Origin: Acorus gramineus | Lineage: Eukaryota; Streptophyta; Magnoliopsida; Acorales; Acoraceae | Assembly: GCA_030737835.1 (NCBI GenBank) | Contig: CM060850.1 | Coordinates: 17,108,690-17,172,689, forward strand | Direction of reading: 5' to 3' | Length of the DNA stretch: 64,000 bases | Shown: one piece after another, positions 1 to 64,000 of the stretch | Layout of the letters: each line of letters starts with the position of its first letter | Numbering within the stretch: position 1 is the first letter of the stretch | Notes under the pieces: generated by a model | What the model was told of the DNA's origin: nothing | The model's database searches: none | The model's input: only the letters and a program-made list of their open reading frames with translations | Translations under genes and position numbers: made by a program

Positions 1-960
1 CGCCCGGACGCGCCGCCGCGCCTCAGCCCGCGCACCCCGCACGCCTCGCGCCGCCCGCGAGCACCCCGCGCGCCCCCGCGCGCAGCGCCTCGCCTCGCGC
101 GCACCACCACGGCCTCACCGCTCCCCGCGCGCACCACCACGGCCTCCCCGCGCCCCGCGCGCACCGCCCGCGCGCACCCCCGCCTGCACTGCGCCCCCGC
201 GCAGCGCCCAAGACTGCCTGACGCACGCCCGAGTGCCCGCCTGGCGCCCAGCGCCCCGGGCCCTGACCCAGCACCCAGCACCCGCAGCCCAGCACCCCGG
301 CGCTCAGCGCCCAACACCCGGGACCGTCACCCAGCGTCCACGCGCACGCCCGCGCAGCACGCACCCAGCGCGCCTGGCAGCACGCGCTCAGCGCGCCTGC
401 CAGCCTGCGCGCGCTGCTGCCCGCGCTGCCTGCCTACACGCGTCGCCGAGTGGCCCGAGCACCGCTCGCCTACCCACCCGAGTACCGTCCGCCTGGTGCC
501 CGAGCACCCCCTGCCAGCTGCCCGAGCATGGCCTGCCAGCCGGCCTGCCCTGCTCGCGCAGCCCGCAGCCTGCCAGCTCCGCACGCCTCCCCCTGCACCC
601 CCCGAGCGCACGCCCGCGCGCGCACCCGCGCGCACGCGCTCGCGCGCCCAGCAAACTGGTGCACCTGCTCCCTGCCTACCCGGCTAGCCTCACCCAGCGC
701 GCCCAGCGTGCCTGCGCACAGCACGCCCAGCACGCGCGCCTGCTGGCCACTATCTCCCCCCGACTGCATGCCCGCGCGCACGCCCGCGCGCATGCCCGCG
801 CGCACGCACGCGCGCGCCTGCCAAACTGCCCTGCCAGCCGCGCCAGCTGCTGCTGCCCTGCCCGAGACAGCCACCACCACTGCCCGAGGCCACCTCCCAC
901 CCATTCCCGAGCACCTCCACCACCACCCACCGACCTCCGACCACCACCCCCGCCCTCCGA
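1..960. repeat. CpG-rich hypervariable block of LTR A
   Basis: This is low-complexity sequence built from CGCGCGCACGCC, CCCAGCACC and CTGCTGC words, extremely rich in C+G and CpG, with long alternating purine-pyrimidine runs. Open frames run through it on both strands because stop codons are rare at this composition; they are not genes. The same block sits at the same place in LTRs B, F, G, H, C and C2. Confidence 0.85.
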
Positions 961-1639
961 CGGCCACCCACCGCCGCCGACCTCCACCCAACCCCAAAAT
1001 CCACCTCCAAGCATACATCTATGCAAGAAAAGTGAAGAAAATGCCTTACCAAGGGGAGGAAGCGAAGTCCGGGTGCTCTCCGCGCACCGAAACCCTTCTC
1101 AACGGCTCTCTTATGCCCCGATCTACCTTGGCCTTCGAAACGGGCCAAATCAGAGGACAAAGAGGGGAGGTCGGGGAGGCTAGGATCGCCGGAAAAGGGA
1201 TTTGAGAACACCGGAGGGTAGATCGGGACCCGATCTACACTTCCCGTGCTTTAGGTTTTAAGCTTTGAGGGCTCTAAGGGCTTCAAATGGGAGGAAAAGA
1301 GAGAGAGGAGAGAGAAAATGAGTTTGGGGAAGACAATGAACAGTAACTCGGGATTTTAGATCCTACTTATTTATAGTGCGCGACTTAAAAACCCGGATAC
1401 GCCCCGGAACTGTGAAATTTTTGTAAACGATGCCGGAATTCGATGAAATTTTCGTGAGAGGTCTAAAATGGCACCAGGACACCAAATATGCAGTTAGATT
1501 TCCAATCGGAGTCCTCTAGCTCAGGACGATAGCTAACAGTCCAAAAATTAGCGGTTCCGATCGAAAACCCTAAAAATTTTTAAAACTGCCAGGACGCTCT
1601 AACGGTTACCTGCAGGCTAAAAGTGACACAAGTATAACA
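1..1639 (-). mobile_element. Tekay-type LTR A, 5' portion, runs off left edge
   Basis: The minus-strand LTR starts at 1639 with TGTTATACTTGTGTCAC, the same terminus as the other Tekay-type LTRs here. It carries the U3, the donor-like TTGGTAAG motif near 1049 and then the CpG-rich block up to the window edge. It directly abuts the 3' LTR fragment of element B at 1640, so it most likely inserted in B's LTR in the same orientation, at the edge of the CpG-rich block. Its other end and any target duplication lie outside the window. It could be a solo LTR or the end of a whole element; this cannot be decided here. Confidence 0.75.
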
Positions 1640-2310
1640 ACCCACAGCCACCCACAGCCACCCAACCCAAATCCATCCCCCTAGCATACATCTATGCAAG
1701 AAAAGAGAGGAAAAGAGGCTTACCAAGGGGAGGAAGCGAAGTCCGGTTGCTCTCCACGCACCGAAACCTCCCTCAAAAGGCTTCTAACGCCCGGATCTAC
1801 CTCCACCACCGAAATGGCTCAAATCAGGGAAGAAGAGGGGGGACGGAGGGGCAAATCTCACCGGAATTCGAATTTGAAAGCACCGGGGTGTAGATCGGGA
1901 CCCGATCTACACTTCCTATGCTTTAGGTTTTAAGCTTTGAGGGCTCTAGGGGGGTCAAAAGTGAGAAAAAGAGAGAGGGGAGAGAGAAAAACTCATTTGG
2001 TAGGGATGATGAACAGTACCTCGAAAATTAGATCCCATCCTTATATAGTGAGCGACTTAAAAACCCAGATACGCCCCGGAACTGCGAAATTTCAGAAACG
2101 TTACCGGAATTCAACGAAATTTTCGTGAGAGGTCTAAAACGGCACCAGGACACCAAATATGCAGTTAGATTTTCAATCGGAGTCCTTTAACTCAGGACGA
2201 TAGCTAACAGTCCAAAAATTAGCGGTTCCGATCGAAAACCCTAAAAATTTTAAAAACTGCCAGAACACTCCAACGGTTACCAGCAGGCTAAAAGTGACAC
2301 AAGTATAACA
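1640..2310 (-). mobile_element. 3' LTR fragment of element B
   Basis: It starts at 2310 with TGTTATACTTGTGTCAC, right after the polypurine tract, and matches 8430-9100 closely. It contains the TATA region (about 2039-2048) and the donor-like site near 1723, and stops where LTR A begins. Confidence 0.85.
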
Positions 2311-2322
2311 TTCTTCCCCCTT
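2311..2322 (-). other. Polypurine tract of element B
   Basis: On the minus strand AAGGGGGAAGAA lies directly upstream of the 3' LTR start. This is the expected position of the primer for plus-strand DNA synthesis. Confidence 0.8.
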
Positions 2323-3471
2323 AGGAAATTTTGTCCTCAAAATATGCAAAAACATCTACGAGGGGAAAAAGATGCGGATACGCGTCACACCTGGCATCCA
2401 TGAGCTTCCATGTGTCCTTGACACCGGAACGGTGCTGCCATTTCACCTCGACCAACTGGACGGTCTTGGTGCAGAGCCTCCTCACGCGGCGGTCCATGAT
2501 CTCAATCGACTGCTCCACGAATGACTGTCCGGCTCAGAGACAAGCGGCTCGAACGGGATGACGTGAGCAGGATCGTGGACATAACGCCTCGGCCATGGGA
2601 CAAGGACGACGTCGTGGGCATGAACCAGCTGTGGGGGAAAGGCTACATGATAAGCCACCTCCCCAATCCACTCAATGACGAGAAAAGGTCCCATTAAAGA
2701 GCAACTCAGCTTGCCCCGAACGTCGAAACAGAGGGTGCCCCTAAACCAGGACACCTTCTGAAAAATATGGTCGCCAAAACCCAAAGGTAAGCCCCTGACG
2801 ACGATGACTTGGGTAGCCCTCTGTCGGTTCTGGGAGGTGCAGATATACACACGAACCAACCCGGCCACCGTAAGGTCAAACAACTAACTTATGGCCCCTC
2901 CAACTGGCGCTCCACTACCGTCCCAACACAAGGGAGGTATGAAACTGCGCCTGTAGAGTGCCCTTCACAGATCCATCTGGGTGCTCGAATGGCAGTCGCT
3001 TGCAGGCATACCCCAACAATGGGTGGTGCCTCACCCAACTGCCCTCATCATCGAGCACGCAGGCACATAGCATGTCCTCCAAGGTTCGAATCGCCCTCAT
3101 TGACTGGCTGTCCATCGGCGATGAAACGCTATACTTAAATGGAGGCTCGCGCCAAAGGCTGCGCCACAACCTCAAAGTAACCCTCGCGTCTCAACCGAAA
3201 ATAGCGCCGACTGGAGTGCCATGAAGACGAACAATCGCGAAGGTGGAAACCCACGTCAAGACGTCCAGAGACTCAATCAGTCTGATAGGGAGGGAATCGC
3301 GGACTTAGTCAGTCGGTCAATGATCACCCAGACGGCGTCGTGACCCGAACGTGACATTAACGAGTCTGCAACAATCCCTGACAACCCACTCTCACGTCCA
3401 CTGAGGAATCTTGATGGACTGACGCTTTTCACGCGATGATGATTCTCGAACTTTGCCTGAGGGCATGCCAA
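2321..3471 (-). pseudogene. Integrase and chromodomain-like remnant of element B
   Basis: Recognisable integrase pieces appear in the expected order: VIIDRLTKSA (catalytic core region), a stretch with MDSQSMRAIRTLEDML that corresponds to the usual TDGQSERTIQTLED region, then the C-terminal GKLSCSLMGPFLVIEWIGEV and YVHDPAHVIPFEPL motifs. It ends in a chromodomain-like segment (LVEVKWQHRS ... YPHLF) typical of Tekay/Del chromoviruses, where it is thought to steer integration to heterochromatin. The region is a fossil with many breaks. Element C2 keeps a homologous stretch at about 59330-60010. Confidence 0.75.
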
Positions 3472-3962
3472 CCTGGGGAAACAAGGTCACCCACATCATC
3501 TTATCATCACACCACAGCAACTCAACAAAGACTACCCCAAAGTAGTCCTCGGAAACCCAATAAAACTTTTGAGATCCACGAAGGCATCCGGCGCATTCGT
3601 CAACCCCGACGGCAGTACTTAAAACTCGTAGTGCCTGAACGGTCACGAAAGGCCATCTACGGGATGTCCAACTCTCGGATCTCCGGCTTGTGGTACCCTT
3701 GTGCGAAGATCGATCTAACAGCAGACACTCGCTCTCAGAGCTGCTCAAATAGATCATCGATTCGCGGCAAAGGTAATTGATCTTCTACCTCCACAGGGAG
3801 ATCAAAACAACACCATGAACAATCAAGTTCGGATTCTGCTCCTCGGGCATGGCTGGCGCTCATGATAACACTTACACGCTGGGTAAGCCGCTCAACCGCA
3901 CTTAATCCACAAGACATGCAATAAGGGGTCGTCGGACCTCGACAATGCCTATGCAACGTCAT
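3440..3962 (-). pseudogene. Reverse transcriptase N-half remnant of element B
   Basis: The motif PLPRIDDLFEQL is the standard YPLPRIDDLFDQL stretch of Ty3/gypsy reverse transcriptase; further along come pieces equivalent to the GYHQLRIRE and FGLTNAPA regions. It is broken. It lies 3' of the thumb/RNase H piece at 4266-4760, the reverse of the normal domain order. The homologous piece in C2 is at about 58707-59170. Confidence 0.7.
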
Positions 3963-4265
3963 CTATCTGATATGGCGGTCAAGTCCCATCACGAACGCTA
4001 GCATCGCGTCTCCTTATTTGCGACTAATGTGGGGCAAAACGCGACAGTATCTACAACTGTGCTTACATGCCGCCAGAGATAGGCCGCTCATCACAACCAT
4101 TGGAACTCCGGCATCCTGCACTCCATGGGCAGATTCATCACGGGGAGTCCATGCTTTCGTCATCATTTAGCAGCACTCTCCCGGTGTGGCCTCTACCTGG
4201 TAGCCTCCCAAGCCCGCTATCTCTGCCATATGGGCGCACCAACAAGCATAGCATCTGGGAGCACC

Positions 4266-4760
4266 TCATAGGGCTCTGGCCTCAACCGGGCAGCTACAAC
4301 ACATAATGATTATCGAAGCGACTCCAGATGCCACTATGGAACCCTGTCCACTAGCGATCGCCCACTGAGCTGCAATAGGACGCACCTGATTCCGATCGAA
4401 CGCATCACCACACCCAATTGCGATGCGTCGGAGCAAACTGCGAACCCACCCCTCCCAGACGGAAGGTAAGAACTGGCGCTGAGGTGAGCCTCCGATAAAA
4501 CTCCAGAAAGCTCTCCTCGCAAGAAGGGGACCACTCGAACCGGACATCTTTCCAAGTAAAGCGGTTAAGAGGAACAGCTATCTTCGAGAGACCCTCGTCA
4601 AGCTTCCTGCAATAACCCGCCAACTCGGGAAGCTCCGAATCCTTGCGGGGTTCGACGGCCTACGCCAATTCGACATAGCAAGCGTCTTACCCGGGTCCAC
4701 AGATATGCCTTCACCAGAAATCACTCAGCCCAAAAGGCCTTAACCTCTAACCAAACTCGC
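4266..4760 (-). pseudogene. RT C-terminal / RNase H N-terminal remnant, out of order, in element B
   Basis: The stretch AGYCRKLDEGLSKIAVPLNR followed by FEWSPSCEESF and LTSAPVLTF is the connection between reverse transcriptase and RNase H of Ty3/gypsy pol; a DAS motif of RNase H follows. Upstream (about 4700) lies a GISVDPGK piece of the RT thumb. All of this precedes the RT N-half, so pol order is permuted. The 3' part of this piece is also present in C2 at about 58240-58380. Confidence 0.65.
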
Positions 4761-4789
4761 ACTTGATCTCTCATCTATCTGATGCTTCC

Positions 4790-5350
4790 ATGGCATCCCT
4801 TACCTGGGAAAAGAAACCTCGGGAGGGCACCATGAAATCCCGATATAGGATACCCCGACAACCAAACAAGGAACACGAAGTACCCTAGCCCGGGTTCCAA
4901 CGCCGACCTCACAAGGCCCCTTAATCCAGAAAGGAACACTGGAAGAAGACATCATTTAAAAGAACACCACTAACCCCTCCGGATCATCTACCTCTAGATG
5001 ATCACCCAACGATGTCATTCAACATCCTTCTCAAGACCGGACCCAACCTCCGTGGGAATGGTCGAACAGCAATTTGGGTCACGAGTTGACGCGTCTTTGT
5101 CTCATCCACACCCTCACTCCCATCAGGAGACATATTGGGACTTTGGGAGAGACTTAGACTGCTCTCTACCCCTGGTCCACCGGTAGCCTCTCCCCGCTCC
5201 GTAGCTCGCCTGGTCCTCTGACCGGGAACCTGTCTAACGCCGGGGCTGTACTACGCGGATCCAACGAAGGGGAGAGCGATTTCCACGCTCGCGACACCAT
5301 CCATTAATCCATTTCCGGGTTAGCCCCTACCTGACACACTCCCACGATCA
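4790..5350 (-). repeat. LTR-derived segments inside the internal region of B
   Basis: Positions 4800-4930 match the LTR part that reads TTGCGAGG ... GAGACCCGGGTTAGGGTA ... CTTGTTTGGTTGTCGG in LTRs E, F and G, and 5130-5350 match another LTR part (ACCGGTAGCCTCTCC ... GGATCCAACGAAGG). LTR sequence therefore fills the place where the gag-pol middle should be. The junction beside the first segment is also present in C2 near 58075. Confidence 0.7.
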
Positions 5351-5406
5351 GTACCCCTCCGACTGCATCGGCGGTACCTACGGATGAGAGCCTCCTGCCA
5401 GGACGG

Positions 5407-5877
5407 CTACAACCCGGCCTCTTTAACTCGAACAACCACACTCAATACTCGCGCTGCAGCCTCTAGCTCCACCTCCCTCACTAGGGGATCCTGAACTCTC
5501 ACCGCTGGAAACACCACGGGGACTGGGGGTACTTTGGGTACCACAGGCGGATCTGCTACCAAGGGGACCTGTGGAACTGCATCACGGGCCGCCCTCAGCT
5601 CCCGGATCTCCCGCGTCTGCTCTACCAACACTCTGGTCTGGGCCTCCAGTGCCTTGATCCGAGTCTCCACCGAATCCGCTATCCGAGCGAACGCACGTTC
5701 CCGTGCGGGAGGCTCCTGCGCCGATCCTGGCCTCACAGCCGTGGACTCTCCAGTAGCATCCTCGCCTCTAGGTCCGAAAACCTCCAAAGGTCGAGAGGGA
5801 CCATGTCCGCGCCGTCCTCCACGAGGAGACATATCAGCAATCCCAAGAAAACCAGACACTAGGATCAGAATACTCAT
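5407..5877 (-). pseudogene. gag N-terminal remnant of element B
   Basis: An open stretch of about 150 codons begins shortly after the primer site. It has a basic, Gly/Arg/Pro-rich start (PRGGRRGHG) followed by a predicted coiled-coil region (ADSVETRIKALEAQTRVL), which is typical of the N-terminus of Tekay-type gag. No zinc knuckle is seen. It is a truncated fossil. Confidence 0.55.
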
Positions 5878-5933
5878 CTCGAAATCCTAGGACTCATCTC
5901 TACGAAAGAAGACCATTGGCTCTGACAGGACCA

Positions 5934-5946
5934 GGCTCTGATACCA
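5934..5946 (-). other. Primer binding site of element B (tRNA-iMet)
   Basis: The minus strand reads TGGTATCAGAGCC, complementary to the 3' end of initiator methionine tRNA, starting seven bases after the 5' LTR end at 5954. Confidence 0.9.
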
Positions 5947-6483
5947 CCTTTTTTGTCACGCCCCGGGCGTCCCCGAGACGCGGCAAGTGTATATATAATA
6001 TCAGAATCTACACAGGAGGTCAATAATATCATACACAAGCAGCCAGAATGACACACAGACAACAAAAGCAGGGCTGACATGATATATACACCAAATGCGG
6101 ATAACTAAAGACTGAATCTGTAATCAAAACACACTACAGACTCCATACATAATCACATGTCCTGTGAGAGCCAATATACATACAAAGACATCCAAATACA
6201 ACCAAACGCGTGCACAAGCACGGAAAATAATACATACTGGTACAAGGGATGCTGATAGTCTCTGAACTCGCGGGACGTGGCGCTACTCCGCTACTGATGA
6301 AGTCCCTCGGGGAGCTCCTCCTCCAGATCCGACTCAGATGACACTGAAGAAAAATATTGTGCGAGGGGTGAGCCACACGCTCAGTGAACGGCACAACCCA
6401 TGCATCACAGACAATATTGACCACAACCAGATAATCCTTAACATCCACAATACAATTACCAAAGCCACAATAACACAATTCCT

Positions 6484-6830
6484 CAAACTAGTGGGTCGCT
6501 AACGCCAACCCACTACACCCTCACCCTCACCCTCAATGGGTGACCAAGGATATTGGGACTAATCAACACAAAACCAACGGGTCGCTTCCGCCAACCCGCT
6601 ACACCCTCACCCTCAATGGGTGACCAAGGATATTGGGACTTACTACACCAATCCAGCAGGTCGCTATCGCCAACCTACTACACCCTCACCCTCACCCCTC
6701 AACAGGAGTGACATAGGATATTGGGACTGACAATCATCCATAGACAAATCCAGCGGGTCGCTCATCGCCAACCCACTACACCCTCACCCTCACCCTACAA
6801 CGGGTGACATAGGCTCTTGGGACTGACTAG
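6484..6830 (-). repeat. LTR minisatellite with GGGTGA runs, about four units (B)
   Basis: There are about four units of roughly 85-90 bp. Each has a GGGTCGCT..CGCCAACCC part, a run of two to three CCCTCA hexamers, and GGGTGAC..AGGATATTGGGACT. The minus strand carries G-runs spaced by TGA, a G-quadruplex-type pattern. Copy number differs between LTR copies: one in H and I, two in F and G, three in E. Confidence 0.8.
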
Positions 6831-7588
6831 GCTGTTGGTCACCCTTGGTCCACCGATAGTCTCTCCTCACTCCGTAGGTCGTTTGGCCACTCCCACGTTC
6901 AGCACAGTCCTTCACCAAATCAGGAGGCGCCTACTACTGGGAGCCCCTGCACGGGACAACCTGTCTAACGCTGAGGTGGTCTCTACACGGATCCAACGAA
7001 GGGAACAGAACAGCCTATCCATCGCATATGATCCACTCGGATCCGCAGACAACACATCATAACAACACTAATGTTCTGAATTCCTCAGAACCCACCAGGG
7101 CGCATAACTACGATGCGGGGAACATGCATAAGGTTATAACAAGGGTGGAATATCGTTGGGGAAAGAAACTCGGGAGGGCAGCGTGAGTTCCCGTTATAGG
7201 ACACCCCGACAACCAAACAAGGAACACGGTGTACCCTAACCCGGGTCTCACCGCTGTCCTCGCAAGGCCCCTCCCCTATAATATTCACTATAACATGCAA
7301 TTTAACAAATACTAGCATTTAATTAAATAAATAAACTAGTAGGGCACATGCATCGGCCGGGCTTCCTAACATGGAACCAGGGGACATGCTGCATGGCTCA
7401 TACACATATCCTAAGGGTGCAAGTCCCTAACATGCAAAGTCTAGGGTAACATGCATTCTACAATTAAATCATGCTCGCATGATATACATATTTCACATGC
7501 CAATATCTATCCATGGTGCCCGAGGAGAGGTCGGTATACGCTCAAGTGCGTATAACACCTCTCTACTGGGTTGGATTGTCCCACTCAC

Positions 7589-7624
7589 CGGTATCTGGGT
7601 CGTCGCGCGACCGTCCGTCTAGAT
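7589..7624 (-). other. 36-nt conserved segment between acceptor-like and donor-like sites (B)
   Basis: On the minus strand CTTGCAG precedes and GGTGAGTGG follows this 36-nt segment, which includes GGACGGTCGCGCGACGACCC. Exactly 36 nt are also found in F (14745-14780), G (25414-25449) and H (48332-48367), and 37 nt in C2 (55178-55214). The neighbouring intervals vary by hundreds of bases. It looks like a short leader exon; this is inferred from conserved flanking motifs only. Confidence 0.55.
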
Positions 7625-7739
7625 CTGCAAGACAGACATTCAATATGGTGAGAACAATGCATAAAATACCCAAAAATACATCTAAAATACCCAACACTCG
7701 GATAAACGTACATACGGCCCGTACGCACGTGTATCCGAG

Positions 7740-8380
7740 CATCCCGACTCACTCCCGAACCCACCGGGCAGCCGCACGCACGGCCACCCGCCCCGGGCGC
7801 ACAGCCGAGCCTCGGCCCGCGCGCCAAGGCGCACTGCTGAGCCCAGCCCGCACGCCCGGACACCACCGGCGCACTGTCGCACGCCGGCCCGCGCGCCCCG
7901 ACGCACTGCCGCACGCACGCGCACGCACGTGCGCGCCCGCGCGCACCGCGCGTCCAGCCCAGCGCGCCCCCGCGCGCACTGCACGCACGCCCCAGCACGC
8001 GCACGCACTGGCCCCCAGCACCGCGCGCACTGGCCCCCAGCACCGCGCCCAGGCGCATGCCCAGGCGCCCTGCCCGCGCGCGCGCACGCTCCGCGCGCTT
8101 GCGCGCACCCGCGCGCACTCCCGCGCACACCCCCGCTCGCACCAGCACCCGCGCGCACCCGCGCGCACGCACCCGCGCGCGACTGCGCGCCCGACTGCGC
8201 CCGCCAGCGCCCAGCACCCGCACCCAGCGCCCGCGCCCAGTGCCCAGCACCCAGCGCCCAGCACCACCCGCGCGCACGCCCGCGCGCACGCACGCGCGCG
8301 CCCTGCCAGTGGCCCTGCCTGCTGCGCCTGCTACTGCTGCGCCTGCTGCTGCTGCATGTGCTGCTGCCTGCCTGCCAGCC
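7740..8380. repeat. CpG-rich hypervariable block of LTR B
   Basis: The sequence is of the same CGCGCGCAC / CCCAGCACC type as at 1-960, lying between the donor-like site at 8515 and the acceptor-like site at 7625. Long open frames on both strands are a composition effect. Confidence 0.85.
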
Positions 8381-8828
8381 CGAGCTCCCTTCCCACCCAC
8401 CTCCGGCCACCAATGGCCTCCGACCACCACTCCGACGGCCACCCACAGCCACCCAACCCAAAATCCATCCCCCTAGCATACATCTATGCAAGAAAAGAGA
8501 GGAAAAGAGGCTTACCAAGGGGAGGAAGCGAAGTCCGGTTGCTCTCCACGCACCGAAACCTCCCTCAAAAGGCTTCTAACGCCCGGATCTACCTCCACCA
8601 CCGAAATGGCTCAAATCAGGGAAGAAGGGGGGACGGAGGGGCAAATCTCACCGGAATTCGAATTTGAAAGCACCAGGGTGTAGATCGGGACCCGATCTAC
8701 ACTTCCTATGCTTTAGGTTTTAAGCTTTGAGGGCTCTAGGGGGGTCAAAAGTGAGAAAAAGAGAGAGGGGAGAGAGAAAAACTCATTTGGTAGGGATGAT
8801 GAATAGTACCTCGAAAATTAGATCCCAT

Positions 8829-8838
8829 CCTTATATAG
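8829..8838 (-). promoter_or_regulatory. TATA box of the 5' LTR of B
   Basis: The minus strand reads CTATATAAGG about 310 bp upstream of the donor-like site. The same motif is in the 3' LTR at about 2039-2048, and G has CTATATAAAT at 24198-24207. It is the likely start region for element transcription. Confidence 0.6.
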
Positions 8839-9100
8839 TGAGCGACTTAAAAACCCAGATACGCCCCGGAACTGCGAAATTTCAGAAACGTTTTCGGAAT
8901 TCAACGAAATTTTCGTGAGAGGCCTAAAATGGCACCAGGACACCAAATATGCAGTTAGATTTTCAATCAGAGTCCTTTAACTCAGGACGATAGCTAACAG
9001 TCCAAAAATTAGCGGTTCCGATCGAAAACCCTAAAAATTTTAAAAACTGCCAGAACGCTCCAACGGTTACCAGCAGGCTAAAAGTGACACAAGTATAACA

Positions 9101-9644
9101 GAGGGTGATGTGAGGCCAGACCTATGATTTACCACACCGCCTAACGAGATGGATGTCTAGTGTTTCTATGCGACGTGTTTTAAAACCGTGTGCCTTTTGG
9201 CAAAGCAGCAATATAATACGTGAAAGCTTGGACGTTACAACATTTATTGAGGAAAGTCGTGAATTATCTTTCGTGAGAGTTGATGAATTGGTAAATGACT
9301 TTCTTAACATCAAGCAAACCTAAAAAGCATCAAAAGATTTAAAAAATTCATTTGGGGCTATGGTGAACTTGGTGACGGCATAGCTTCCCTAGTCACAAAA
9401 TTCTCCTAAGTTTTAAGAAAATATTTAATAAAATACTACATCAACCCTCAAAGAAATCTACTCTCGCATCCCCCACTATAAATTTCCCTCACCCTCCCAA
9501 ACTCATTTGAGAAGCGTTACAAATCTTATTTGTAACTCATTCTACTTGGGCTTTGTCACTTTATTATAGGAGACATTCCACAAAATTTATCCCATTAAGT
9601 TATGCATTAAGCTACGGGCATTGTTACACTCAATCCCCTTTTTG
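9101..9644. other. Low-copy AT-rich stretch without recognised genes
   Basis: This lies between the 5' LTR of B and the left MULE end. No coding region, RNA gene or repeat was recognised in it. The first five bases (GAGGG) are the likely target-site half for element B, but its partner is missing. Confidence 0.4.
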
Positions 9645-9730
9645 AGAAAAATTGATATAACTCCCTGTAAACTTGCATAAATTGATTTCAGTCCCTCTAA
9701 AATCGAATAATCGCCACGGGTCCCTGTAAA
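9645..9730 (+). repeat. Left terminal inverted repeat of the MULE
   Basis: It matches the reverse complement of 21065-21151 over about 85 bp with few differences, including GATATAACTCC versus CAATATAACTCC and a shared AATCGCCA..GGTCCCT. Confidence 0.75.
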
Positions 9731-9899
9731 GTATATGTGATTAACCGATTTAGTCTTTCTGTCAAATATCTGTTACTTTACAAGAAATATTCATCTGAAT
9801 ATTCTGTTTGTCTGACAGAGGGCGTTAAATGAACATTTAATATAGTCCCTACAAACTATAGAAAATTCAATTTAGTCCCTTCAAGGACTCAAATACCCT

Positions 9900-10890
9900 T
9901 GCACCGATATTTCCACCCACCTGGTTATTCACCCCACCTCTCTCAAAAAATCTGAATGTGATTTTTTTAAATAATGACCCCACCCCGATCCATTCGACTT
10001 TGTGAAGTCATCCATTATGTGACAGGTCAACATCATAAAGTTGAACTGATCATAAAGATCTAAGGCCCTTTTTGTAGCCCATTCGACTTTGTGAAGTCAT
10101 TCATTATTTCACAGGTCGACATCACATAGTCGAACTAGTTATAGAGACCTAAAGCCCTCTCTACGACCTATTCGACTTTGTATTTTGAACAATGTATTCA
10201 CGTGTTATAGCATTCTCAATGAAATGATATCTTCAAACGATGGTGCGTTGTTCAGTATCATGAAGGACAGATCACATGATGTAGTGTTTGGATATCTCTT
10301 TGTGATGTCGTCTATTATGTCACATGTCGAATGGGCCATAGAGAGTGCCTTAGGTCTCTGGGATCAGTTCAACTATGTATTGTCAACCTATGACATAATG
10401 ACAATGTTTTAAAAATCGAACCGTTCAATAAACAAAAAAAATGAATCAGTCAATGGTCATTGGTTCAACTTTTGGGTTAATCAGATTTGAACCATGACAT
10501 AATTATAATATAATAAATTTTTTAATCATCATTACTAAATAAAAATATAAAATATTTTAGAATATCTTTGCATAAATGTTTTACTTAACATCATACTTGA
10601 CGATTTCACAAAGTCGAATGGATCACATGAAAGCGTTAGATTTTTGTAACCTGTTCGACTGTAGGATGTCAAACGGAGTATATAAGTGACGAGTACACAA
10701 AGTCAAATGGGTCGCAGAGAGGGGTTAGATCTCTGTAACCAGTTTGACTATGTGATGTCGACCTGTAACATAATGGATGACTTTACAAAGTCGAATGGAT
10801 CGGGTGGGTTCACCTCTTAAAAAAATCACATTTTTATTTTTTTTGAAAGGGGTCGGTTGAAGAATCGTGTGGGTGGAAATATCGGCACAC
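9900..10890. repeat. Fold-back (long inverted repeat) element of about 1 kb
   Basis: The left arm, about 9900-10175, matches the reverse complement of the right arm, about 10592-10890. Shared pieces are CGATATTTCCACCCAC, CGATCCATTCGACTTTGT, AAGTCATCCATTATGT and GGTCGACATCA. Within each arm an approximately 84-bp unit beginning CATTCGACTTTGTGAAGTCA is repeated in tandem. The middle is AT-rich without coding content. No target duplication was identified. It may be a foldback transposon or a MULE-related MITE inside the larger MULE. Confidence 0.6.
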
Positions 10891-11236
10891 AGTACGCTTT
10901 GCTTGCCCTGCAAAAATCCATGTCACTTTCATTGTCTACAACGGTTCTAAAATCGACCGTCGGAAGTGAGAATCACTTCAAATACGCTCTCTTCATCAGC
11001 CTTTGACGAGTGGGAAGAAAAAATTGAGGCTTGCAAACATTCCTTCACCATCGCAGTGTGTCACCACCCCCAACAACGGCTTGCAAACAATTCATCACCA
11101 TTGCAGTGTTTCACCACCCGCCACAACCTCCAAAGAAGTTTTGTTTGAAAACATTTCATCCCCGACAACCTCCTAGACACGGTGAAGAATGTCGGATTTG
11201 GTAAGGAGTTTTTCATTTTATTTTGAGCACTCGATA

Positions 11237-11400
11237 TGTTTGATGAAATGCCATAACAAGGTTGTGGGTTATATGTTCTTCGATGAAATGCCATAACAAG
11301 GTTGTGGGTTATATGTTCTTCAGTTTTTCATTTCTATTGAGCACTTCATATGTTTGATGAAATGCCAAAACAAGGTTGTGGGTTTATGTGTCTACATAGC
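11237..11400. repeat. Tandem repeat, about 47-bp unit
   Basis: Units contain GATGAAATGCCATAACAAGG followed by TTGTGGGTTATATG. Two adjacent units are nearly identical and a third, more diverged, follows. It sits just upstream of the GRF gene. Confidence 0.7.
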
Positions 11401-11490
11401 CTTCTTATGGTCACTTTGAATCCAGAAAAACAAAGTTGTGGGTTACATGTTCTTCATTTTTTTTTTCATGCAGTTTATGTGTTTAATGAA

Positions 11491-12262
11491 ATGTTTAAAT
11501 CATGTTTTCTTTGTATTTTTACAAGCATCTCATCTAGTAGTGTGTTTAGGCCCTCGTATGCATACAATATCCCCCCACATCTTTGTCGATGCAAGAAAGG
11601 TGACTGTGTTGTGAAGACTTCCTGCCAAGAACATAGTGAAGGTCGCAAGTTTTACTCATGCCCCATGTACAGAGTATGTGACTTTCATTTCAGATTCCAT
11701 TTCTACTCACTCTTTTCGTAAATGCATGGGAACTTATGTTTATTGACCCTTTTTTTGTTGTGGGCGCTGTTACACCTAGATCCATTTTCAGCCCCAATTT
11801 CAGCCTTATATGCTTCGATAGAAAATTAACGACGCATATGCTCACTTTAACAAGGCATATACTTCAAAAGAATTTTTTTTACATTTTCTATAAATGCATC
11901 CATGCAATTCATAGGAGTATATACTTCATTTTTTTTATAAAAGCATGTACCTCATTAAATGAGGTATACTATTTTTAAAAAATTCAAAACACATGTAAAC
12001 TGGAATTGAGGTTGGAAATGGGACTGGAACTAACATTATCTTTTTGTTGTAGGCTCCGACAAATTGCAATTTCTTTGAATGGTTGGATGATCCGAATCAT
12101 TCTACCATTGATATCAAGTATCAACTCCTCGGTCTTGAAGAATCAATGCACAAAAGGCTGAATTTGTTGGAAAGCCTAAATAACAAATTTAATCTCCTAC
12201 CGATCTTTGTAATTGCGCGTTTTATGATTTCAATGATTGATATGTATAAGAGATCTTTTTAA
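11491..12262 (+). CDS. GRF-type zinc finger protein, two exons
   Basis: Exon 1 (11491-11673) encodes PPHLCRC, then VKTSCQEHSEGRKFYSCP; exon 2 (12053-12262) continues with APTNCNFFEWLDDP and ends at a TAA. Together these give the GRF zinc finger (C-x-C ... GRxFY-x-CP ... C-x-FFxW), a nucleic-acid binding module. A GTATGTG donor and a TTGTAG acceptor bound a 379-bp intron in phase 0 that contains AT-rich MITE-like sequence. After the finger comes a short coiled-coil-like part (LGLEESMHKRLNLLESLNN) and a hydrophobic C-terminus (FVIARFMISMI), as in many small plant GRF proteins. The start codon is uncertain: 11491 is the nearest in-frame ATG, but the usual start position, just before SISSSS, is ATC here. 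It lies inside the MULE on the opposite strand to the transposase and may be cargo or a second MULE gene. It could be a decaying gene. Confidence 0.6.
11780..11990. repeat. AT-rich MITE-like sequence in the GRF gene intron
   Basis: Repeated GCATATGCTC / GCATATACTTC / GAGGTATACTAT words separated by T-runs. The same type of sequence occurs at 21152-21350 and in the 26894-28600 cluster. Confidence 0.45.
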
Positions 12263-12307
12263 TTTGAGTTATGTAATGAACTATTGATGTCCAGTTCTCA
12301 TATCAAA

Positions 12308-12490
12308 TCCTAATGTAGTCACTGTTATGTAGTCCAACAATGATGTGTTGATGTAGTCCAACAATGATGTGTTGATGTAGTCCATGTATGCAAGAACCAT
12401 TGATGTAATTCTCAATAGTTAATCCTAATGTAGTAACTATTTTGTAGTCCAAAAATGAATTGTTGATGTAGTCCATTGAGGTAGTCATTG
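12308..12490. repeat. Tandem repeat, about 25-bp unit
   Basis: Repeats of GTTGATGTAGTCCAACAATG, first as near-perfect adjacent units and then diverged ones (TTGATGTAGTCCATTGAGG). It follows the GRF gene. Confidence 0.7.
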
Positions 12491-13023
12491 TTTTGTATGC
12501 AAGAAGTATATCATATTCCAACTCATCTGTAAGTGCAGTGCAGAGCATATAACAACACTTTGTTTATAAATTAGCAAGGGTCATACACAAGCTACAATTT
12601 ACACAGAGGGGATGAAAAAGTGTTTTCTCAGCTGCAGTTTATAACAATGTCAATTATAATAATGTCCAATTACAGGCTTATACAATATAATCTAAACCTG
12701 CTAAAGTATAACCTGCAAACAACTTTTTGAGTACATAACAAAATGATGTTTTTCCATACAAAGTTCAAGATATTCAAACTGCATGAATTGGTTAACATCA
12801 CTGCATGGACATTACGGACTGCATAATTAATACATTCAAAATTATAGACTGTATAGTTAACACATTCAAAATTCATACATATATCAACACATTTAGGCAT
12901 CATTGTTCAACACGTCAAAACTATAGAAAATACACTATCAGACTGATACTGAATGAAAAAACAAATATCAATAGCTTCCCATTGACTTCAACTACTTCCT
13001 CCCAAACAGACAATCTATTATCC

Positions 13024-13028
13024 AGACT
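13024..13028 (+). repeat. Target duplication of solo LTR E, left
   Basis: AGACT occurs here and again at 18041-18045, immediately flanking the LTR. Confidence 0.8.
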
Positions 13029-13849
13029 TGTTATATATGTGTCACTTTTAACCTTCTGGTAACCGTTGGGACATTTTGGCAGTTTTTTAGTTTTTTTCGT
13101 TTTTCGATCGGAACCGCTAAAATCTTAGACTGTTAGCTATCGTCCTGAGTTTGAGGACTCCGATTGAAAATCGAACTGCATATTATGTGTCCTGGTGACA
13201 TTCCAAGCCACTCGCGAAATTTTCATCGAATTCCGGTAACGTCTCAGAATTTCACAGTTCCGCGGCGTATCCGGGTTTTGACCGAGCGAGAAGTCATTGG
13301 GAGAGTTGACTTGGTCAAAGTGGGCCCATGACTGTCACGCCCCAGAGCGGCCGTCCCCGGGACGCGGCAAGTGTATATATGATATCAGTAAACAGGAGAT
13401 CAATAATATGCCATAAACAACAGCTAAAATGACAACACAGATAAAAGCAGGGCTGACATGATATATACACCAAATGCAGAAGCTAAAAGACTGAATCTGT
13501 AATCAAAACATACTACAGACTCGATACATAATCATATGTCCTGTGAGAGCCAATATATCCACAATACATCCAAATACAATCCATACTAGGTGCCCAAGCA
13601 CAGAAATATATACATACAACAAAGAGAAGGATGTTGATGGCCTCAAAACTTGAGGGACGTGGCGCTACTCCGCTACTGGTGTAGTCGCTCGGGAAGCTCC
13701 TCCTTCAGGTCCGCCTCGGTAATCACTGAAGAAATAATTATGCGAGGGGTGAGCCACACGCTCAGTGAATAGCACAACCCATGCATACAGTTTATATTAA
13801 CCACATTTAATCAAGTCACTAGCCTCAAAGTGGCATAAACAACACAAAT

Positions 13850-14045
13850 CCGGGGGTTCGTTACATCGCCGAACCACCATACCCTCACCCTCACCCTCAC
13901 CCCTCAATAGGTGACAAAGGATGTTGGGACTTAATAGGTTGATAATCATCCTTACACAATCCAGTGGGTCGCCGCATCGCCGGCCCACCATACCCTCACC
14001 CTCACCCCTCAATAGGTGACATAGGCTCTTGGGACTGACTAGGTT
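13850..14045 (-). repeat. LTR minisatellite with GGGTGA runs, two units (F)
   Basis: Two units of the array described in LTR B, with CCCTCACCCTCACCCTCACC and a shorter run. It lies in the second intron-like interval. Confidence 0.75.
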
Positions 14046-14899
14046 GTTGGTCACCCTTGGTCCACCGATAGTCTCTCCCCACTCCGTAGGTCGTTTGGCC
14101 ACTCCCACATTCAGCACAGTCCTTCTACCAAATCAGGAGGCGCCTACTGATGGGAGCCCCTGCACGGGATGACCTTTCCAACGCCGGGGTAGTCTCTACA
14201 CGGATCCAACGAAGGGAACAGAACAGCCTATCCATCGCATATGATCCACTCGGATCCGCTGACAGCACATCTCTACAACTCTAATGTCTTGAATTCCTCA
14301 GAATTCCACCAGCGCGCATAACCAAGATGCGGGGAATACATAAGATAAAAATGAGGAAAAGAGACCCGCCAACCAAACAAGGAACATGGAGTACCCTAAC
14401 CCGGGTCTCAATGTTAATCTCGCAAGGCCCCCTTATATTCCCCAAAGCATGCTAATAAGATCACAAGCTTGCATTTAATTAAATAAATCAAACTAATAGG
14501 ACGCATGCATAGGTCGGGGCTTTCCTAGCATGATAGCGAGGTGACAGGATGCACGGCTCATGCACATATCCTAAGGGTGCAAGTCCCTAACATACAAGTC
14601 TAGGGTGACATGCATTCTACACTTACATCATGCTTGCATGGATTGCAATAAAACAGTTAATATTAACTATGTGCCCCAGGGGAGGACGGTACACGCCCAA
14701 GTGCATGTAGCGCCTCCCAAACTGGGTTGGGTTGTCCCATTCACCGAAAGTCGGGTCGTCGCGCGACCGTCCGTCAAGATCTGCAAGACAGGTTATCAAC
14801 TTGGTGAATAAAAATCCACAAACACCACAAAATACACAAAAACATACAAATAAACACCCAACACTCGGGCAAACGTGCATACGGCCCGTACACACGCTA

Positions 14900-15540
14900 A
14901 CCCGAGCACCCCGACTCACTCCCGCACCCCCGACAACCACCCGCACGGCCACCCGACCCCCGGATGCGCCGCCGCGCCTCAGCCCGCGCACCCAAGCGCA
15001 CCGTCGGGCCCCTGCCCGCCGCTTGGACACGCCGCCCAGCCTCCCGGGTGCACCGCGCGCCCACTGCGCCCCATCGCAGCAGCCCGCGCGCACCCGCACG
15101 CCCCGCGCTGGCCCGCGCGCACACCACACGCCCCGCGCGCCTAGCGCCTCGCCCCGGGCGCACCCAGCGCGCACCTCTTCTGCCTCGCCACGCTCCGCGC
15201 GCACCCCTGCGCGCACCACCGGCTCGCCCAGCACTCCACCGACTCACGGCGCGCGCGCACAGCGTGCCTGCGCCCTAGGCGCAGCGCTCCGCGCGCACCC
15301 TGCACGATACCCTGCACGCAACGCCTACTCGACCAGCACCCTGCATCGCCCAGCGCCCAGCGCGCCCAGCACGCCCAGCGCCCGCATGCCCAGCACCCGC
15401 ACGCCCAGCACCCGCACGTGCGCCCTGCTGGCCACTAGCTCCACCCGAGCGCACGCACGCGCGTGCCCTGCCAGCTGCTCCGCCTGCTGCGCCAGTGCTG
15501 CTGCCTGTGCTGCCTGCTGCCCGAGACCACCATCCACCTT
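14900..15540. repeat. CpG-rich hypervariable block of LTR F
   Basis: Same composition and same position between donor-like and acceptor-like sites as in LTR B. The open frames found through it are composition effects. Confidence 0.8.
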
Positions 15541-17274
15541 GCCCGAGCACCTCCACCACTAACCACCGGCCACCAACGGCCTCCGACCGCCCCCAACCAC
15601 CTCCGACAGCCTCCCACAGCCACCGACCACCATCCAACCCCAAAACCCCCCTCCTAACATACATCTAAGCCAAAAGAAGAGGAAAGAGAGCTTACCAAGG
15701 GGAGGAAGGGATGTCCGGTTGCTCTCCACGCACCGAAACGCTTCCCCAAAGGTCTCTACCACCAAGACCTACTCCCACCTCCGAAATGGCTCGGATCTGA
15801 GGAGAATAGAGGGCGGATGGAAGGGCTAGGTAGGCCGGAATCCGGATTTGAACGCACCGGGGTGTAGATCGGGACCCGATCTACACTTTCTATGCTTTAG
15901 GTTTTAAGGTTTGAGGAACCTAGGGGGCTCAAATGCTTGAAAAAGAGAGAGGGGAGAGAGAGAAAGCTCAAAGAGGAAGATGATGAATAGTGGGCAAACA
16001 TTTTTAGATCTCACTTATATAAAGTCAACACTTAGATTAGGGTTTAAGCTAGATTAATTAGGTTAAGGGTGCTTAAAGGGGGATTTGACTTGGGTCAACC
16101 TAACCACACAAAAAGACAAAAAGGGTTGACCAAGTCATGGGCCCACTTTGACCAAGTCAACTCTCCCAATGACTTCTCGCTCGGTCAAAACCCGGATACG
16201 CCCTGGAACTGCGAAATTTCAGAAACGTTACCGGAATTCGATGAAATTTTCATGAGTGGCTTAGAATGGCACCAGGACACATAATATGCAGTTAGATTTT
16301 CAATCGGAGTCCTCAAACACAGGACGATAGCTAACAGTCCAAAATTTTAGCGGTTCCGATCGAAAAACGAAAAAACTCAAAAACTGCCAAAATGCTCCAA
16401 TGGTTACCAGCAGGCCAAAAAGTGACACATATATAACACATGACTCGGTCAACCCCTTTTGTTTTTTTGTGTGGTTGGGTTAACCCAAGTCAAAGCTCAC
16501 TTTAGCCTCACTAATACTCTGTTAAACCCTAATCTAATTGGGGATTAACATATAAGTGAGCTAAATATCTTCTCTCCCACACTATTCATCATCTTCCCCA
16601 TTTGATTTTCTCTCTCCCCCTCTCCCTTTTTCTTGGTTTTGACCTAGCTAGAGGGGTTAAAATCAAAAGCACAAAGAAGCCTGTCACCCTGTTCTCATGC
16701 TAGGAAGCCTCGGCCTATGCATGCGTCCTACTAGTTTAATTTATATAATTGATTGCTAGCATGTCTTAGATAATATTATAGGGAGGGGCCTTGCGAGGTC
16801 AACATTGAGACCCGGGCTAGGGTACTCCATGTTCCTTGTTTGGTTGTCGGGATGTCTTATATCGGGACCTCATGCTGCCCTCCCAAGGTTTCTAGTCCCA
16901 ATAATATTATAACTCTTGTTAATAATTAATATTATATCCCTTGTTAATAATTATTATTATATATGTTCCCCGCATCTTGGTTATGCGCCCTGGAGGAATT
17001 CTGAAGAATTCATGACATTAGAGTTGTTGTGATGTGTTGTCTGCGGATCCGAGTGGATCATATGCGATGGATAGGCTGTTCTGTTCCCTTCGTTGGATCC
17101 GTGTAGAGACTACCCCGGCGTTGGAAAGGCTGTCCCGTGCAGGGGCTCCCATCAGTAGGCACCTCCTGATTTGGGACGGACTGTGCTGAATGTGGGGGTG
17201 GCCAAACGGCCTACGGAGTGGGGAGAGACTATCGGTGGACCAAGGGTGACCATCAGCCTAGTCAGTCCCAATAT

Positions 17275-17520
17275 CCTATGTCACCATATTGAGGGGTGAG
17301 GGTGAGGGTGTGGTGGGTCGGCGATGTAGCGACCCACTGGATTGTAAGTCCCAATATCCTTTGTCACCTATTGAGGGGTGAGGGTGAGGGTGTAGTGGGT
17401 TGGCGATAGCGACCCACTGGTTTTGTGTAGTCAGTCCCAATATCCTTTGTCACCTATTGAGGGGTGAGGGTGAGGGTGTAGTGGGTTGGTGGTAGCGACC
17501 CACTGGATTGTATAGTTGTT
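17275..17520 (+). repeat. LTR minisatellite with GGGTGA runs, three units (E)
   Basis: Three units of about 80 bp: GAGGGGTGAGGGTGAGGGTG, then the GGGTTGG..TAGCGACCCACTGG part and CCCAATATCCTTTGTCACC. Confidence 0.8.
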
Positions 17521-18040
17521 GCCATTTTGTGGCTTTTAATAATGAGATTGTGGATTAGTAATATCTGGTGGTTAATATAGCTGTGATGCATGGGTTGTGC
17601 TGTTCACTGAGCGTGTGGCTCACCCCTCGCATAATATTTTTCTCCAATGTCATCTGAGTCGGATCTGGAGGAGGAGCTCCCCGAGGGACTTCATCAGTAG
17701 CGGAGTAGCGCCACGTCCCGCGAGTATCAGAGGCTATCAGCATCCCTTGTGATTGTATGTATTATATTCCGTGCTTGGGCACGCGTTTGTATATTATTTG
17801 GATGTATTTATATATATTGGCTCTCAAAGGACATATGATTATGTATCGAGTCTGTAATATGTTTTTGGATTACAGATTTAGTCTTTTAGCTTCCGCTATT
17901 GGTGTATACATCATGTCAGCCCTGCTTTTATCTGTGTTGTCATTTTAGCTGTTGTGTGAGTATGTTATTGAACTCCTATTTATACTGATATCATATATAC
18001 ACTTGCCGCGTCCCGGGGACGGCCGCCCTGGGGCGTGACA

Positions 18041-18045
18041 AGACT
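18041..18045 (+). repeat. Target duplication of solo LTR E, right
   Basis: AGACT, matching 13024-13028. Confidence 0.8.
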
Positions 18046-18897
18046 GTTATTGATGCATCATCTCTAGCAAAACTCCTCTTGAAAAAAAATTGAGAACATT
18101 TTAGCAATATAATGTTTAATAACTTAGCTAAGGGAATGCAAAAAAGAGCACTGACCACTCACATGTTATCAAGATTACTACCACCTGTTTTGGTAATGTA
18201 TTTACCTCTGAATCCTAGTGTTCTACCTCTCCTACTTCCCACATTGGACCTGATAATAGATCTTAAAAAATTAAACCAATTAAAAATAAAATATGTAGTG
18301 AAAATCATTAGATGAGGCAATAAAAATGCAGTGAAAAGCATTAAATTAGTTGGGCTGATGAGTGATACACATAAAAAACTGTTATACCTTGAATGATGTA
18401 CACTAGTTTGTGTACTACGACCACTGACATGCATTCCTCCAACACTAATACTTAAATGAGAAAAAATAAAGGCAATGAGTAATAAATCAACTAGTGTCTA
18501 CTCATATAAATTAGCTAAGGGTATACCTCATTCCATTGCTAGTTGTTTGGGCTGACATTCCACTAAAATTAATTTCTTTCTTGTGGGAATCCTCCTAAGC
18601 TTGTTAAATCGGCTCCCATGCTTGATTGAGAACTAAATGGTCCAATACTTGTATAAGTATGGAATTCTCCAACAGAGGTGTGAATGGTTATACCATCGAG
18701 ACTCACATTTGTTCTCACTGGCCCTCTAGTATTATGAGTTTGGGCTGGTCCACCATTAGTTGAGTGTTCACAAACGTTGGAGTCCTTGACAAAAACAAAA
18801 AAAACAAAAAATTCACATTATAAAATGCATGTTAATGTTGGATAAATGAAGATGGGAACAAGTTATCAAATACCTAGTTTTTCTAGCACTTCCTTGA

Positions 18898-20332
18898 CTA
18901 CTTTGTTTCTTTTATTGGGTTTTTGCATGTATTCTTGTGGTGACCAAACTGAGAACACCTCGTACATTTGTGTCTATTCTTTTTTTCTCATTTGGATCAC
19001 GTATCCTTTTCTTTTTGGGCCTTCCCCTTGGATGAATTGTTTTTGGAGGACCCACTACATAAGGGAGCTCTACTCTATGCCACATCGCCCTACAAGGCAT
19101 AGCCTACATTGGAATGCCATACACAGCTCTAAATCATTGAACACTATAACAGTCATCAACAAAGTCTATGATTTCTAGTCCTTTAATCGAAGTAATAAAA
19201 GCTGCAGAGTGCTCACAAGGTAACCCTGTCACCAACCATGCTCTACAAGTGTAGGTTCTGTCCTCCAGGTTCACCGCACAAGTATAAATGTAGGTTCTGG
19301 GCCCACCACCTCCAGGTTCTGTCACCAACCATGCTCTACAAGTGCAGGTTCTCGGCCCACGACCTATGCTAGCATATCAGATCTCCTCCTGACAGTGTAG
19401 TTTCCTTTCTCTTTACAAATCTACTAGACATATCTAAAAGCTTTTGGTACAAGCTTGCCTTTCCAATTTCTTTCCAAGCATCGACGATGGTTCATCCTAA
19501 CCATTACCATCCCTCAAATGGTGTCAACCAAGTCCACAATATGCAGCTGTCTAGCCTTATTTATCCATGCATTATATGGCTTGGAGAGGTTATTTGTGAG
19601 GTAATGGGATTTGGCTACTGTCGCAAACTGATGCCTACTCCACACTTGATCTTTAACTCCCTCTAGGTATGCTACTGCTGGTGGAGATGCCCTTCTAATC
19701 TCTATCATATGAGATTGGAATGTTGACAAGTGGTATGAATTGGCACACAACCACACCAGTCTCTCAAGCAACTCACCTGGATTCTTCTTTTTGAAGTTTT
19801 TGTACAAGTGTCTAACACAAGTACGATGCTTTGATCTAGTGAAAACTATGGGAACAGCTGCTACACGGCCCTTATCCCTATCGGACATGAATGCTAGGCC
19901 CTCAACCATCCCAATAGCCTCATGTAATCCCTCGAGAAACCACTTCCATGTCTCTCCACTCTCCGATTCAACAACAACAAAAGCCAAAGGGAATAAATTA
20001 CCATTTCCATCCAATGCGGTATCACTAAGCAAGATACCCTTATACCTTCCCTTGAGATGGCATCCATCAAGCCCAATGAAAGGCCTACACCTTTGTAAAA
20101 ATGCAGAACTGTTTGCGTGCAAACAAACAAATAATCTCATGAAAGAGTGATCAACATCCAACAAGTATTTGACAATGGACCCGCGGTTGGACTGAATCAA
20201 CTGTTGTTGTAACTTTGGAACGAGACAAAATGAGTCACAAGCCTTGCCATGGATGAGCTCCATTGCCTTTCCCCTAGCAGCCAACACCCTATCACAGGGT
20301 AGATCAAGGTTATACTTCCGCTGAAGCTCCAT
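18898..20332 (-). pseudogene. MULE transposase remnant
   Basis: The N-terminal open part (20332-19514) contains the MULE transposase core: FIGLDGCHLKGRYKG, then NLFPLAFVVVESE with WKWFLEGL, and FMSDRDKG; the Asp residues in GLDG and SDRD fit the DDE catalytic set. A SWIM zinc finger follows (TYTCRAWLVTGLPCEHSAAF, around 19200-19260), then a basic GRPKKKRIRDPN tail and a C-terminal CCHC knuckle (CTRCSQFGHHKNTC) ending at a stop at 18900-18898. The usual MuDR N-terminal domain upstream is not seen. The gene is dead: a stop follows VDTI at about 19515, a local duplication lies in the SWIM region, and a frameshift in an A-run near 18983 precedes the knuckle. The enzyme would have mobilised this element by cutting at its TIRs. 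Confidence 0.8.
19229..19350 (-). repeat. Local tandem duplication in the transposase SWIM region
   Basis: GTCACCAACCATGCTCTACA with AGTG[T/C]AGGTTCT occurs twice, about 90 bp apart, so the start of the zinc finger (TCRAWLVT) is present twice. It is private to this copy as far as can be seen. Confidence 0.7.
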
Positions 20333-20339
20333 CTATCTT

Positions 20340-21064
20340 AATCTTTGGGGCTCCAATTTCAGGGGTTTTATGTAAAACAGAAACAATCTTTGTTGCAAGC
20401 CATATCACAATGCAAGATTTATTGGTATACAAGTGCTATTCAAAACAAAAAAACAACTCACATGCGCCATTTCAACATCGAATAGGGACCCTCATCACAT
20501 AAGCATTTCAAATGTAAACCCAAAACCCCCAAACAATTTCATAAATCAAACTCAAACCCCAAACAATTTCAAATATAAAACCTTGAAAAACCCAAAAAAT
20601 TTCAAATAAGTCACTTTTGCTCCTCTGATTTTGAGAGACAAATCTGAGGACCCCAAAAACACCCATCCCAATAGCCTAATATATATATTCCCTCCAGAAA
20701 CCAAAAATTTCAAAAATAAAACCTTCAAAACCCTAGTGCAATTGATTCAAATCTAATAAACTCTCAGTGCACTTACTTAATCGGTGAGATGGAGTTTTGG
20801 AGATGCCCTTCAAATCCCTTCTCTGATGCTACAGATTGCTGGGTGGTTGCCCTGGAAGATGCCGGGGTTCATGGGGGTGAACACCTACACCGACTATGCA
20901 TACCATCCACAAGAGAGAGAGAGAGAGAGAACGAGAGAGAGAGAGAGATGTTAGGGTTGAAGACATATGAAGGGCAATCTAGTAATTTTTATGTGTGGTT
21001 AGAGTTAACTATATCCCTGGTTAACACATGTCACGGTAGGGACTGAAATGAAATTTTTTCAAGT
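20340..21064. other. MULE 5' internal region, no confident gene
   Basis: AT-rich sequence followed by a short GC-richer piece (20789-20910) and a (GA)n run at about 20912-20949. An 85-codon frame starting at 20789 is mostly the GA run and matches nothing I recognise. A transposase first exon or captured host DNA is possible but unsupported. Confidence 0.35.
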
Positions 21065-21151
21065 TTTATAGGGACCTATGGCGATTATCCGATTTTAGAG
21101 GGACTGAAATCAATTTATGCAAGTGTACAAGGAGTTATATTGATTTTTTTC
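21065..21151 (-). repeat. Right terminal inverted repeat of the MULE
   Basis: Inverted copy of 9645-9730. Confidence 0.75.
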
Positions 21152-21350
21152 CATCTGTTTTATAGTCCAAAATACAGTCTTATATGCATCGTTAGAAAGT
21201 GAAGCATATGCATCGATAGATGAAGTATATGCATCATGAAATTTTTTTTACATTAACTAAAAATGGGTTCATTCAATTTGAAATAGAACGTATACTATCA
21301 AAGCATATACATCGTTAGATGATATTTACTATTTTTAAAAAAATAAAAAA
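21152..21350. repeat. AT-rich MITE-like sequence, cut by a Tat-type LTR
   Basis: It starts near a CCAAAATACAGTCTTATATG motif and then shows ATGCATCGTTAGA / GAAGTATATGCATC words. The piece around 21250 matches the reverse complement of 27520-27580. A related end (AGTCTGTGTTTTAGATTG) resumes at 22604, on the other side of the LTR. Confidence 0.45.
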
Positions 21351-21354
21351 CATA

Positions 21355-22603
21355 CATGGTCTTGTCGGTAGTCATTTTTCGGTTGGGGTCCGCTCCGGTT
21401 GTTGGGAGGCCTCCGAAAAAGGAGAAAGAAGACTCGGTCTTCTTTCTTGGCGTGTGTGGGGGTTTCTCCAGGATTTGGATCCGATTGCGCCCTGCGGGCC
21501 CGGCTGGATCATCTCTCGGAAAGGTGGAAGGGGTGTGGTTCCTTGCTGGGGTGCCCAACAGCTCCTCAGGAAGATTCAGGGGGTGTTTATGAACGCCACC
21601 TGCTTTCTCAAAAAGCAAGAAAAGTTGGGGTTGGATTTGATCGCCTTCAGGGGGAGTTTGTGGGGCCTTCGCTCTGAGATACGAGCTTGCCGCACACAGA
21701 GGTGAAAAACAGGAATCCTTTTCTGCTTGGGAACTTGACAAAGGGGGTTTGGAAGTCAGGAGGTGGTGTAGGTGAGGGCCGGCTAGTGGAAAATAGCCGC
21801 CTGGTGGGGGACGGCTAGTTTGGGTTAGCCGCCTGGGACCTGGTTTAATTTGGGCAGAACATGGGTAGGAAATGGGTTTGGGTTTGGCTGAGGTTAAACT
21901 AGATTTTACCTGAGTTTTGAAGAGTGGATTTGGAGAGTGAATTTGTGTAGGAAATGAGTTTTCTACTCTTAAATAGAGCTCTCTCTCTCTCTCTCTCTCA
22001 AGGGTTTTGAAATGGTGGTGTGGGGGGTATAGGCTTGTATGTGTTGATTGGGGATGATTGATGTTGTGGATTGGGAATTTTTTGGATGTGTTAGAAATGT
22101 TTTGGACCCCCTCTATTTATAGTAAAAGAGAGGCAGGGGAATGTCCATTGGACAATAGATCAAAAATTAGGTAATAAAGTGTTTGATTTGACCTCCCATT
22201 AGATCTTTGTTCTGACAGTGTCCAGGTGAGGGGCGGCTACTCTCAAGTTGCCGCCCCTATGATGGCCTGACAAACGTCCCATCTTTGACAAGCGACAACT
22301 TGGGTCGGTTACTAGGGTTGAACCGGCCAAGATGGGGCAGCTAAAGGGAACAAACCGCCGCAATCATCAGCATTAAATGCTGCTTTATGTCCCATCTAGG
22401 GGAAGTGGTTTGGGGTTAGTTAGGGGGCGGCTAGTTGAAACTAGCCGCCCATGTCCTGGTCTTAGAATTCTCTAAGTGTTGGACTAAGGTTTCCGGTTTT
22501 GGTTTCTAAGGAAGTTTTCTATTAGATGCCCAAATGTTGTCATTTCTAAATATTACTTGAAATATTTTTGTCTCTTTGGACAGTCAAAATTGGGGTATCT
22601 ACA
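21355..22603 (-). mobile_element. Tat/Ogre-type LTR, minus strand (solo or truncated)
   Basis: It starts at 22603 on the minus strand with TGTAGATACCCCAATTTTGA and matches the 5' region of element D (42881 onward) through GTGTGCGGCA and GGCGATCAAATCCAACC. It carries inverted-repeat pairs built on GGCGGCTA (near 21780-21830, 22225-22250 and 22425-22450). The 3' limit near 21355 is not certain because no matching target duplication was found. Confidence 0.7.
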
Positions 22604-23934
22604 AGTCTGTGTTTTAGATTGTAAAAAAAGGATTAAGTCTAACATTTTCTTTTAAGTTATTATCTGCGTTTCTTGTCATCATGTGGGAAATTCTAAACGA
22701 AATTTATCCCACAAAATTTGTTTTCACATAGCTTATTCAACAAATATCTATGTATATTTACTAAAAGGGACATTTTTCTGGTTCAATCAATGTCTGTCAT
22801 GTCGTCCACAAGGTTGACACCTCAAAGGAACGACATCAGTCATGCCATCCACTCTTATGATTACGGTGATCAACAAGAATGGATCCCACTATATCCTCTC
22901 ACATCCCACTGTATCTTCTCACATCCTCCATATTCTCTCATACCCCGCTATATCCTCTGACATCCCATCATATCATCTCAGATCTCATTACCCTTAATGC
23001 AAACGATGCATCCAGAAAGAGATCCAGTGTGATCAGGACGGTTGGGGATATAAAAAGGAAGGGAATATCAAAGGGCAGACGTATGTTTTCATTCAAGAGA
23101 ATGAAAACCCTAATATCTGATATTACTAACTTAGTTGTCAGAGGACCATACTCGACCGACCAGAGTGATAGCTAGGAGAGGAAGCTACTAAACCTGACCC
23201 AATAGGAATCCGGGTAAGGAAGTTTCACCCCTCCATTAACTTATCTAGAATATATTCAAACAATCCATAGATGATATTTTAGGTTAAACAAATTTGTCTC
23301 TAAAGGCTGGAAGAAGCAAACACAGTTTTATTTTTCACCTATCAAATTTTTTGATATTCAAATACTTGTTTCCAAGCATTCTATCACACGTGAATGTCTC
23401 GGCCCACAATAGTGTTACTGTGCTAAAACATATTTCAATCCGTTTTGCATCACTTTCTACATCTCATAAGCGATTCCATTGTTATCAGTACATTGTGATT
23501 GTGCGGTATATACTATACACTACACTATGACACTGTAAGAAAATTATAATTTTTCCTACTTTTTCAAAGAAAAAGTATACTAGTGTCTCTATGCATACTT
23601 TAATTTTTATAGCGGTATTTAATTCAATAGGTGATCGTGTATATTTTTTAAAAAAATTGGTGAGAGTTGCGAATGGGATTGTACCTAGGTTTGAATAAAT
23701 CATTTTCCTACTGTAAATGCCACCTCCATTATCGTTGGCAACAATAAATCTTGAAATCAAATCAAAGAATGTAATGCCACATAAAAAGACAAATTTAATT
23801 TACATGGTTTGACAAAATATTGCCTACCTTCACAAAAAGAAAAAAAAAATTTAAACCTTTTGAATTACAAAATGTACGGAAGGGTTATAAAGTCTAAAAA
23901 CATCTTCCTAGAAACAGTATGCAGCGGTTGTTAG
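22604..23934. other. Unassigned AT-rich stretch with LTR-like fragment
   Basis: A short tandem repeat of about 20-bp units (CACTATATCCTCTCACATCC) spans about 22885-22985. Downstream, a TATA-like GATATAAAAAGG at about 23048 precedes AACTTAGTTGTCAGAGG and CGACCGACC, which resembles the R/U5 part of a plant LTR, but both ends are missing. The rest shows no recognised feature. Confidence 0.4.
23930..23934 (+). repeat. Target duplication of solo LTR G, left
   Basis: GTTAG here and at 26894-26898. Confidence 0.85.
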
Positions 23935-24689
23935 TGTTATATATGTGTCACTTTCTGGCCTGTTGGTAACCATTGGAGCATTTTAGCAGTTTTTGAAATT
24001 TTTGCATTTTTCGATCGGAACCGCATAATTTTGGACTGTTAACTATCGTCCTGAGTTAGAGGACTCCGATTAAAAATCTAACTGCGTATTATGTGTCCTG
24101 GTACCATTTTAAGCCACTCATGAAAATTTCATCGAATTCCGGCAACGTTTCCGAAATTTCGCAGTTCCGGGGCGTATCTGGGTTTTTAAGTCGCACACTA
24201 TATAAATGTGAGATCTAATTTTTGAGAACACTATTCATCATCCCTACCAACTTTCCCTCTCTCCTCTTTCTCATTTTTCTTCCATTTGAGGCCCTTAGAC
24301 CCCTCAAAACCAAAAACCCAAAACCTAAGAAGTGTAGATCTACACCCCGGTGTCTTCAAATCCCGATTCCGGCGATCCTAGCCTCCCCATCCTCCCTCCT
24401 TTCTCCTCTGTTTTGGGCCGTTTCGAAGGCCGAGATAGATCGAGGCGTAGGAGGACCTTTGAGAAAGGTTTCGGTGCGCGGAGAGCACCCGGTCACCCCT
24501 TCCTCACCCTTGGTAAGCTTTCTTTCCCTCTTTTTCATGCTTAGATGCTTGATAGGAGTGGGGTTTTGGGTTTGGGAGGTGGTCGGCGGCTGTGGGAGGC
24601 CGTCGGGGGTGGTTGGGGGCGGTCGGAGGCCGTCGGAGGCCTTTGGGTGGTGGTGGAGGTACTCGGGCAGTGGGGTTCTGTTCCGTGCA

Positions 24690-25310
24690 GCAGGCAGCAG
24701 CGGCAGCAGCGCAGGTAGCGCGCGGGCTGGACGCACGCGGGCGTGCGCGCTTGCGTGTGCGCTGGCGTGCGCTCGGGGGAGCGGGTGGCCAGCAGAGCGC
24801 GCGTGCAGGGCGTGCTGTGCGCGAGGAGCTGGTCGTGCGGGTCTGTGCGCGAGGAGCTGGTCGTGCGGATCTGTGCGCGAGGAGCTGGTCATGCGGGTCT
24901 GTGCGCGAGGAGCTGGTCGCGCGGGTCTGTGCGCGAGGAGCTGGTCGCGCGGGTCTGGTGCAAGGGCTGGTCGAGCGGCGATGCGCGCGGAGTGTGTGCT
25001 GGGCGCGCTGGACGGGTTGGCGGGTGCTGGGGGTGATGGCCGAGGCGGCTGTGGTGCGCGCGGGGCGCGACGAGGTGGCGGAGGTGCGCGCGGGGTGCGC
25101 GCGGGGGCGTGCGGGGTGCTCGCGGGCCGGTGCGAGGCGTGCGGGGCGCGCGCGGGCTGCTGCGGCTGGGCGCGGTGGACGCGCGGTGCCCCGGGTGGTG
25201 CGGCGGCGTGTTCAGGTGGCGGGCAGGGGGCCCAGCGGGGCGCGGGGAACGTGGGTCGAGGCGCGGCGGTGCCCCCTGGCGGTCGAGTGGCCGTGCGGGT
25301 GGTTGCCGGC
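24690..25310. repeat. CpG-rich hypervariable block of LTR G
   Basis: GC-rich sequence with a local 30-bp tandem (GTGCGCGAGGAGCTGGTCGT, five to six units at about 24815-24960) that is private to this copy. The long open frames across the block are a composition effect. Confidence 0.85.
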
Positions 25311-25413
25311 CGTGCGGGTGTTTGATTTGGGATTTTGGGTATTTATTTGTGTATGTTGTGCATTTTGGGGTATCTGTGGATTTATACTCACCAGTTAATA
25401 CCTTGTCTTGCAG

Positions 25414-25449
25414 ATCTCAATGGACGGTCGCGCGTCGACCCGATTTCCG
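25414..25449 (+). other. 36-nt conserved segment (G)
   Basis: It lies between CTTGCAG and GGTGAGTGG and is the plus-strand counterpart of 7589-7624. Confidence 0.55.
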
Positions 25450-26194
25450 GTGAGTGGGACAACCCAACCCAGTTTGGGAGGCGCTACATGCCTTGGAGCG
25501 TGTACCGTCCTCCCCTGGGGCACATAGTTAGTATTAACTGTTGTTTTGAAATCCATGTAAGCATGATATGTGTGTGTAGAATGCATGCCACCCCTAGACT
25601 TGTATGTTAGGGACTTGCACCCTTAGGATTTGTGCATGAGCCGTGTATCATGTCACCCCGTTATCATGCTAGGAAAGCCTGACCTGAGCATGCGTCCTAT
25701 TGGTTTGATTTATTTATTCAAATGGAAACTGCGATATAGATTAGCATGCCTTGGGAATATAGGGGGCCTTGCGAGGTTAACATTGAGACCCGGGTTAGGG
25801 TACTCCGTGTTCCTTGTTTGGTTGTCGGATGTCCTACATCGGGACCTCAGGTTACCCTCCCAAGGTCTCTTTTCCCCTTATGTATTATTTATTTTCCCCG
25901 CATCCTGGTTATGCGCGCTGGTGGAATTCAGAGGAATTCAAGACATTAGAGTAGTAGAGTTGTGCTGTCAGCGGATCCGAGTGGATCATATGTGATGGAT
26001 AGGCTGTTCTGTTTCCCTCCGTTGGATCTGTGTAGAGACTACCCCGGCGTTAGAAAGGTTGTCCCGTGCAGGGGCTTCCATCAGTAGGCGCCTCCTGATT
26101 TGGTAGAAGGACTGCGCCGAACGTGGAAGTGGCCAAACGACCTACGGAGTGGGGAGAGACTATCGGTGGACTGAGGGTGACCAACAGCCTAGTC

Positions 26195-26385
26195 AGTCCC
26201 AAGAGCCTAGGTCACCTGTTGAGAGGTGAGGGTGAGGGTATGGTGGGCCAGCGATGCGACGACCCACAGGATTGTGTATGGATGATTATCCACCCATTAA
26301 GTCCCAACATCCTAGGTCACTTATTGAGGGTGAGGGTGAGGGTAAGGGTATGGCGGTTCGGCAATGTGACGAACCCCCGGATTTG
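26195..26385 (+). repeat. LTR minisatellite with GGGTGA runs, two units (G)
   Basis: Two units with GAGGTGAGGGTGAGGGTATG and GAGGGTGAGGGTGAGGGTAA. Confidence 0.8.
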
Positions 26386-26893
26386 TGATGTTTATGCCGC
26401 TTTGGGATATTGGCTTGATTTAAATGTGGTTAATATGAACTGTATGCATGGGTTGTGCTATTCACTGAGCGTGTGGCTCACCCCTCGCATATTGTCTTTT
26501 TCAGTGATCTCTGAGGGAGGAGCTTCCCGAGCGACTACACCAGTAGAGGAGTAGCGCCACGTCCCTCGAGTTTGAGGCCATCAGCACCCTTCTCTTGTTG
26601 TATGTATATATTCTGTGCTTGGGCACCTAGTTGGGATTATGTATGGATTTTATTTGTGTATATATGGACATGTTGGCTCTCATAGGACATACGATTATGT
26701 ATCGAGTCTGTAGTATGTTGTTGATTACAGACTCAGTCTTTTTAGCTTCCGCATTTGGTGTATATATTATGTCAGCCCTGCTTTATCTGTGTGGTCATAT
26801 TTGCTGTTGTTTGAGTATGTTATTGAACTCCTGTATACTGATATCTTATATACACTTGCCGCGTCCCGGGGACGGCCGCCCTGGGTCGTGACA

Positions 26894-28660
26894 GTTAGAC
26901 TCAGCTCTATTCCATCTTTATTCTATATCTCTTTTTTTTTCTTCTAAATATAATATACCACATCTAATGAGGTATACATTTTTTTTATAAAAGATGAAAT
27001 ATATATATTGAAAATGAATTGTATGGATCAATTTATTGAATAAACAAAATGTTTATAACAAGGTATATATATCTCGTTATAATGAGTGCATACATGCTAT
27101 TAATGAGATTTATGGGAACATAAAATAGACTGAATATAATAACACTCAATGTTAATCCACTGTATGTTAACTAATGACATAACAAAAATTAACATTATAC
27201 AACATGGTTAGTGGTCCCACCCATGAACCCTGACCATGGGACACACTCCTCTGACCACCACCATTTCTTTTTTTGTTTTTTAATGTGTAGTCATCAGAAT
27301 GTAAGACTTCAACACTAATTGCTAAAAGGTGATTCAGCTTGGATGGATGACCAGCTCATCAAATCAATGCAGACGAGACGGGTTGCATTATCTCGGGGAA
27401 AATACTAGACTCAATCACATTCACCAATCAAAATACAGATCTCATGTGTTTTTATTTTTTTTAATACAATAAATATTATTTAATGAGATATATGCTTTGA
27501 TAAAAAATGCATAGCGTTTTATTTTGAGTTAAATGAATCCATTTTCAGTAAGTATAAAAAAATATTTAATGTGGTATATAAAACATCTAACTAGGTATAT
27601 GCTTCACTGGATTTTTAATGTGGTACATAGGACTGTATTTTAGACTGAAAAAAAAAATTGAGTGTAAGAGCACTCTTATCCGGGTGATTTGGATGCATAT
27701 GGTCAATGCCATTCACGTGACCGAGTGTTTGTTTCATGTTTTTTTCATTTATCTTTTAAGAATGAAAAAAATTGATATAACTATAGGAAAGTTTCGTTAT
27801 ATCAGTTTTAGTCCATGTAAAATTTAAAAATACCTATAGACTCGTATGTTATTAAAAAAATATTATTTCAGTCCCTACCATAAAGATAAATGATGTGGAC
27901 ACTGAAACTACTTCCAAGATTAATTTAAGAATAGACAGTCTTAATTGTAGTAGTCACACATATTTTAATATTTTTTTTAAAACATATCTATTGATGAAAA
28001 GTGTATGTATCACTCTTGAACGAATTCATTTTTAACATATGAAAAAAATTTAACAAAGTATATATATCTCTAGGCAGATATACATTTTGCTAAATGACTA
28101 TATAGGTATATAAAAGGATTGTATATAACCTCGCTCTTAATTTAATCATAGCGATTAGACGACACAGGATCGTATTACCTGAAACATGAAATCATGTCAT
28201 CACATAAATTTTAATACAAAATTAATTTTGCTTTCATTCCCTCATTTTAGGTACCTTTCAAGCAGTCGGCCCTGAGATAAATTAGATAGGAAAAGGATAC
28301 ACACGGCCCCATTATAGCCCTAATTGTAGTTCATCCTTTTTTCTTTTTTTTTCTCTAAATCATACATTCATTATCTGAAATACATACTGTTATATGAAAA
28401 GAAATATATACTGAGATACATTGGTGTATTTTTTTCATAATGAAAAAATGAAAAACAAATTGGGTCATATACTATGATAGGACCCATACACTATGATAAT
28501 ACAGTATATACTACGTTATCATGCGTATGGGGCTGTAAAATAGGCTGCAAAAAGGACTGCGTGTATCAGTGCTCAATTAGATAAGATGGGGCCCCAAGTG
28601 TGTTCATAAAACGGAGCCCCTATTAGCCCGCCCTCCCCCCCCCCCCCCCGCACAAAAAAA
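26894..28660. repeat. Cluster of AT-rich MITE-like copies
   Basis: Several short units recur: GAGGTATAC / GGTATATGCTTC words, an end motif like ACTGTATTTTAGACTGAAAA followed by TTGAGTGTAAGAGCACTC (about 27630-27680), and variants near 27115-27155 and 28535-28580. At 28290-28575 a pair of inverted ends (GATACACACGG and the reverse of CTGCGTGTATC) bounds one candidate copy of about 285 bp. No transposase. Exact borders and duplications could not be fixed. Confidence 0.45.
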
Positions 28661-29239
28661 AAATAGTTTTTTAATTTAATTTAATTGTTTTACACAATTA
28701 AATCTAACAAAAATTAATCCCAACAAAATAAAAAAATACATTAATGTTTGAAAAATTAGACTAAATATACTATGATTTTTTTTTGTATTAAATAAAAATA
28801 AAATAAAATCCCAGTAAAATAGAGATAAATGAAACAGAGAAAAAATAGATAAGTCTTTAAAATAAAATAAAATAGTATAAAAATCAAAATCCCAATAAAG
28901 AAGGGAGGAAAAATCATAAAATAATAGAAGATAAAATAAACAAAAAAAAAATGAATAACACTAAAAAATTGAAAAAAAAATCACTTGTGCTCGAACAAAA
29001 TTAAAAAATAACGAGAAAGATATGAATAAGTTTTTAAAGTAAAATAAAATTATCCAAGTAATCCCAACAAAACATGGAATAAAAATAAACTGGGAGAGGG
29101 TGGAGAAGAGCTCTTTATGGTATGATATTGTACGTGGTATGATATTCTGTTTATGGTATTTGTAGGTTTAATTGTGGTATGTTTGTGCTCAACAATAATG
29201 TAGAGCTCTTCTCTGTCCTCTCCACCATCACCGAAAGGT
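28661..29239. repeat. A-rich stretch with small inverted repeat
   Basis: Long A/T tracts follow a poly-C run at about 28626-28649. Around 29090-29225 GGTGGAGAAGAGCTCT recurs inverted as AGAGCTCTTCTC..CCACC, giving a hairpin-like unit of about 135 bp. No gene seen. Confidence 0.4.
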
Positions 29240-30692
29240 GAATCAAAGTCACATCTATAACTAAGGTTTTACACTGTCACTAAAGCCTTAAAACTGCAGC
29301 CATTACTTATACTGACGGTTTATGACCCGCCTTTGTATATACTATAGTATTATGTTTTAGCGACGGTTTGTCAAACTACATCTGCGGTTATATAGCGACG
29401 GATTTCACAACTGCCGCTAAAAATACTCACGGCTCTTTCTACTTTTGTTTTCATTTAGGGAGGTCCAGCTATAAATGTACCCCAAATACCCCTTGATATC
29501 TGCTTTTATTATTTTAACAGTTACGAAAATGTGTATTAATTAAAAGATGCACAAAATATTTTTTTTAAAATATGTTTTTGCTGCATTTGTTAAATTCAAA
29601 AAACACAATTTAAATTTATAATACTAAATGGTGATGTGATACAAGAAATGAACTTTATATATAAAATCACAAAAGTCTAAGACTAAAATACATCTCAATT
29701 TACAAAAAATTGAAATTACAAAACAAAAGTTAAAAATCACTATCTAAAACTAAAAAATTTATAAATTCTGAAAAAAAATGATTGTTGTTCTTGTATTTCT
29801 TGCATCTTTTCGTCCATCTTCTCCTCCTTTTGATCCTATAGTTTTTTCTTGCATTTGTTGTGTATTCTTTGCTGCTCGCTTGGCCCATTGAATATTTCCT
29901 CTCACATAATTGATTTAATATCCAAGCTCTTCCTTATGTATTCTGAAAAATGCAAAAGAGAAAAAAAATCTAATTCAAAGATCACATTTTCCATCTAATC
30001 AAAGGATCAAAAATATAATTGTCAATCCATAAACTAGAATTTCAAAAAGAAAAAAAAAAAAGGAGTAATCCAAACTAAAGAATATAAAAAAATGTACAAT
30101 GAAAAAATAAAGAGATCTTTACTAGTTCTATCGATTCAAAACGAATGTGACCTGAGCTGGCTTGATCATTCTTTACATAGTTATGTGGAGAAGATGGGGA
30201 ACAACATAATTAATGGAGTTCAAATAAGCCCAGTGGAGCTTTGTGGAGATGAGTGATTTTTGGATGGGAAGATATTTTTTCAAAAATTGAGAGATAAAAA
30301 TATTGTAAAGGAGGAGGAGGAGGAGGAGGAGGAGTTGCAGCCATAAATGACCTTTATTGGTACAATTTTTAAAAATTCCGCATATTCATTAAATTAATTT
30401 AATTGTTATGGTTTATAGAAAAGACAACACTAAATACATTACATTACTGCGGTTTCTAAAACCGTAGGCATACATATCACCGTAATTAGCATCATAATCC
30501 CACAGATTTCGCACCCAATTAATTTTTTTATGTAGTTATGGTTCTCTTTCACAAATTTTTTTATTGAGGGAGCTTTCAAATTAATGTTACAGTTTACTTT
30601 AAATCGTAGTTATAACACATATATATGCCCGCGGTTCATAAAACCACAACAAAAAAAAAAAAAGGTCACCAAAACCCAAATTTCTTGTAGTG
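29240..30692. mobile_element. CACTA-like non-autonomous element, right end
   Basis: The right end reads ATTTCTTGTAGTG on the plus strand, i.e. CACTACAAGAAAT inward, the terminus of CACTA (En/Spm) elements. Subterminal GCGGTT / AACCGC / GCCGCTAAAA words are scattered at both sides (29290-29430 and 30440-30650), as in this superfamily. The left terminus was not found, so the start given is only where subterminal repeats begin. AT-rich inside, with a (GGA)n run at about 30309-30335. No transposase. Confidence 0.5.
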
Positions 30693-30788
30693 ATCTCTTC
30701 ATCACAAAGTATTCTTCATGTTCTCCCTCCTCCTCTCCCTCTATCATCAGATATTCCTATTCTCCCTCCTCTGGCTCTTTCTGAGCCC

Positions 30789-30796
30789 TCAACCAC
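30789..30796 (+). repeat. 8-bp target duplication of the hAT element, left
   Basis: TCAACCAC here versus TCAACAAC at 34429-34436, 7 of 8 bases the same; 8 bp is the hAT hallmark. Confidence 0.8.
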
Positions 30797-31831
30797 CATA
30801 GTCACAAATACGCCGACTCATACGCGATTATTCGGCAACATTCGGCGAATGAAGCCTCTGCAGAACAAATCGGCGAAGCTACGGGCGAGTTGGTACATAC
30901 GGCGATTATTCGGTGCATTCGGCGATTATGCGATGTATTCAGAACAAATCGTGATTGTTCGGATAATTTGGGATATTTTGAAAAATGCAAAGTATGTTAA
31001 AAAAACCCCCCCGACTGGGTCCCTTGCCCTAACCCCTAAAAAACTAAAAAGGGCCCCTCCATCTCTGGCTGAATAGCTCTCCCTCCATCACCGGCTGTTC
31101 GATTGAGTGGTTGAAGAAGGTGACGACTGAAAATCCTCCATCTCCGGCAGTTCCTGGCTGGCTCTCTCTCTCTCACTCTCTCAGGCTCTCACAATCTCTC
31201 CCTCCCTCTCCGGCGGACCGGCAGTCCGACTCTCCCTCTCCGACAGACCAACACTCCGGCTCTCCCTTAGTCTTCGAAGGTGAAGGTGACGACGGTGATT
31301 ACCTTTCTCTTTAATCTTTTCTTCTTTTGAAATCATTGTTTTGGATTTCTTGTTTTCAATTTGTTAATGATGTCCTGTTTCTTCTTGATGAAGTTATGTT
31401 TCTTTTGTGGTTGATTGATGTTGGAAATGGAAACGTCATATTGATTGATGTTCTGTGATTGATGTTCTCTTAATGGAAATTGATTGTCTTTCTATAAAAC
31501 TCTGTTAATGGAATATGTTTATTGAATGGTAGTGGAAATAAACTTCATTGTCTGTCTCGTTTTTTTTAAAACAAAATAGAGAACAAACTTGATAATCTTG
31601 ATTCTTGAGTACAGCTGATGTTCTGTTTATTAGAAGTTTTATTTATTGAATGAAGTGCTGCTCTAATTTGACCCATAAAGATTGAAAGGAGGTGCTGCTT
31701 CTTATTCTTTGGTGTGTTTTGACTTTTAATATTTGCTCAATTGTGTGTGTATTTGTTTTGCTAATCATATTTTTTATATTTGGGAACATTAGTCATATTA
31801 TTTATATTTCTTTTTATTTTAAATAGTGACT

Positions 31832-33998
31832 ATGGGAAAAGACAAAGACAAGATTTGGGAACATTGTGAACAGGTTGGCAGAAAGATAAAATGTAAGTAT
31901 TGTAAAGAAGAGTTCACTTCATCCATTACAAGGATGAAATACCACATTGGTAGGGTGCCAGGAAAAGATAAAAAACCATGTGTGGCATCCCCGGATTCGG
32001 CACAAAATCAAGCTAGAGATTTATGTGTCCAGATCAAAAAAAGAAGAAAAATGTCCTTGAAAAGTTAAGAGCAGCATCATCTACAGGGTCTGGGGTTGGG
32101 AATCAACCTTCTTCAGTTGATTCAACATTTGTAGAGCAAGGTGGCGGTGGCGGTGGCGGTGGCGGTGGCAGTGGCAGTGGCAGTGGCAGTGGCAGTGGCA
32201 GTGGCAGTGGTGGTACAGACGGGGAAAGAAGAGTACACCAGACCACTCTGTATTCTCAACTACGAAAGACCGAAAAAGCAAATGCTGACTTGGCCATTGC
32301 AAAACACTTTGTTACTAACAACATTGCATTCAATGTAGCAAGGACTCCAGAATTTATTGAAGCCATGAAAGCGGTTGCAGAACATGGACCAGGTTATGTT
32401 CCTCCTAGTAGTGAGACAATAAGAACATCATTATTGTGTACACTTAAGGAGAAAGCAGCCGATTATGTAAAAGAAATAAAAGAATCTTGGGCAGAAACAG
32501 GTTGCACGATCATGTCCGATGGATGGAGAGATATGAGAAGCAGGAATCACCTCAACTTGTTAGCATCATCATCTAGAGGCACTGTCTTCTTATGCTCTGA
32601 ATCTACAGAAGGGAAAGTGAAAGATGGAAGGTTTCTTGCCGATTTTATTACGAGGGGGATTGATGAGCATGTAGGAAGAGAAAATGTGGTGCAGATTATT
32701 ACTGATAATGCTTCAAATTACAATGTAGCGGGGGCTCTTCTGGAAGATAGAATGCCACATGTGTTCAAGTCAAATTGTGCAGCTCATTGCATTGACTTGT
32801 TATTTGAAGACATTGATAAAGAAATTGAGAAGGTAAAAGAGACAGTGAGGAAGGGTGGAGAAATAAAAAAATTTATATACAGGTTTACACATGTTTTGGA
32901 TTGTATGAGAAGTCATACAATGGGGAGAGAAATCAAGAGACCCGTGGCCACTCGTTTTGCAACCAATTTTATTATGTTGGAATCTATAATTAAACTTGAG
33001 CAACCTCTAAGATTCATGGTTGCTTCAAATGAATGGAGGTCTTTATCTCAAACAAAGACGACGGAGGGAAGGGAAGTCACTCAAATAATACAAGATAATT
33101 TGTTTTGGGAGGATGGAAGAGAGGTTATAGAGGTCATGGAACCTCTAATAAAAGTGTTGAGAATGGTAGATTCCGAAGGAGGTACTTTTGGTTATATTTT
33201 TGAAGCCATGGACCGTGCAAAGGAAGCAATATCTAAATATTATAATGGGGAGAAAGCTAAGTATGAACCCTATTGGACTATCATTGATAAAAGATGGATC
33301 CTTTTGCACCATCCTATGCATGCAATGGCCGCTCTCCTAAATCCACATTTGTATTATGACAAATTGGTGAAACATGATGAAGAGACAGAAAAGGGGATTG
33401 CTGAAGTTCTTCGAAAAATGTTTGCACCGGATGACATTTGTGAAAGGGAAACATTCAGCAGTCAACTAGTGGATTACATGGGTATGGATTCCAATATATT
33501 CTCATCATTTGCAAAAATGACTCTCCGTGTCAAACATCCAAGTAAGTTTTATTGCAATTAACATCAAAAATTTATATTTAGTTATTCGTAATACAAGTTT
33601 CTAATATTCCATATGTTATATAAACTTTTGAAGGTTTATGGTGGAAGGTAGTTATTCCTTCTGATAAGTATGGAGAACTTAGAAGAGTTGCTATGAGGCT
33701 TCTCTCTCAACCATGTAGCGCTTCAGCTTGCGAGAGGAATTGGAGTGCATTTGATGCAGCACACACCAAAAAAAGAAATAGATTGAAACCACAAACGTTG
33801 AATGATCTAGTGTATGTGAGGGTGAACCTTCACTTACAAAAGTTTCTTTTAAAGAATTCAGATTCAGTGGTGAAACCAATTTATTTGGATCATATTACTG
33901 CATTCAAGGAAGTTGAAGAAGATGCATTGCTTGATGTTGATGAAGATGAAAGAGAAGAAGAAAGAGGACTTGGTGTGGAATTGGAGTCTCTTGTCTAG
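31832..33998 (+). pseudogene. hAT transposase (BED finger, DUF659, hAT dimerisation), one frameshift
   Basis: It starts at ATG 31832 (MGKDKDKIWEHCEQ). A BED zinc finger follows (KCKYCKEEF ... RMKYHIGRVPG). The main body (32070-33541) carries the DUF659 transposase core with MSDGWRDM, IITDNASNY and CAAHCIDLLFEDI. An intron of 92 bp (33542-33633, GTAAGT...TGAAG, phase 1) joins to LWWKVVIPSDKYGELRR and the hAT dimerisation domain (SQPCSASACERNWSAFDAAH), ending in an acidic tail at TAG 33998. The two open frames meet at about 32014-32066 with one indel needed, probably in the A7 run near 32038; otherwise the gene reads through, so it was functional until recently. It would act on the element's own inverted ends. 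A Gly/Gly-Ser run interrupts the linker. Confidence 0.85.
32142..32211 (+). repeat. In-frame GGCGGT / GGCAGT microsatellite in the transposase
   Basis: About four GGCGGT units and seven GGCAGT units encode a Gly-rich then Gly-Ser linker between the BED finger and the transposase core. Confidence 0.85.
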
Positions 33999-34436
33999 GA
34001 GTCTAGGTTTTATGAAACTTGATAATATTTTGTAATTGTCATATAGATGCATTTTTTGTTAGAGTTGGATAGGATGAATTGATCATAGTTTTCACAACTT
34101 TTTTTCACTTTATCTTTTTTGATGTATTTCTGTGTCTATATGATCATCTTCCAACTTTAATTATGTTTTTTTTGCTTTATGTGTAATAGTCAACTTAAGT
34201 TTGGTTGTTTTTGTTTATGAACCTTTCTAACTTGTTGTATACTTATATTTAGTAGATGTTTTGCTTTGGTTGTACATGATATGTCTGTATATCATGTTTT
34301 GTAGATACAACATGGACTATTTTAGATTCCCGAATTTTTCTGAATTTTTTTTCGGATCTTACCCCGAATAATCCGAACCGAACTCAACCTCTACCGAATT
34401 ATTGCCGAATCCCGAATTTGTGACTATGTCAACAAC

Positions 34437-34766
34437 TTGTTCCCTAAGACAAACAAAATTGTCCCAATTTCCTCTTTAGGTAGAGAGAGGGAACCACACT
34501 AGCTAGCTACTCTCCTTGACTGATGTTGTTGTTATTGTTCTTCTTCCTTCCAATAATGCAATGAGGGTTTCTCCCCTTGATTTCTGCCGTACTGTCTTTC
34601 TGTAGTAACCATCTCTCTCCATCATCAACCATGAGGTCTATCAAAACTTACAAAAATAGTGTACACAAGTTACTTAACAGTATAGAAAAGTTACTTAATA
34701 ATGAATATAAAAAAATTACCATTTAACTTTGAGTACAAATAGTATAAAAAATGAACAAATGGTAAA
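34437..34766. other. Short spacer, nothing recognised
   Basis: This is sequence between the hAT duplication and the LINE start. It may include the LINE 5' UTR. Confidence 0.3.
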
Positions 34767-36145
34767 ATGACAGAGAAGGGGAAGGCGATTGTGACGGAGA
34801 CGACGGAGAAAGCGGTGACAGCAGATCAACTGAGGGCGGGCGGCGATCGAGGCGCAAAAGAACACCCTTCACGTAGGAGGGCTGGCAGAGGAGGTGAATG
34901 AGACCATTCTCCATTCGGCTTTCATCCTGTTCGGAGACATCCAGGAAGTGAAGACCCCACTCGATCGGGCTACGAAGAAGCATCGATCTTTTGGCTTTGT
35001 GACCTTCTGCCCGAAGGAGGATGCGTCAACCGCCATGGGTAACATGGATGGCGCTGAGCTGTTCGGTCGCGCCCTTTCTGTCAACTACGCCTTGACAAAA
35101 CGTAGCTTGGGAGACGCCGTGAAAGGAGTTGCCCGCCCCATACCGGAAGGTTGTGACGACAATAGACCAAGTCATGTCGGAGGAAGCACGGGAGGAGAGG
35201 TTGTAAGACAAAGGGGGGTCGGGTGGCGGAGTCGTGGTGGAGTCATCTCCAAGACTGAAAGATCAAATGTTTTCGATGCTTGGGGGATGGCCATTTCGCT
35301 AGGGAGTGTCGTGAACCCCCAAAATGCTGGAAATGTCAGAAATTAGGACACAGGAGCACTGTTTGTCTAGATCCAAGCCCAAGGACCTCGGGGAGATCGA
35401 TGGTGGCCCCAACTCAGGCCCCTTCCATACCATCAGAGTTGGTCAACTTAAAGTGGTCTCCTCACCTTGCGGAGAGAGCTCGATTTCTGGACCGAAGCGT
35501 TATAACGTCCTGGGAAGGGTCACAGATTAGGAGCCTGGAGCTATCATGGAAGCACTGCAAGTAAGGTGGAAGGGTATTGATTTTTCGAGGTCCTGGTGAT
35601 TGGGAGGTGGGAAGGTGATTTTGAGGCTCCAATCCTTGGAGGCAAGAGATTATCTGTTGAGCCAGGCATTTCTTCATGTGTGGGATGGGCGTCTGGTGTT
35701 CCAGAAGTGTTCTTTTTCTCTAGGGGCTGAAGCTCCAGAGGGGAAGGAGGTGGAACTATACCTCCAGGGGCTCCCATCTCCGATGACGAACAGGGGGGAT
35801 GGATCCATCAACAGAGATTCTGCGCGCCGAAGCTCGGAAAGCAAAGCCGAGAATGATCTGTCAAACGGCTCACGCGACGTGGTGGCTAAAGATGTCAGAG
35901 TATCAGAGACTCGTGGCGCTCCTGGATTGGTAGGTGATTCCCTCCCATCCCATCAACCGTCTGAGGTACGACAAGAGCCCGCGAGGTTGGACCTGGGTAA
36001 ACGGGGTCTGCAACTTGTCAGAGGAGCGATTGACCCACCGACGGCTCTGTCAAAAGAAGATCACTTGCCGAAGAGAGAAGACGTGTTTGTCGCAGCAAAA
36101 GAGTCATGTCCAGCTAGTTGTAAACGTGGCAGGAGGACAGGCTGA
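34767..36145 (+). pseudogene. LINE ORF1 with cell-type RRM domain
   Basis: An RRM domain (about 34850-35100: QKNTLHVGGLAEEV, ILFGDIQEVKTPLD, KHRSFGFVTF, NMDGAELFGRALSVNYAL) has both RNP motifs. It resembles the RRM of plant ATE1 / cyclophilin-33-type proteins much more than a typical L1 RRM. Then come two CCHC knuckles (CFRCLGDGHFAREC and CWKCQKLGHRSTVC, 35270-35375) and a DUF4283-like piece (GGKVILRLQSLEARDYLLSQ, from 35600). RNA-binding ORF1 proteins coat LINE RNA. The frame changes at least three times (near 34835, between the RRM and the knuckles, and near 35550), so it is a pseudogene. Confidence 0.7.
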
Positions 36146-36880
36146 GCTCCTTAATCATATGGGCCGTAGTGTTGGGCCAGGAGTTGGGTCAGGGGCCCAT
36201 CTATCTGGGTCGAATTTAAGTGAACCCAGTATTCATGGGTCTCTGGGCCCGGGTTCTTGGCCAATTTTTATGATGAGGAAGGGAGGCTTCAGTGGTAATG
36301 GAATCCGGATACACACGTGGGAGATTCGGAGGGGAGACGTGCTATCTTGGGCAGCCCTGCGGGTTCCATGGCGAGATATTCAAGTCATTGTGGAGTTCCA
36401 AGCAGCCCTCCTGGTACGTGTAAGCAGCGCATAAAGTCTATTGTGGTGGGGCACTTCGAACATCATCGATCCTCCTCCGAGGATCCATGCGGCAGCTATG
36501 GTTCAATGGAGTTTGAGAGCTCTTTTTGCCTGGAGGATGGGATGCTTTCCATCTGTGGGTCTCCACAACACAATATTGAGATTCAAGAGGGGGGTGAACT
36601 AGCATTGCAGGTGTTCAATGGAGCTGCTGATCAATAGGGAGAGGCGGAGCGCTCCCTGGCCCGCACCCTTTCCCCTCCGCACCATATAAACAATCCCCGG
36701 GGTGCACAAAGGTGTGTAGCGTTGGAGTGACATTAAGTTCAACTAAAGAAAAGGGGAGGCTCAAACAGTTTCTGGCGTCCAGATCCCGTCTTATCCTTGA
36801 GGAGGATGTAGTGATGGACCATGAAGTCACTGGGTGCCTTGTGCATCATGTGTACTTCTAGTAGGGACTGATACCTTTTT

Positions 36881-37667
36881 ATGATCAGAATGCTTAACTA
36901 GAACGTACGGGGTCTCAACAACCCAATAAAAAAGGCGGCAGTCAACGATGTGATTAGTGCGAACAAGATAAACCTGGTGCCTGCAGGAAACCGAAATGCC
37001 AAGCTTCTCTCGGTCAGATCTGAGAGTTATCAGGGCAGGGGATTTAAATGCTTTCGAAGCTAAAGATTCAGTAGGGGCCTCGGGGGGTATAGTGATGCTA
37101 TGGAATGATCAAGTTTGGAAGAAGGTCGACGTAAGTTGTGGCCAGTTTTCAATTTCAGTGGTCTTGGAGGAGGTGTGCTCCGGCTGGAGGTGGCTATGGT
37201 CAGGGGTGTATGGACCCAACGATGATGCAGCAAGGGGAGCTTTATGGGAGGAACTAAAGAGGGCACATACAACCCTGACCTAGAAGAAGTGGCACCTCTC
37301 TCGAGTGTGGATAGAGACCGGAGATGTCGCATAAAGGAGGAATGGCAGTCAATTCTGCGTATGGAGGAGGCAGAGTGGCGGCAAAGGTCAAGGGAAATAT
37401 GGCTTAAAGAAGGAAAACGAGCAAACAAAATCTTGAAGATAAAGGTGGGGAACCAGATTTTATGCAAATTAGGAAGAGATTGAACAGAGTCTCGTGGAGC
37501 ACTTCAAGAAGGCTTTCAAACGACGGCACTATTAGGCACCGGACTGGGTAGATGAAAACATGGGCAGGGTCCCTAGTGATCAATGGCAGAACATAGACTC
37601 TAATGTCTCAGAAGAAGAGATACATAAGGCAGTTTTCTTTTGTTCCTTGAAAGAGGCTTTTTTTTAG
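36881..37667 (+). pseudogene. LINE ORF2 remnant (endonuclease start, pre-RT region)
   Basis: It starts MIRMLN then NVRGLNNPIKK, the classic N-terminus of plant L1 endonuclease (WNVRGLNDPxK). GGIVMLWNDQVWKKV and SGVYGPNDDAARGALWEEL follow in a second frame, then the linker before the reverse transcriptase (EEAEWRQRSREIWLKEGKRA) and SEEEIHKAVF. Roughly a hundred or more residues of endonuclease and all catalytic RT motifs are absent. Confidence 0.75.
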
Positions 37668-37749
37668 ATGTCCAATTGTGGTTATTTCTAAGTATAACTT
37701 GAAGTAAATTTTTGAATTTTTGGACGGTCAAAATTGGGGTATCTACAAT
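37667..37749 (-). mobile_element. Tat-type LTR start fragment
   Basis: On the minus strand from 37749 it reads TGTAGATACCCCAATTTTGA, the same terminus as 22603 and 42881; only about 83 bp remain before the LINE. Just upstream on the minus strand is GATGAGGGATAA, purine-rich, consistent with a polypurine tract, so this would be a 3' LTR with its internal region toward higher coordinates. Confidence 0.6.
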
Positions 37750-38615
37750 TATCCCTCATCGGACGGAGTCTTTATGTGGAACAAAAAGACTTCGATCGAT
37801 GATAAGGAAAGCGACCCCTATTTTGGCCAGCCCAACCTTTAAAAAGTTTAGGTAACATGACCAATATTGTTCAAGGAGTTGATTTAGATTGTCAGAGGTT
37901 AGGTCTTGACTAGAATTCTCAACCAAAAAGATGATCCAGGTGGAAGGCGGAAAAAGTAAAGTAGCGAGTGATCCAACATTCAGATGGGGTTCTTAGCCAT
38001 CGTGCACGGAGCAACCCGGGTCAGTTCCCTTGTGCCTACCATACCCGTGCTTTGGTAACTCAGCAAATCAAGGGGATATCACAGACAGAAAGCAAATAAA
38101 ATGTGTTTGATTTGGTGAATTGGATCATCCAAAGGACAAAGAATTCTGAAAAAAACCAGAACTGACGAAATTCGAACTAAACAGTACTGAAAATGTGATA
38201 AAACTTCAAAAGAGTTGTGTTTGATCAAGTAAGACTTGGAAATAAACGAATACATGGCTGTTTGGTTTAGAAAATTTGGAAATGAAAGCGCTTTTGGCAA
38301 AGGGCAGGGGGCGGCTACTAGATATGAGCCGGCAGGGAAAAGGGGCGGCCACTGGTGTTTAGCCGTCGGGCCTGGGGCGGCTACTCGCGGGTAGCCTCTG
38401 GCCAACTGGGCCTATTATAACCGAAAAGTCACCCTCTCTCTCTCTCTCCTACGTTTCAAAACGGTTTCTCTCCCTCCATTACTCCTTCTTCATTTCAAAA
38501 CAAAAAACTTTGATTTTCTTAAACCTCTCTTCCTCCATTTTTACCTAATCCATCTTTTCCTCTTGATTTTGAAATCCTAAGTTTGGGTTCTCCTTTTTCT
38601 TTCCAATCCGAGGAG
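37750..38615. other. Spacer with promoter-like, CT-rich part before the plant mobile domain gene
   Basis: No gene. At 38297-38400 GCGGCTAC / GTAGCC pairs like those of the Tat-type LTRs occur. A (CT)n-rich stretch (38425-38600) precedes the ATG at 38616 and fits a 5' UTR. Confidence 0.4.
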
Positions 38616-41600
38616 ATGACGAGGTTGAAGGAGATTGTTTCAATGGGGAAACGACCGCGGGTGGCCCGTGGAAACCGTAGCCCGAGCTCTTCATCATCGG
38701 AAGGTGATAGGGCGGAGGAGGAGGTGGGGGGAGAGGGGATAGGTGCGGTGGAGGTGCCGTTGGTGGGCGCCGGTGTGGGTGAGGTCGGGGACATGCCTTC
38801 GAGGGTTGTCCCAGGGGTTTCTATGGTTCCTAGGGGTGATGTGATCGGGTATACGCGCAAGAGGAGGCGTGGTGATCAACCGGTGGTGGTCGAAGAGGTG
38901 GGTTCGGAGGCCGGAGGGTCGGCCGAAGGTTTTGTTGATGGGGTAGAGGTTGAGGGGGTTAGTGAGAGTCAGAGGGCATCATTGGATGCCATTGTAGGGA
39001 TGTTGGAGAGAGAGACCTAAGAGACCATGGCTGAGGATGAGGAAAGGAGGGCTCTAGGGGACTATGAGGCTTTGGCCTCCGGCGCGGCGGGCGCGGAGGA
39101 AGGCAGGGGTGTAGGTCGAGGCTGCAAGGGCTAAGAATGTGGATATAGGGGCCACGGAGGCCGGTGCTGATGTTAAGGCCAGGAGGCCATGGCTGAGGAG
39201 GAGGGAGATGACGGGGAGGAGTGGGATTATGACGGGATGGACGATCCCGACGAGGTTGAGGTGGACACTTCCGGGTCCACACGAGCCACGATATTCTCCT
39301 AATTTCCTTTGTCTAGTTTTTATTTTTGATATATGTATATGTCTTTGTGGTATGAATAATGCAAGAAATGTGTATATGCGTTTTTAATAGGCATGCTTGT
39401 CTGCGTGTAAAAATGATCATGGTGGGATTCTATGAGCATGTTTTATGATCTTTGGCATAGGGGGGGGGGGGGGGAGTTATGGTGGTGTTTACATGTATTT
39501 CATGAGTCTAAGAAATAATCACGGTAGGTTTACATATTGTGTGTATTCTCAAGGGAGGGACAATCTTTCACATGTTTTCATTAGCGTGTTTATGTTGCAA
39601 AAGGGTTATGTAAGCATAGGATAGAGATGGCCATGGTGGGTTAAAGGGATGGGCAAATATGTGATTTATATGAAGAAGTCCTATAGCAAGGGAGACTGAA
39701 TTTTCCTTTAGGCTCATATATTCCATGCTTTTTTTTATTTTGGTATGCGAGAATTGTTTTACTAAGCATGGTTTAGAGTGAAAATTTTGTTTAGATTCAG
39801 AATTCTTACCTCTTGAACACTATCTTTAAGGGACTAACCCATTTTCTTTTTGTTTTAGCGGCCGAACAGTATTCGGGCCCTTTGGCATGGGACGAAGAGG
39901 TGGTACTTTGCCATGGGCAATGGGGGAGAGACTTGGTGGACGGAGCGCGCACTTCCGCTCCTTGTTTTTTATCGAGCCCTTCCACGTTCATCACCCGTAT
40001 CTTGAGGCGTTGGCAGAGCGGTGGGATCCAGAGAGTTGCACATTTATCCTCCCCACAGGTGCGGTGATGCCGACGCTTGAGGATGTCATGCGGATTATGG
40101 GCTTCCCAGCCTTGGGTGATGCGGTGATAGCGGCTACCAGTCCCGACTACAAGGTGCTCTTCTGAGAGTTGAACGGTGACTGGGAGTATGTGGAGCGGGA
40201 GAGGATGTTGAACCGAATCCCTCTTGGACAGCTGTCGAAGCAGTATCGCCTTGGTTCGTTCACGCGCCTTCAGAAGGGTGAGGTCGCGGCCAGTTTTGAG
40301 AGGAGGAGGCTGATGATCGAGGCCAGGGAGGCCGTTGCATGCCCACAGAGGGCACGGAGGGAGTTGAGGGCGTTCTTCCTTTATTTCTTCGGCCGGGTCC
40401 TCTTCTCGACAGCCTCCGACAAGGTCTCCTCCCACTTCTTGCTTTTGATGGAGAACTTGGAGATGATGGGCCGCTTTGCGTGGGGTGCGGCCACGCTTGC
40501 CCACCTGTTCGTAGAGTTGTCGAAGAAGGTGAAGAGAGCCGGGGGCAAGAACCTTGGCTGTTTCATAGCATTTCTGCAGGTATAGTTAGTGAAAATAGAT
40601 ATTATTTGATCTCTGTTTATTCATTTCACCTGACTTTGGTTTTTGTTTTCTTTCTGGATATTTTCGAGTATGAGCACTTCGCCATTGCTCGTTCGACCTA
40701 GCTGGTCTTTGATCGTGCCCTCCCTTGGGCCATGAGATGGGCGCCTCCAGGGGTTTCTCGCTTGTGTCGCCTCACTCAATTTCGGGAGGACTTCCGCGCT
40801 TTAAAGGAAGAAGAGGTATATATTTTTTGGACTTCTAGCTTGTACTTGATTTTCTTTTGACTAAGCTCTCTTCTTATATTCCTTGGTATCCTTTGCTGTA
40901 GATGACCTGGAGGCCTTATGCGGAGGAGGAGGTTCTGGAGGAGCTGTCGAGGGACGTTTGGCTGATCTTCTTTAATGAAGTCGTCTTCCATGCGATCAGC
41001 CGGGTCGTTCGTCAGCTTGGGTACCACCAGTGGGTGCCTGAGGCTCTATCGAAGCGTCCTTCGATTCTAGTGGCTGGCATTCCTCGGGATACAAATCTCC
41101 TGAGGAACTATGCTGTGTTCTTGCGGAGATGGGTCGAGAGGGGAACATTGGTTGAGCGCCGCCCCGACATGACATCGAACAATGACTATTTGACTTGGTA
41201 TCGTCAGGAGTATTCGAGCGTCCTCGAGACCATGGAGGAGGAGATTCCTGATTCCTCTGTGAGTGTAATCCTGGGCTTTCCCTTTTTCTTTTCTTTTCTT
41301 TTCCTCTTCTCTTAAGTGTTTTTGACAGATGTATATATATTTTTTGTGTAGTTTTAAATGAATGAGCTGGAAAAGAAGTTAGAAACCGCCAACCAACATC
41401 TCTAGGAGAGGGCCGATCAGGTGGAACGCTTGAGGATCCATAGGCGTCGCTTGCAGGATCAAGGTGCGGGTCCTTGAGGTTCAGATGGAGGCGAGGGCGA
41501 GGGCCGACGGTGCTTCTTCCTCCTCTGCTCCTCCTCCATTCATGGCTTCTGAGCGAGAGCTTGAGTTGACGAGGGAGTTGGACATGGCACGGAGCGAGTT

Positions 41601-42336
41601 AGTGGCCACGAGGATAGAGCTCAATCGGGCTAGGGAGATTACCATACAGGCTGAGGAGGAAAAGGGCTGGCTGAGGTCTGAGATGGTGTCGAGAGAGGAG
41701 GAGTTTGCCGTCGTGCACCGCGAGCAAGATTCCGTCCAAGTGAGGGTGTTGGAGTTAGAGGCATCGGCGGGCGTTCCTTGAGGTTTGGTGGGAGATTTGA
41801 TCCGTTCCCTTCAGGCGGCCGGAGATAGAGACGAAGACACGCTTTGGTCGAGCGAGGAGAGACTCCAGGCTACGGAGACGAGGGCAAGGGAGCTTGAGGA
41901 GAGGTTGAGGGCACTCGAGGATAGATTGAGAGGGGTGGAGGCACGCCTTCGCCAGAGGTTGGAGAGGAGAGACAGAGACATCCAGCAGGTCCACCTCTGG
42001 GAAGCCACCATGAGGGGGAAATTGGTTGGCGGAGGGGCCATGATTGAGGTGGACCTCGACCTTCTTCCTCTTGAGCGGGAGTATTCTATTTCTGCTTCCT
42101 TGGCCACAAGAGCTACCTTCAGTCAAGCTTCTCGCCCATCAACGACTCAAAGCCGTGGGAGATATGCGAGGGCTGCGTCTTCAATCCGAGAGACCCCTGC
42201 CGCTCCGGACGTTCCAGAGGTTCAATCTTCTCATCAGCCACCGCCTCCTTCTCAGCCAAGTCAAGACACTCCTCCCCCGAACCAGCCTCCCGCGGATGAC
42301 GATACTCCGAGGTATCCTTTTATCAACCTTTGGTAG
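38616..42336 (+). pseudogene. Plant mobile domain (PMD) gene with coiled-coil tail, transposon-associated, broken
   Basis: The N-terminal part (38616-39020) is acidic and Ser-rich, and includes a basic TRKRRRGD stretch. The PMD proper spans about 39855-40570: FFIEPFHVHHPYLEALAERW, TFILPTGAVMPTLEDVMRIM and ASFERRRL are typical of the aminotransferase-like plant mobile domain seen in MAIN/MAIL1-type proteins. Further segments at about 40655-40815 and 40902-41258 (RDVWLIFFNEVVF, GYHQWVPEALS) are separated by intron-like gaps with GTATAT...TGTAG and GTGAGT borders. The last part (41340-42336) is a long coiled coil (AREITIQAEEEKGWL, LEERLRALEDRLRG) with a Pro-rich end. About three breaks. Its strand is opposite to the Tat-type LTR at 37667-37749, and extra antisense genes with PMD are known downstream of pol in Tat-lineage retrotransposons, so it may be such cargo; a free PMD gene is the alternative. 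Confidence 0.65.
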
Positions 42337-42880
42337 AAAACTTCGGAGTTTGGGGACAATAATTTTAAGTTTCCTTCATTGTTTTGTCTTAGGTGATTGT
42401 TTTCGACGATACAGAGCTCAAGATATTGGAGTTGAGGCTTTGGTTGACCTATCCCTTCTTTTGTTTTTATAAAGACTTTTTTTTGGTGTAATTTTTATGT
42501 TTCAGGGACAATTTATGTCTTTCATGCATGATTTATGTATTTAAACATGGGTGTTTAGTTTTGAAAGTATTTTTATTCTAATTTTGATGATTGTGTATGT
42601 GTGTATGTGTGTGGTGAATGGTTGGGTATGCGAATGGACGAATGTGTAAGAGTTAGTATCGATGCATGGATTCGTATACATTTTTAGTTTTGATTGTGTT
42701 TGATTTGTTTTTATACAGGTTTTGTGGATGTATATGTGTATCAAATGTGTATGTACAGGTTTTGGAAATAAAGATTTTTGACAAGTTTTTTCAAAGGTTG
42801 AAGAGTTGATTGAATTGGACTGACAGGAATAGGTGGGGCAGCAAGTGAGGGGCGGCATTTCAGACTAGCCGCCCAGGTGT
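42337..42880. other. Spacer downstream of the PMD gene
   Basis: T-rich with a GTGTATGTGTG run near 42595-42612. A GGCGGC...GCCGCC inverted pair ends right before the LTR of element D. No gene recognised. Confidence 0.35.
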
Positions 42881-44130
42881 AGATACCCCAATTTTGACCA
42901 TCCAAAGAGACAAAAATATTTCAAGTAATATTTAGAAATGACCACATTTGGAAACCATAAATAGAAAACTTCCTTAGAAAACCCGAAACCAGAAACCCTG
43001 GTCCGAACACTTAGAAAAATCTAGGACCTGGATAAGGGCGGCTACTTGAGAGTAGCCGCCCCATACTGGGCGGCTAGTTTCAACTAGCCACCCCCTAACC
43101 AACCCCAAACCGCCTCCTTGGGATGGGACATAAAGCAACATGATTGCGGCGGATTGTTCCTTTTAGCCGCCCCATCTCAGCCGGTTCAACCTCAGTAACT
43201 GACCTAAGCCACCGCTTGTCAGAGATGGGACGTTTGGCAGGTCATGATGGGGGCGGCTACTTGAGAGTAGCCGCCCCTCACTGGGCGGCTAGTTTCAACT
43301 AGCCGCCCCTCACCTGGACACTGTCAGAGAACAAAGATCTAATGGAAGGTCAAATCAAACACCTTATTACCCATTTTGATATATTGTCCAGTGGACACTC
43401 CCCTACCTCTTTTTTACTATAAATAGAGGGGATCTATGACCAATCCAAAACATTCCCAATTGATATGCATACATCATCAATCACTCATAAATCACCCATT
43501 CCTTCCTAAGCCATACCCACACTCACAAACCCTCCCCCACTTAAAACCCTAGAAAGAGAGAGAGGGAAGCTCAATTCCTGCACCAAAACACTTTCCAAAT
43601 CCACTCTCCAAAAACCCAGGTTAAACCTAGTTTAGCCCCTACCAAAACCTAACCCACTTCCTACCCAGGCTCATCCCAATTTGAGCCAAGCACCAGGCGG
43701 CTACTCCTAACTAGCCGTCCCCTACCAGGTGGCTAATCTCCACTAGCCGACCCTCACCTACACACTGATTTCCCAAAACCTCCTTTAGTCAAGTTCCCAA
43801 AGCAAAAGAGGACCCCTATTTTTCACCTCTGTGTGCGGCATGCCCGTATCCCAGAGCGGAGACCCCACAAACTCCCCCACGAAGGCGATCAAATCCAACC
43901 GCAACTTTTCCTGCTTTTTGAGAAAGCAGATGGCGATCACAACCAACCCTGAATCCTCCTGAGGAGCTGTCGGGCACCTCAGCAAGGAACTAAAACCCCG
44001 TCCCCCTTTCGAGAGATGATCCGATCGAACCTGCCAAAGGCGCACACCAGATCCGAATCCCCGAAGAACCCCCACTCACGCAGACCCCAAAGACTGGAAG
44101 AAGGAGGAAGGCTTTTCGGATCACACCCCT
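42881..44130 (+). mobile_element. 5' LTR of element D (3' limit uncertain)
   Basis: It starts TGTAGATACCCCAATTTTGA and aligns with the minus-strand copy 22603-21355 for about 1.2 kb. A TATA-like CTATAAATAG (43421-43430) lies after two pairs of hairpin-forming repeats. No clear primer site was found, so the LTR end is set by where similarity to the other copy stops. Confidence 0.6.
43036..43308 (+). repeat. Hairpin repeats GGGCGGCTA..TAGCCGCCC in the D LTR
   Basis: Four inverted pairs: 43036-43061 (11-bp arms GGGCGGCTACT, 4-nt loop), about 43068-43093 (imperfect), 43251-43276 (same as the first) and 43283-43308 (12-bp arms GGGCGGCTAGTT, 2-nt loop). Two alternating types form a repeated module. 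Related pairs occur at 21780-22450, 38297-38400 and 42845-42878. Confidence 0.8.
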
Positions 44131-44309
44131 AACCTCCTTCCGAAATCCGATACCAACAAGCCTTGCTATCACGGTGGGACCTCCCTCGTGAAAGACAACG
44201 AAATGTAATCCTCTTCTGCTTCCTTCCATAACTTGACTAGAATGCCATCACCCATCTAGGAAAGCTGGAATTTCCCACCCCTCAAGTCAGACCCTCCTCT
44301 ACTTTGCAT

Positions 44310-44470
44310 TACAACATCCCTTACTGCTTTAAGCCACACACAGCTGCGCACCGTTTACTGCTTTAATCACATCCCTTTACTTCTTTAAGCCGCACACAGC
44401 AGCACACCCTTTACCGCTTTAAGCCGCACACAGCTGCGCACCCCTTTGCCGCTTTATTTACTGCTTTACA
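44310..44470 (+). repeat. Tandem repeat in the leader of element D
   Basis: About four units of roughly 35 bp of the form TTTACYGCTTTAAGCCRCAC ACAGCTGCGCACC, between the LTR and gag. Confidence 0.75.
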
Positions 44471-44912
44471 CTTGCATTCATCCACACTATGGACGCCCAC
44501 CTCCATGAGGGAACATTAGAGGAGAAAGCTGACCAAGGAGACCAAACCGCCTAATTCCTTAGTCACCAAGAGGGAAAGATGGCCACCTTAGGATACCCAT
44601 TGTAGAGGACATGTTCAATGACCTCGCCAACTACCACCAGGCCAAGACCTTGAAGCAGGAAACCCCTGTCAAAACCCCCAAGCTTGCCCCACTCCCAAAA
44701 TCCCACAAACACCTAGTATCTCGGGTAATCAGAGTCCCTTTTCGTTCGCCCCGCCTTCCCTCGCGAATCAAATATTTCCAGTAGCTTCTACCCCCGGCCC
44801 TTACCAGGCCATATCCAACCCGGGGCCACTAAACTACCCACCCAAAGCAGAAACACTGGACGAAACTATCCGAAGAATCCTCTCCGAGACTGGTCATTCT
44901 ACCCCCAAACAC

Positions 44913-45697
44913 ATGTCTCTGCATAATTTGAGACAAATCCCATCAATCAACCTACCGAAGGGATTCAAAATCCTGAAATTTCACTGGTATAACGGTCGTG
45001 GAGACCCAGACGTTCATTTAACTTCTTTTTATCTAGATGCCAGACCTTTTCTAGATAATCAACCCTTGTTAATATTCCTCTTCCAGAAATCATTGGAAGG
45101 AGAAGCATTACAATGGTGCTCCGCAATCCTGTAGACCATTTGTCAAATTTCTTGGCTATAAGCGAGAAATTTTTAGGCCGTTACGGTTACCAGAGGATTA
45201 GAACCCCCTCTATCTCAGACCTAACCGTAGAAAGGATGAGGCCTAGGGAGGAATTTGAACAGTACGTGTCTAGGTGGCGCACCCTAGTCCACAGAACTGG
45301 CCTACAACTAACGGAATGTCAAGAAATTGACATGATGTTACAGAGCCTGAGTCCAGAACTTCGTTCGAGTCGTTCGTACGAAGACTGCACCACGTACCAA
45401 CTTCTAATTGACTGCCACAACAGAATTTCCTGTTGTGCAGCCCCAGTAGTCCAAGCCCAATCCCCACCTATCAGCCATAGGGTTGGACAATGGCCAAGAA
45501 AGGTGCAAACCCCCACTGTAGAGGGGATCACACAAGTTTCAACACTCTACCCAAACGGAGCGCGGGTACCTGATCAAGGACCAGCTCTGAGACAGTATAC
45601 ACCCTGTTCATCCAAAAATGTACCACCTCGGCAAGCCAATCAAAACTTTACTCCCCGATCAGTACCCGCCCCCTTGCCAACACGACAAAACCAGTAA
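44913..45697 (+). pseudogene. gag-like remnant of element D
   Basis: LPKGFKILKFHWYNGRGDPD, QKSLEGEALQWCS and MRPREEFEQYVSRWR are the conserved capsid-region motifs of Tat/Ogre-lineage gag. Broken fossil. Confidence 0.75.
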
Positions 45698-46159
45698 TTC
45701 GAAGCCCTTAAGTCCATAACCCCATATTTCAAAATCAGGGTCAATCCAGAACTCCCCCTGCCTACTCTGCTCCCCCAAGAGCACAAAGTTTAGCCCCTAG
45801 GCAGCCTACACAGGGCCCCTACAATGAAGTCTCCCCTTCCAACATTTTATGGCCCAAGACAAGTAGGAAAGAGAGACTCTTATCCACCTCTCCCAGAAAC
45901 CTTAACAAATGTTTTTAGGGTAATGGTAACCACCAATAGTATCTCTCTCCTTGTAGCTAAACCCCTGCTCCCAGGAGTAAACACTACACATTATTTCTAG
46001 TACCATCAGCAGCATGGTCACACTGTAGATGGCCCCTATCGTCCAATGACCATCTCCTTCACTGACAAGGACCTTCCTTACCCAAGCTACGAGTATATCC
46101 CCTCCATGTTCGCGGGCAACACCAGCCATACCACTAAACAACATTTTTGTCGATCCAGG

Positions 46160-46450
46160 GTCAGGGATGAACATCATGACTTGTTCCACCTACCAGGAAA
46201 TGCCCAAGCAAGGCCGCCCCTTTGTTCAGCTGGTACACTCCACTATCCAAGCTTTCAACCATTCCGGGAAGACCATTTACGGTCTCGGGTTATTCGAGCT
46301 AGCCATTGGTCCCCTAATTTGTGAAACAGAATGCTTCGTGGCCAACATTGACACGAGGTACCCTCTAATGCTGGGATGACCATGGTTGGACAGTATCCAG
46401 GCCATCTGATCTCCAAGACATCAATGTCTCCGATTACCATTCATGGGTCA
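46160..46450 (+). pseudogene. Protease-like remnant of element D
   Basis: It shows HSGKTIYGLGLFELAIGP and DTRYPLMLG followed by a PWLDSIQAI piece, the C-terminal part of the aspartic protease in Tat-lineage elements (YxxLLGRPWI-like). Broken fossil. Confidence 0.6.
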
Positions 46451-48479
46451 CATACTGACTATCTGGGGAGAGGTACGAAAACGAAGATAACTGGGTCTTA
46501 CACAATATGTTTGCACTAACCTTGCACCCGGATATCGAATCTGAAGGCAATAGCCCACCCAAATCCCCCTACAGCACCTGATACCTCCCTGAAGGGTCGG
46601 CCGGTGTTATGCCTGTGTCATTTAGAGCCATTTCGGTTAAGCCTTGGTCACATCTAGGTAATTCAGGACCTTTTTCTTTTTTGATAAGAGTTGCTAAAAT
46701 TTTTTGGCTTTTAACCACCTGCGGGAGTTGAAGTACTCTGATTGAAAATCTAACTGCATATTATGGGTCCTGGTACCGTTTTGTACTACCCATAAAAATT
46801 TCATCAAATTCCGATAACGTTTTGAAAAATATGCAGTTCCGAATCGCATCCGGGTTTGGCCGTTACTGGGTTTCAGTGGGTGAGATATTTTTGAGTGTGT
46901 GGTGCTTCTCTGCACGCTTCCCAATAAAGCAAAAATGAGTGGTTGAGTGAGGGTGAGCCTAACCCTAACCTCACCACCCCTTATGGTCACCCCTAGACAC
47001 TATTTGGGCATGAAAATGACCTTTTTGCCCTCTCTCTCTCTCTCTCTTGCCCCTCTCTCCCAATTTGTGGATCTCTCTTTCTCTCCCTCTCATGGTCTCT
47101 TTTTGTCACGCCCCAGGGCGGCCGTCCCCGGGATGCGGCAAGGGTATATATGATATCAGCAATCTATACAAGAGGTCAATAATATACTCAAACAATATCA
47201 ACAATGACAACACAGACAACAAAGAGGCTTACATGATATATACACAAATAGCAGAAGCTAAAAGACTGAATCTGTAATTCAAAGACATATTACAGACTCG
47301 ATACATAATCAACTGTCCTGTGAGAGCCAATATATACACGACATCCAAATATAATACAAACGCGTGCTCAAGCACGGAATACAATACATACAAGCAAAAG
47401 GGGGGATGCTGAATGGCCTCTCACACGAAGAACGTGACGCTGCTCCGCTACTGCTGACGTGCCTCAGGGAGCTCCTCCTGCTGATCCAACTCAGATACCA
47501 CTGGAGAAAAAATATATGCGAGGGGTGAGCCACACGCTCAGTGAATAGCACAACTCATGCATCACAATTCATATTAACCTCAAATCATTCAAAGCCTCTA
47601 AGTGGCAACAACTACACAAACCAGTGGGTCGCTCATCGCCAACCCACTACACCCTCACCCTCAAACTGGTGACATGGTCTTTTGGGACTGACTAGGCTGT
47701 TAATCACCCTTGGTCCACCGATAGCCTCTCCTCCACACCGTAGCTCGCTTGGTCTACTCCCACGATTCAGCATAGTCCGAAACCAAATCAGGAGGTGCCT
47801 ACTGATGGGAGCCCTCTGTCAGGACGGCCTGTCTAACGCTGAGAAGTCCCTACACGGATCCAACGAAGGGAAGAGAAACAACCTACCCACACGGATACGA
47901 TCCACTTGGATCCGCCGACACCAATCTCAACTCTACAAATGTCATGAATTCTTCAGAATTCCTCCAGGGCGCATAACTAAGATGCGGGGAAGCATATATT
48001 ATAACCACAAGGTTATAATATTCTCTAAGGCATGCTAACTTTAAAACTCGCATTTGATTTAAATAAATAAAACTAAATGGGACGCATGCGAAGGTCGAGG
48101 CTTCCCTAGCATGAAAACATAGTAATCAGGATGCTTGGGCCTTTACACATATCATAAGGGTGCATATCCCTAACATGCAAGGCCTAGGGTGGCATGGATA
48201 CTACATAATAATCATGCATGCATAGTTTACAATTAATACTATCTAATATGCAATTATGGTGCCCCAGGGGAGGGCAATGCACGCCTACGTGCATTGAACG
48301 CCTCCCAACTGGGTTGGATTGTCCCACTCACCAATACCCCGGTCGTCGCGTGATCGCCCGTCAAGATCTGCAAGACATGGGAAACCAAAATGGTGAGTAA
48401 AATACACAAATATGCAAGAAATACGGTAAAAATACCCAAGACTAGGACAAGCATGCATACGGGCCCGTACGCACGCGAG

Positions 48480-48990
48480 TCCGAGTGCTCCGACTCACTC
48501 CCGCACCGCCAGGCAGCCATGCGCACGGCCACCCGCACGCACACGCACGGGTGCGCACACATGCACGCACGCTCGCGCCCCGGGCGCACTGCCGTGCCCC
48601 AGTCCGCGCACCCAGGCGTGCTGCCACGCCCCTGCCAACACGAGCCCCCAGACACGCTGCCTTGCACGCGCGCACGCTCGCGCCCCTGCCAACACGCACA
48701 CCCGCGCCCCGGGCGCACTGCCGCGCCCCGGGTGCACCCGCGCGTACTGCGCCCCAGCGCAGCACCTCGTGCGCACACCCGCACGCACTGCGCCCCAGCG
48801 CAGTACCCCCGCGCGCACTGCGCCCCCTGTGCAGCACCCGCTCGCACGCCCGTGCGTACAGCCCGCGCGTACACGCGCACGCCTGCCAGCGCGCCCGACT
48901 GCGCGCCTGCGCCTGCCTGCACTTACCTGCGTGCGCAGGCTCGCGCGCACGCGCGCCCGAGCCACTCCCACACCACCAACAGCCGCCAAC
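48480..48990. repeat. CpG-rich hypervariable block of LTR H
   Basis: Same type as in the other LTRs, shorter (about 0.5 kb). The long open frames through it are not genes. Confidence 0.8.
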
Positions 48991-49337
48991 AGCGCCCCCC
49001 CAACCCCCTAACCACCATGCATACCCATACGCAACCCTAAACAAGCATCTACACAAGAAAAAGGAGGGAAGAAAGCTCACCCAAAGGGATGAAGGAAAGG
49101 AGGGAACTTCGGGTGCTCTTCGCGCACCGATTTGCCACCACCAAGACCACCACCACCAAGCCCTCTTCTCAGCCTAAGAGTGGCTGAAAACAGAGGTAAA
49201 AGGGGTCCATAAGGGGAGGAAAAACAAAGGGGAATGAAAATCTAAGACCATAGGAAGATAGATCGGGTCCTCACCTTCCTTTTCTCCTTCTAGGGTTTTC
49301 TTGTTCAACCACTCTAGCTAGATCATATGGGGGATTT

Positions 49338-49339
<2 letters not shown>

Positions 49340-49376
<37 letters not shown>
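49340..49376. repeat. (GA)n microsatellite in LTR H
   Basis: An uninterrupted GA run of about 36 bp, in the region that in the other LTR copies holds a GA-rich leader. Confidence 0.85.
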
Positions 49377-49379
<3 letters not shown>

Positions 49380-50254
49380 AAATGGAGAAGATGATGAATA
49401 GTGCAACTATTCTTGGGCGTGGACTTCTTTAAGGCACACACACACACCACACACACACTCACTTACACTCACTTACACTTAGGGAAAAAATTAGGTTAAG
49501 TTAGGTTTAGGTGTACTTTGACCCTAGTCAACCCAACCACACTAGAAAACAAAACCAATTGACCAAGTCAAGGGTCAACTTTGACCAAGTCAAGTCTCCC
49601 AATGACTTTTCGCTTGGTCAAAACCCGGATACGATTCGGAACTGTGAAATTCTGAAACGTTACCGGAATTCGATGAAATTTTCGTGAGTGGCTTGAAATG
49701 GCACCAGGACACATAATATGCAGTTAGATTTTCAATCGGAGTCCTCAAGCTCAGGATGATAGCTAAAAGTCTAAAATTTTAGCGGTTCCGATCGAAAAAA
49801 AAAAGTTGAAAAACTGCCAGAATGCTCCAATGGTGACCAGAAGGTTAAAAGTGACACATATATAACACTTTTTCCCCTCTTTGTGTGTGGAAAAGAAGGA
49901 GGAAGAAGCAAAAGAAGGAGAAGGTGAAGGAGGAAGAGAAGGTGTGTCTTGTGTATGTGTTGTTGTTGATGTAAATTCTCCTCTATCAAGCTCCCTCTCA
50001 TGCCTTCCCCTCCCTGTTTTTTAGCCAAAGAAGGTTGAGGAGGGCTGTGGAGGTGGTGGTAGTGGTGGTGTTGGTCGAGGTGGTCACGGGTGCATCGAGG
50101 GCCCCCGAATCTCCCCCTTTCATTCCCTCACCCTTGGTGAGCTCTTCCCCTTCTTTTCTTTAGTTTTTCATGGCTTTAGAGGTTGTTGAAAAGTCATGCA
50201 TGCTAGGTAGTTGGTTTAGGGTGAGTGAGGAGTGTGGGGGAGGGGTTAAAGAAG

Positions 50255-50610
50255 TTAAATGGTGGCTGGGCGCGCACGCGGATCTGTCCGCGGGCATGCG
50301 CGCGCAGATGCCCGAGCAGAGAAGCGCAGGCGGGCGCGTGAGCGCGGAGTGGCCGCACAGGTTCGCGCGGGCACTGGTAGCGCGCACGATGCGCGCGGGG
50401 TCGTGCGCACGAGTACGAGCAGGCGCGCGTGGGGCAGCGTGTTTGGGCTCGCCTGGGCATATGGCAGGGCGCCAGTGTGCACGCGCGTGTGCGTGCGCGT
50501 GCACGCGCGTGTAGGGGCACGCGTGGGGCTGCCCAAGGGCTCAAGTAGGTGCTAGCGCACTCGGGCATGCGTGCGTACGCGCGTGCTTGCATGCGTGCGA
50601 GCCCGTATGC
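50255..50610. repeat. CpG-rich hypervariable block of LTR C
   Basis: Short version (about 350 bp) with GCGCGTGTGCGTGCGC-type alternating runs, between donor-like GGTGAGC (from 50137) and the acceptor-like region near 50698. Confidence 0.8.
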
Positions 50611-52294
50611 GTGCATGTCTAAGTCTTTGATATTTCTAGTAAATTTCTAAGTGTTATAATGTGGTTATACTCACCATTCTGATGCTTTTACCTTGCAAAT
50701 CTCGTCGGATGGGATGCGCGAGGTCCCGGGTTGCGGTGAGTGGTTTGATCCAACCCCTCGAGATGCGCTCGACGCGCGTAGTTGTGCGTCGCGCATCGAT
50801 GGGGCACCCTAGCTATACTACTTGTGTAGATAAGTAGTATGGCCATGCTTAAACTATAATAGGTTAGATATCTTGCATGCTAGGCTTATATTGCATGTAT
50901 TGTATCCATGTATGAATGAATGTATTGCATACACCCCTCTAGTATGTGCATGTATTTTCTGTAATGTGTATGGATGTATAGAATAGGGCATGCCTTAGGT
51001 GGTATTGTAATACTACTCCTACCATATTAATTGGAATATCCAGCATGATTAAGTCTGGGTTAATAATGAGCACATGCCTAATATTCCCTTGCGATAAGAC
51101 TCGAGGGCGTGGTGTAGTTGTTGCGCCCATGCTAATGGGGCAAAGCTATGACCAACTTCAAGAGATGATGATCTCTCTCTCGCCCTCTCCCTCTGCACGA
51201 ACTGAGTAAGTAGATGCGATTTCCTACTCGACTCAGGTTCGTTTGGAATATTGGCATGCACTTGTTAGTGCGTGAGATCGCGCTTGACCCTTCCCTTTTA
51301 AGTTGGTGATATCCAACGCATGCTTAAGTTATGCCTTGTGTGCTCATATGATTAATGGCCATGTATGCATGTTTAAGTGGGCCATACCATGTATGCATGT
51401 TGTATGATTTGTTGTTTATGATGTAAATCCATTTTAGGAGCTACCCTTATAGTCAATTATTAGATGATTGTGTATATGGTTCATGCACATAGCTATGATA
51501 TGATTCTCCTGTTATATATATGCACATGTTAAAACTAATTAGGCCTATCTGAAATAGGCATGGGTATGACCCGCTGTCGGGATGTACCTCATTAGTTAGT
51601 GCGCGAGCGATGTAATCGCCCTTGCATCCATGTGATGCACTTGAATGGAATTCAGGAGAATTCATTTGTTGTATCGGTTTTGTTAAACCGGTAGCTTTGG
51701 CATTAAGTTAGGCCTACCCGTGCTAGGCGTGTATATGAACCGCTTGTTAGGTTATGTGCCTTGGGATTATTTCTGCATGAGAGCAAAGGTAACCCCCTCG
51801 CGTCTAAGCGATGCACTCGTATGGGAGTCCAAGAGTATTCGTTATCATCGATATGTAATTATCGAGCGTAGTTGACTTTCCCATAGGGTTCGCTTTGCGA
51901 ACGTGGGGTGCTTCCTCCCGACATCGTCGTGCGTTGAACACCCTAGCGTCGAAGCTGTCCTGTTTGGGTGCCACCACTTGTAGGTGCTACTGATGCGTAT
52001 CGCGGTACGCATCTGGCTGATGTACTGATCGTGGAAGGTTGACAGGTAGAGGCTACGCGGGAGAGGGCTACCAGATGATTTTTGCGAGCGTGGAATCGTT
52101 CTCCCCTTCTTCGGATCCGCGTTGAAGCTACCCGACGTTAAAGCTGTCCTGACAGAGGGCTCCCACCTGTAGGTACTACCGATGCGTTCGACAGATGTAC
52201 TGATCATGGGAGTATACCAGGTAGAGGCTACTCGGGAGAGGGCTACCGGATGACAAAGGGTGTAGAACAAAAGGTTTTCTTCCAACAGTCCTGT

Positions 52295-52560
52295 GTCACC
52301 CTTAGGGGTGAGGGTGAGGATGAAGTGAAGTCACGTCGCCACGTGACCCATTCATTTTTTGTCTGTTCCCATAGTTGTTGGGTCCGGTTACGTGTCGATA
52401 TTCGGAGACATCGTTGGGCAGTTATCTTGATGTAGATGATCCAGTAGTGTTGTGTAGACCAGTAATTCCGCGTCTCTTCGACCAACGGTATGGTCTCTCC
52501 CCAAAAGTCCCAAGAGTCTTCCTCCGGGAGTGAGGGTGAGGTTGGTCGCGCCGCCACGTG
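52295..52560 (+). repeat. LTR minisatellite region with GGGTGAGG runs (C)
   Basis: Two units: GGGGTGAGGGTGAGGATGAA and GGGAGTGAGGGTGAGG, with CCACGTGACC parts between. Confidence 0.65.
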
Positions 52561-53092
52561 ACCTTGTTATCCATTGGGTTTCCACCCATGTATTCCTTGA
52601 AAGGAAATTGCTTTAGTATTGAACTGTTGTATTGGTGATTGGTTTCCAGCCACTCACTGAGCTTGTAGCTCACCCCTCGCATACTGTTTCTTTTCAGGGG
52701 CAGTGTTGGGCGTGGAGCTGGAGCTTCCTTGTGGCGTGGTCTTATGTGCGTGGAGCGTTCTGTCCGGTGGGTGGCGAGTGCGAGGCTGTCAGCAGTCCTA
52801 GAGTCATTATTTATGTATTGTAAATCGTGCATGTGGCACAGGGTGTATTTTATTTGGACTAGACTTGGCTCTCACAGGACATTGATTGTATATTCAAGTC
52901 TGTAATGATATTTTTGGTTTACAGACTTATTGATATTTTATGCTTCTGCCTTTTCAGTTGAGTTATCAGTTATCATTGCTTGCCAGCTTGTGTGTTATTT
53001 ATTGGAGTCATTGTTGACCTCTTGTACTTGATAGCTGATACTATATATATTGCCACGTCTCGGGGACGGCCGCCCTGGGGCGTGACAAAAGT

Positions 53093-53105
53093 TGGTATCA
53101 GAGCC
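53093..53105 (+). other. Primer binding site of element C (tRNA-iMet)
   Basis: TGGTATCAGAGCC, five bases after the LTR end at 53087. Confidence 0.9.
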
Positions 53106-53540
53106 TGGTCCTGTCAGAGCCTAAGTCTAGTCGTATAGATGATGAGTCGTAGGATTGTCATCCGAGTACTCTTGTTTTAGAAGTTTATCTTAGGTTGCTG
53201 ACATGCCTCCTCGCATCCGTGGACGTGGACGTGGCCACCCCTGGACCCCCCTTAAGTTGTCGACTGGGTCGACTGATTAGGGTCAGTTGTTGGATCCCTT
53301 GTTCTAGGATTAAGGCTTGGGTAGGAGATTCCAGCCCAGTAGTATGATAGTGATGAATTGGTTGCAATTTCTAAGGTATGGATTGCGTCTTGATAATGGA
53401 GCTTCTTTCCCGTGCATCGGTATTGCTGGTAACCATGGAGTTCGCGTGCAGCTCCAGTTTCAAGTTTTGTGGCATATTGCTCATTAAGGAGTGATATCTT
53501 CTTCCAGTCTTCCTACTCAGGATTAAGGGGCCTTGCGGGG

Positions 53541-53870
53541 GGAAAAGAACCACAGAAAAAGAAAAATAGATGAAAAGAGGTTAAGAGCTGCGGACCATGC
53601 CCAGGCCTACCAGAGGAGGGTGGCAAGGGGATTTGACACGAAAGTAATAAAAAAAAAATTTTAAATTGGGGAGCTAGTACTTAAGAAAATTATGCCATCA
53701 AGACAGCCCCACCCCAAAGGCAAGCTGCAACCCACATGGGAGGGACCCTATGTGATCACCCATGCCTACTCCGAGAATGCCTACCGCTTGGTGGATGCCG
53801 AAGGTGTCGAAGTCTCAAGTTCGTGGAATGCACTTTATCTAAAGAAATTCCATGCATAAAACTCTCAATA
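53541..53870 (+). pseudogene. Integrase C-terminal remnant of element D
   Basis: It shows AYQRRVARGFDTKV, KLGELVLKKIMPSRQPHPKG, TWEGPYVITHAYS and AYRLVDAEG, ending LKKFHA. This is the C-terminal integrase end of Tat/Ogre-lineage elements (GDLVLKK...NWEGPYxV...LKKYY) and carries no chromodomain, unlike the Tekay elements around it. Confidence 0.75.
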
Positions 53871-54754
53871 TGTTATGCCTGTGTCATTTGGAGCCATTTC
53901 GGTTAAGCCTTGGTCACTTCTGGGTCATTCAGGGCCTTTTTAATTTTTCGATCGGAGCCGCTAAAATTTTGGCTTTTAGCCACCTGCGGGAGTTAGAGTA
54001 CTCTGATTGAAAATCTAACTGCATATTATGGGTCCTGGTACCGTTTAGTACTACCCATAAAAATTTCAACGAATTCCGGTAACGTTTTGAAAAATATGTT
54101 GTTCTGAACCGTATCCGGGTTTTTGAGAGTTCCTAGTTTGATTAGTCGAATAGTGTGAGATATTTTGGTGAATGTGGTGACCTTGGGTAACCTTACCCCC
54201 CTTTGCTTAGTGGTGAAGCAACCACTTGGTTATTTTGCTTGTTAGAGGGTGAGAATAGGTTAGGTTCACCCCCACATTTTTCCATTACACTCACCCCCCC
54301 CCCCATGTGAGAAAAGTCTCTCTCTCTCCCTCTCCCACTCCCTACATGGACTCCTCTTGGGCTCTCTTTCTCTCTTTCACACACATCCCCCATGTGTTTG
54401 TGTTAATGCCTCAAAGAGAAGAGAAGGAGAAGGTGAAGGAGGAAGAGCAAGGTTTGTGTAGGTGTTGTTGTTGTTGATCCTCCTCTCTCTAGCTCCCTTT
54501 ACATGTCTTTCCCTCCTCTGTTTTCAGCCAAGAAGGCCTGGTGAGAGGCTGAAGAGGAGGCGTGGTGGTGGTTGAGGTGGCCGTGGGCACGTCGAGAGCC
54601 CCGCATCTCCCCCTTTCCTTTCCCTCTTTTGGTAAGTCCTCTTCCCCTTCTTCTTGATTTTTTTGGGCTGTTGGGATGGTTGGGGAGGTCATGCATGCTA
54701 GGTAGATGGGTTAGAGTGTGTGTGAGGGGTTGGGGAGGGTTAAAAAGGGGTTAA

Positions 54755-55095
54755 GGATGGCTGGGCGTGCGCAGGGGCCTGTCTGCGCGCGTGCGCGCGC
54801 AGGCGCCGCGCAAAGAGGTGCTGGCAGGCGCAGGCGGGCGCGTGCGTGCGGGCGTGCGGGTGCGAGGGTGCGCGCGGACGCTGGCAGCGAGCGGGGTGCA
54901 CGCGCGCGGGGCAGTGCGCCTGGGCGTGTGTCTGGGCGCGCGGCTGGGTGCCAGTGCGCGCGCGCGCGTGCGTGCGCGTGCGTGCGCGTGCTGGGGCATG
55001 CGTGGGGCTGGCCAGGGGCTCGGGTAGGTGCTGGGGCACTTGGGCATGCGTGCGTACGCGCGTGCTCGCATGCGTGCGAGCCCGTATGCGTGCAT
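54755..55095. repeat. CpG-rich hypervariable block of LTR C2
   Basis: About 340 bp, with GCGCGCGCGTGCGTGCGC runs, between donor-like TTTGGTAAG (intron start 54632) and acceptor-like CCTTGCAG (end 55177). Confidence 0.8.
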
Positions 55096-56734
55096 GTCTA
55101 AGTCTTTGGTAATTCTAGTGATTTCTAAGTGTTAAATTGTGATGTTACTCACCAAATTTGATGCCCTTACCTTGCAGATCTCGTTGGATGGGATGCGCGA
55201 GGTCCCGGGTTGCGGTGAGTGGTTCGATCCAATCCCCCCCCTCGGGATGCGCTCGACGCGCGTAGTCGCGCGTCACGCATCGATGGGGCCCCCTAGCTAT
55301 ACTACTTGTGTAGATAAGTAGTATGGCCATGCTTAAGCTATAATATGTAGATATCTTGCATGCTAGGCTTATATACATGTATTGTATTCATGTATGAATG
55401 ATTGTGTTGCATGAGCCCCTCTAGTATGGGCATGTATTTTTGGTAATATGTATGGATGTATAGAATATGGCATGCCTTAGGTAGTATTGTAATACTACTC
55501 CCACCATATTAATTGGAATATCCAGCATGAATAAGTCTGGGTTAATAACAGGCACCTGCCTAATATTCCCTTGCGATAAAACTCAAGGGCGTGGTGTAGT
55601 TGTTGCGCCCATGCTAATGGGGCAAAGCTATGACCAGCTTCATGAGATGATGATCTCTCTCGCCCTCTCCCTCTGAACGAAATGAGTAAGTAGATGCGAT
55701 TTCCTACTCGACTCAGGTTCGTTTGGAATATTGGCATGCACCTGTTAGTGCGCGAGATCGCGTTTGACCCTTTTTTTTAAGTGGACGATATCCAACGCAT
55801 GCTTAAGTTAGGCCTTGTGTGCTTACGTGATTAATGACCATGTATGCATGTTGTATGATTTATTATGATGTAAATCCATGTTAGGGAGTGTCCCTATAAT
55901 TATTAGATGATTGTGCATATGGTTCATGCACATAGCTAGATATAATTCTCCTGGATATATTTATATGCGCATGTTAAAAACTGATAGGCTTATCTGAAAT
56001 AGGCGTGGGTATGACCCGCTGTCGGGTTGTACCTTATTAGTTAGAGTGCTAGCGATGTAATCACCCCGTGCATCCGAGCGATGCACTCGTTTGGAATTCA
56101 GGAGAATTCATTATCTTATCGGTTTTGTTAAGCCGGTAGTGGGGCATTAGGCTAGGCCTACCTGTGCTAGGCGTGTATATGAACCGCCTGTTGGGTTATG
56201 TGCCTTGGGATTATTTCTGCGTGAGAGCAGAGGCAACCCCCTTGTGTCCGAGCGACGCAACCATGTGGGAGTACAATAGTGTTCGCTCTCATCGATATGT
56301 GATTATCGAGAGTAGTTGCTTTCCATGGGTTCGCTTTGCGAACATGGAATGTTTACTCTCAATGTCGTCCGTGCTGAAGAGGCCCGGGTTGTAGCTGTCT
56401 TGACAGAGGACTCCCATCCATAGGTACCACCGATGCGTTCGGGGGCGTACTGATCGTGGGAGTGTACCAGGTAGAGGCTACCCGGGAGAGGGTTAACGAA
56501 TGATATTGCGAGCGTGGAATCATTCTCCCCTTCGTTGGATCTGATGTAGGAACTTCCCGGCGTTGGAAAAGCTGTCCTGACAGAGGGCTCCCATCCGTAG
56601 GTACCACCGAGGCGTTCGGAAGCGTACTGATCGTGGGAGTATACCAGGTAGTGACTACCCGGGGAAAGGGCTACCGGTGGACCAAGGGTGTAGAACAGTC
56701 TAAGTCTCTTCCAAAAGTCCCAAGAGTCTCCCTC

Positions 56735-57110
56735 CAGGAGTGAGGGTGAGGATGAGGTGAAGACACATCGCCTCGTGACCCATTCGTTGTTCGTCCGTTC
56801 CCATAGTTGTTGAGTCCGGTCTCGTATCGATGTTCAAAGACATCGTTGGGCAGTTATCTCGATGTAGATGATCCAGTAGCGTTGTGTAGACCAGTAATCC
56901 CGGGTCTCCTCGACCAACGGTATGGTCACTCCCCAAAAGTCCCAAAAGCCTCCCTCCGGGAGTGAGGGTGAGGTTGGTGATTCAGTAGTGTTGTGTGGAC
57001 CAGTAATTCCGTGTCTCTTCGACCAACGGTATGGTCTCTCCCCAAAAGTCCCAAGAGTCTTCCTCCGGGAGTGAGGGTGAGGGTGAGGTTGGTCGTGCCG
57101 CCGCGTGACC
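56735..57110 (+). repeat. LTR minisatellite region with GGGTGAGG runs, three units (C2)
   Basis: Three GGGAGTGAGGGTGAGG units; two of them lie in a tandem duplication of about 120 bp (ACCAGTAAT..CGACCAACGGTATGG) at about 56885-57085. Confidence 0.7.
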
Positions 57111-57631
57111 CTGTTATCCATGAGTTTCTACCCATGTTATTCCTTGAAAGGAAATTGTTTTAGTATTGAACTGTTGTATGGTGATTGGTTTCCAGCCACT
57201 CACTGAGCTTGTAGCTCACCCCTCGCATACTGTTTCTTTTGAGGGGCAGTGTTGGGCGTGGAGTTGGAGCATCCCTGTGGCGTGGTCTTATGGGTGTGGA
57301 GCGTTCTTCCGGCGGGTGGCGAGTGCGAGGCTGTCAGCAGTCCTAGAGTCATTTTATGTATTGTAAATCGTGCATGTGGCACAGGTTGTATTTTATTTGG
57401 ACTGGACTTGGCTCTCACGGGACTGTGATTGTGTATTCGAGTCTGTAATAATGTTTTTGGTTTACAGACATTGTTTATATATTATGCTTCCGTTTTTCAG
57501 TCAGTTATCATTATCCTTGCTTTGCCACCTTGTGTGTTGTTGTTGGAGTCTTTATTGACCTCAGGTATTGATAGCTGATATTTCATTATTGCCACGTCTC
57601 GGGGACGGCCGCCCTGGGGCATGACAAAAGT

Positions 57632-57644
57632 TGGTATCAGAGCC
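57632..57644 (+). other. Primer binding site of element C2 (tRNA-iMet)
   Basis: TGGTATCAGAGCC, five bases after the LTR end at 57626. Confidence 0.9.
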
Positions 57645-58074
57645 TGGTCCTGTCAGAGCCTAAGTCTAGTCGTATAGATGATGAGTCGTAGGATTGTCAT
57701 CTGAGTACTCTTGTTTTAGAAGTTATCTTAGGTTGCTGACATGCCTCCTCGCATCCGTTGACGTGGACGTGACCCCCCTGGACCCACCCTTAAGTTGTCG
57801 GCTGGGTCGGCTGAACAGGGTCAGTTGTTGGATCCCTTGTTGCGGGATTAAGGCTTGGGTAGGAGATTCTAGCCTAGTAGTGTGATAATGATGAATTGGT
57901 CTCAATTTCTAAGGTATGGATTGCGTCTCAAAAATGAAGCTTCTTTCCCGTACATCGGTATTGATGGTAACCATGGAGTTCGCGTGCGGCACCAGTTTCA
58001 AGTGTTGAGGATGTGGCGTATTGCTCATTAAGGGGTGATGTCTTCTTCCAGCCTTCCTACTCAGGATTAAGGGG

Positions 58075-60010
58075 CCTTGCGGGGTCATCGTTGAGACCCA
58101 GGCTAGGGTACTCCGTGTTCCTTGTTTGGTTGTCGGGATATCCTATATCGGGACCTCATGGTGCCCTCCCAAGGTTCTTTTCCCAGTCAAGGAATACCTT
58201 TGAAGCATCAAATTGATGATGGATTTTCCTCTCACTTGGAAGGTGCTGTAGCGAGTGGTGATGCATACGATCGGGATTGGGTGCATCCTATTGCAGCTTG
58301 GTGGGCGATTGCTTGTGGACTGGGTTCCATAGTGGCATCTGGAGTCGCTTCGATATATCATTGTGCGTTGTAGCTGCCCGGTTGAGGCCAGAGCCCTGTG
58401 AGGTGCTCCCAGATACTATGCTTGTTGGTGCGCCCATATGGCAGAGATAGTGGGCTTGGGAGGCTACCAGGTAGAGGCCACACCGGAAGAGTATTACTGG
58501 ATGATGTCGAGAGCGTGGACTCACTGTGATGAATCTGCCCATTGAGTGCATGATGCTAGAGTTCCAATGGCTATAGTTGAGCGACCTATCTCTGGCGGCA
58601 TGTGAAGCACAGTTGTGGATACTGTTGCGTTTTGCCCCACATTGGTCGCAAATAAGGAGACGCGATGCTAATGTTCGTGATGGGACTCAACCGCCTTATC
58701 AGATAGATGACGTCGCATAGGCATTGTCGAGGTTCGACGACCCCCCTTTATTGCGTGTCTTGTGGATTAAGTGCGGTTGAGCGGCTTACCAAGCGTGTAA
58801 GTGTCATCATGAGCGCCAGCCATGCTCGAGGAGCAGAATCTGGATTTAATTGTTCGTGGTGTTGTTTTGATCTCCCCGGGGAGGTTGAAGATCAATTACC
58901 TTTGCCGCGAATCGATGATCTGTTTGACCAGCTCTGGGAGCGAGTGTCTGCTGTTAGATCGATCTTCGCACAAGGGTACCATAAGTTGGAGATCCGGGAG
59001 TTGGACATCCCGTAGATGGCCTTTCGTGACCGTTTCAGGCACTACGAGTTTTAAGTACTGCTGTCGGGGTTGACGAATGCGTCGGATGCCATCGTGGATC
59101 TCAAAAGTTTTATTGGGCTTCCGTGGACTACTTTGGGGTGGTCTTCATTGAGATTGCTAGTGGTGCGATGAAAAGACGATATGGGTGACCTTGTTTCCCC
59201 ATGTTGGCATGCCCTCACGCAAAGTTTGAGAATCATCATCACGTTGGAAAACGTCAGTCCATGGAGATTCCTCAGTGGACGTGGGAGTGGGTTATCAGGG
59301 ATTGTTGCGGACTCGCTAATGTCACGTTCGGGTCACGACGCCGTTTAGGTGATCATTGATCGACTGACTAAGTCCGCGCTTCCCTCCCTAATCCGACCGA
59401 TTGAGTCTCTGGGCGCCTTGACGTGGGTTTTCACCTTCGCGATTGTTCATCTTCATGGCACTCCGGTCAGCGCTATTTTCGGTTGAGACGCGAGGGTTAC
59501 TTTGAGGTTGTGGCGCAGCCTTGACAGGCTTTGGCGCGAGCCTCCATTTAAGTATAGCGTTTCATCACCGATGGACAGCCAGACAAAGAGGACGATTTAG
59601 ACCTTGGAGGACATGCTAAGTGCCTGCGTGCTCGATGATGAGGGCAGTTGGGTGAGGCACCACCCATTTGTTGGGGTATGCCTGCAAGACGGCTGCCATT
59701 CAAGCATCCAGATGGATCTGTGAAAGGCACTCTACAGGCGCAGTTTTATACCTCCCTTGTGTTGGGACGGTTGAGGAGCGCCAGTTGGAGGGGCCACAAG
59801 TTAGTTGTTTGACCTTGCGGTGGCCAGGTTGGTTCGTGTGTGCATCTGCACCTCCCGGAACCGATAGAAGGGCTATGCAGGTCATCGTCACCAGGAGCTT
59901 ACCTTTGGGTTTGGCGACCATGTTTTTGTGAAGGTGTCCCAGTTTAAGGGCATCCTCTATTTCGACGTTCGGGGCAAGCTGAGTTGGCTCTTCAATGGGA
60001 CTATTTCTCG
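58075..60010 (+). pseudogene. Rearranged pol remnants of element C2
   Basis: In order: captured LTR segment (58075-58180), RNase H-type piece (58240-58380), RT with PLPRIDDLFDQLWERV and GYHKLEIRELDIP (58870-59010), and integrase pieces (VIIDRLTKS near 59350 to KVSQFKGILYFDVRGK near 59930-59985). Same arrangement as element B at 2690-4930. Broken fossil. Confidence 0.7.
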
Positions 60011-60020
60011 TCATTGAGTG

Positions 60021-61406
60021 TGTCACGCCCCAGGGTGGCCGTCCCCGATACGTGGCAAATATATATAATATCAGCAGTCCATACAGGAGATCAATAAAAG
60101 ACTCTAAACAACATCGAAAATGACAACACAATCAATAATGTAGCTGACATAATATATATACATATAGCGGAAGCTTAAACGACTGAGTCTGTAATTCAAA
60201 GACATATTACAGACCAGAATACATAATCAACTGTCCTCTGAGAGCCAATATAAACAAAGACATCCATATACAAGTGTTGTGCCCAAGCACGGATAATAAT
60301 ACATACAAGCAAAGAAGGGGATGCTGATGGCCTCTCACTCACAGAACCCAAAATGTGAACGCTGCTCCGCTACTGATGTGATGCCTCGGGGAGCTCCTCC
60401 TTCAGATCCGACTCAGTAACAACTGGAGGAAAAGAATATGTGAGGGGTGAGCCACACGCTCAGTGAATGGCACAATCTATGCAACACAACTCATATTAAC
60501 CTTAAAATAATTAAAGTCCCTAAACGGGAGGAACTGTACAAGCTAGTGGGTCGTAACACCGCCGACCCACCCCACCCTCACCCTCACCCTTTAGGGGTGA
60601 CATGGGCCTTTTGGGACAGATTAGACTGCTCTCCACCCTTGGTCCACCGGTAGCCTCTCCCTCGCGTAGCCTCTACCTGGTATACTCCCACGATCAGTAC
60701 CCTCCGAACGCATCGGTGGTACCTACAAATGGGAGCCCTCTGTCAGGACAGCTTTCCCAACGCCGGGGAGTCCCTACTCGGATCCAACGAAGGGGAGAAA
60801 ACAACCAACTCACACAGATACGATCATCTTGGATCCGTCGACAACGATTTCTAACACTATTAATGTCATGAATTCTCAAGAATTCCTCCAGGGCGCATAA
60901 CTGAGATGCGGGGAAACATATATTATAATAACAAGGTTATAATATTTTCTAAGGCATGCTCATACCAACATAATCTCATTTTGATTTAATTAAATTAAAC
61001 TAAATGGGAAACATGCATAGATCAAGGCTTCTAGACATGTATGGGCCTCTATACATGATACATGGATGTATATCCCTAGCATACAATGTCTAATATGGTA
61101 TGGTTACATCATAGTAAAACATGCATTAACATTGTTTTTCATTGACACAAGTTAATAAGCAATTATGATGCTCCAGGGGTGGGCAATGCACGCCTACGTG
61201 CATCGAACGCCTCCCTACTGGGTTGGATTGACCCACTCACCGCAACCCGGGTCGTTGCGTGACCGTTCGCCAAGATCTGCAGGACATGGGCATTCAATAT
61301 GGTGAGTAAACTACACAAATATACATGAAATTTACTAGAAATACCAAATACTCGGACAAGCATGCGTGTGCATGCGAGCACGCACGTGCGCACGCGAGTC
61401 CGAGTG
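60021..61406 (-). mobile_element. Tekay-type LTR fragment I, 3' half, minus strand
   Basis: It ends CGTGACA at 60021 and reads back through the conserved LTR 3' half: one minisatellite unit (about 60545-60620), the 36-nt segment and the acceptor-like CTGCAG near 61276. It stops inside the start of the CpG-rich block at about 61406, so the U3 half is missing. It joins C2 in inverted orientation. Confidence 0.8.
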
Positions 61407-62428
61407 TCCCTTGGGCTATGTAATCCAGGTCCCACATGCATTTTGGACATTATTTGATATTTTTGGGAAGTATATACTTCATGTATGCTTTGTAACTAAA
61501 CATGTCTCTTTTTCTCTAGGTTAGAGGTATGGATAGCTTATGTGATTAGGTTTTGAATCTGCTTAAACATAAATAGGTTTGGCCTCAATAATCTTCCCCT
61601 TAAAACAAACTGGAGCATTTGGCAAGGAAAACTATAAAAGCAGTCTCCTGAAACATAGTAGAAATTCATTTTTAGAGGGTGAAATTTCAAATAAATTTAT
61701 ACACTACATCTCATCAACCCTTAAAATTTATATTCACATACCCCAGAAGTCTTAAATTTGAAGTTTTACTACACTCTATCTACATGCATGGATTTTTAAC
61801 TCATTTTAAATATATATAAAAACACATTACTCACTATAAATCAACATACTGCTTTAGGCTAAGAATAACACAACCAAGATACTTACAAGAACAAATATCA
61901 TAACTACAACACTAAGCACTAGGTTAGTTGGCTTGAGGACTTTAACGAAATCTGACATTGTTATCTATATAAGTCTATGTATATTGTTATAAGCCTATGT
62001 ATACTGTTGTAAATCTGTGTACATTATTATTTGTCTATGTATACACCTTTAATCATTTAACACCAAAATCACATATTTTCACTAATGCCCATTACATTTG
62101 AAGTAGCAGATGAGTTTCAAAAGAACAAAAATTCAGAACCCAATAAACACTCTATCAAGTCCAACAAACCCACAAAGCATTCACTAAAAACTGACAAGAA
62201 TCAAAACTCAATTCTTTAAATTCAGAAAACACAATTCTTCAAAACAAACCCAATTATTCAAATCAAAACCTAAATAAAAAAACAAAGTTCTTCACATCAA
62301 AACCCAATTCTTTAAAAGATTGACAACTCAATAAATCCAAGAACACATAAATCTCTACCTACCCATACCAAACAAATCACAAGAAAAAAAAATCACTTCA
62401 CATAGACAAACAGAGAGAGAGAGAGAGT
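61407..62428. other. AT-rich, intron-like stretch beside the phosphatase relic
   Basis: Read on the minus strand this is T-rich and follows directly on the purple acid phosphatase exon relic, as a first intron would. It includes four units of a 20-bp tandem repeat (GTCTATGTATATTGTTATAA) at about 61968-62047 and a (GA)n run at 62411-62428. No other gene seen. Confidence 0.4.
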
Positions 62429-62429
62429 C

Positions 62430-62710
62430 TAATCCAGTAACCCAAGAAACCCAAACCGAGTCACACTCGGCCGAGAGAGGCACCGGGACCTGCTTGGGCT
62501 CGAATCCCCCAACAATTTGCCACACCAGCGATCCGCCGCCGGGGAGATCCACCGCGTGCCCTCTGAACATGTCACGTTGTCCAACGACGCCACCATCACC
62601 GGCTCCAACGGTTCATCGAGGGTCGTCGGTGTCCCCCTACCACCTGCAACGACGACATCTCTGATGAACAACAACAGAAGAAATAAAACACCTAAAAGAG
62701 GTGGAGACAT
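62430..62710 (-). pseudogene. Purple acid phosphatase (PAP15/PAP23-like) exon 1 relic
   Basis: From ATG 62710 the minus strand encodes a signal-peptide-like start (MSPPLLGVLFLLLLFI), then TPTTLDEPLEPV and, after a frameshift near 62573, FRGHAVDLP, GFEPKQVPVPLS and DSVWVSWVTG. I recognise this order from the N-terminus of plant high-molecular-weight purple acid phosphatases of the PAP15 type (TLDGPFxPVTVPLD, LRGxAIDLPDTDP, GFEPEQISLSLS, DSIWVSWITGEFQIG), secreted metallophosphatases that can act on phytate. Similarity ends after WVTG at about 62430, with no GT donor kept. The catalytic metal-binding exons are absent; the Tekay LTR fragment at 60021-61406 lies where the gene would continue. It is a decayed 5' end of a host gene rather than a working one. 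Confidence 0.65.
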
Positions 62711-62880
62711 TGTCGGGGTTCACCGATTGTGGCTGATGGAGGAAAGATCTGGGGGAGAGAAGGAGAGGTGAGGGTTTTTGTTTCCAGGGAGAGGAAGGGG
62801 AAGAGGGGAAGAGTTGTGTTATTTTTGGGGGGAGAGAGGGGGGAAGGGTTTATTTACATGGAAGGGTAGAATAGGAAATT
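62711..62880 (-). promoter_or_regulatory. CT-rich upstream region of the phosphatase relic
   Basis: On the minus strand this is a pyrimidine-rich stretch (CTTCCCCTCTTCCCCTTCCT-type) ending just before the ATG, typical of plant core promoters and 5' UTRs. It supports the view that the relic is a true gene 5' end and not a processed copy. Confidence 0.4.
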
Positions 62881-63434
62881 AAAATGGACGTTAGGGTCTA
62901 TTAGGTGAGAGGATCCAAATATATTAGGTTTTGGGATTTAGAGATTTATTGTTAAGATAAAAAGTTGTAAGGACTAATGGTTAATAGATAGGTATCTCGA
63001 AGGACCCTTAATTAATTTTTTCAAATATATTTATGTTTATTTACAATTTTAACTTAGATTAAATATTATATAAAATATATTTTAATATTTTTTTCCCAGA
63101 CCTGTCTTGGTCTAACCTGACCTAAATTGGATGAGTCGGGGAGGGTTCGGATTTTTTACATATTTGTTAGGACATGTTTGTGATGATAAAGCTAAACCAA
63201 TCACGGGTTTGGGATAGGCTTATGACATGATTTTGTGAGCGAGTTTGGGTTTGGAATTCATAAAACCTGTCGGCCCTTTGCCATCCCTAGATTTGTGGCC
63301 TATTAACATTGACTAATATTATTAATTAATTTTATTTTGGAATTTAATTATTTGGTTGGATAAATACATTGGACTAATCCAAACGATCAATTAACACAAC
63401 AAGGTTAATCATCAATTAAATAAAAGCCTCTACC
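62881..63434. repeat. AT-rich spacer with a hAT-like MITE end
   Basis: At about 63270-63293 the sequence ends CCCTTTGCCATCCCTA, i.e. TAGGGATGGCAAAGGG inward, a common end of hAT-type non-autonomous elements. GGTTTGGGATAGGC and CGGGGAGGGTTCGG pieces before it fit this. The opposite end was not located. Confidence 0.4.
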
Positions 63435-64000
63435 TGTTGTGCCTGTGTCATTTGGAGCGCTCTGTTTAAAAATTTGGGTACATAATTTTTTTTCCTCGAA
63501 GTTATGTATTTCCAATTTGGTATTTGGATTTGATTTTGTTAAAATCCAAGATGATGAGGTTTAAATATGAGTTTACTATGAGATGTCCAGTTTTGAGTTA
63601 GCTTTCGCACAGAAGTGGAATTAGATCAACTGGATTCTTTTAGTAAAAGTCATGGGTATTTTTCCAAGTATACCCCGGGGATGGAAATTCTGGCAGCAGC
63701 CCTGCTCGATGTTTAGCTCAAATTTCAGAATAGTTGGAGAGATTATTTGATCTTGGCATGAACATGAAAGTTGTAGATAATCGTCTTAGCTTTCCAACGG
63801 ACTTGGAATTGAGAATTTCGGAGCTGTATCGAGGAAGTTATGGCTGTTCCAGTGAAGCTTGCGCATAATTTCTAGTCAAAGGGTGTCTAGGTCATTTCTC
63901 CTTAAGATATTTGTGATAAATATCTCTCTCTCTCTCTCCCCTCCCAAACCCCCCGTTGACCAGAACGTCTGGTCTCTCTTCCTCTCATTCAAGCCCCCAC
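63435..64000 (+). mobile_element. Tekay-like LTR J, 5' start, runs off right edge
   Basis: It starts TGTTGTGCCTGTGTCATTTG, two bases apart from the start of LTRs C and C2 within the first 25, then diverges. GAACATGAAAGTTGTAGATA and GCTTTCCAACGGACTTGG are words common in U3 regions of plant Tekay LTRs. A CT-rich run near 63923-63943 follows. Confidence 0.55.

Follow-up and report, generated by a model that had tools for sequence, protein, structure and literature searches.

LTR copies at the locus

The analysed stretch of Acorus gramineus DNA, referred to here as the window (64 kb), is packed with nested LTRs that, judged from their contents, are of Ty3/gypsy type. The bounds of the copies were set by self-comparison together with TG...ACA ends and target duplications, and are collected in Table 1 along with the features placed within them; the copies A and A2 are partial LTRs. 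F, G, H and E each possess TG...CA ends with a target-site duplication, as is characteristic of LTR retrotransposons, and because each is bounded by its own duplication, these copies are solo LTRs. In the three copies B, C1 and C2, the LTR is directly followed by the PBS TGGTATCAGAGC, a further characteristic of LTR retrotransposons, and this PBS is one that we take to be of the initiator tRNA-Met type.

Table 1. Positions of the LTR copies, the internal region and the putative intron-exon layout within the window
Feature	Position	Strand	Remarks
LTR B, 5' LTR, PBS next	5954..9100	-	3147 nt; TGTTATA...GTGACA ends
LTR F, solo, nested in LTR E	13333..16438	-	target duplication CATGAC
LTR E, solo, split by F	13029..18040	+	AGACT duplication; lacks donor 1 through exon 2; acceptor 3 is AA
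LTR G, solo	23935..26893	+	GTTAG duplication
LTR H, solo, nested in C1	47104..49867	-	CTTTT duplication
LTR C1, split by H, then PBS	46605..53087	+	
LTR C2, then PBS	53871..57626	+	
LTR J, 5'-truncated	60021..61406	-	
PBS of B element	5935..5946	-	TGGTATCAGAGC
B element internal region, decayed	2321..5946	-	PBS, GAG start, INT SH3
LTR B putative exon 1	8516..8807	-	assumed start (downstream of TATATAA, from a common motif) to donor 1
LTR B putative intron 1	7625..8515	-	891 nt; TTG/GTAAGC ... CTCAC at -25 ... CTTGCAG
LTR B putative exon 2	7589..7624	-	36 nt
LTR B putative intron 2	6344..7588	-	1245 nt; G/GTGAGT ... CTCAC at -26 ... TTCTTCAG
RNA hairpin P3 of LTR B	7525..7563	-	about 25 nt into putative intron 2; compensatory changes between copies
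LTR B putative exon 3	6238..6343	-	up to GTATGT
LTR B candidate third mini-intron	6118..6237	-	120 nt, 44% T; GTATGT ... ATTACAG; speculative
LTR F putative introns 1 and 2; exon 2	15695-14781, 14744-13726; 14780-14745	-	915 and 1019 nt; 36 nt
LTR G putative introns 1 and 2; exon 2	24513-25413, 25450-26504; 25414-25449	+	901 and 1055 nt; 36 nt
LTR H putative introns 1 and 2; exon 2	49080-48368, 48331-47501; 48367-48332	-	713 and 831 nt; 36 nt
LTR C2 putative introns 1 and 2; exon 2	54632-55177, 55215-57249; 55178-55214	+	546 and 2035 nt; 37 nt
LTR C1 putative exon 2	50699-50735	+	37 nt; introns 562 and 1962 nt; acceptor 2 mutated to AA
LTR J putative exon 2; intron 2	61276-61241; 61240-60423	-	36 nt; 818 nt

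Within the B element, whose internal region is decayed, the GAG start at 5832 reads MSPRGGRR, is common to the copies, and aligns with ATGCCTCCTCG in C1 and C2. One of the eight pieces scanned against Pfam, within 2883-2482 on the reverse strand, matched the integrase C-terminal SH3_Tf2-1 domain (E 2.5e-10), while a 70-aa piece at 2533-2321 of the same strand, which is chromodomain-like by eye only, matched no Pfam family. No intact RT is present in the decayed internal regions. Searches for relatives by DNA patterns in viral_contigs and genome_contigs returned no matches, as did a protein scan of viral_contigs, and no Rfam family matched at the gathering threshold. The PBS type and the GAG start, which resembles MPPR/MSPR, are what we take to be marks of Tekay elements, and from these features the LTR family is probably a Ty3/gypsy chromovirus of the Tekay lineage.

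Splice-like sites within the LTRs

The preliminary description had reported that, in LTRs B, F, G, H and C2, a donor-like motif is followed hundreds of nucleotides later by CTTGCAG or CTGCAG, by a short segment of fixed length, and by a second donor-like motif, and it had read this arrangement as an internal exon between two introns. The lengths given for the first interval in these five copies were reproduced exactly (Table 1), and a recount confirmed a segment of 36 nt in B, F, G and H and of 37 nt in C2. J and C1 were found to be two further segment-bearing copies beyond that list. As for the sequence of acceptor 2, CTTGCAG holds for all five of the named copies, but CTGCAG occurs only in J.

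The dinucleotides expected of U2-type introns, together with donor, branch and acceptor signals, are largely retained, with lesions in single copies (C1 and E). Donor 1 reads GT(A/G)AG in all eight copies that retain the site (B, A2, A, F, G, H, C1 and C2), the site being absent from J and E. Donor 2 is GTGAGT in six of seven copies and GTGAAT in F; acceptor 2 ends in AG in six of seven, with AA in C1. Acceptor 3 ends in AG in seven of eight copies, with AA in E, and in C2 it is GAG with another CAG just 3' of it. The lesions are limited to single copies, as decay after insertion would predict. Interpretation of E as a processed (spliced) LTR was rejected, as its deletion begins inside exon 1, ends inside intron 2 and ignores the splice sites.

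Site ranks, branch-like motifs and base composition

Splice sites were scored with an approximate, untrained plant matrix. These scores do not constitute an independent test, given that the sites had originally been chosen by eye for their likeness to the consensus, and the copies share ancestry, such that counts across them are non-independent. Among the 79 GT columns common to B, F, G and H, donor 2 ranks first and donor 1 second with this matrix, and acceptor 2 ranks second among the 47 common AG columns, the best of which is ATTACAG in the LTR tail. Acceptor 3 is missing from the common list because the alignment misplaces copy G at this site; ranked in single copies, it stands at 3/180 AGs in B, 2/174 in F, 1/163 in G and 1/161 in H, and at 1/215, 3/79 and 20/224 in C1, J and C2, respectively. 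Several sites are weak, namely donor 2 of F (35/248), donor 1 of H (28/232) and of C1 (31/314), and acceptor 2 of J (11/79).

More weight is placed on the YTCAC/CTCAC motifs, the T-composition and the gapless exon 2, because these features had played no part in the original choice of sites. YTCAC lies 24-27 nt 5' of acceptor 2 in all seven copies (CTCAC in six, TTCAC in F), and CTCAC lies 25-26 nt 5' of acceptor 3 in six of seven copies, E not included, with C2 having it at -32. Putative intron 1 is T-rich at both ends, with 45-52% T in the first 40 nt and 38-48% T in the last 60 nt in six copies, whereas exon 2 is poor in T (11-24% in seven copies). Over its whole length, however, intron 1 is 60-72% GC and only 19-24% T; intron 2 has 29-31% T. 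Plant introns are typically U-rich, and intron 1 gives a mixed picture in this respect: its ends are T-rich, but its GC-rich core is unlike them and speaks against splicing.

Conservation and exon length

The five copies B, F, G, H and J were realigned over the region that starts 100 nt ahead of exon 2 and reaches the end of the LTR. The longest gapless block of this realignment, 69 nt in length, includes exon 2, which contains no indel in any of the five. The preliminary description had taken the fixed 36-nt length to be a mark of an exon. While the absence of indels agrees with this, the argument is weaker than claimed: 138 of the 1735 36-nt windows in the realignment are likewise gapless, and a fixed length alone is therefore only mildly unusual, at about 0.08.

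Greater conservation of the splice motifs than of the rest of the LTR was not observed. Between 36% and 67% of other gapless windows are conserved equally well as the splice-site windows in B, F, G and H, and when C1 and C2 are added to give six copies, 17% and 22% of windows equal those of donor 1 and donor 2. Similarly, the identity of exon 2 (0.77) is not above that of intron 2 (0.80).

Upstream AUGs and a candidate third intron

Between the assumed start near the TATA motif and GAG, LTR B carries one ATG in exons 1-3 (434 nt), 10 in intron 1, 32 in intron 2 and eight in the LTR tail, and three further ATGs, one of them in the GAG frame, lie between the PBS and the common GAG AUG. Summed across copies B, F, G, H and J, exon 3 amounts to 534 nt and is free of ATG, where dinucleotide shuffles predict 4.3 (P 0.0065); a single ATG occurs in exon 1 of B, F and G taken together, where 5.2 are expected (P 0.016). 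The deficit in exon 1 is not significant when H is added (4 vs 7.8, P 0.079), nor is the deficit in the exon set of any single copy (P 0.06-0.37), and the LTR tail of H, which is non-exonic, is likewise ATG-poor (P 0.0095).

Loss of introns 1 and 2 would clear most, but not all, of the AUGs that lie 5' of GAG: between five and nine persist near the LTR end in the tails of B, F, G, H and J, so that the model would call for removal of a third intron or for a different way of initiating translation. We can point, speculatively, to GTATGT as a third donor; it ranks fourth of the 79 common GTs and is replaced by TTATGT in C1 and C2. With ATTACAG of the tail as acceptor, the candidate intron would measure 118-131 nt and contain 41-44% T in five copies. 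The alternative acceptor is a YTAG just 5' of GAG, whose use would remove the PBS.

RNA structure near donor 2

The hairpin P3 displays the pattern of changes expected of paired bases. Between B and F there are six changes with no broken pair and two double compensations (P 0.002 against random placement), and B and G differ by the same changes; neither comparison needs a shift of register. The register of H, J, C1 and C2 is shifted and was assigned by hand, so that their counts lean towards structure: in these, H-C1 has six changes and none broken in the upper stem (P 0.0035), J-C1 has none broken (P 0.007), and H-C2 and J-C2 have one broken each (P 0.02 and 0.04). H-J and C1-C2, also with one broken each, are not significant.

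Folding agrees with the upper stem of P3, the probability of which is 0.84-1.00 in all 21 copy/context runs. Conversely, the closing stem P1 has a probability of at most 0.07 in 18 of the 21 runs, reaching 0.63-0.95 twice in H and once in C1. Short folds of five of the seven copies (B, F, G, H and C1) show donor 2 buried in a three-way junction, but this arrangement fails in varied context and was rejected. Of a conserved structure in which the donor is base-paired, as in an HIV-like leader, P3 is thus the only part that holds in all 21 runs, and low donor accessibility in general was not found as a rule. A second hairpin, GAGTCTGTA...TACAGAYTC, occurs in the LTR tail of most copies.

Proposed facultative splicing and the alternatives

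Two introns around an internal exon, as originally proposed, are consistent with the order of the sites and their ranks, with the branch-like motifs, the T-rich flanks, the AUG-poor exons and the gapless exon 2, whereas site conservation is not raised and the fixed length is a mild argument. On this evidence, all of it drawn from sequence, we consider it probable, though far from assured, that the LTR leader is facultatively spliced at these sites and that the RNA to be copied must stay unspliced. Exon 1 would run from the promoter to TTG/GTAAG, followed by the long, GC-rich intron 1, an exon 2 of 36-37 nt, intron 2 and exon 3. Splicing, perhaps of a third intron as well, would yield the mRNA, in which the cap comes to lie near the GAG AUG, and RNA left unspliced would, by retroviral logic, be the genome that is copied. 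Hairpin P3, which would go when intron 2 is spliced out, may serve to tag or assist the unspliced RNA.

During reverse transcription, the 5' end of the RNA is the template for R-U5 in a new LTR, and an RNA spliced in its leader would therefore give rise to intronless LTRs. All eight copies with donor 1 continue into intron 1 (A2 for only about 85 nt), and the deletion in E is off the splice sites; thus, if splicing happens at all, the copied RNA would be unspliced. A more elaborate form of this scheme, in which the third intron takes out the PBS such that only unspliced RNA could be copied and only spliced RNA could translate GAG by scanning, with the hairpin labelling the genome for packaging, seems to us improbable.

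An unlikely but serious alternative is that no splicing takes place, and that the conserved block is instead a structured RNA or DNA control element, such as a packaging, dimerisation or translation signal, in which the splice-like motifs are coincidental or vestigial. Hairpin P3 is the best-supported functional feature of the block, exon 2 lies next to it within the longest gapless stretch, the windows around the sites are not specially conserved, and intron 1 is GC-rich, all of which would be in keeping with such an element. Yet it leaves unexplained why two strong acceptors should each have CTCAC at a matching distance, why the GTRAG of donor 1 is retained hundreds of nucleotides away, and why both ends of a GC-rich interval have T-rich flanks. 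By analogy with the 5' ends of genes, which the promoter, intron-bearing leader and CpG-rich core resemble, the LTR might alternatively have taken in the promoter and leader of a host gene, thereby inheriting a splicing grammar that is now used or vestigial. We give this little credence: the layout is common to both LTR groups (B/F/G/H/J and C1/C2), meaning that any capture would be old, and still most of the GT/AG sites are intact.

It is scarcely credible, finally, that a small protein is translated from the three exons once spliced. A single frame does connect the last part of exon 1, by way of exon 2, to a common TAG in exon 3 in copies B, F and H, and J reads the same way in its exons 2 and 3; G is frameshifted relative to this frame. 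However, the stretch that follows the last upstream stop and reaches to the 3' limit of exon 1 has no in-frame AUG in B, F or H, and synonymous changes account for 15 of 43 events where 11.4 are expected (P 0.14), as counted in exon 2 of B, F, G, H and J and in exon 3 of B, F, H and J, with G and E left out. Coding exons were rejected on these two grounds. Furthermore, the only Pfam match, DUF1381, arose from one of two peptides and with an E of 0.2 was far below the cut-off.

Comparison with known systems

Facultative splicing of the LTR leader would bear a likeness to retroviral strategies. In foamy virus and in HTLV/BLV, a splice donor is found in or near the leader. Where retroviruses carry such a donor, the packaged genome must escape leader splicing, as is proposed here. 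The HIV-1 donor, according to PMC7599994, is sequestered in a packaging-competent tandem three-way junction, which helps to select unspliced genomes. In contrast to retroviral leaders, the LTRs of the window would hold two whole putative introns and an internal exon, and burial of the donor is unsupported in longer context.

Among plant elements, a 2025 review names EVADE (EVD) and Ogre as exceptions, LTR retrotransposons being otherwise generally intronless (PMC12786077). In Ogre the intron lies between gag-pro and pol (PMC6317226). Splicing removes the protease part in EVD; CRR is also spliced (PMC3735527), with removal of rt. The putative introns described here are, by comparison, inside the LTR. 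PMC3735527 also describes spliced and unspliced RNA pools of BARE1, a plant Ty1/copia element, that split translation from replication. BARE1 therefore resembles the proposed model in its two RNA pools, but its intron, of 104 nt, is situated in the gag part and not in the LTR, and it belongs to another superfamily. Tyran and Varan of sunflower have two introns that are spliced in the short isoform, as in the layout proposed here, though their spliced isoforms encode a truncated GAG; in the same study, Tekay is absent among the expressed elements of sunflower (PMC7730604). Among the literature matches listed, which comprised titles and abstract openings from sources including few subscription journals, none described an LTR-internal intron in a plant element; a phrase of this kind occurs in PMC4256276 and in PMC5542766, the latter on a lentiviral vector.

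If leader splicing does occur, introns within the LTR would be a clean way of separating mRNA from genome, in that a short translatable message would be made from the same RNA that is needed unspliced for copying. It would also offer an explanation of why LTRs in this Ty3/gypsy family, which is probably Tekay, are long and rich in AUGs. Solo LTRs, moreover, would then spread modules of promoter and spliced leader across the host genome.

Features of the LTR tail and other parts of the window

The LTR tail contains a hairpin, GAGTCTGTA...TACAGAYTC, which is present in all eight of the LTR copies that retain the tail. Variation among these copies includes wobbles and one two-sided change, the latter in C1; J and C1 each have one broken pair, an outer or an inner one, and C2 has two. 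The highest-scoring AG alignment column common to copies B, F, G and H falls inside this hairpin. The partial copy A2 may be the 3′ LTR of the B element, truncated at the point where LTR A starts.

Coordinates of features in the window
Feature	Position	Strand	Remark
A2	2310-1641, within 1-2310	-	98% identity to start of LTR B
LTR-tail hairpin	6114-6143 in B	-	counterparts in other copies
MULE transposase domain	19514-20332	-
28-bp unit, ~6 tandem copies	24815-24978		inside intron 1 of copy G
DUF659 protein	32017-33561	+	hAT-like
ORF with RRM domain	34834-35346	+

Base composition of putative intron 1

The core of intron 1 is GC-rich and of low complexity in B, F, G, H, C1 and C2 (for example, 7625-8515). 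Across the whole intron, CpG observed/expected is 1.11-1.23 in all six copies, and it is 0.22-0.76 in their exon 1, the start of which was arbitrarily placed for C1 and C2. The intron 1 level is odd for transposons that are in decay and presumably methylated.
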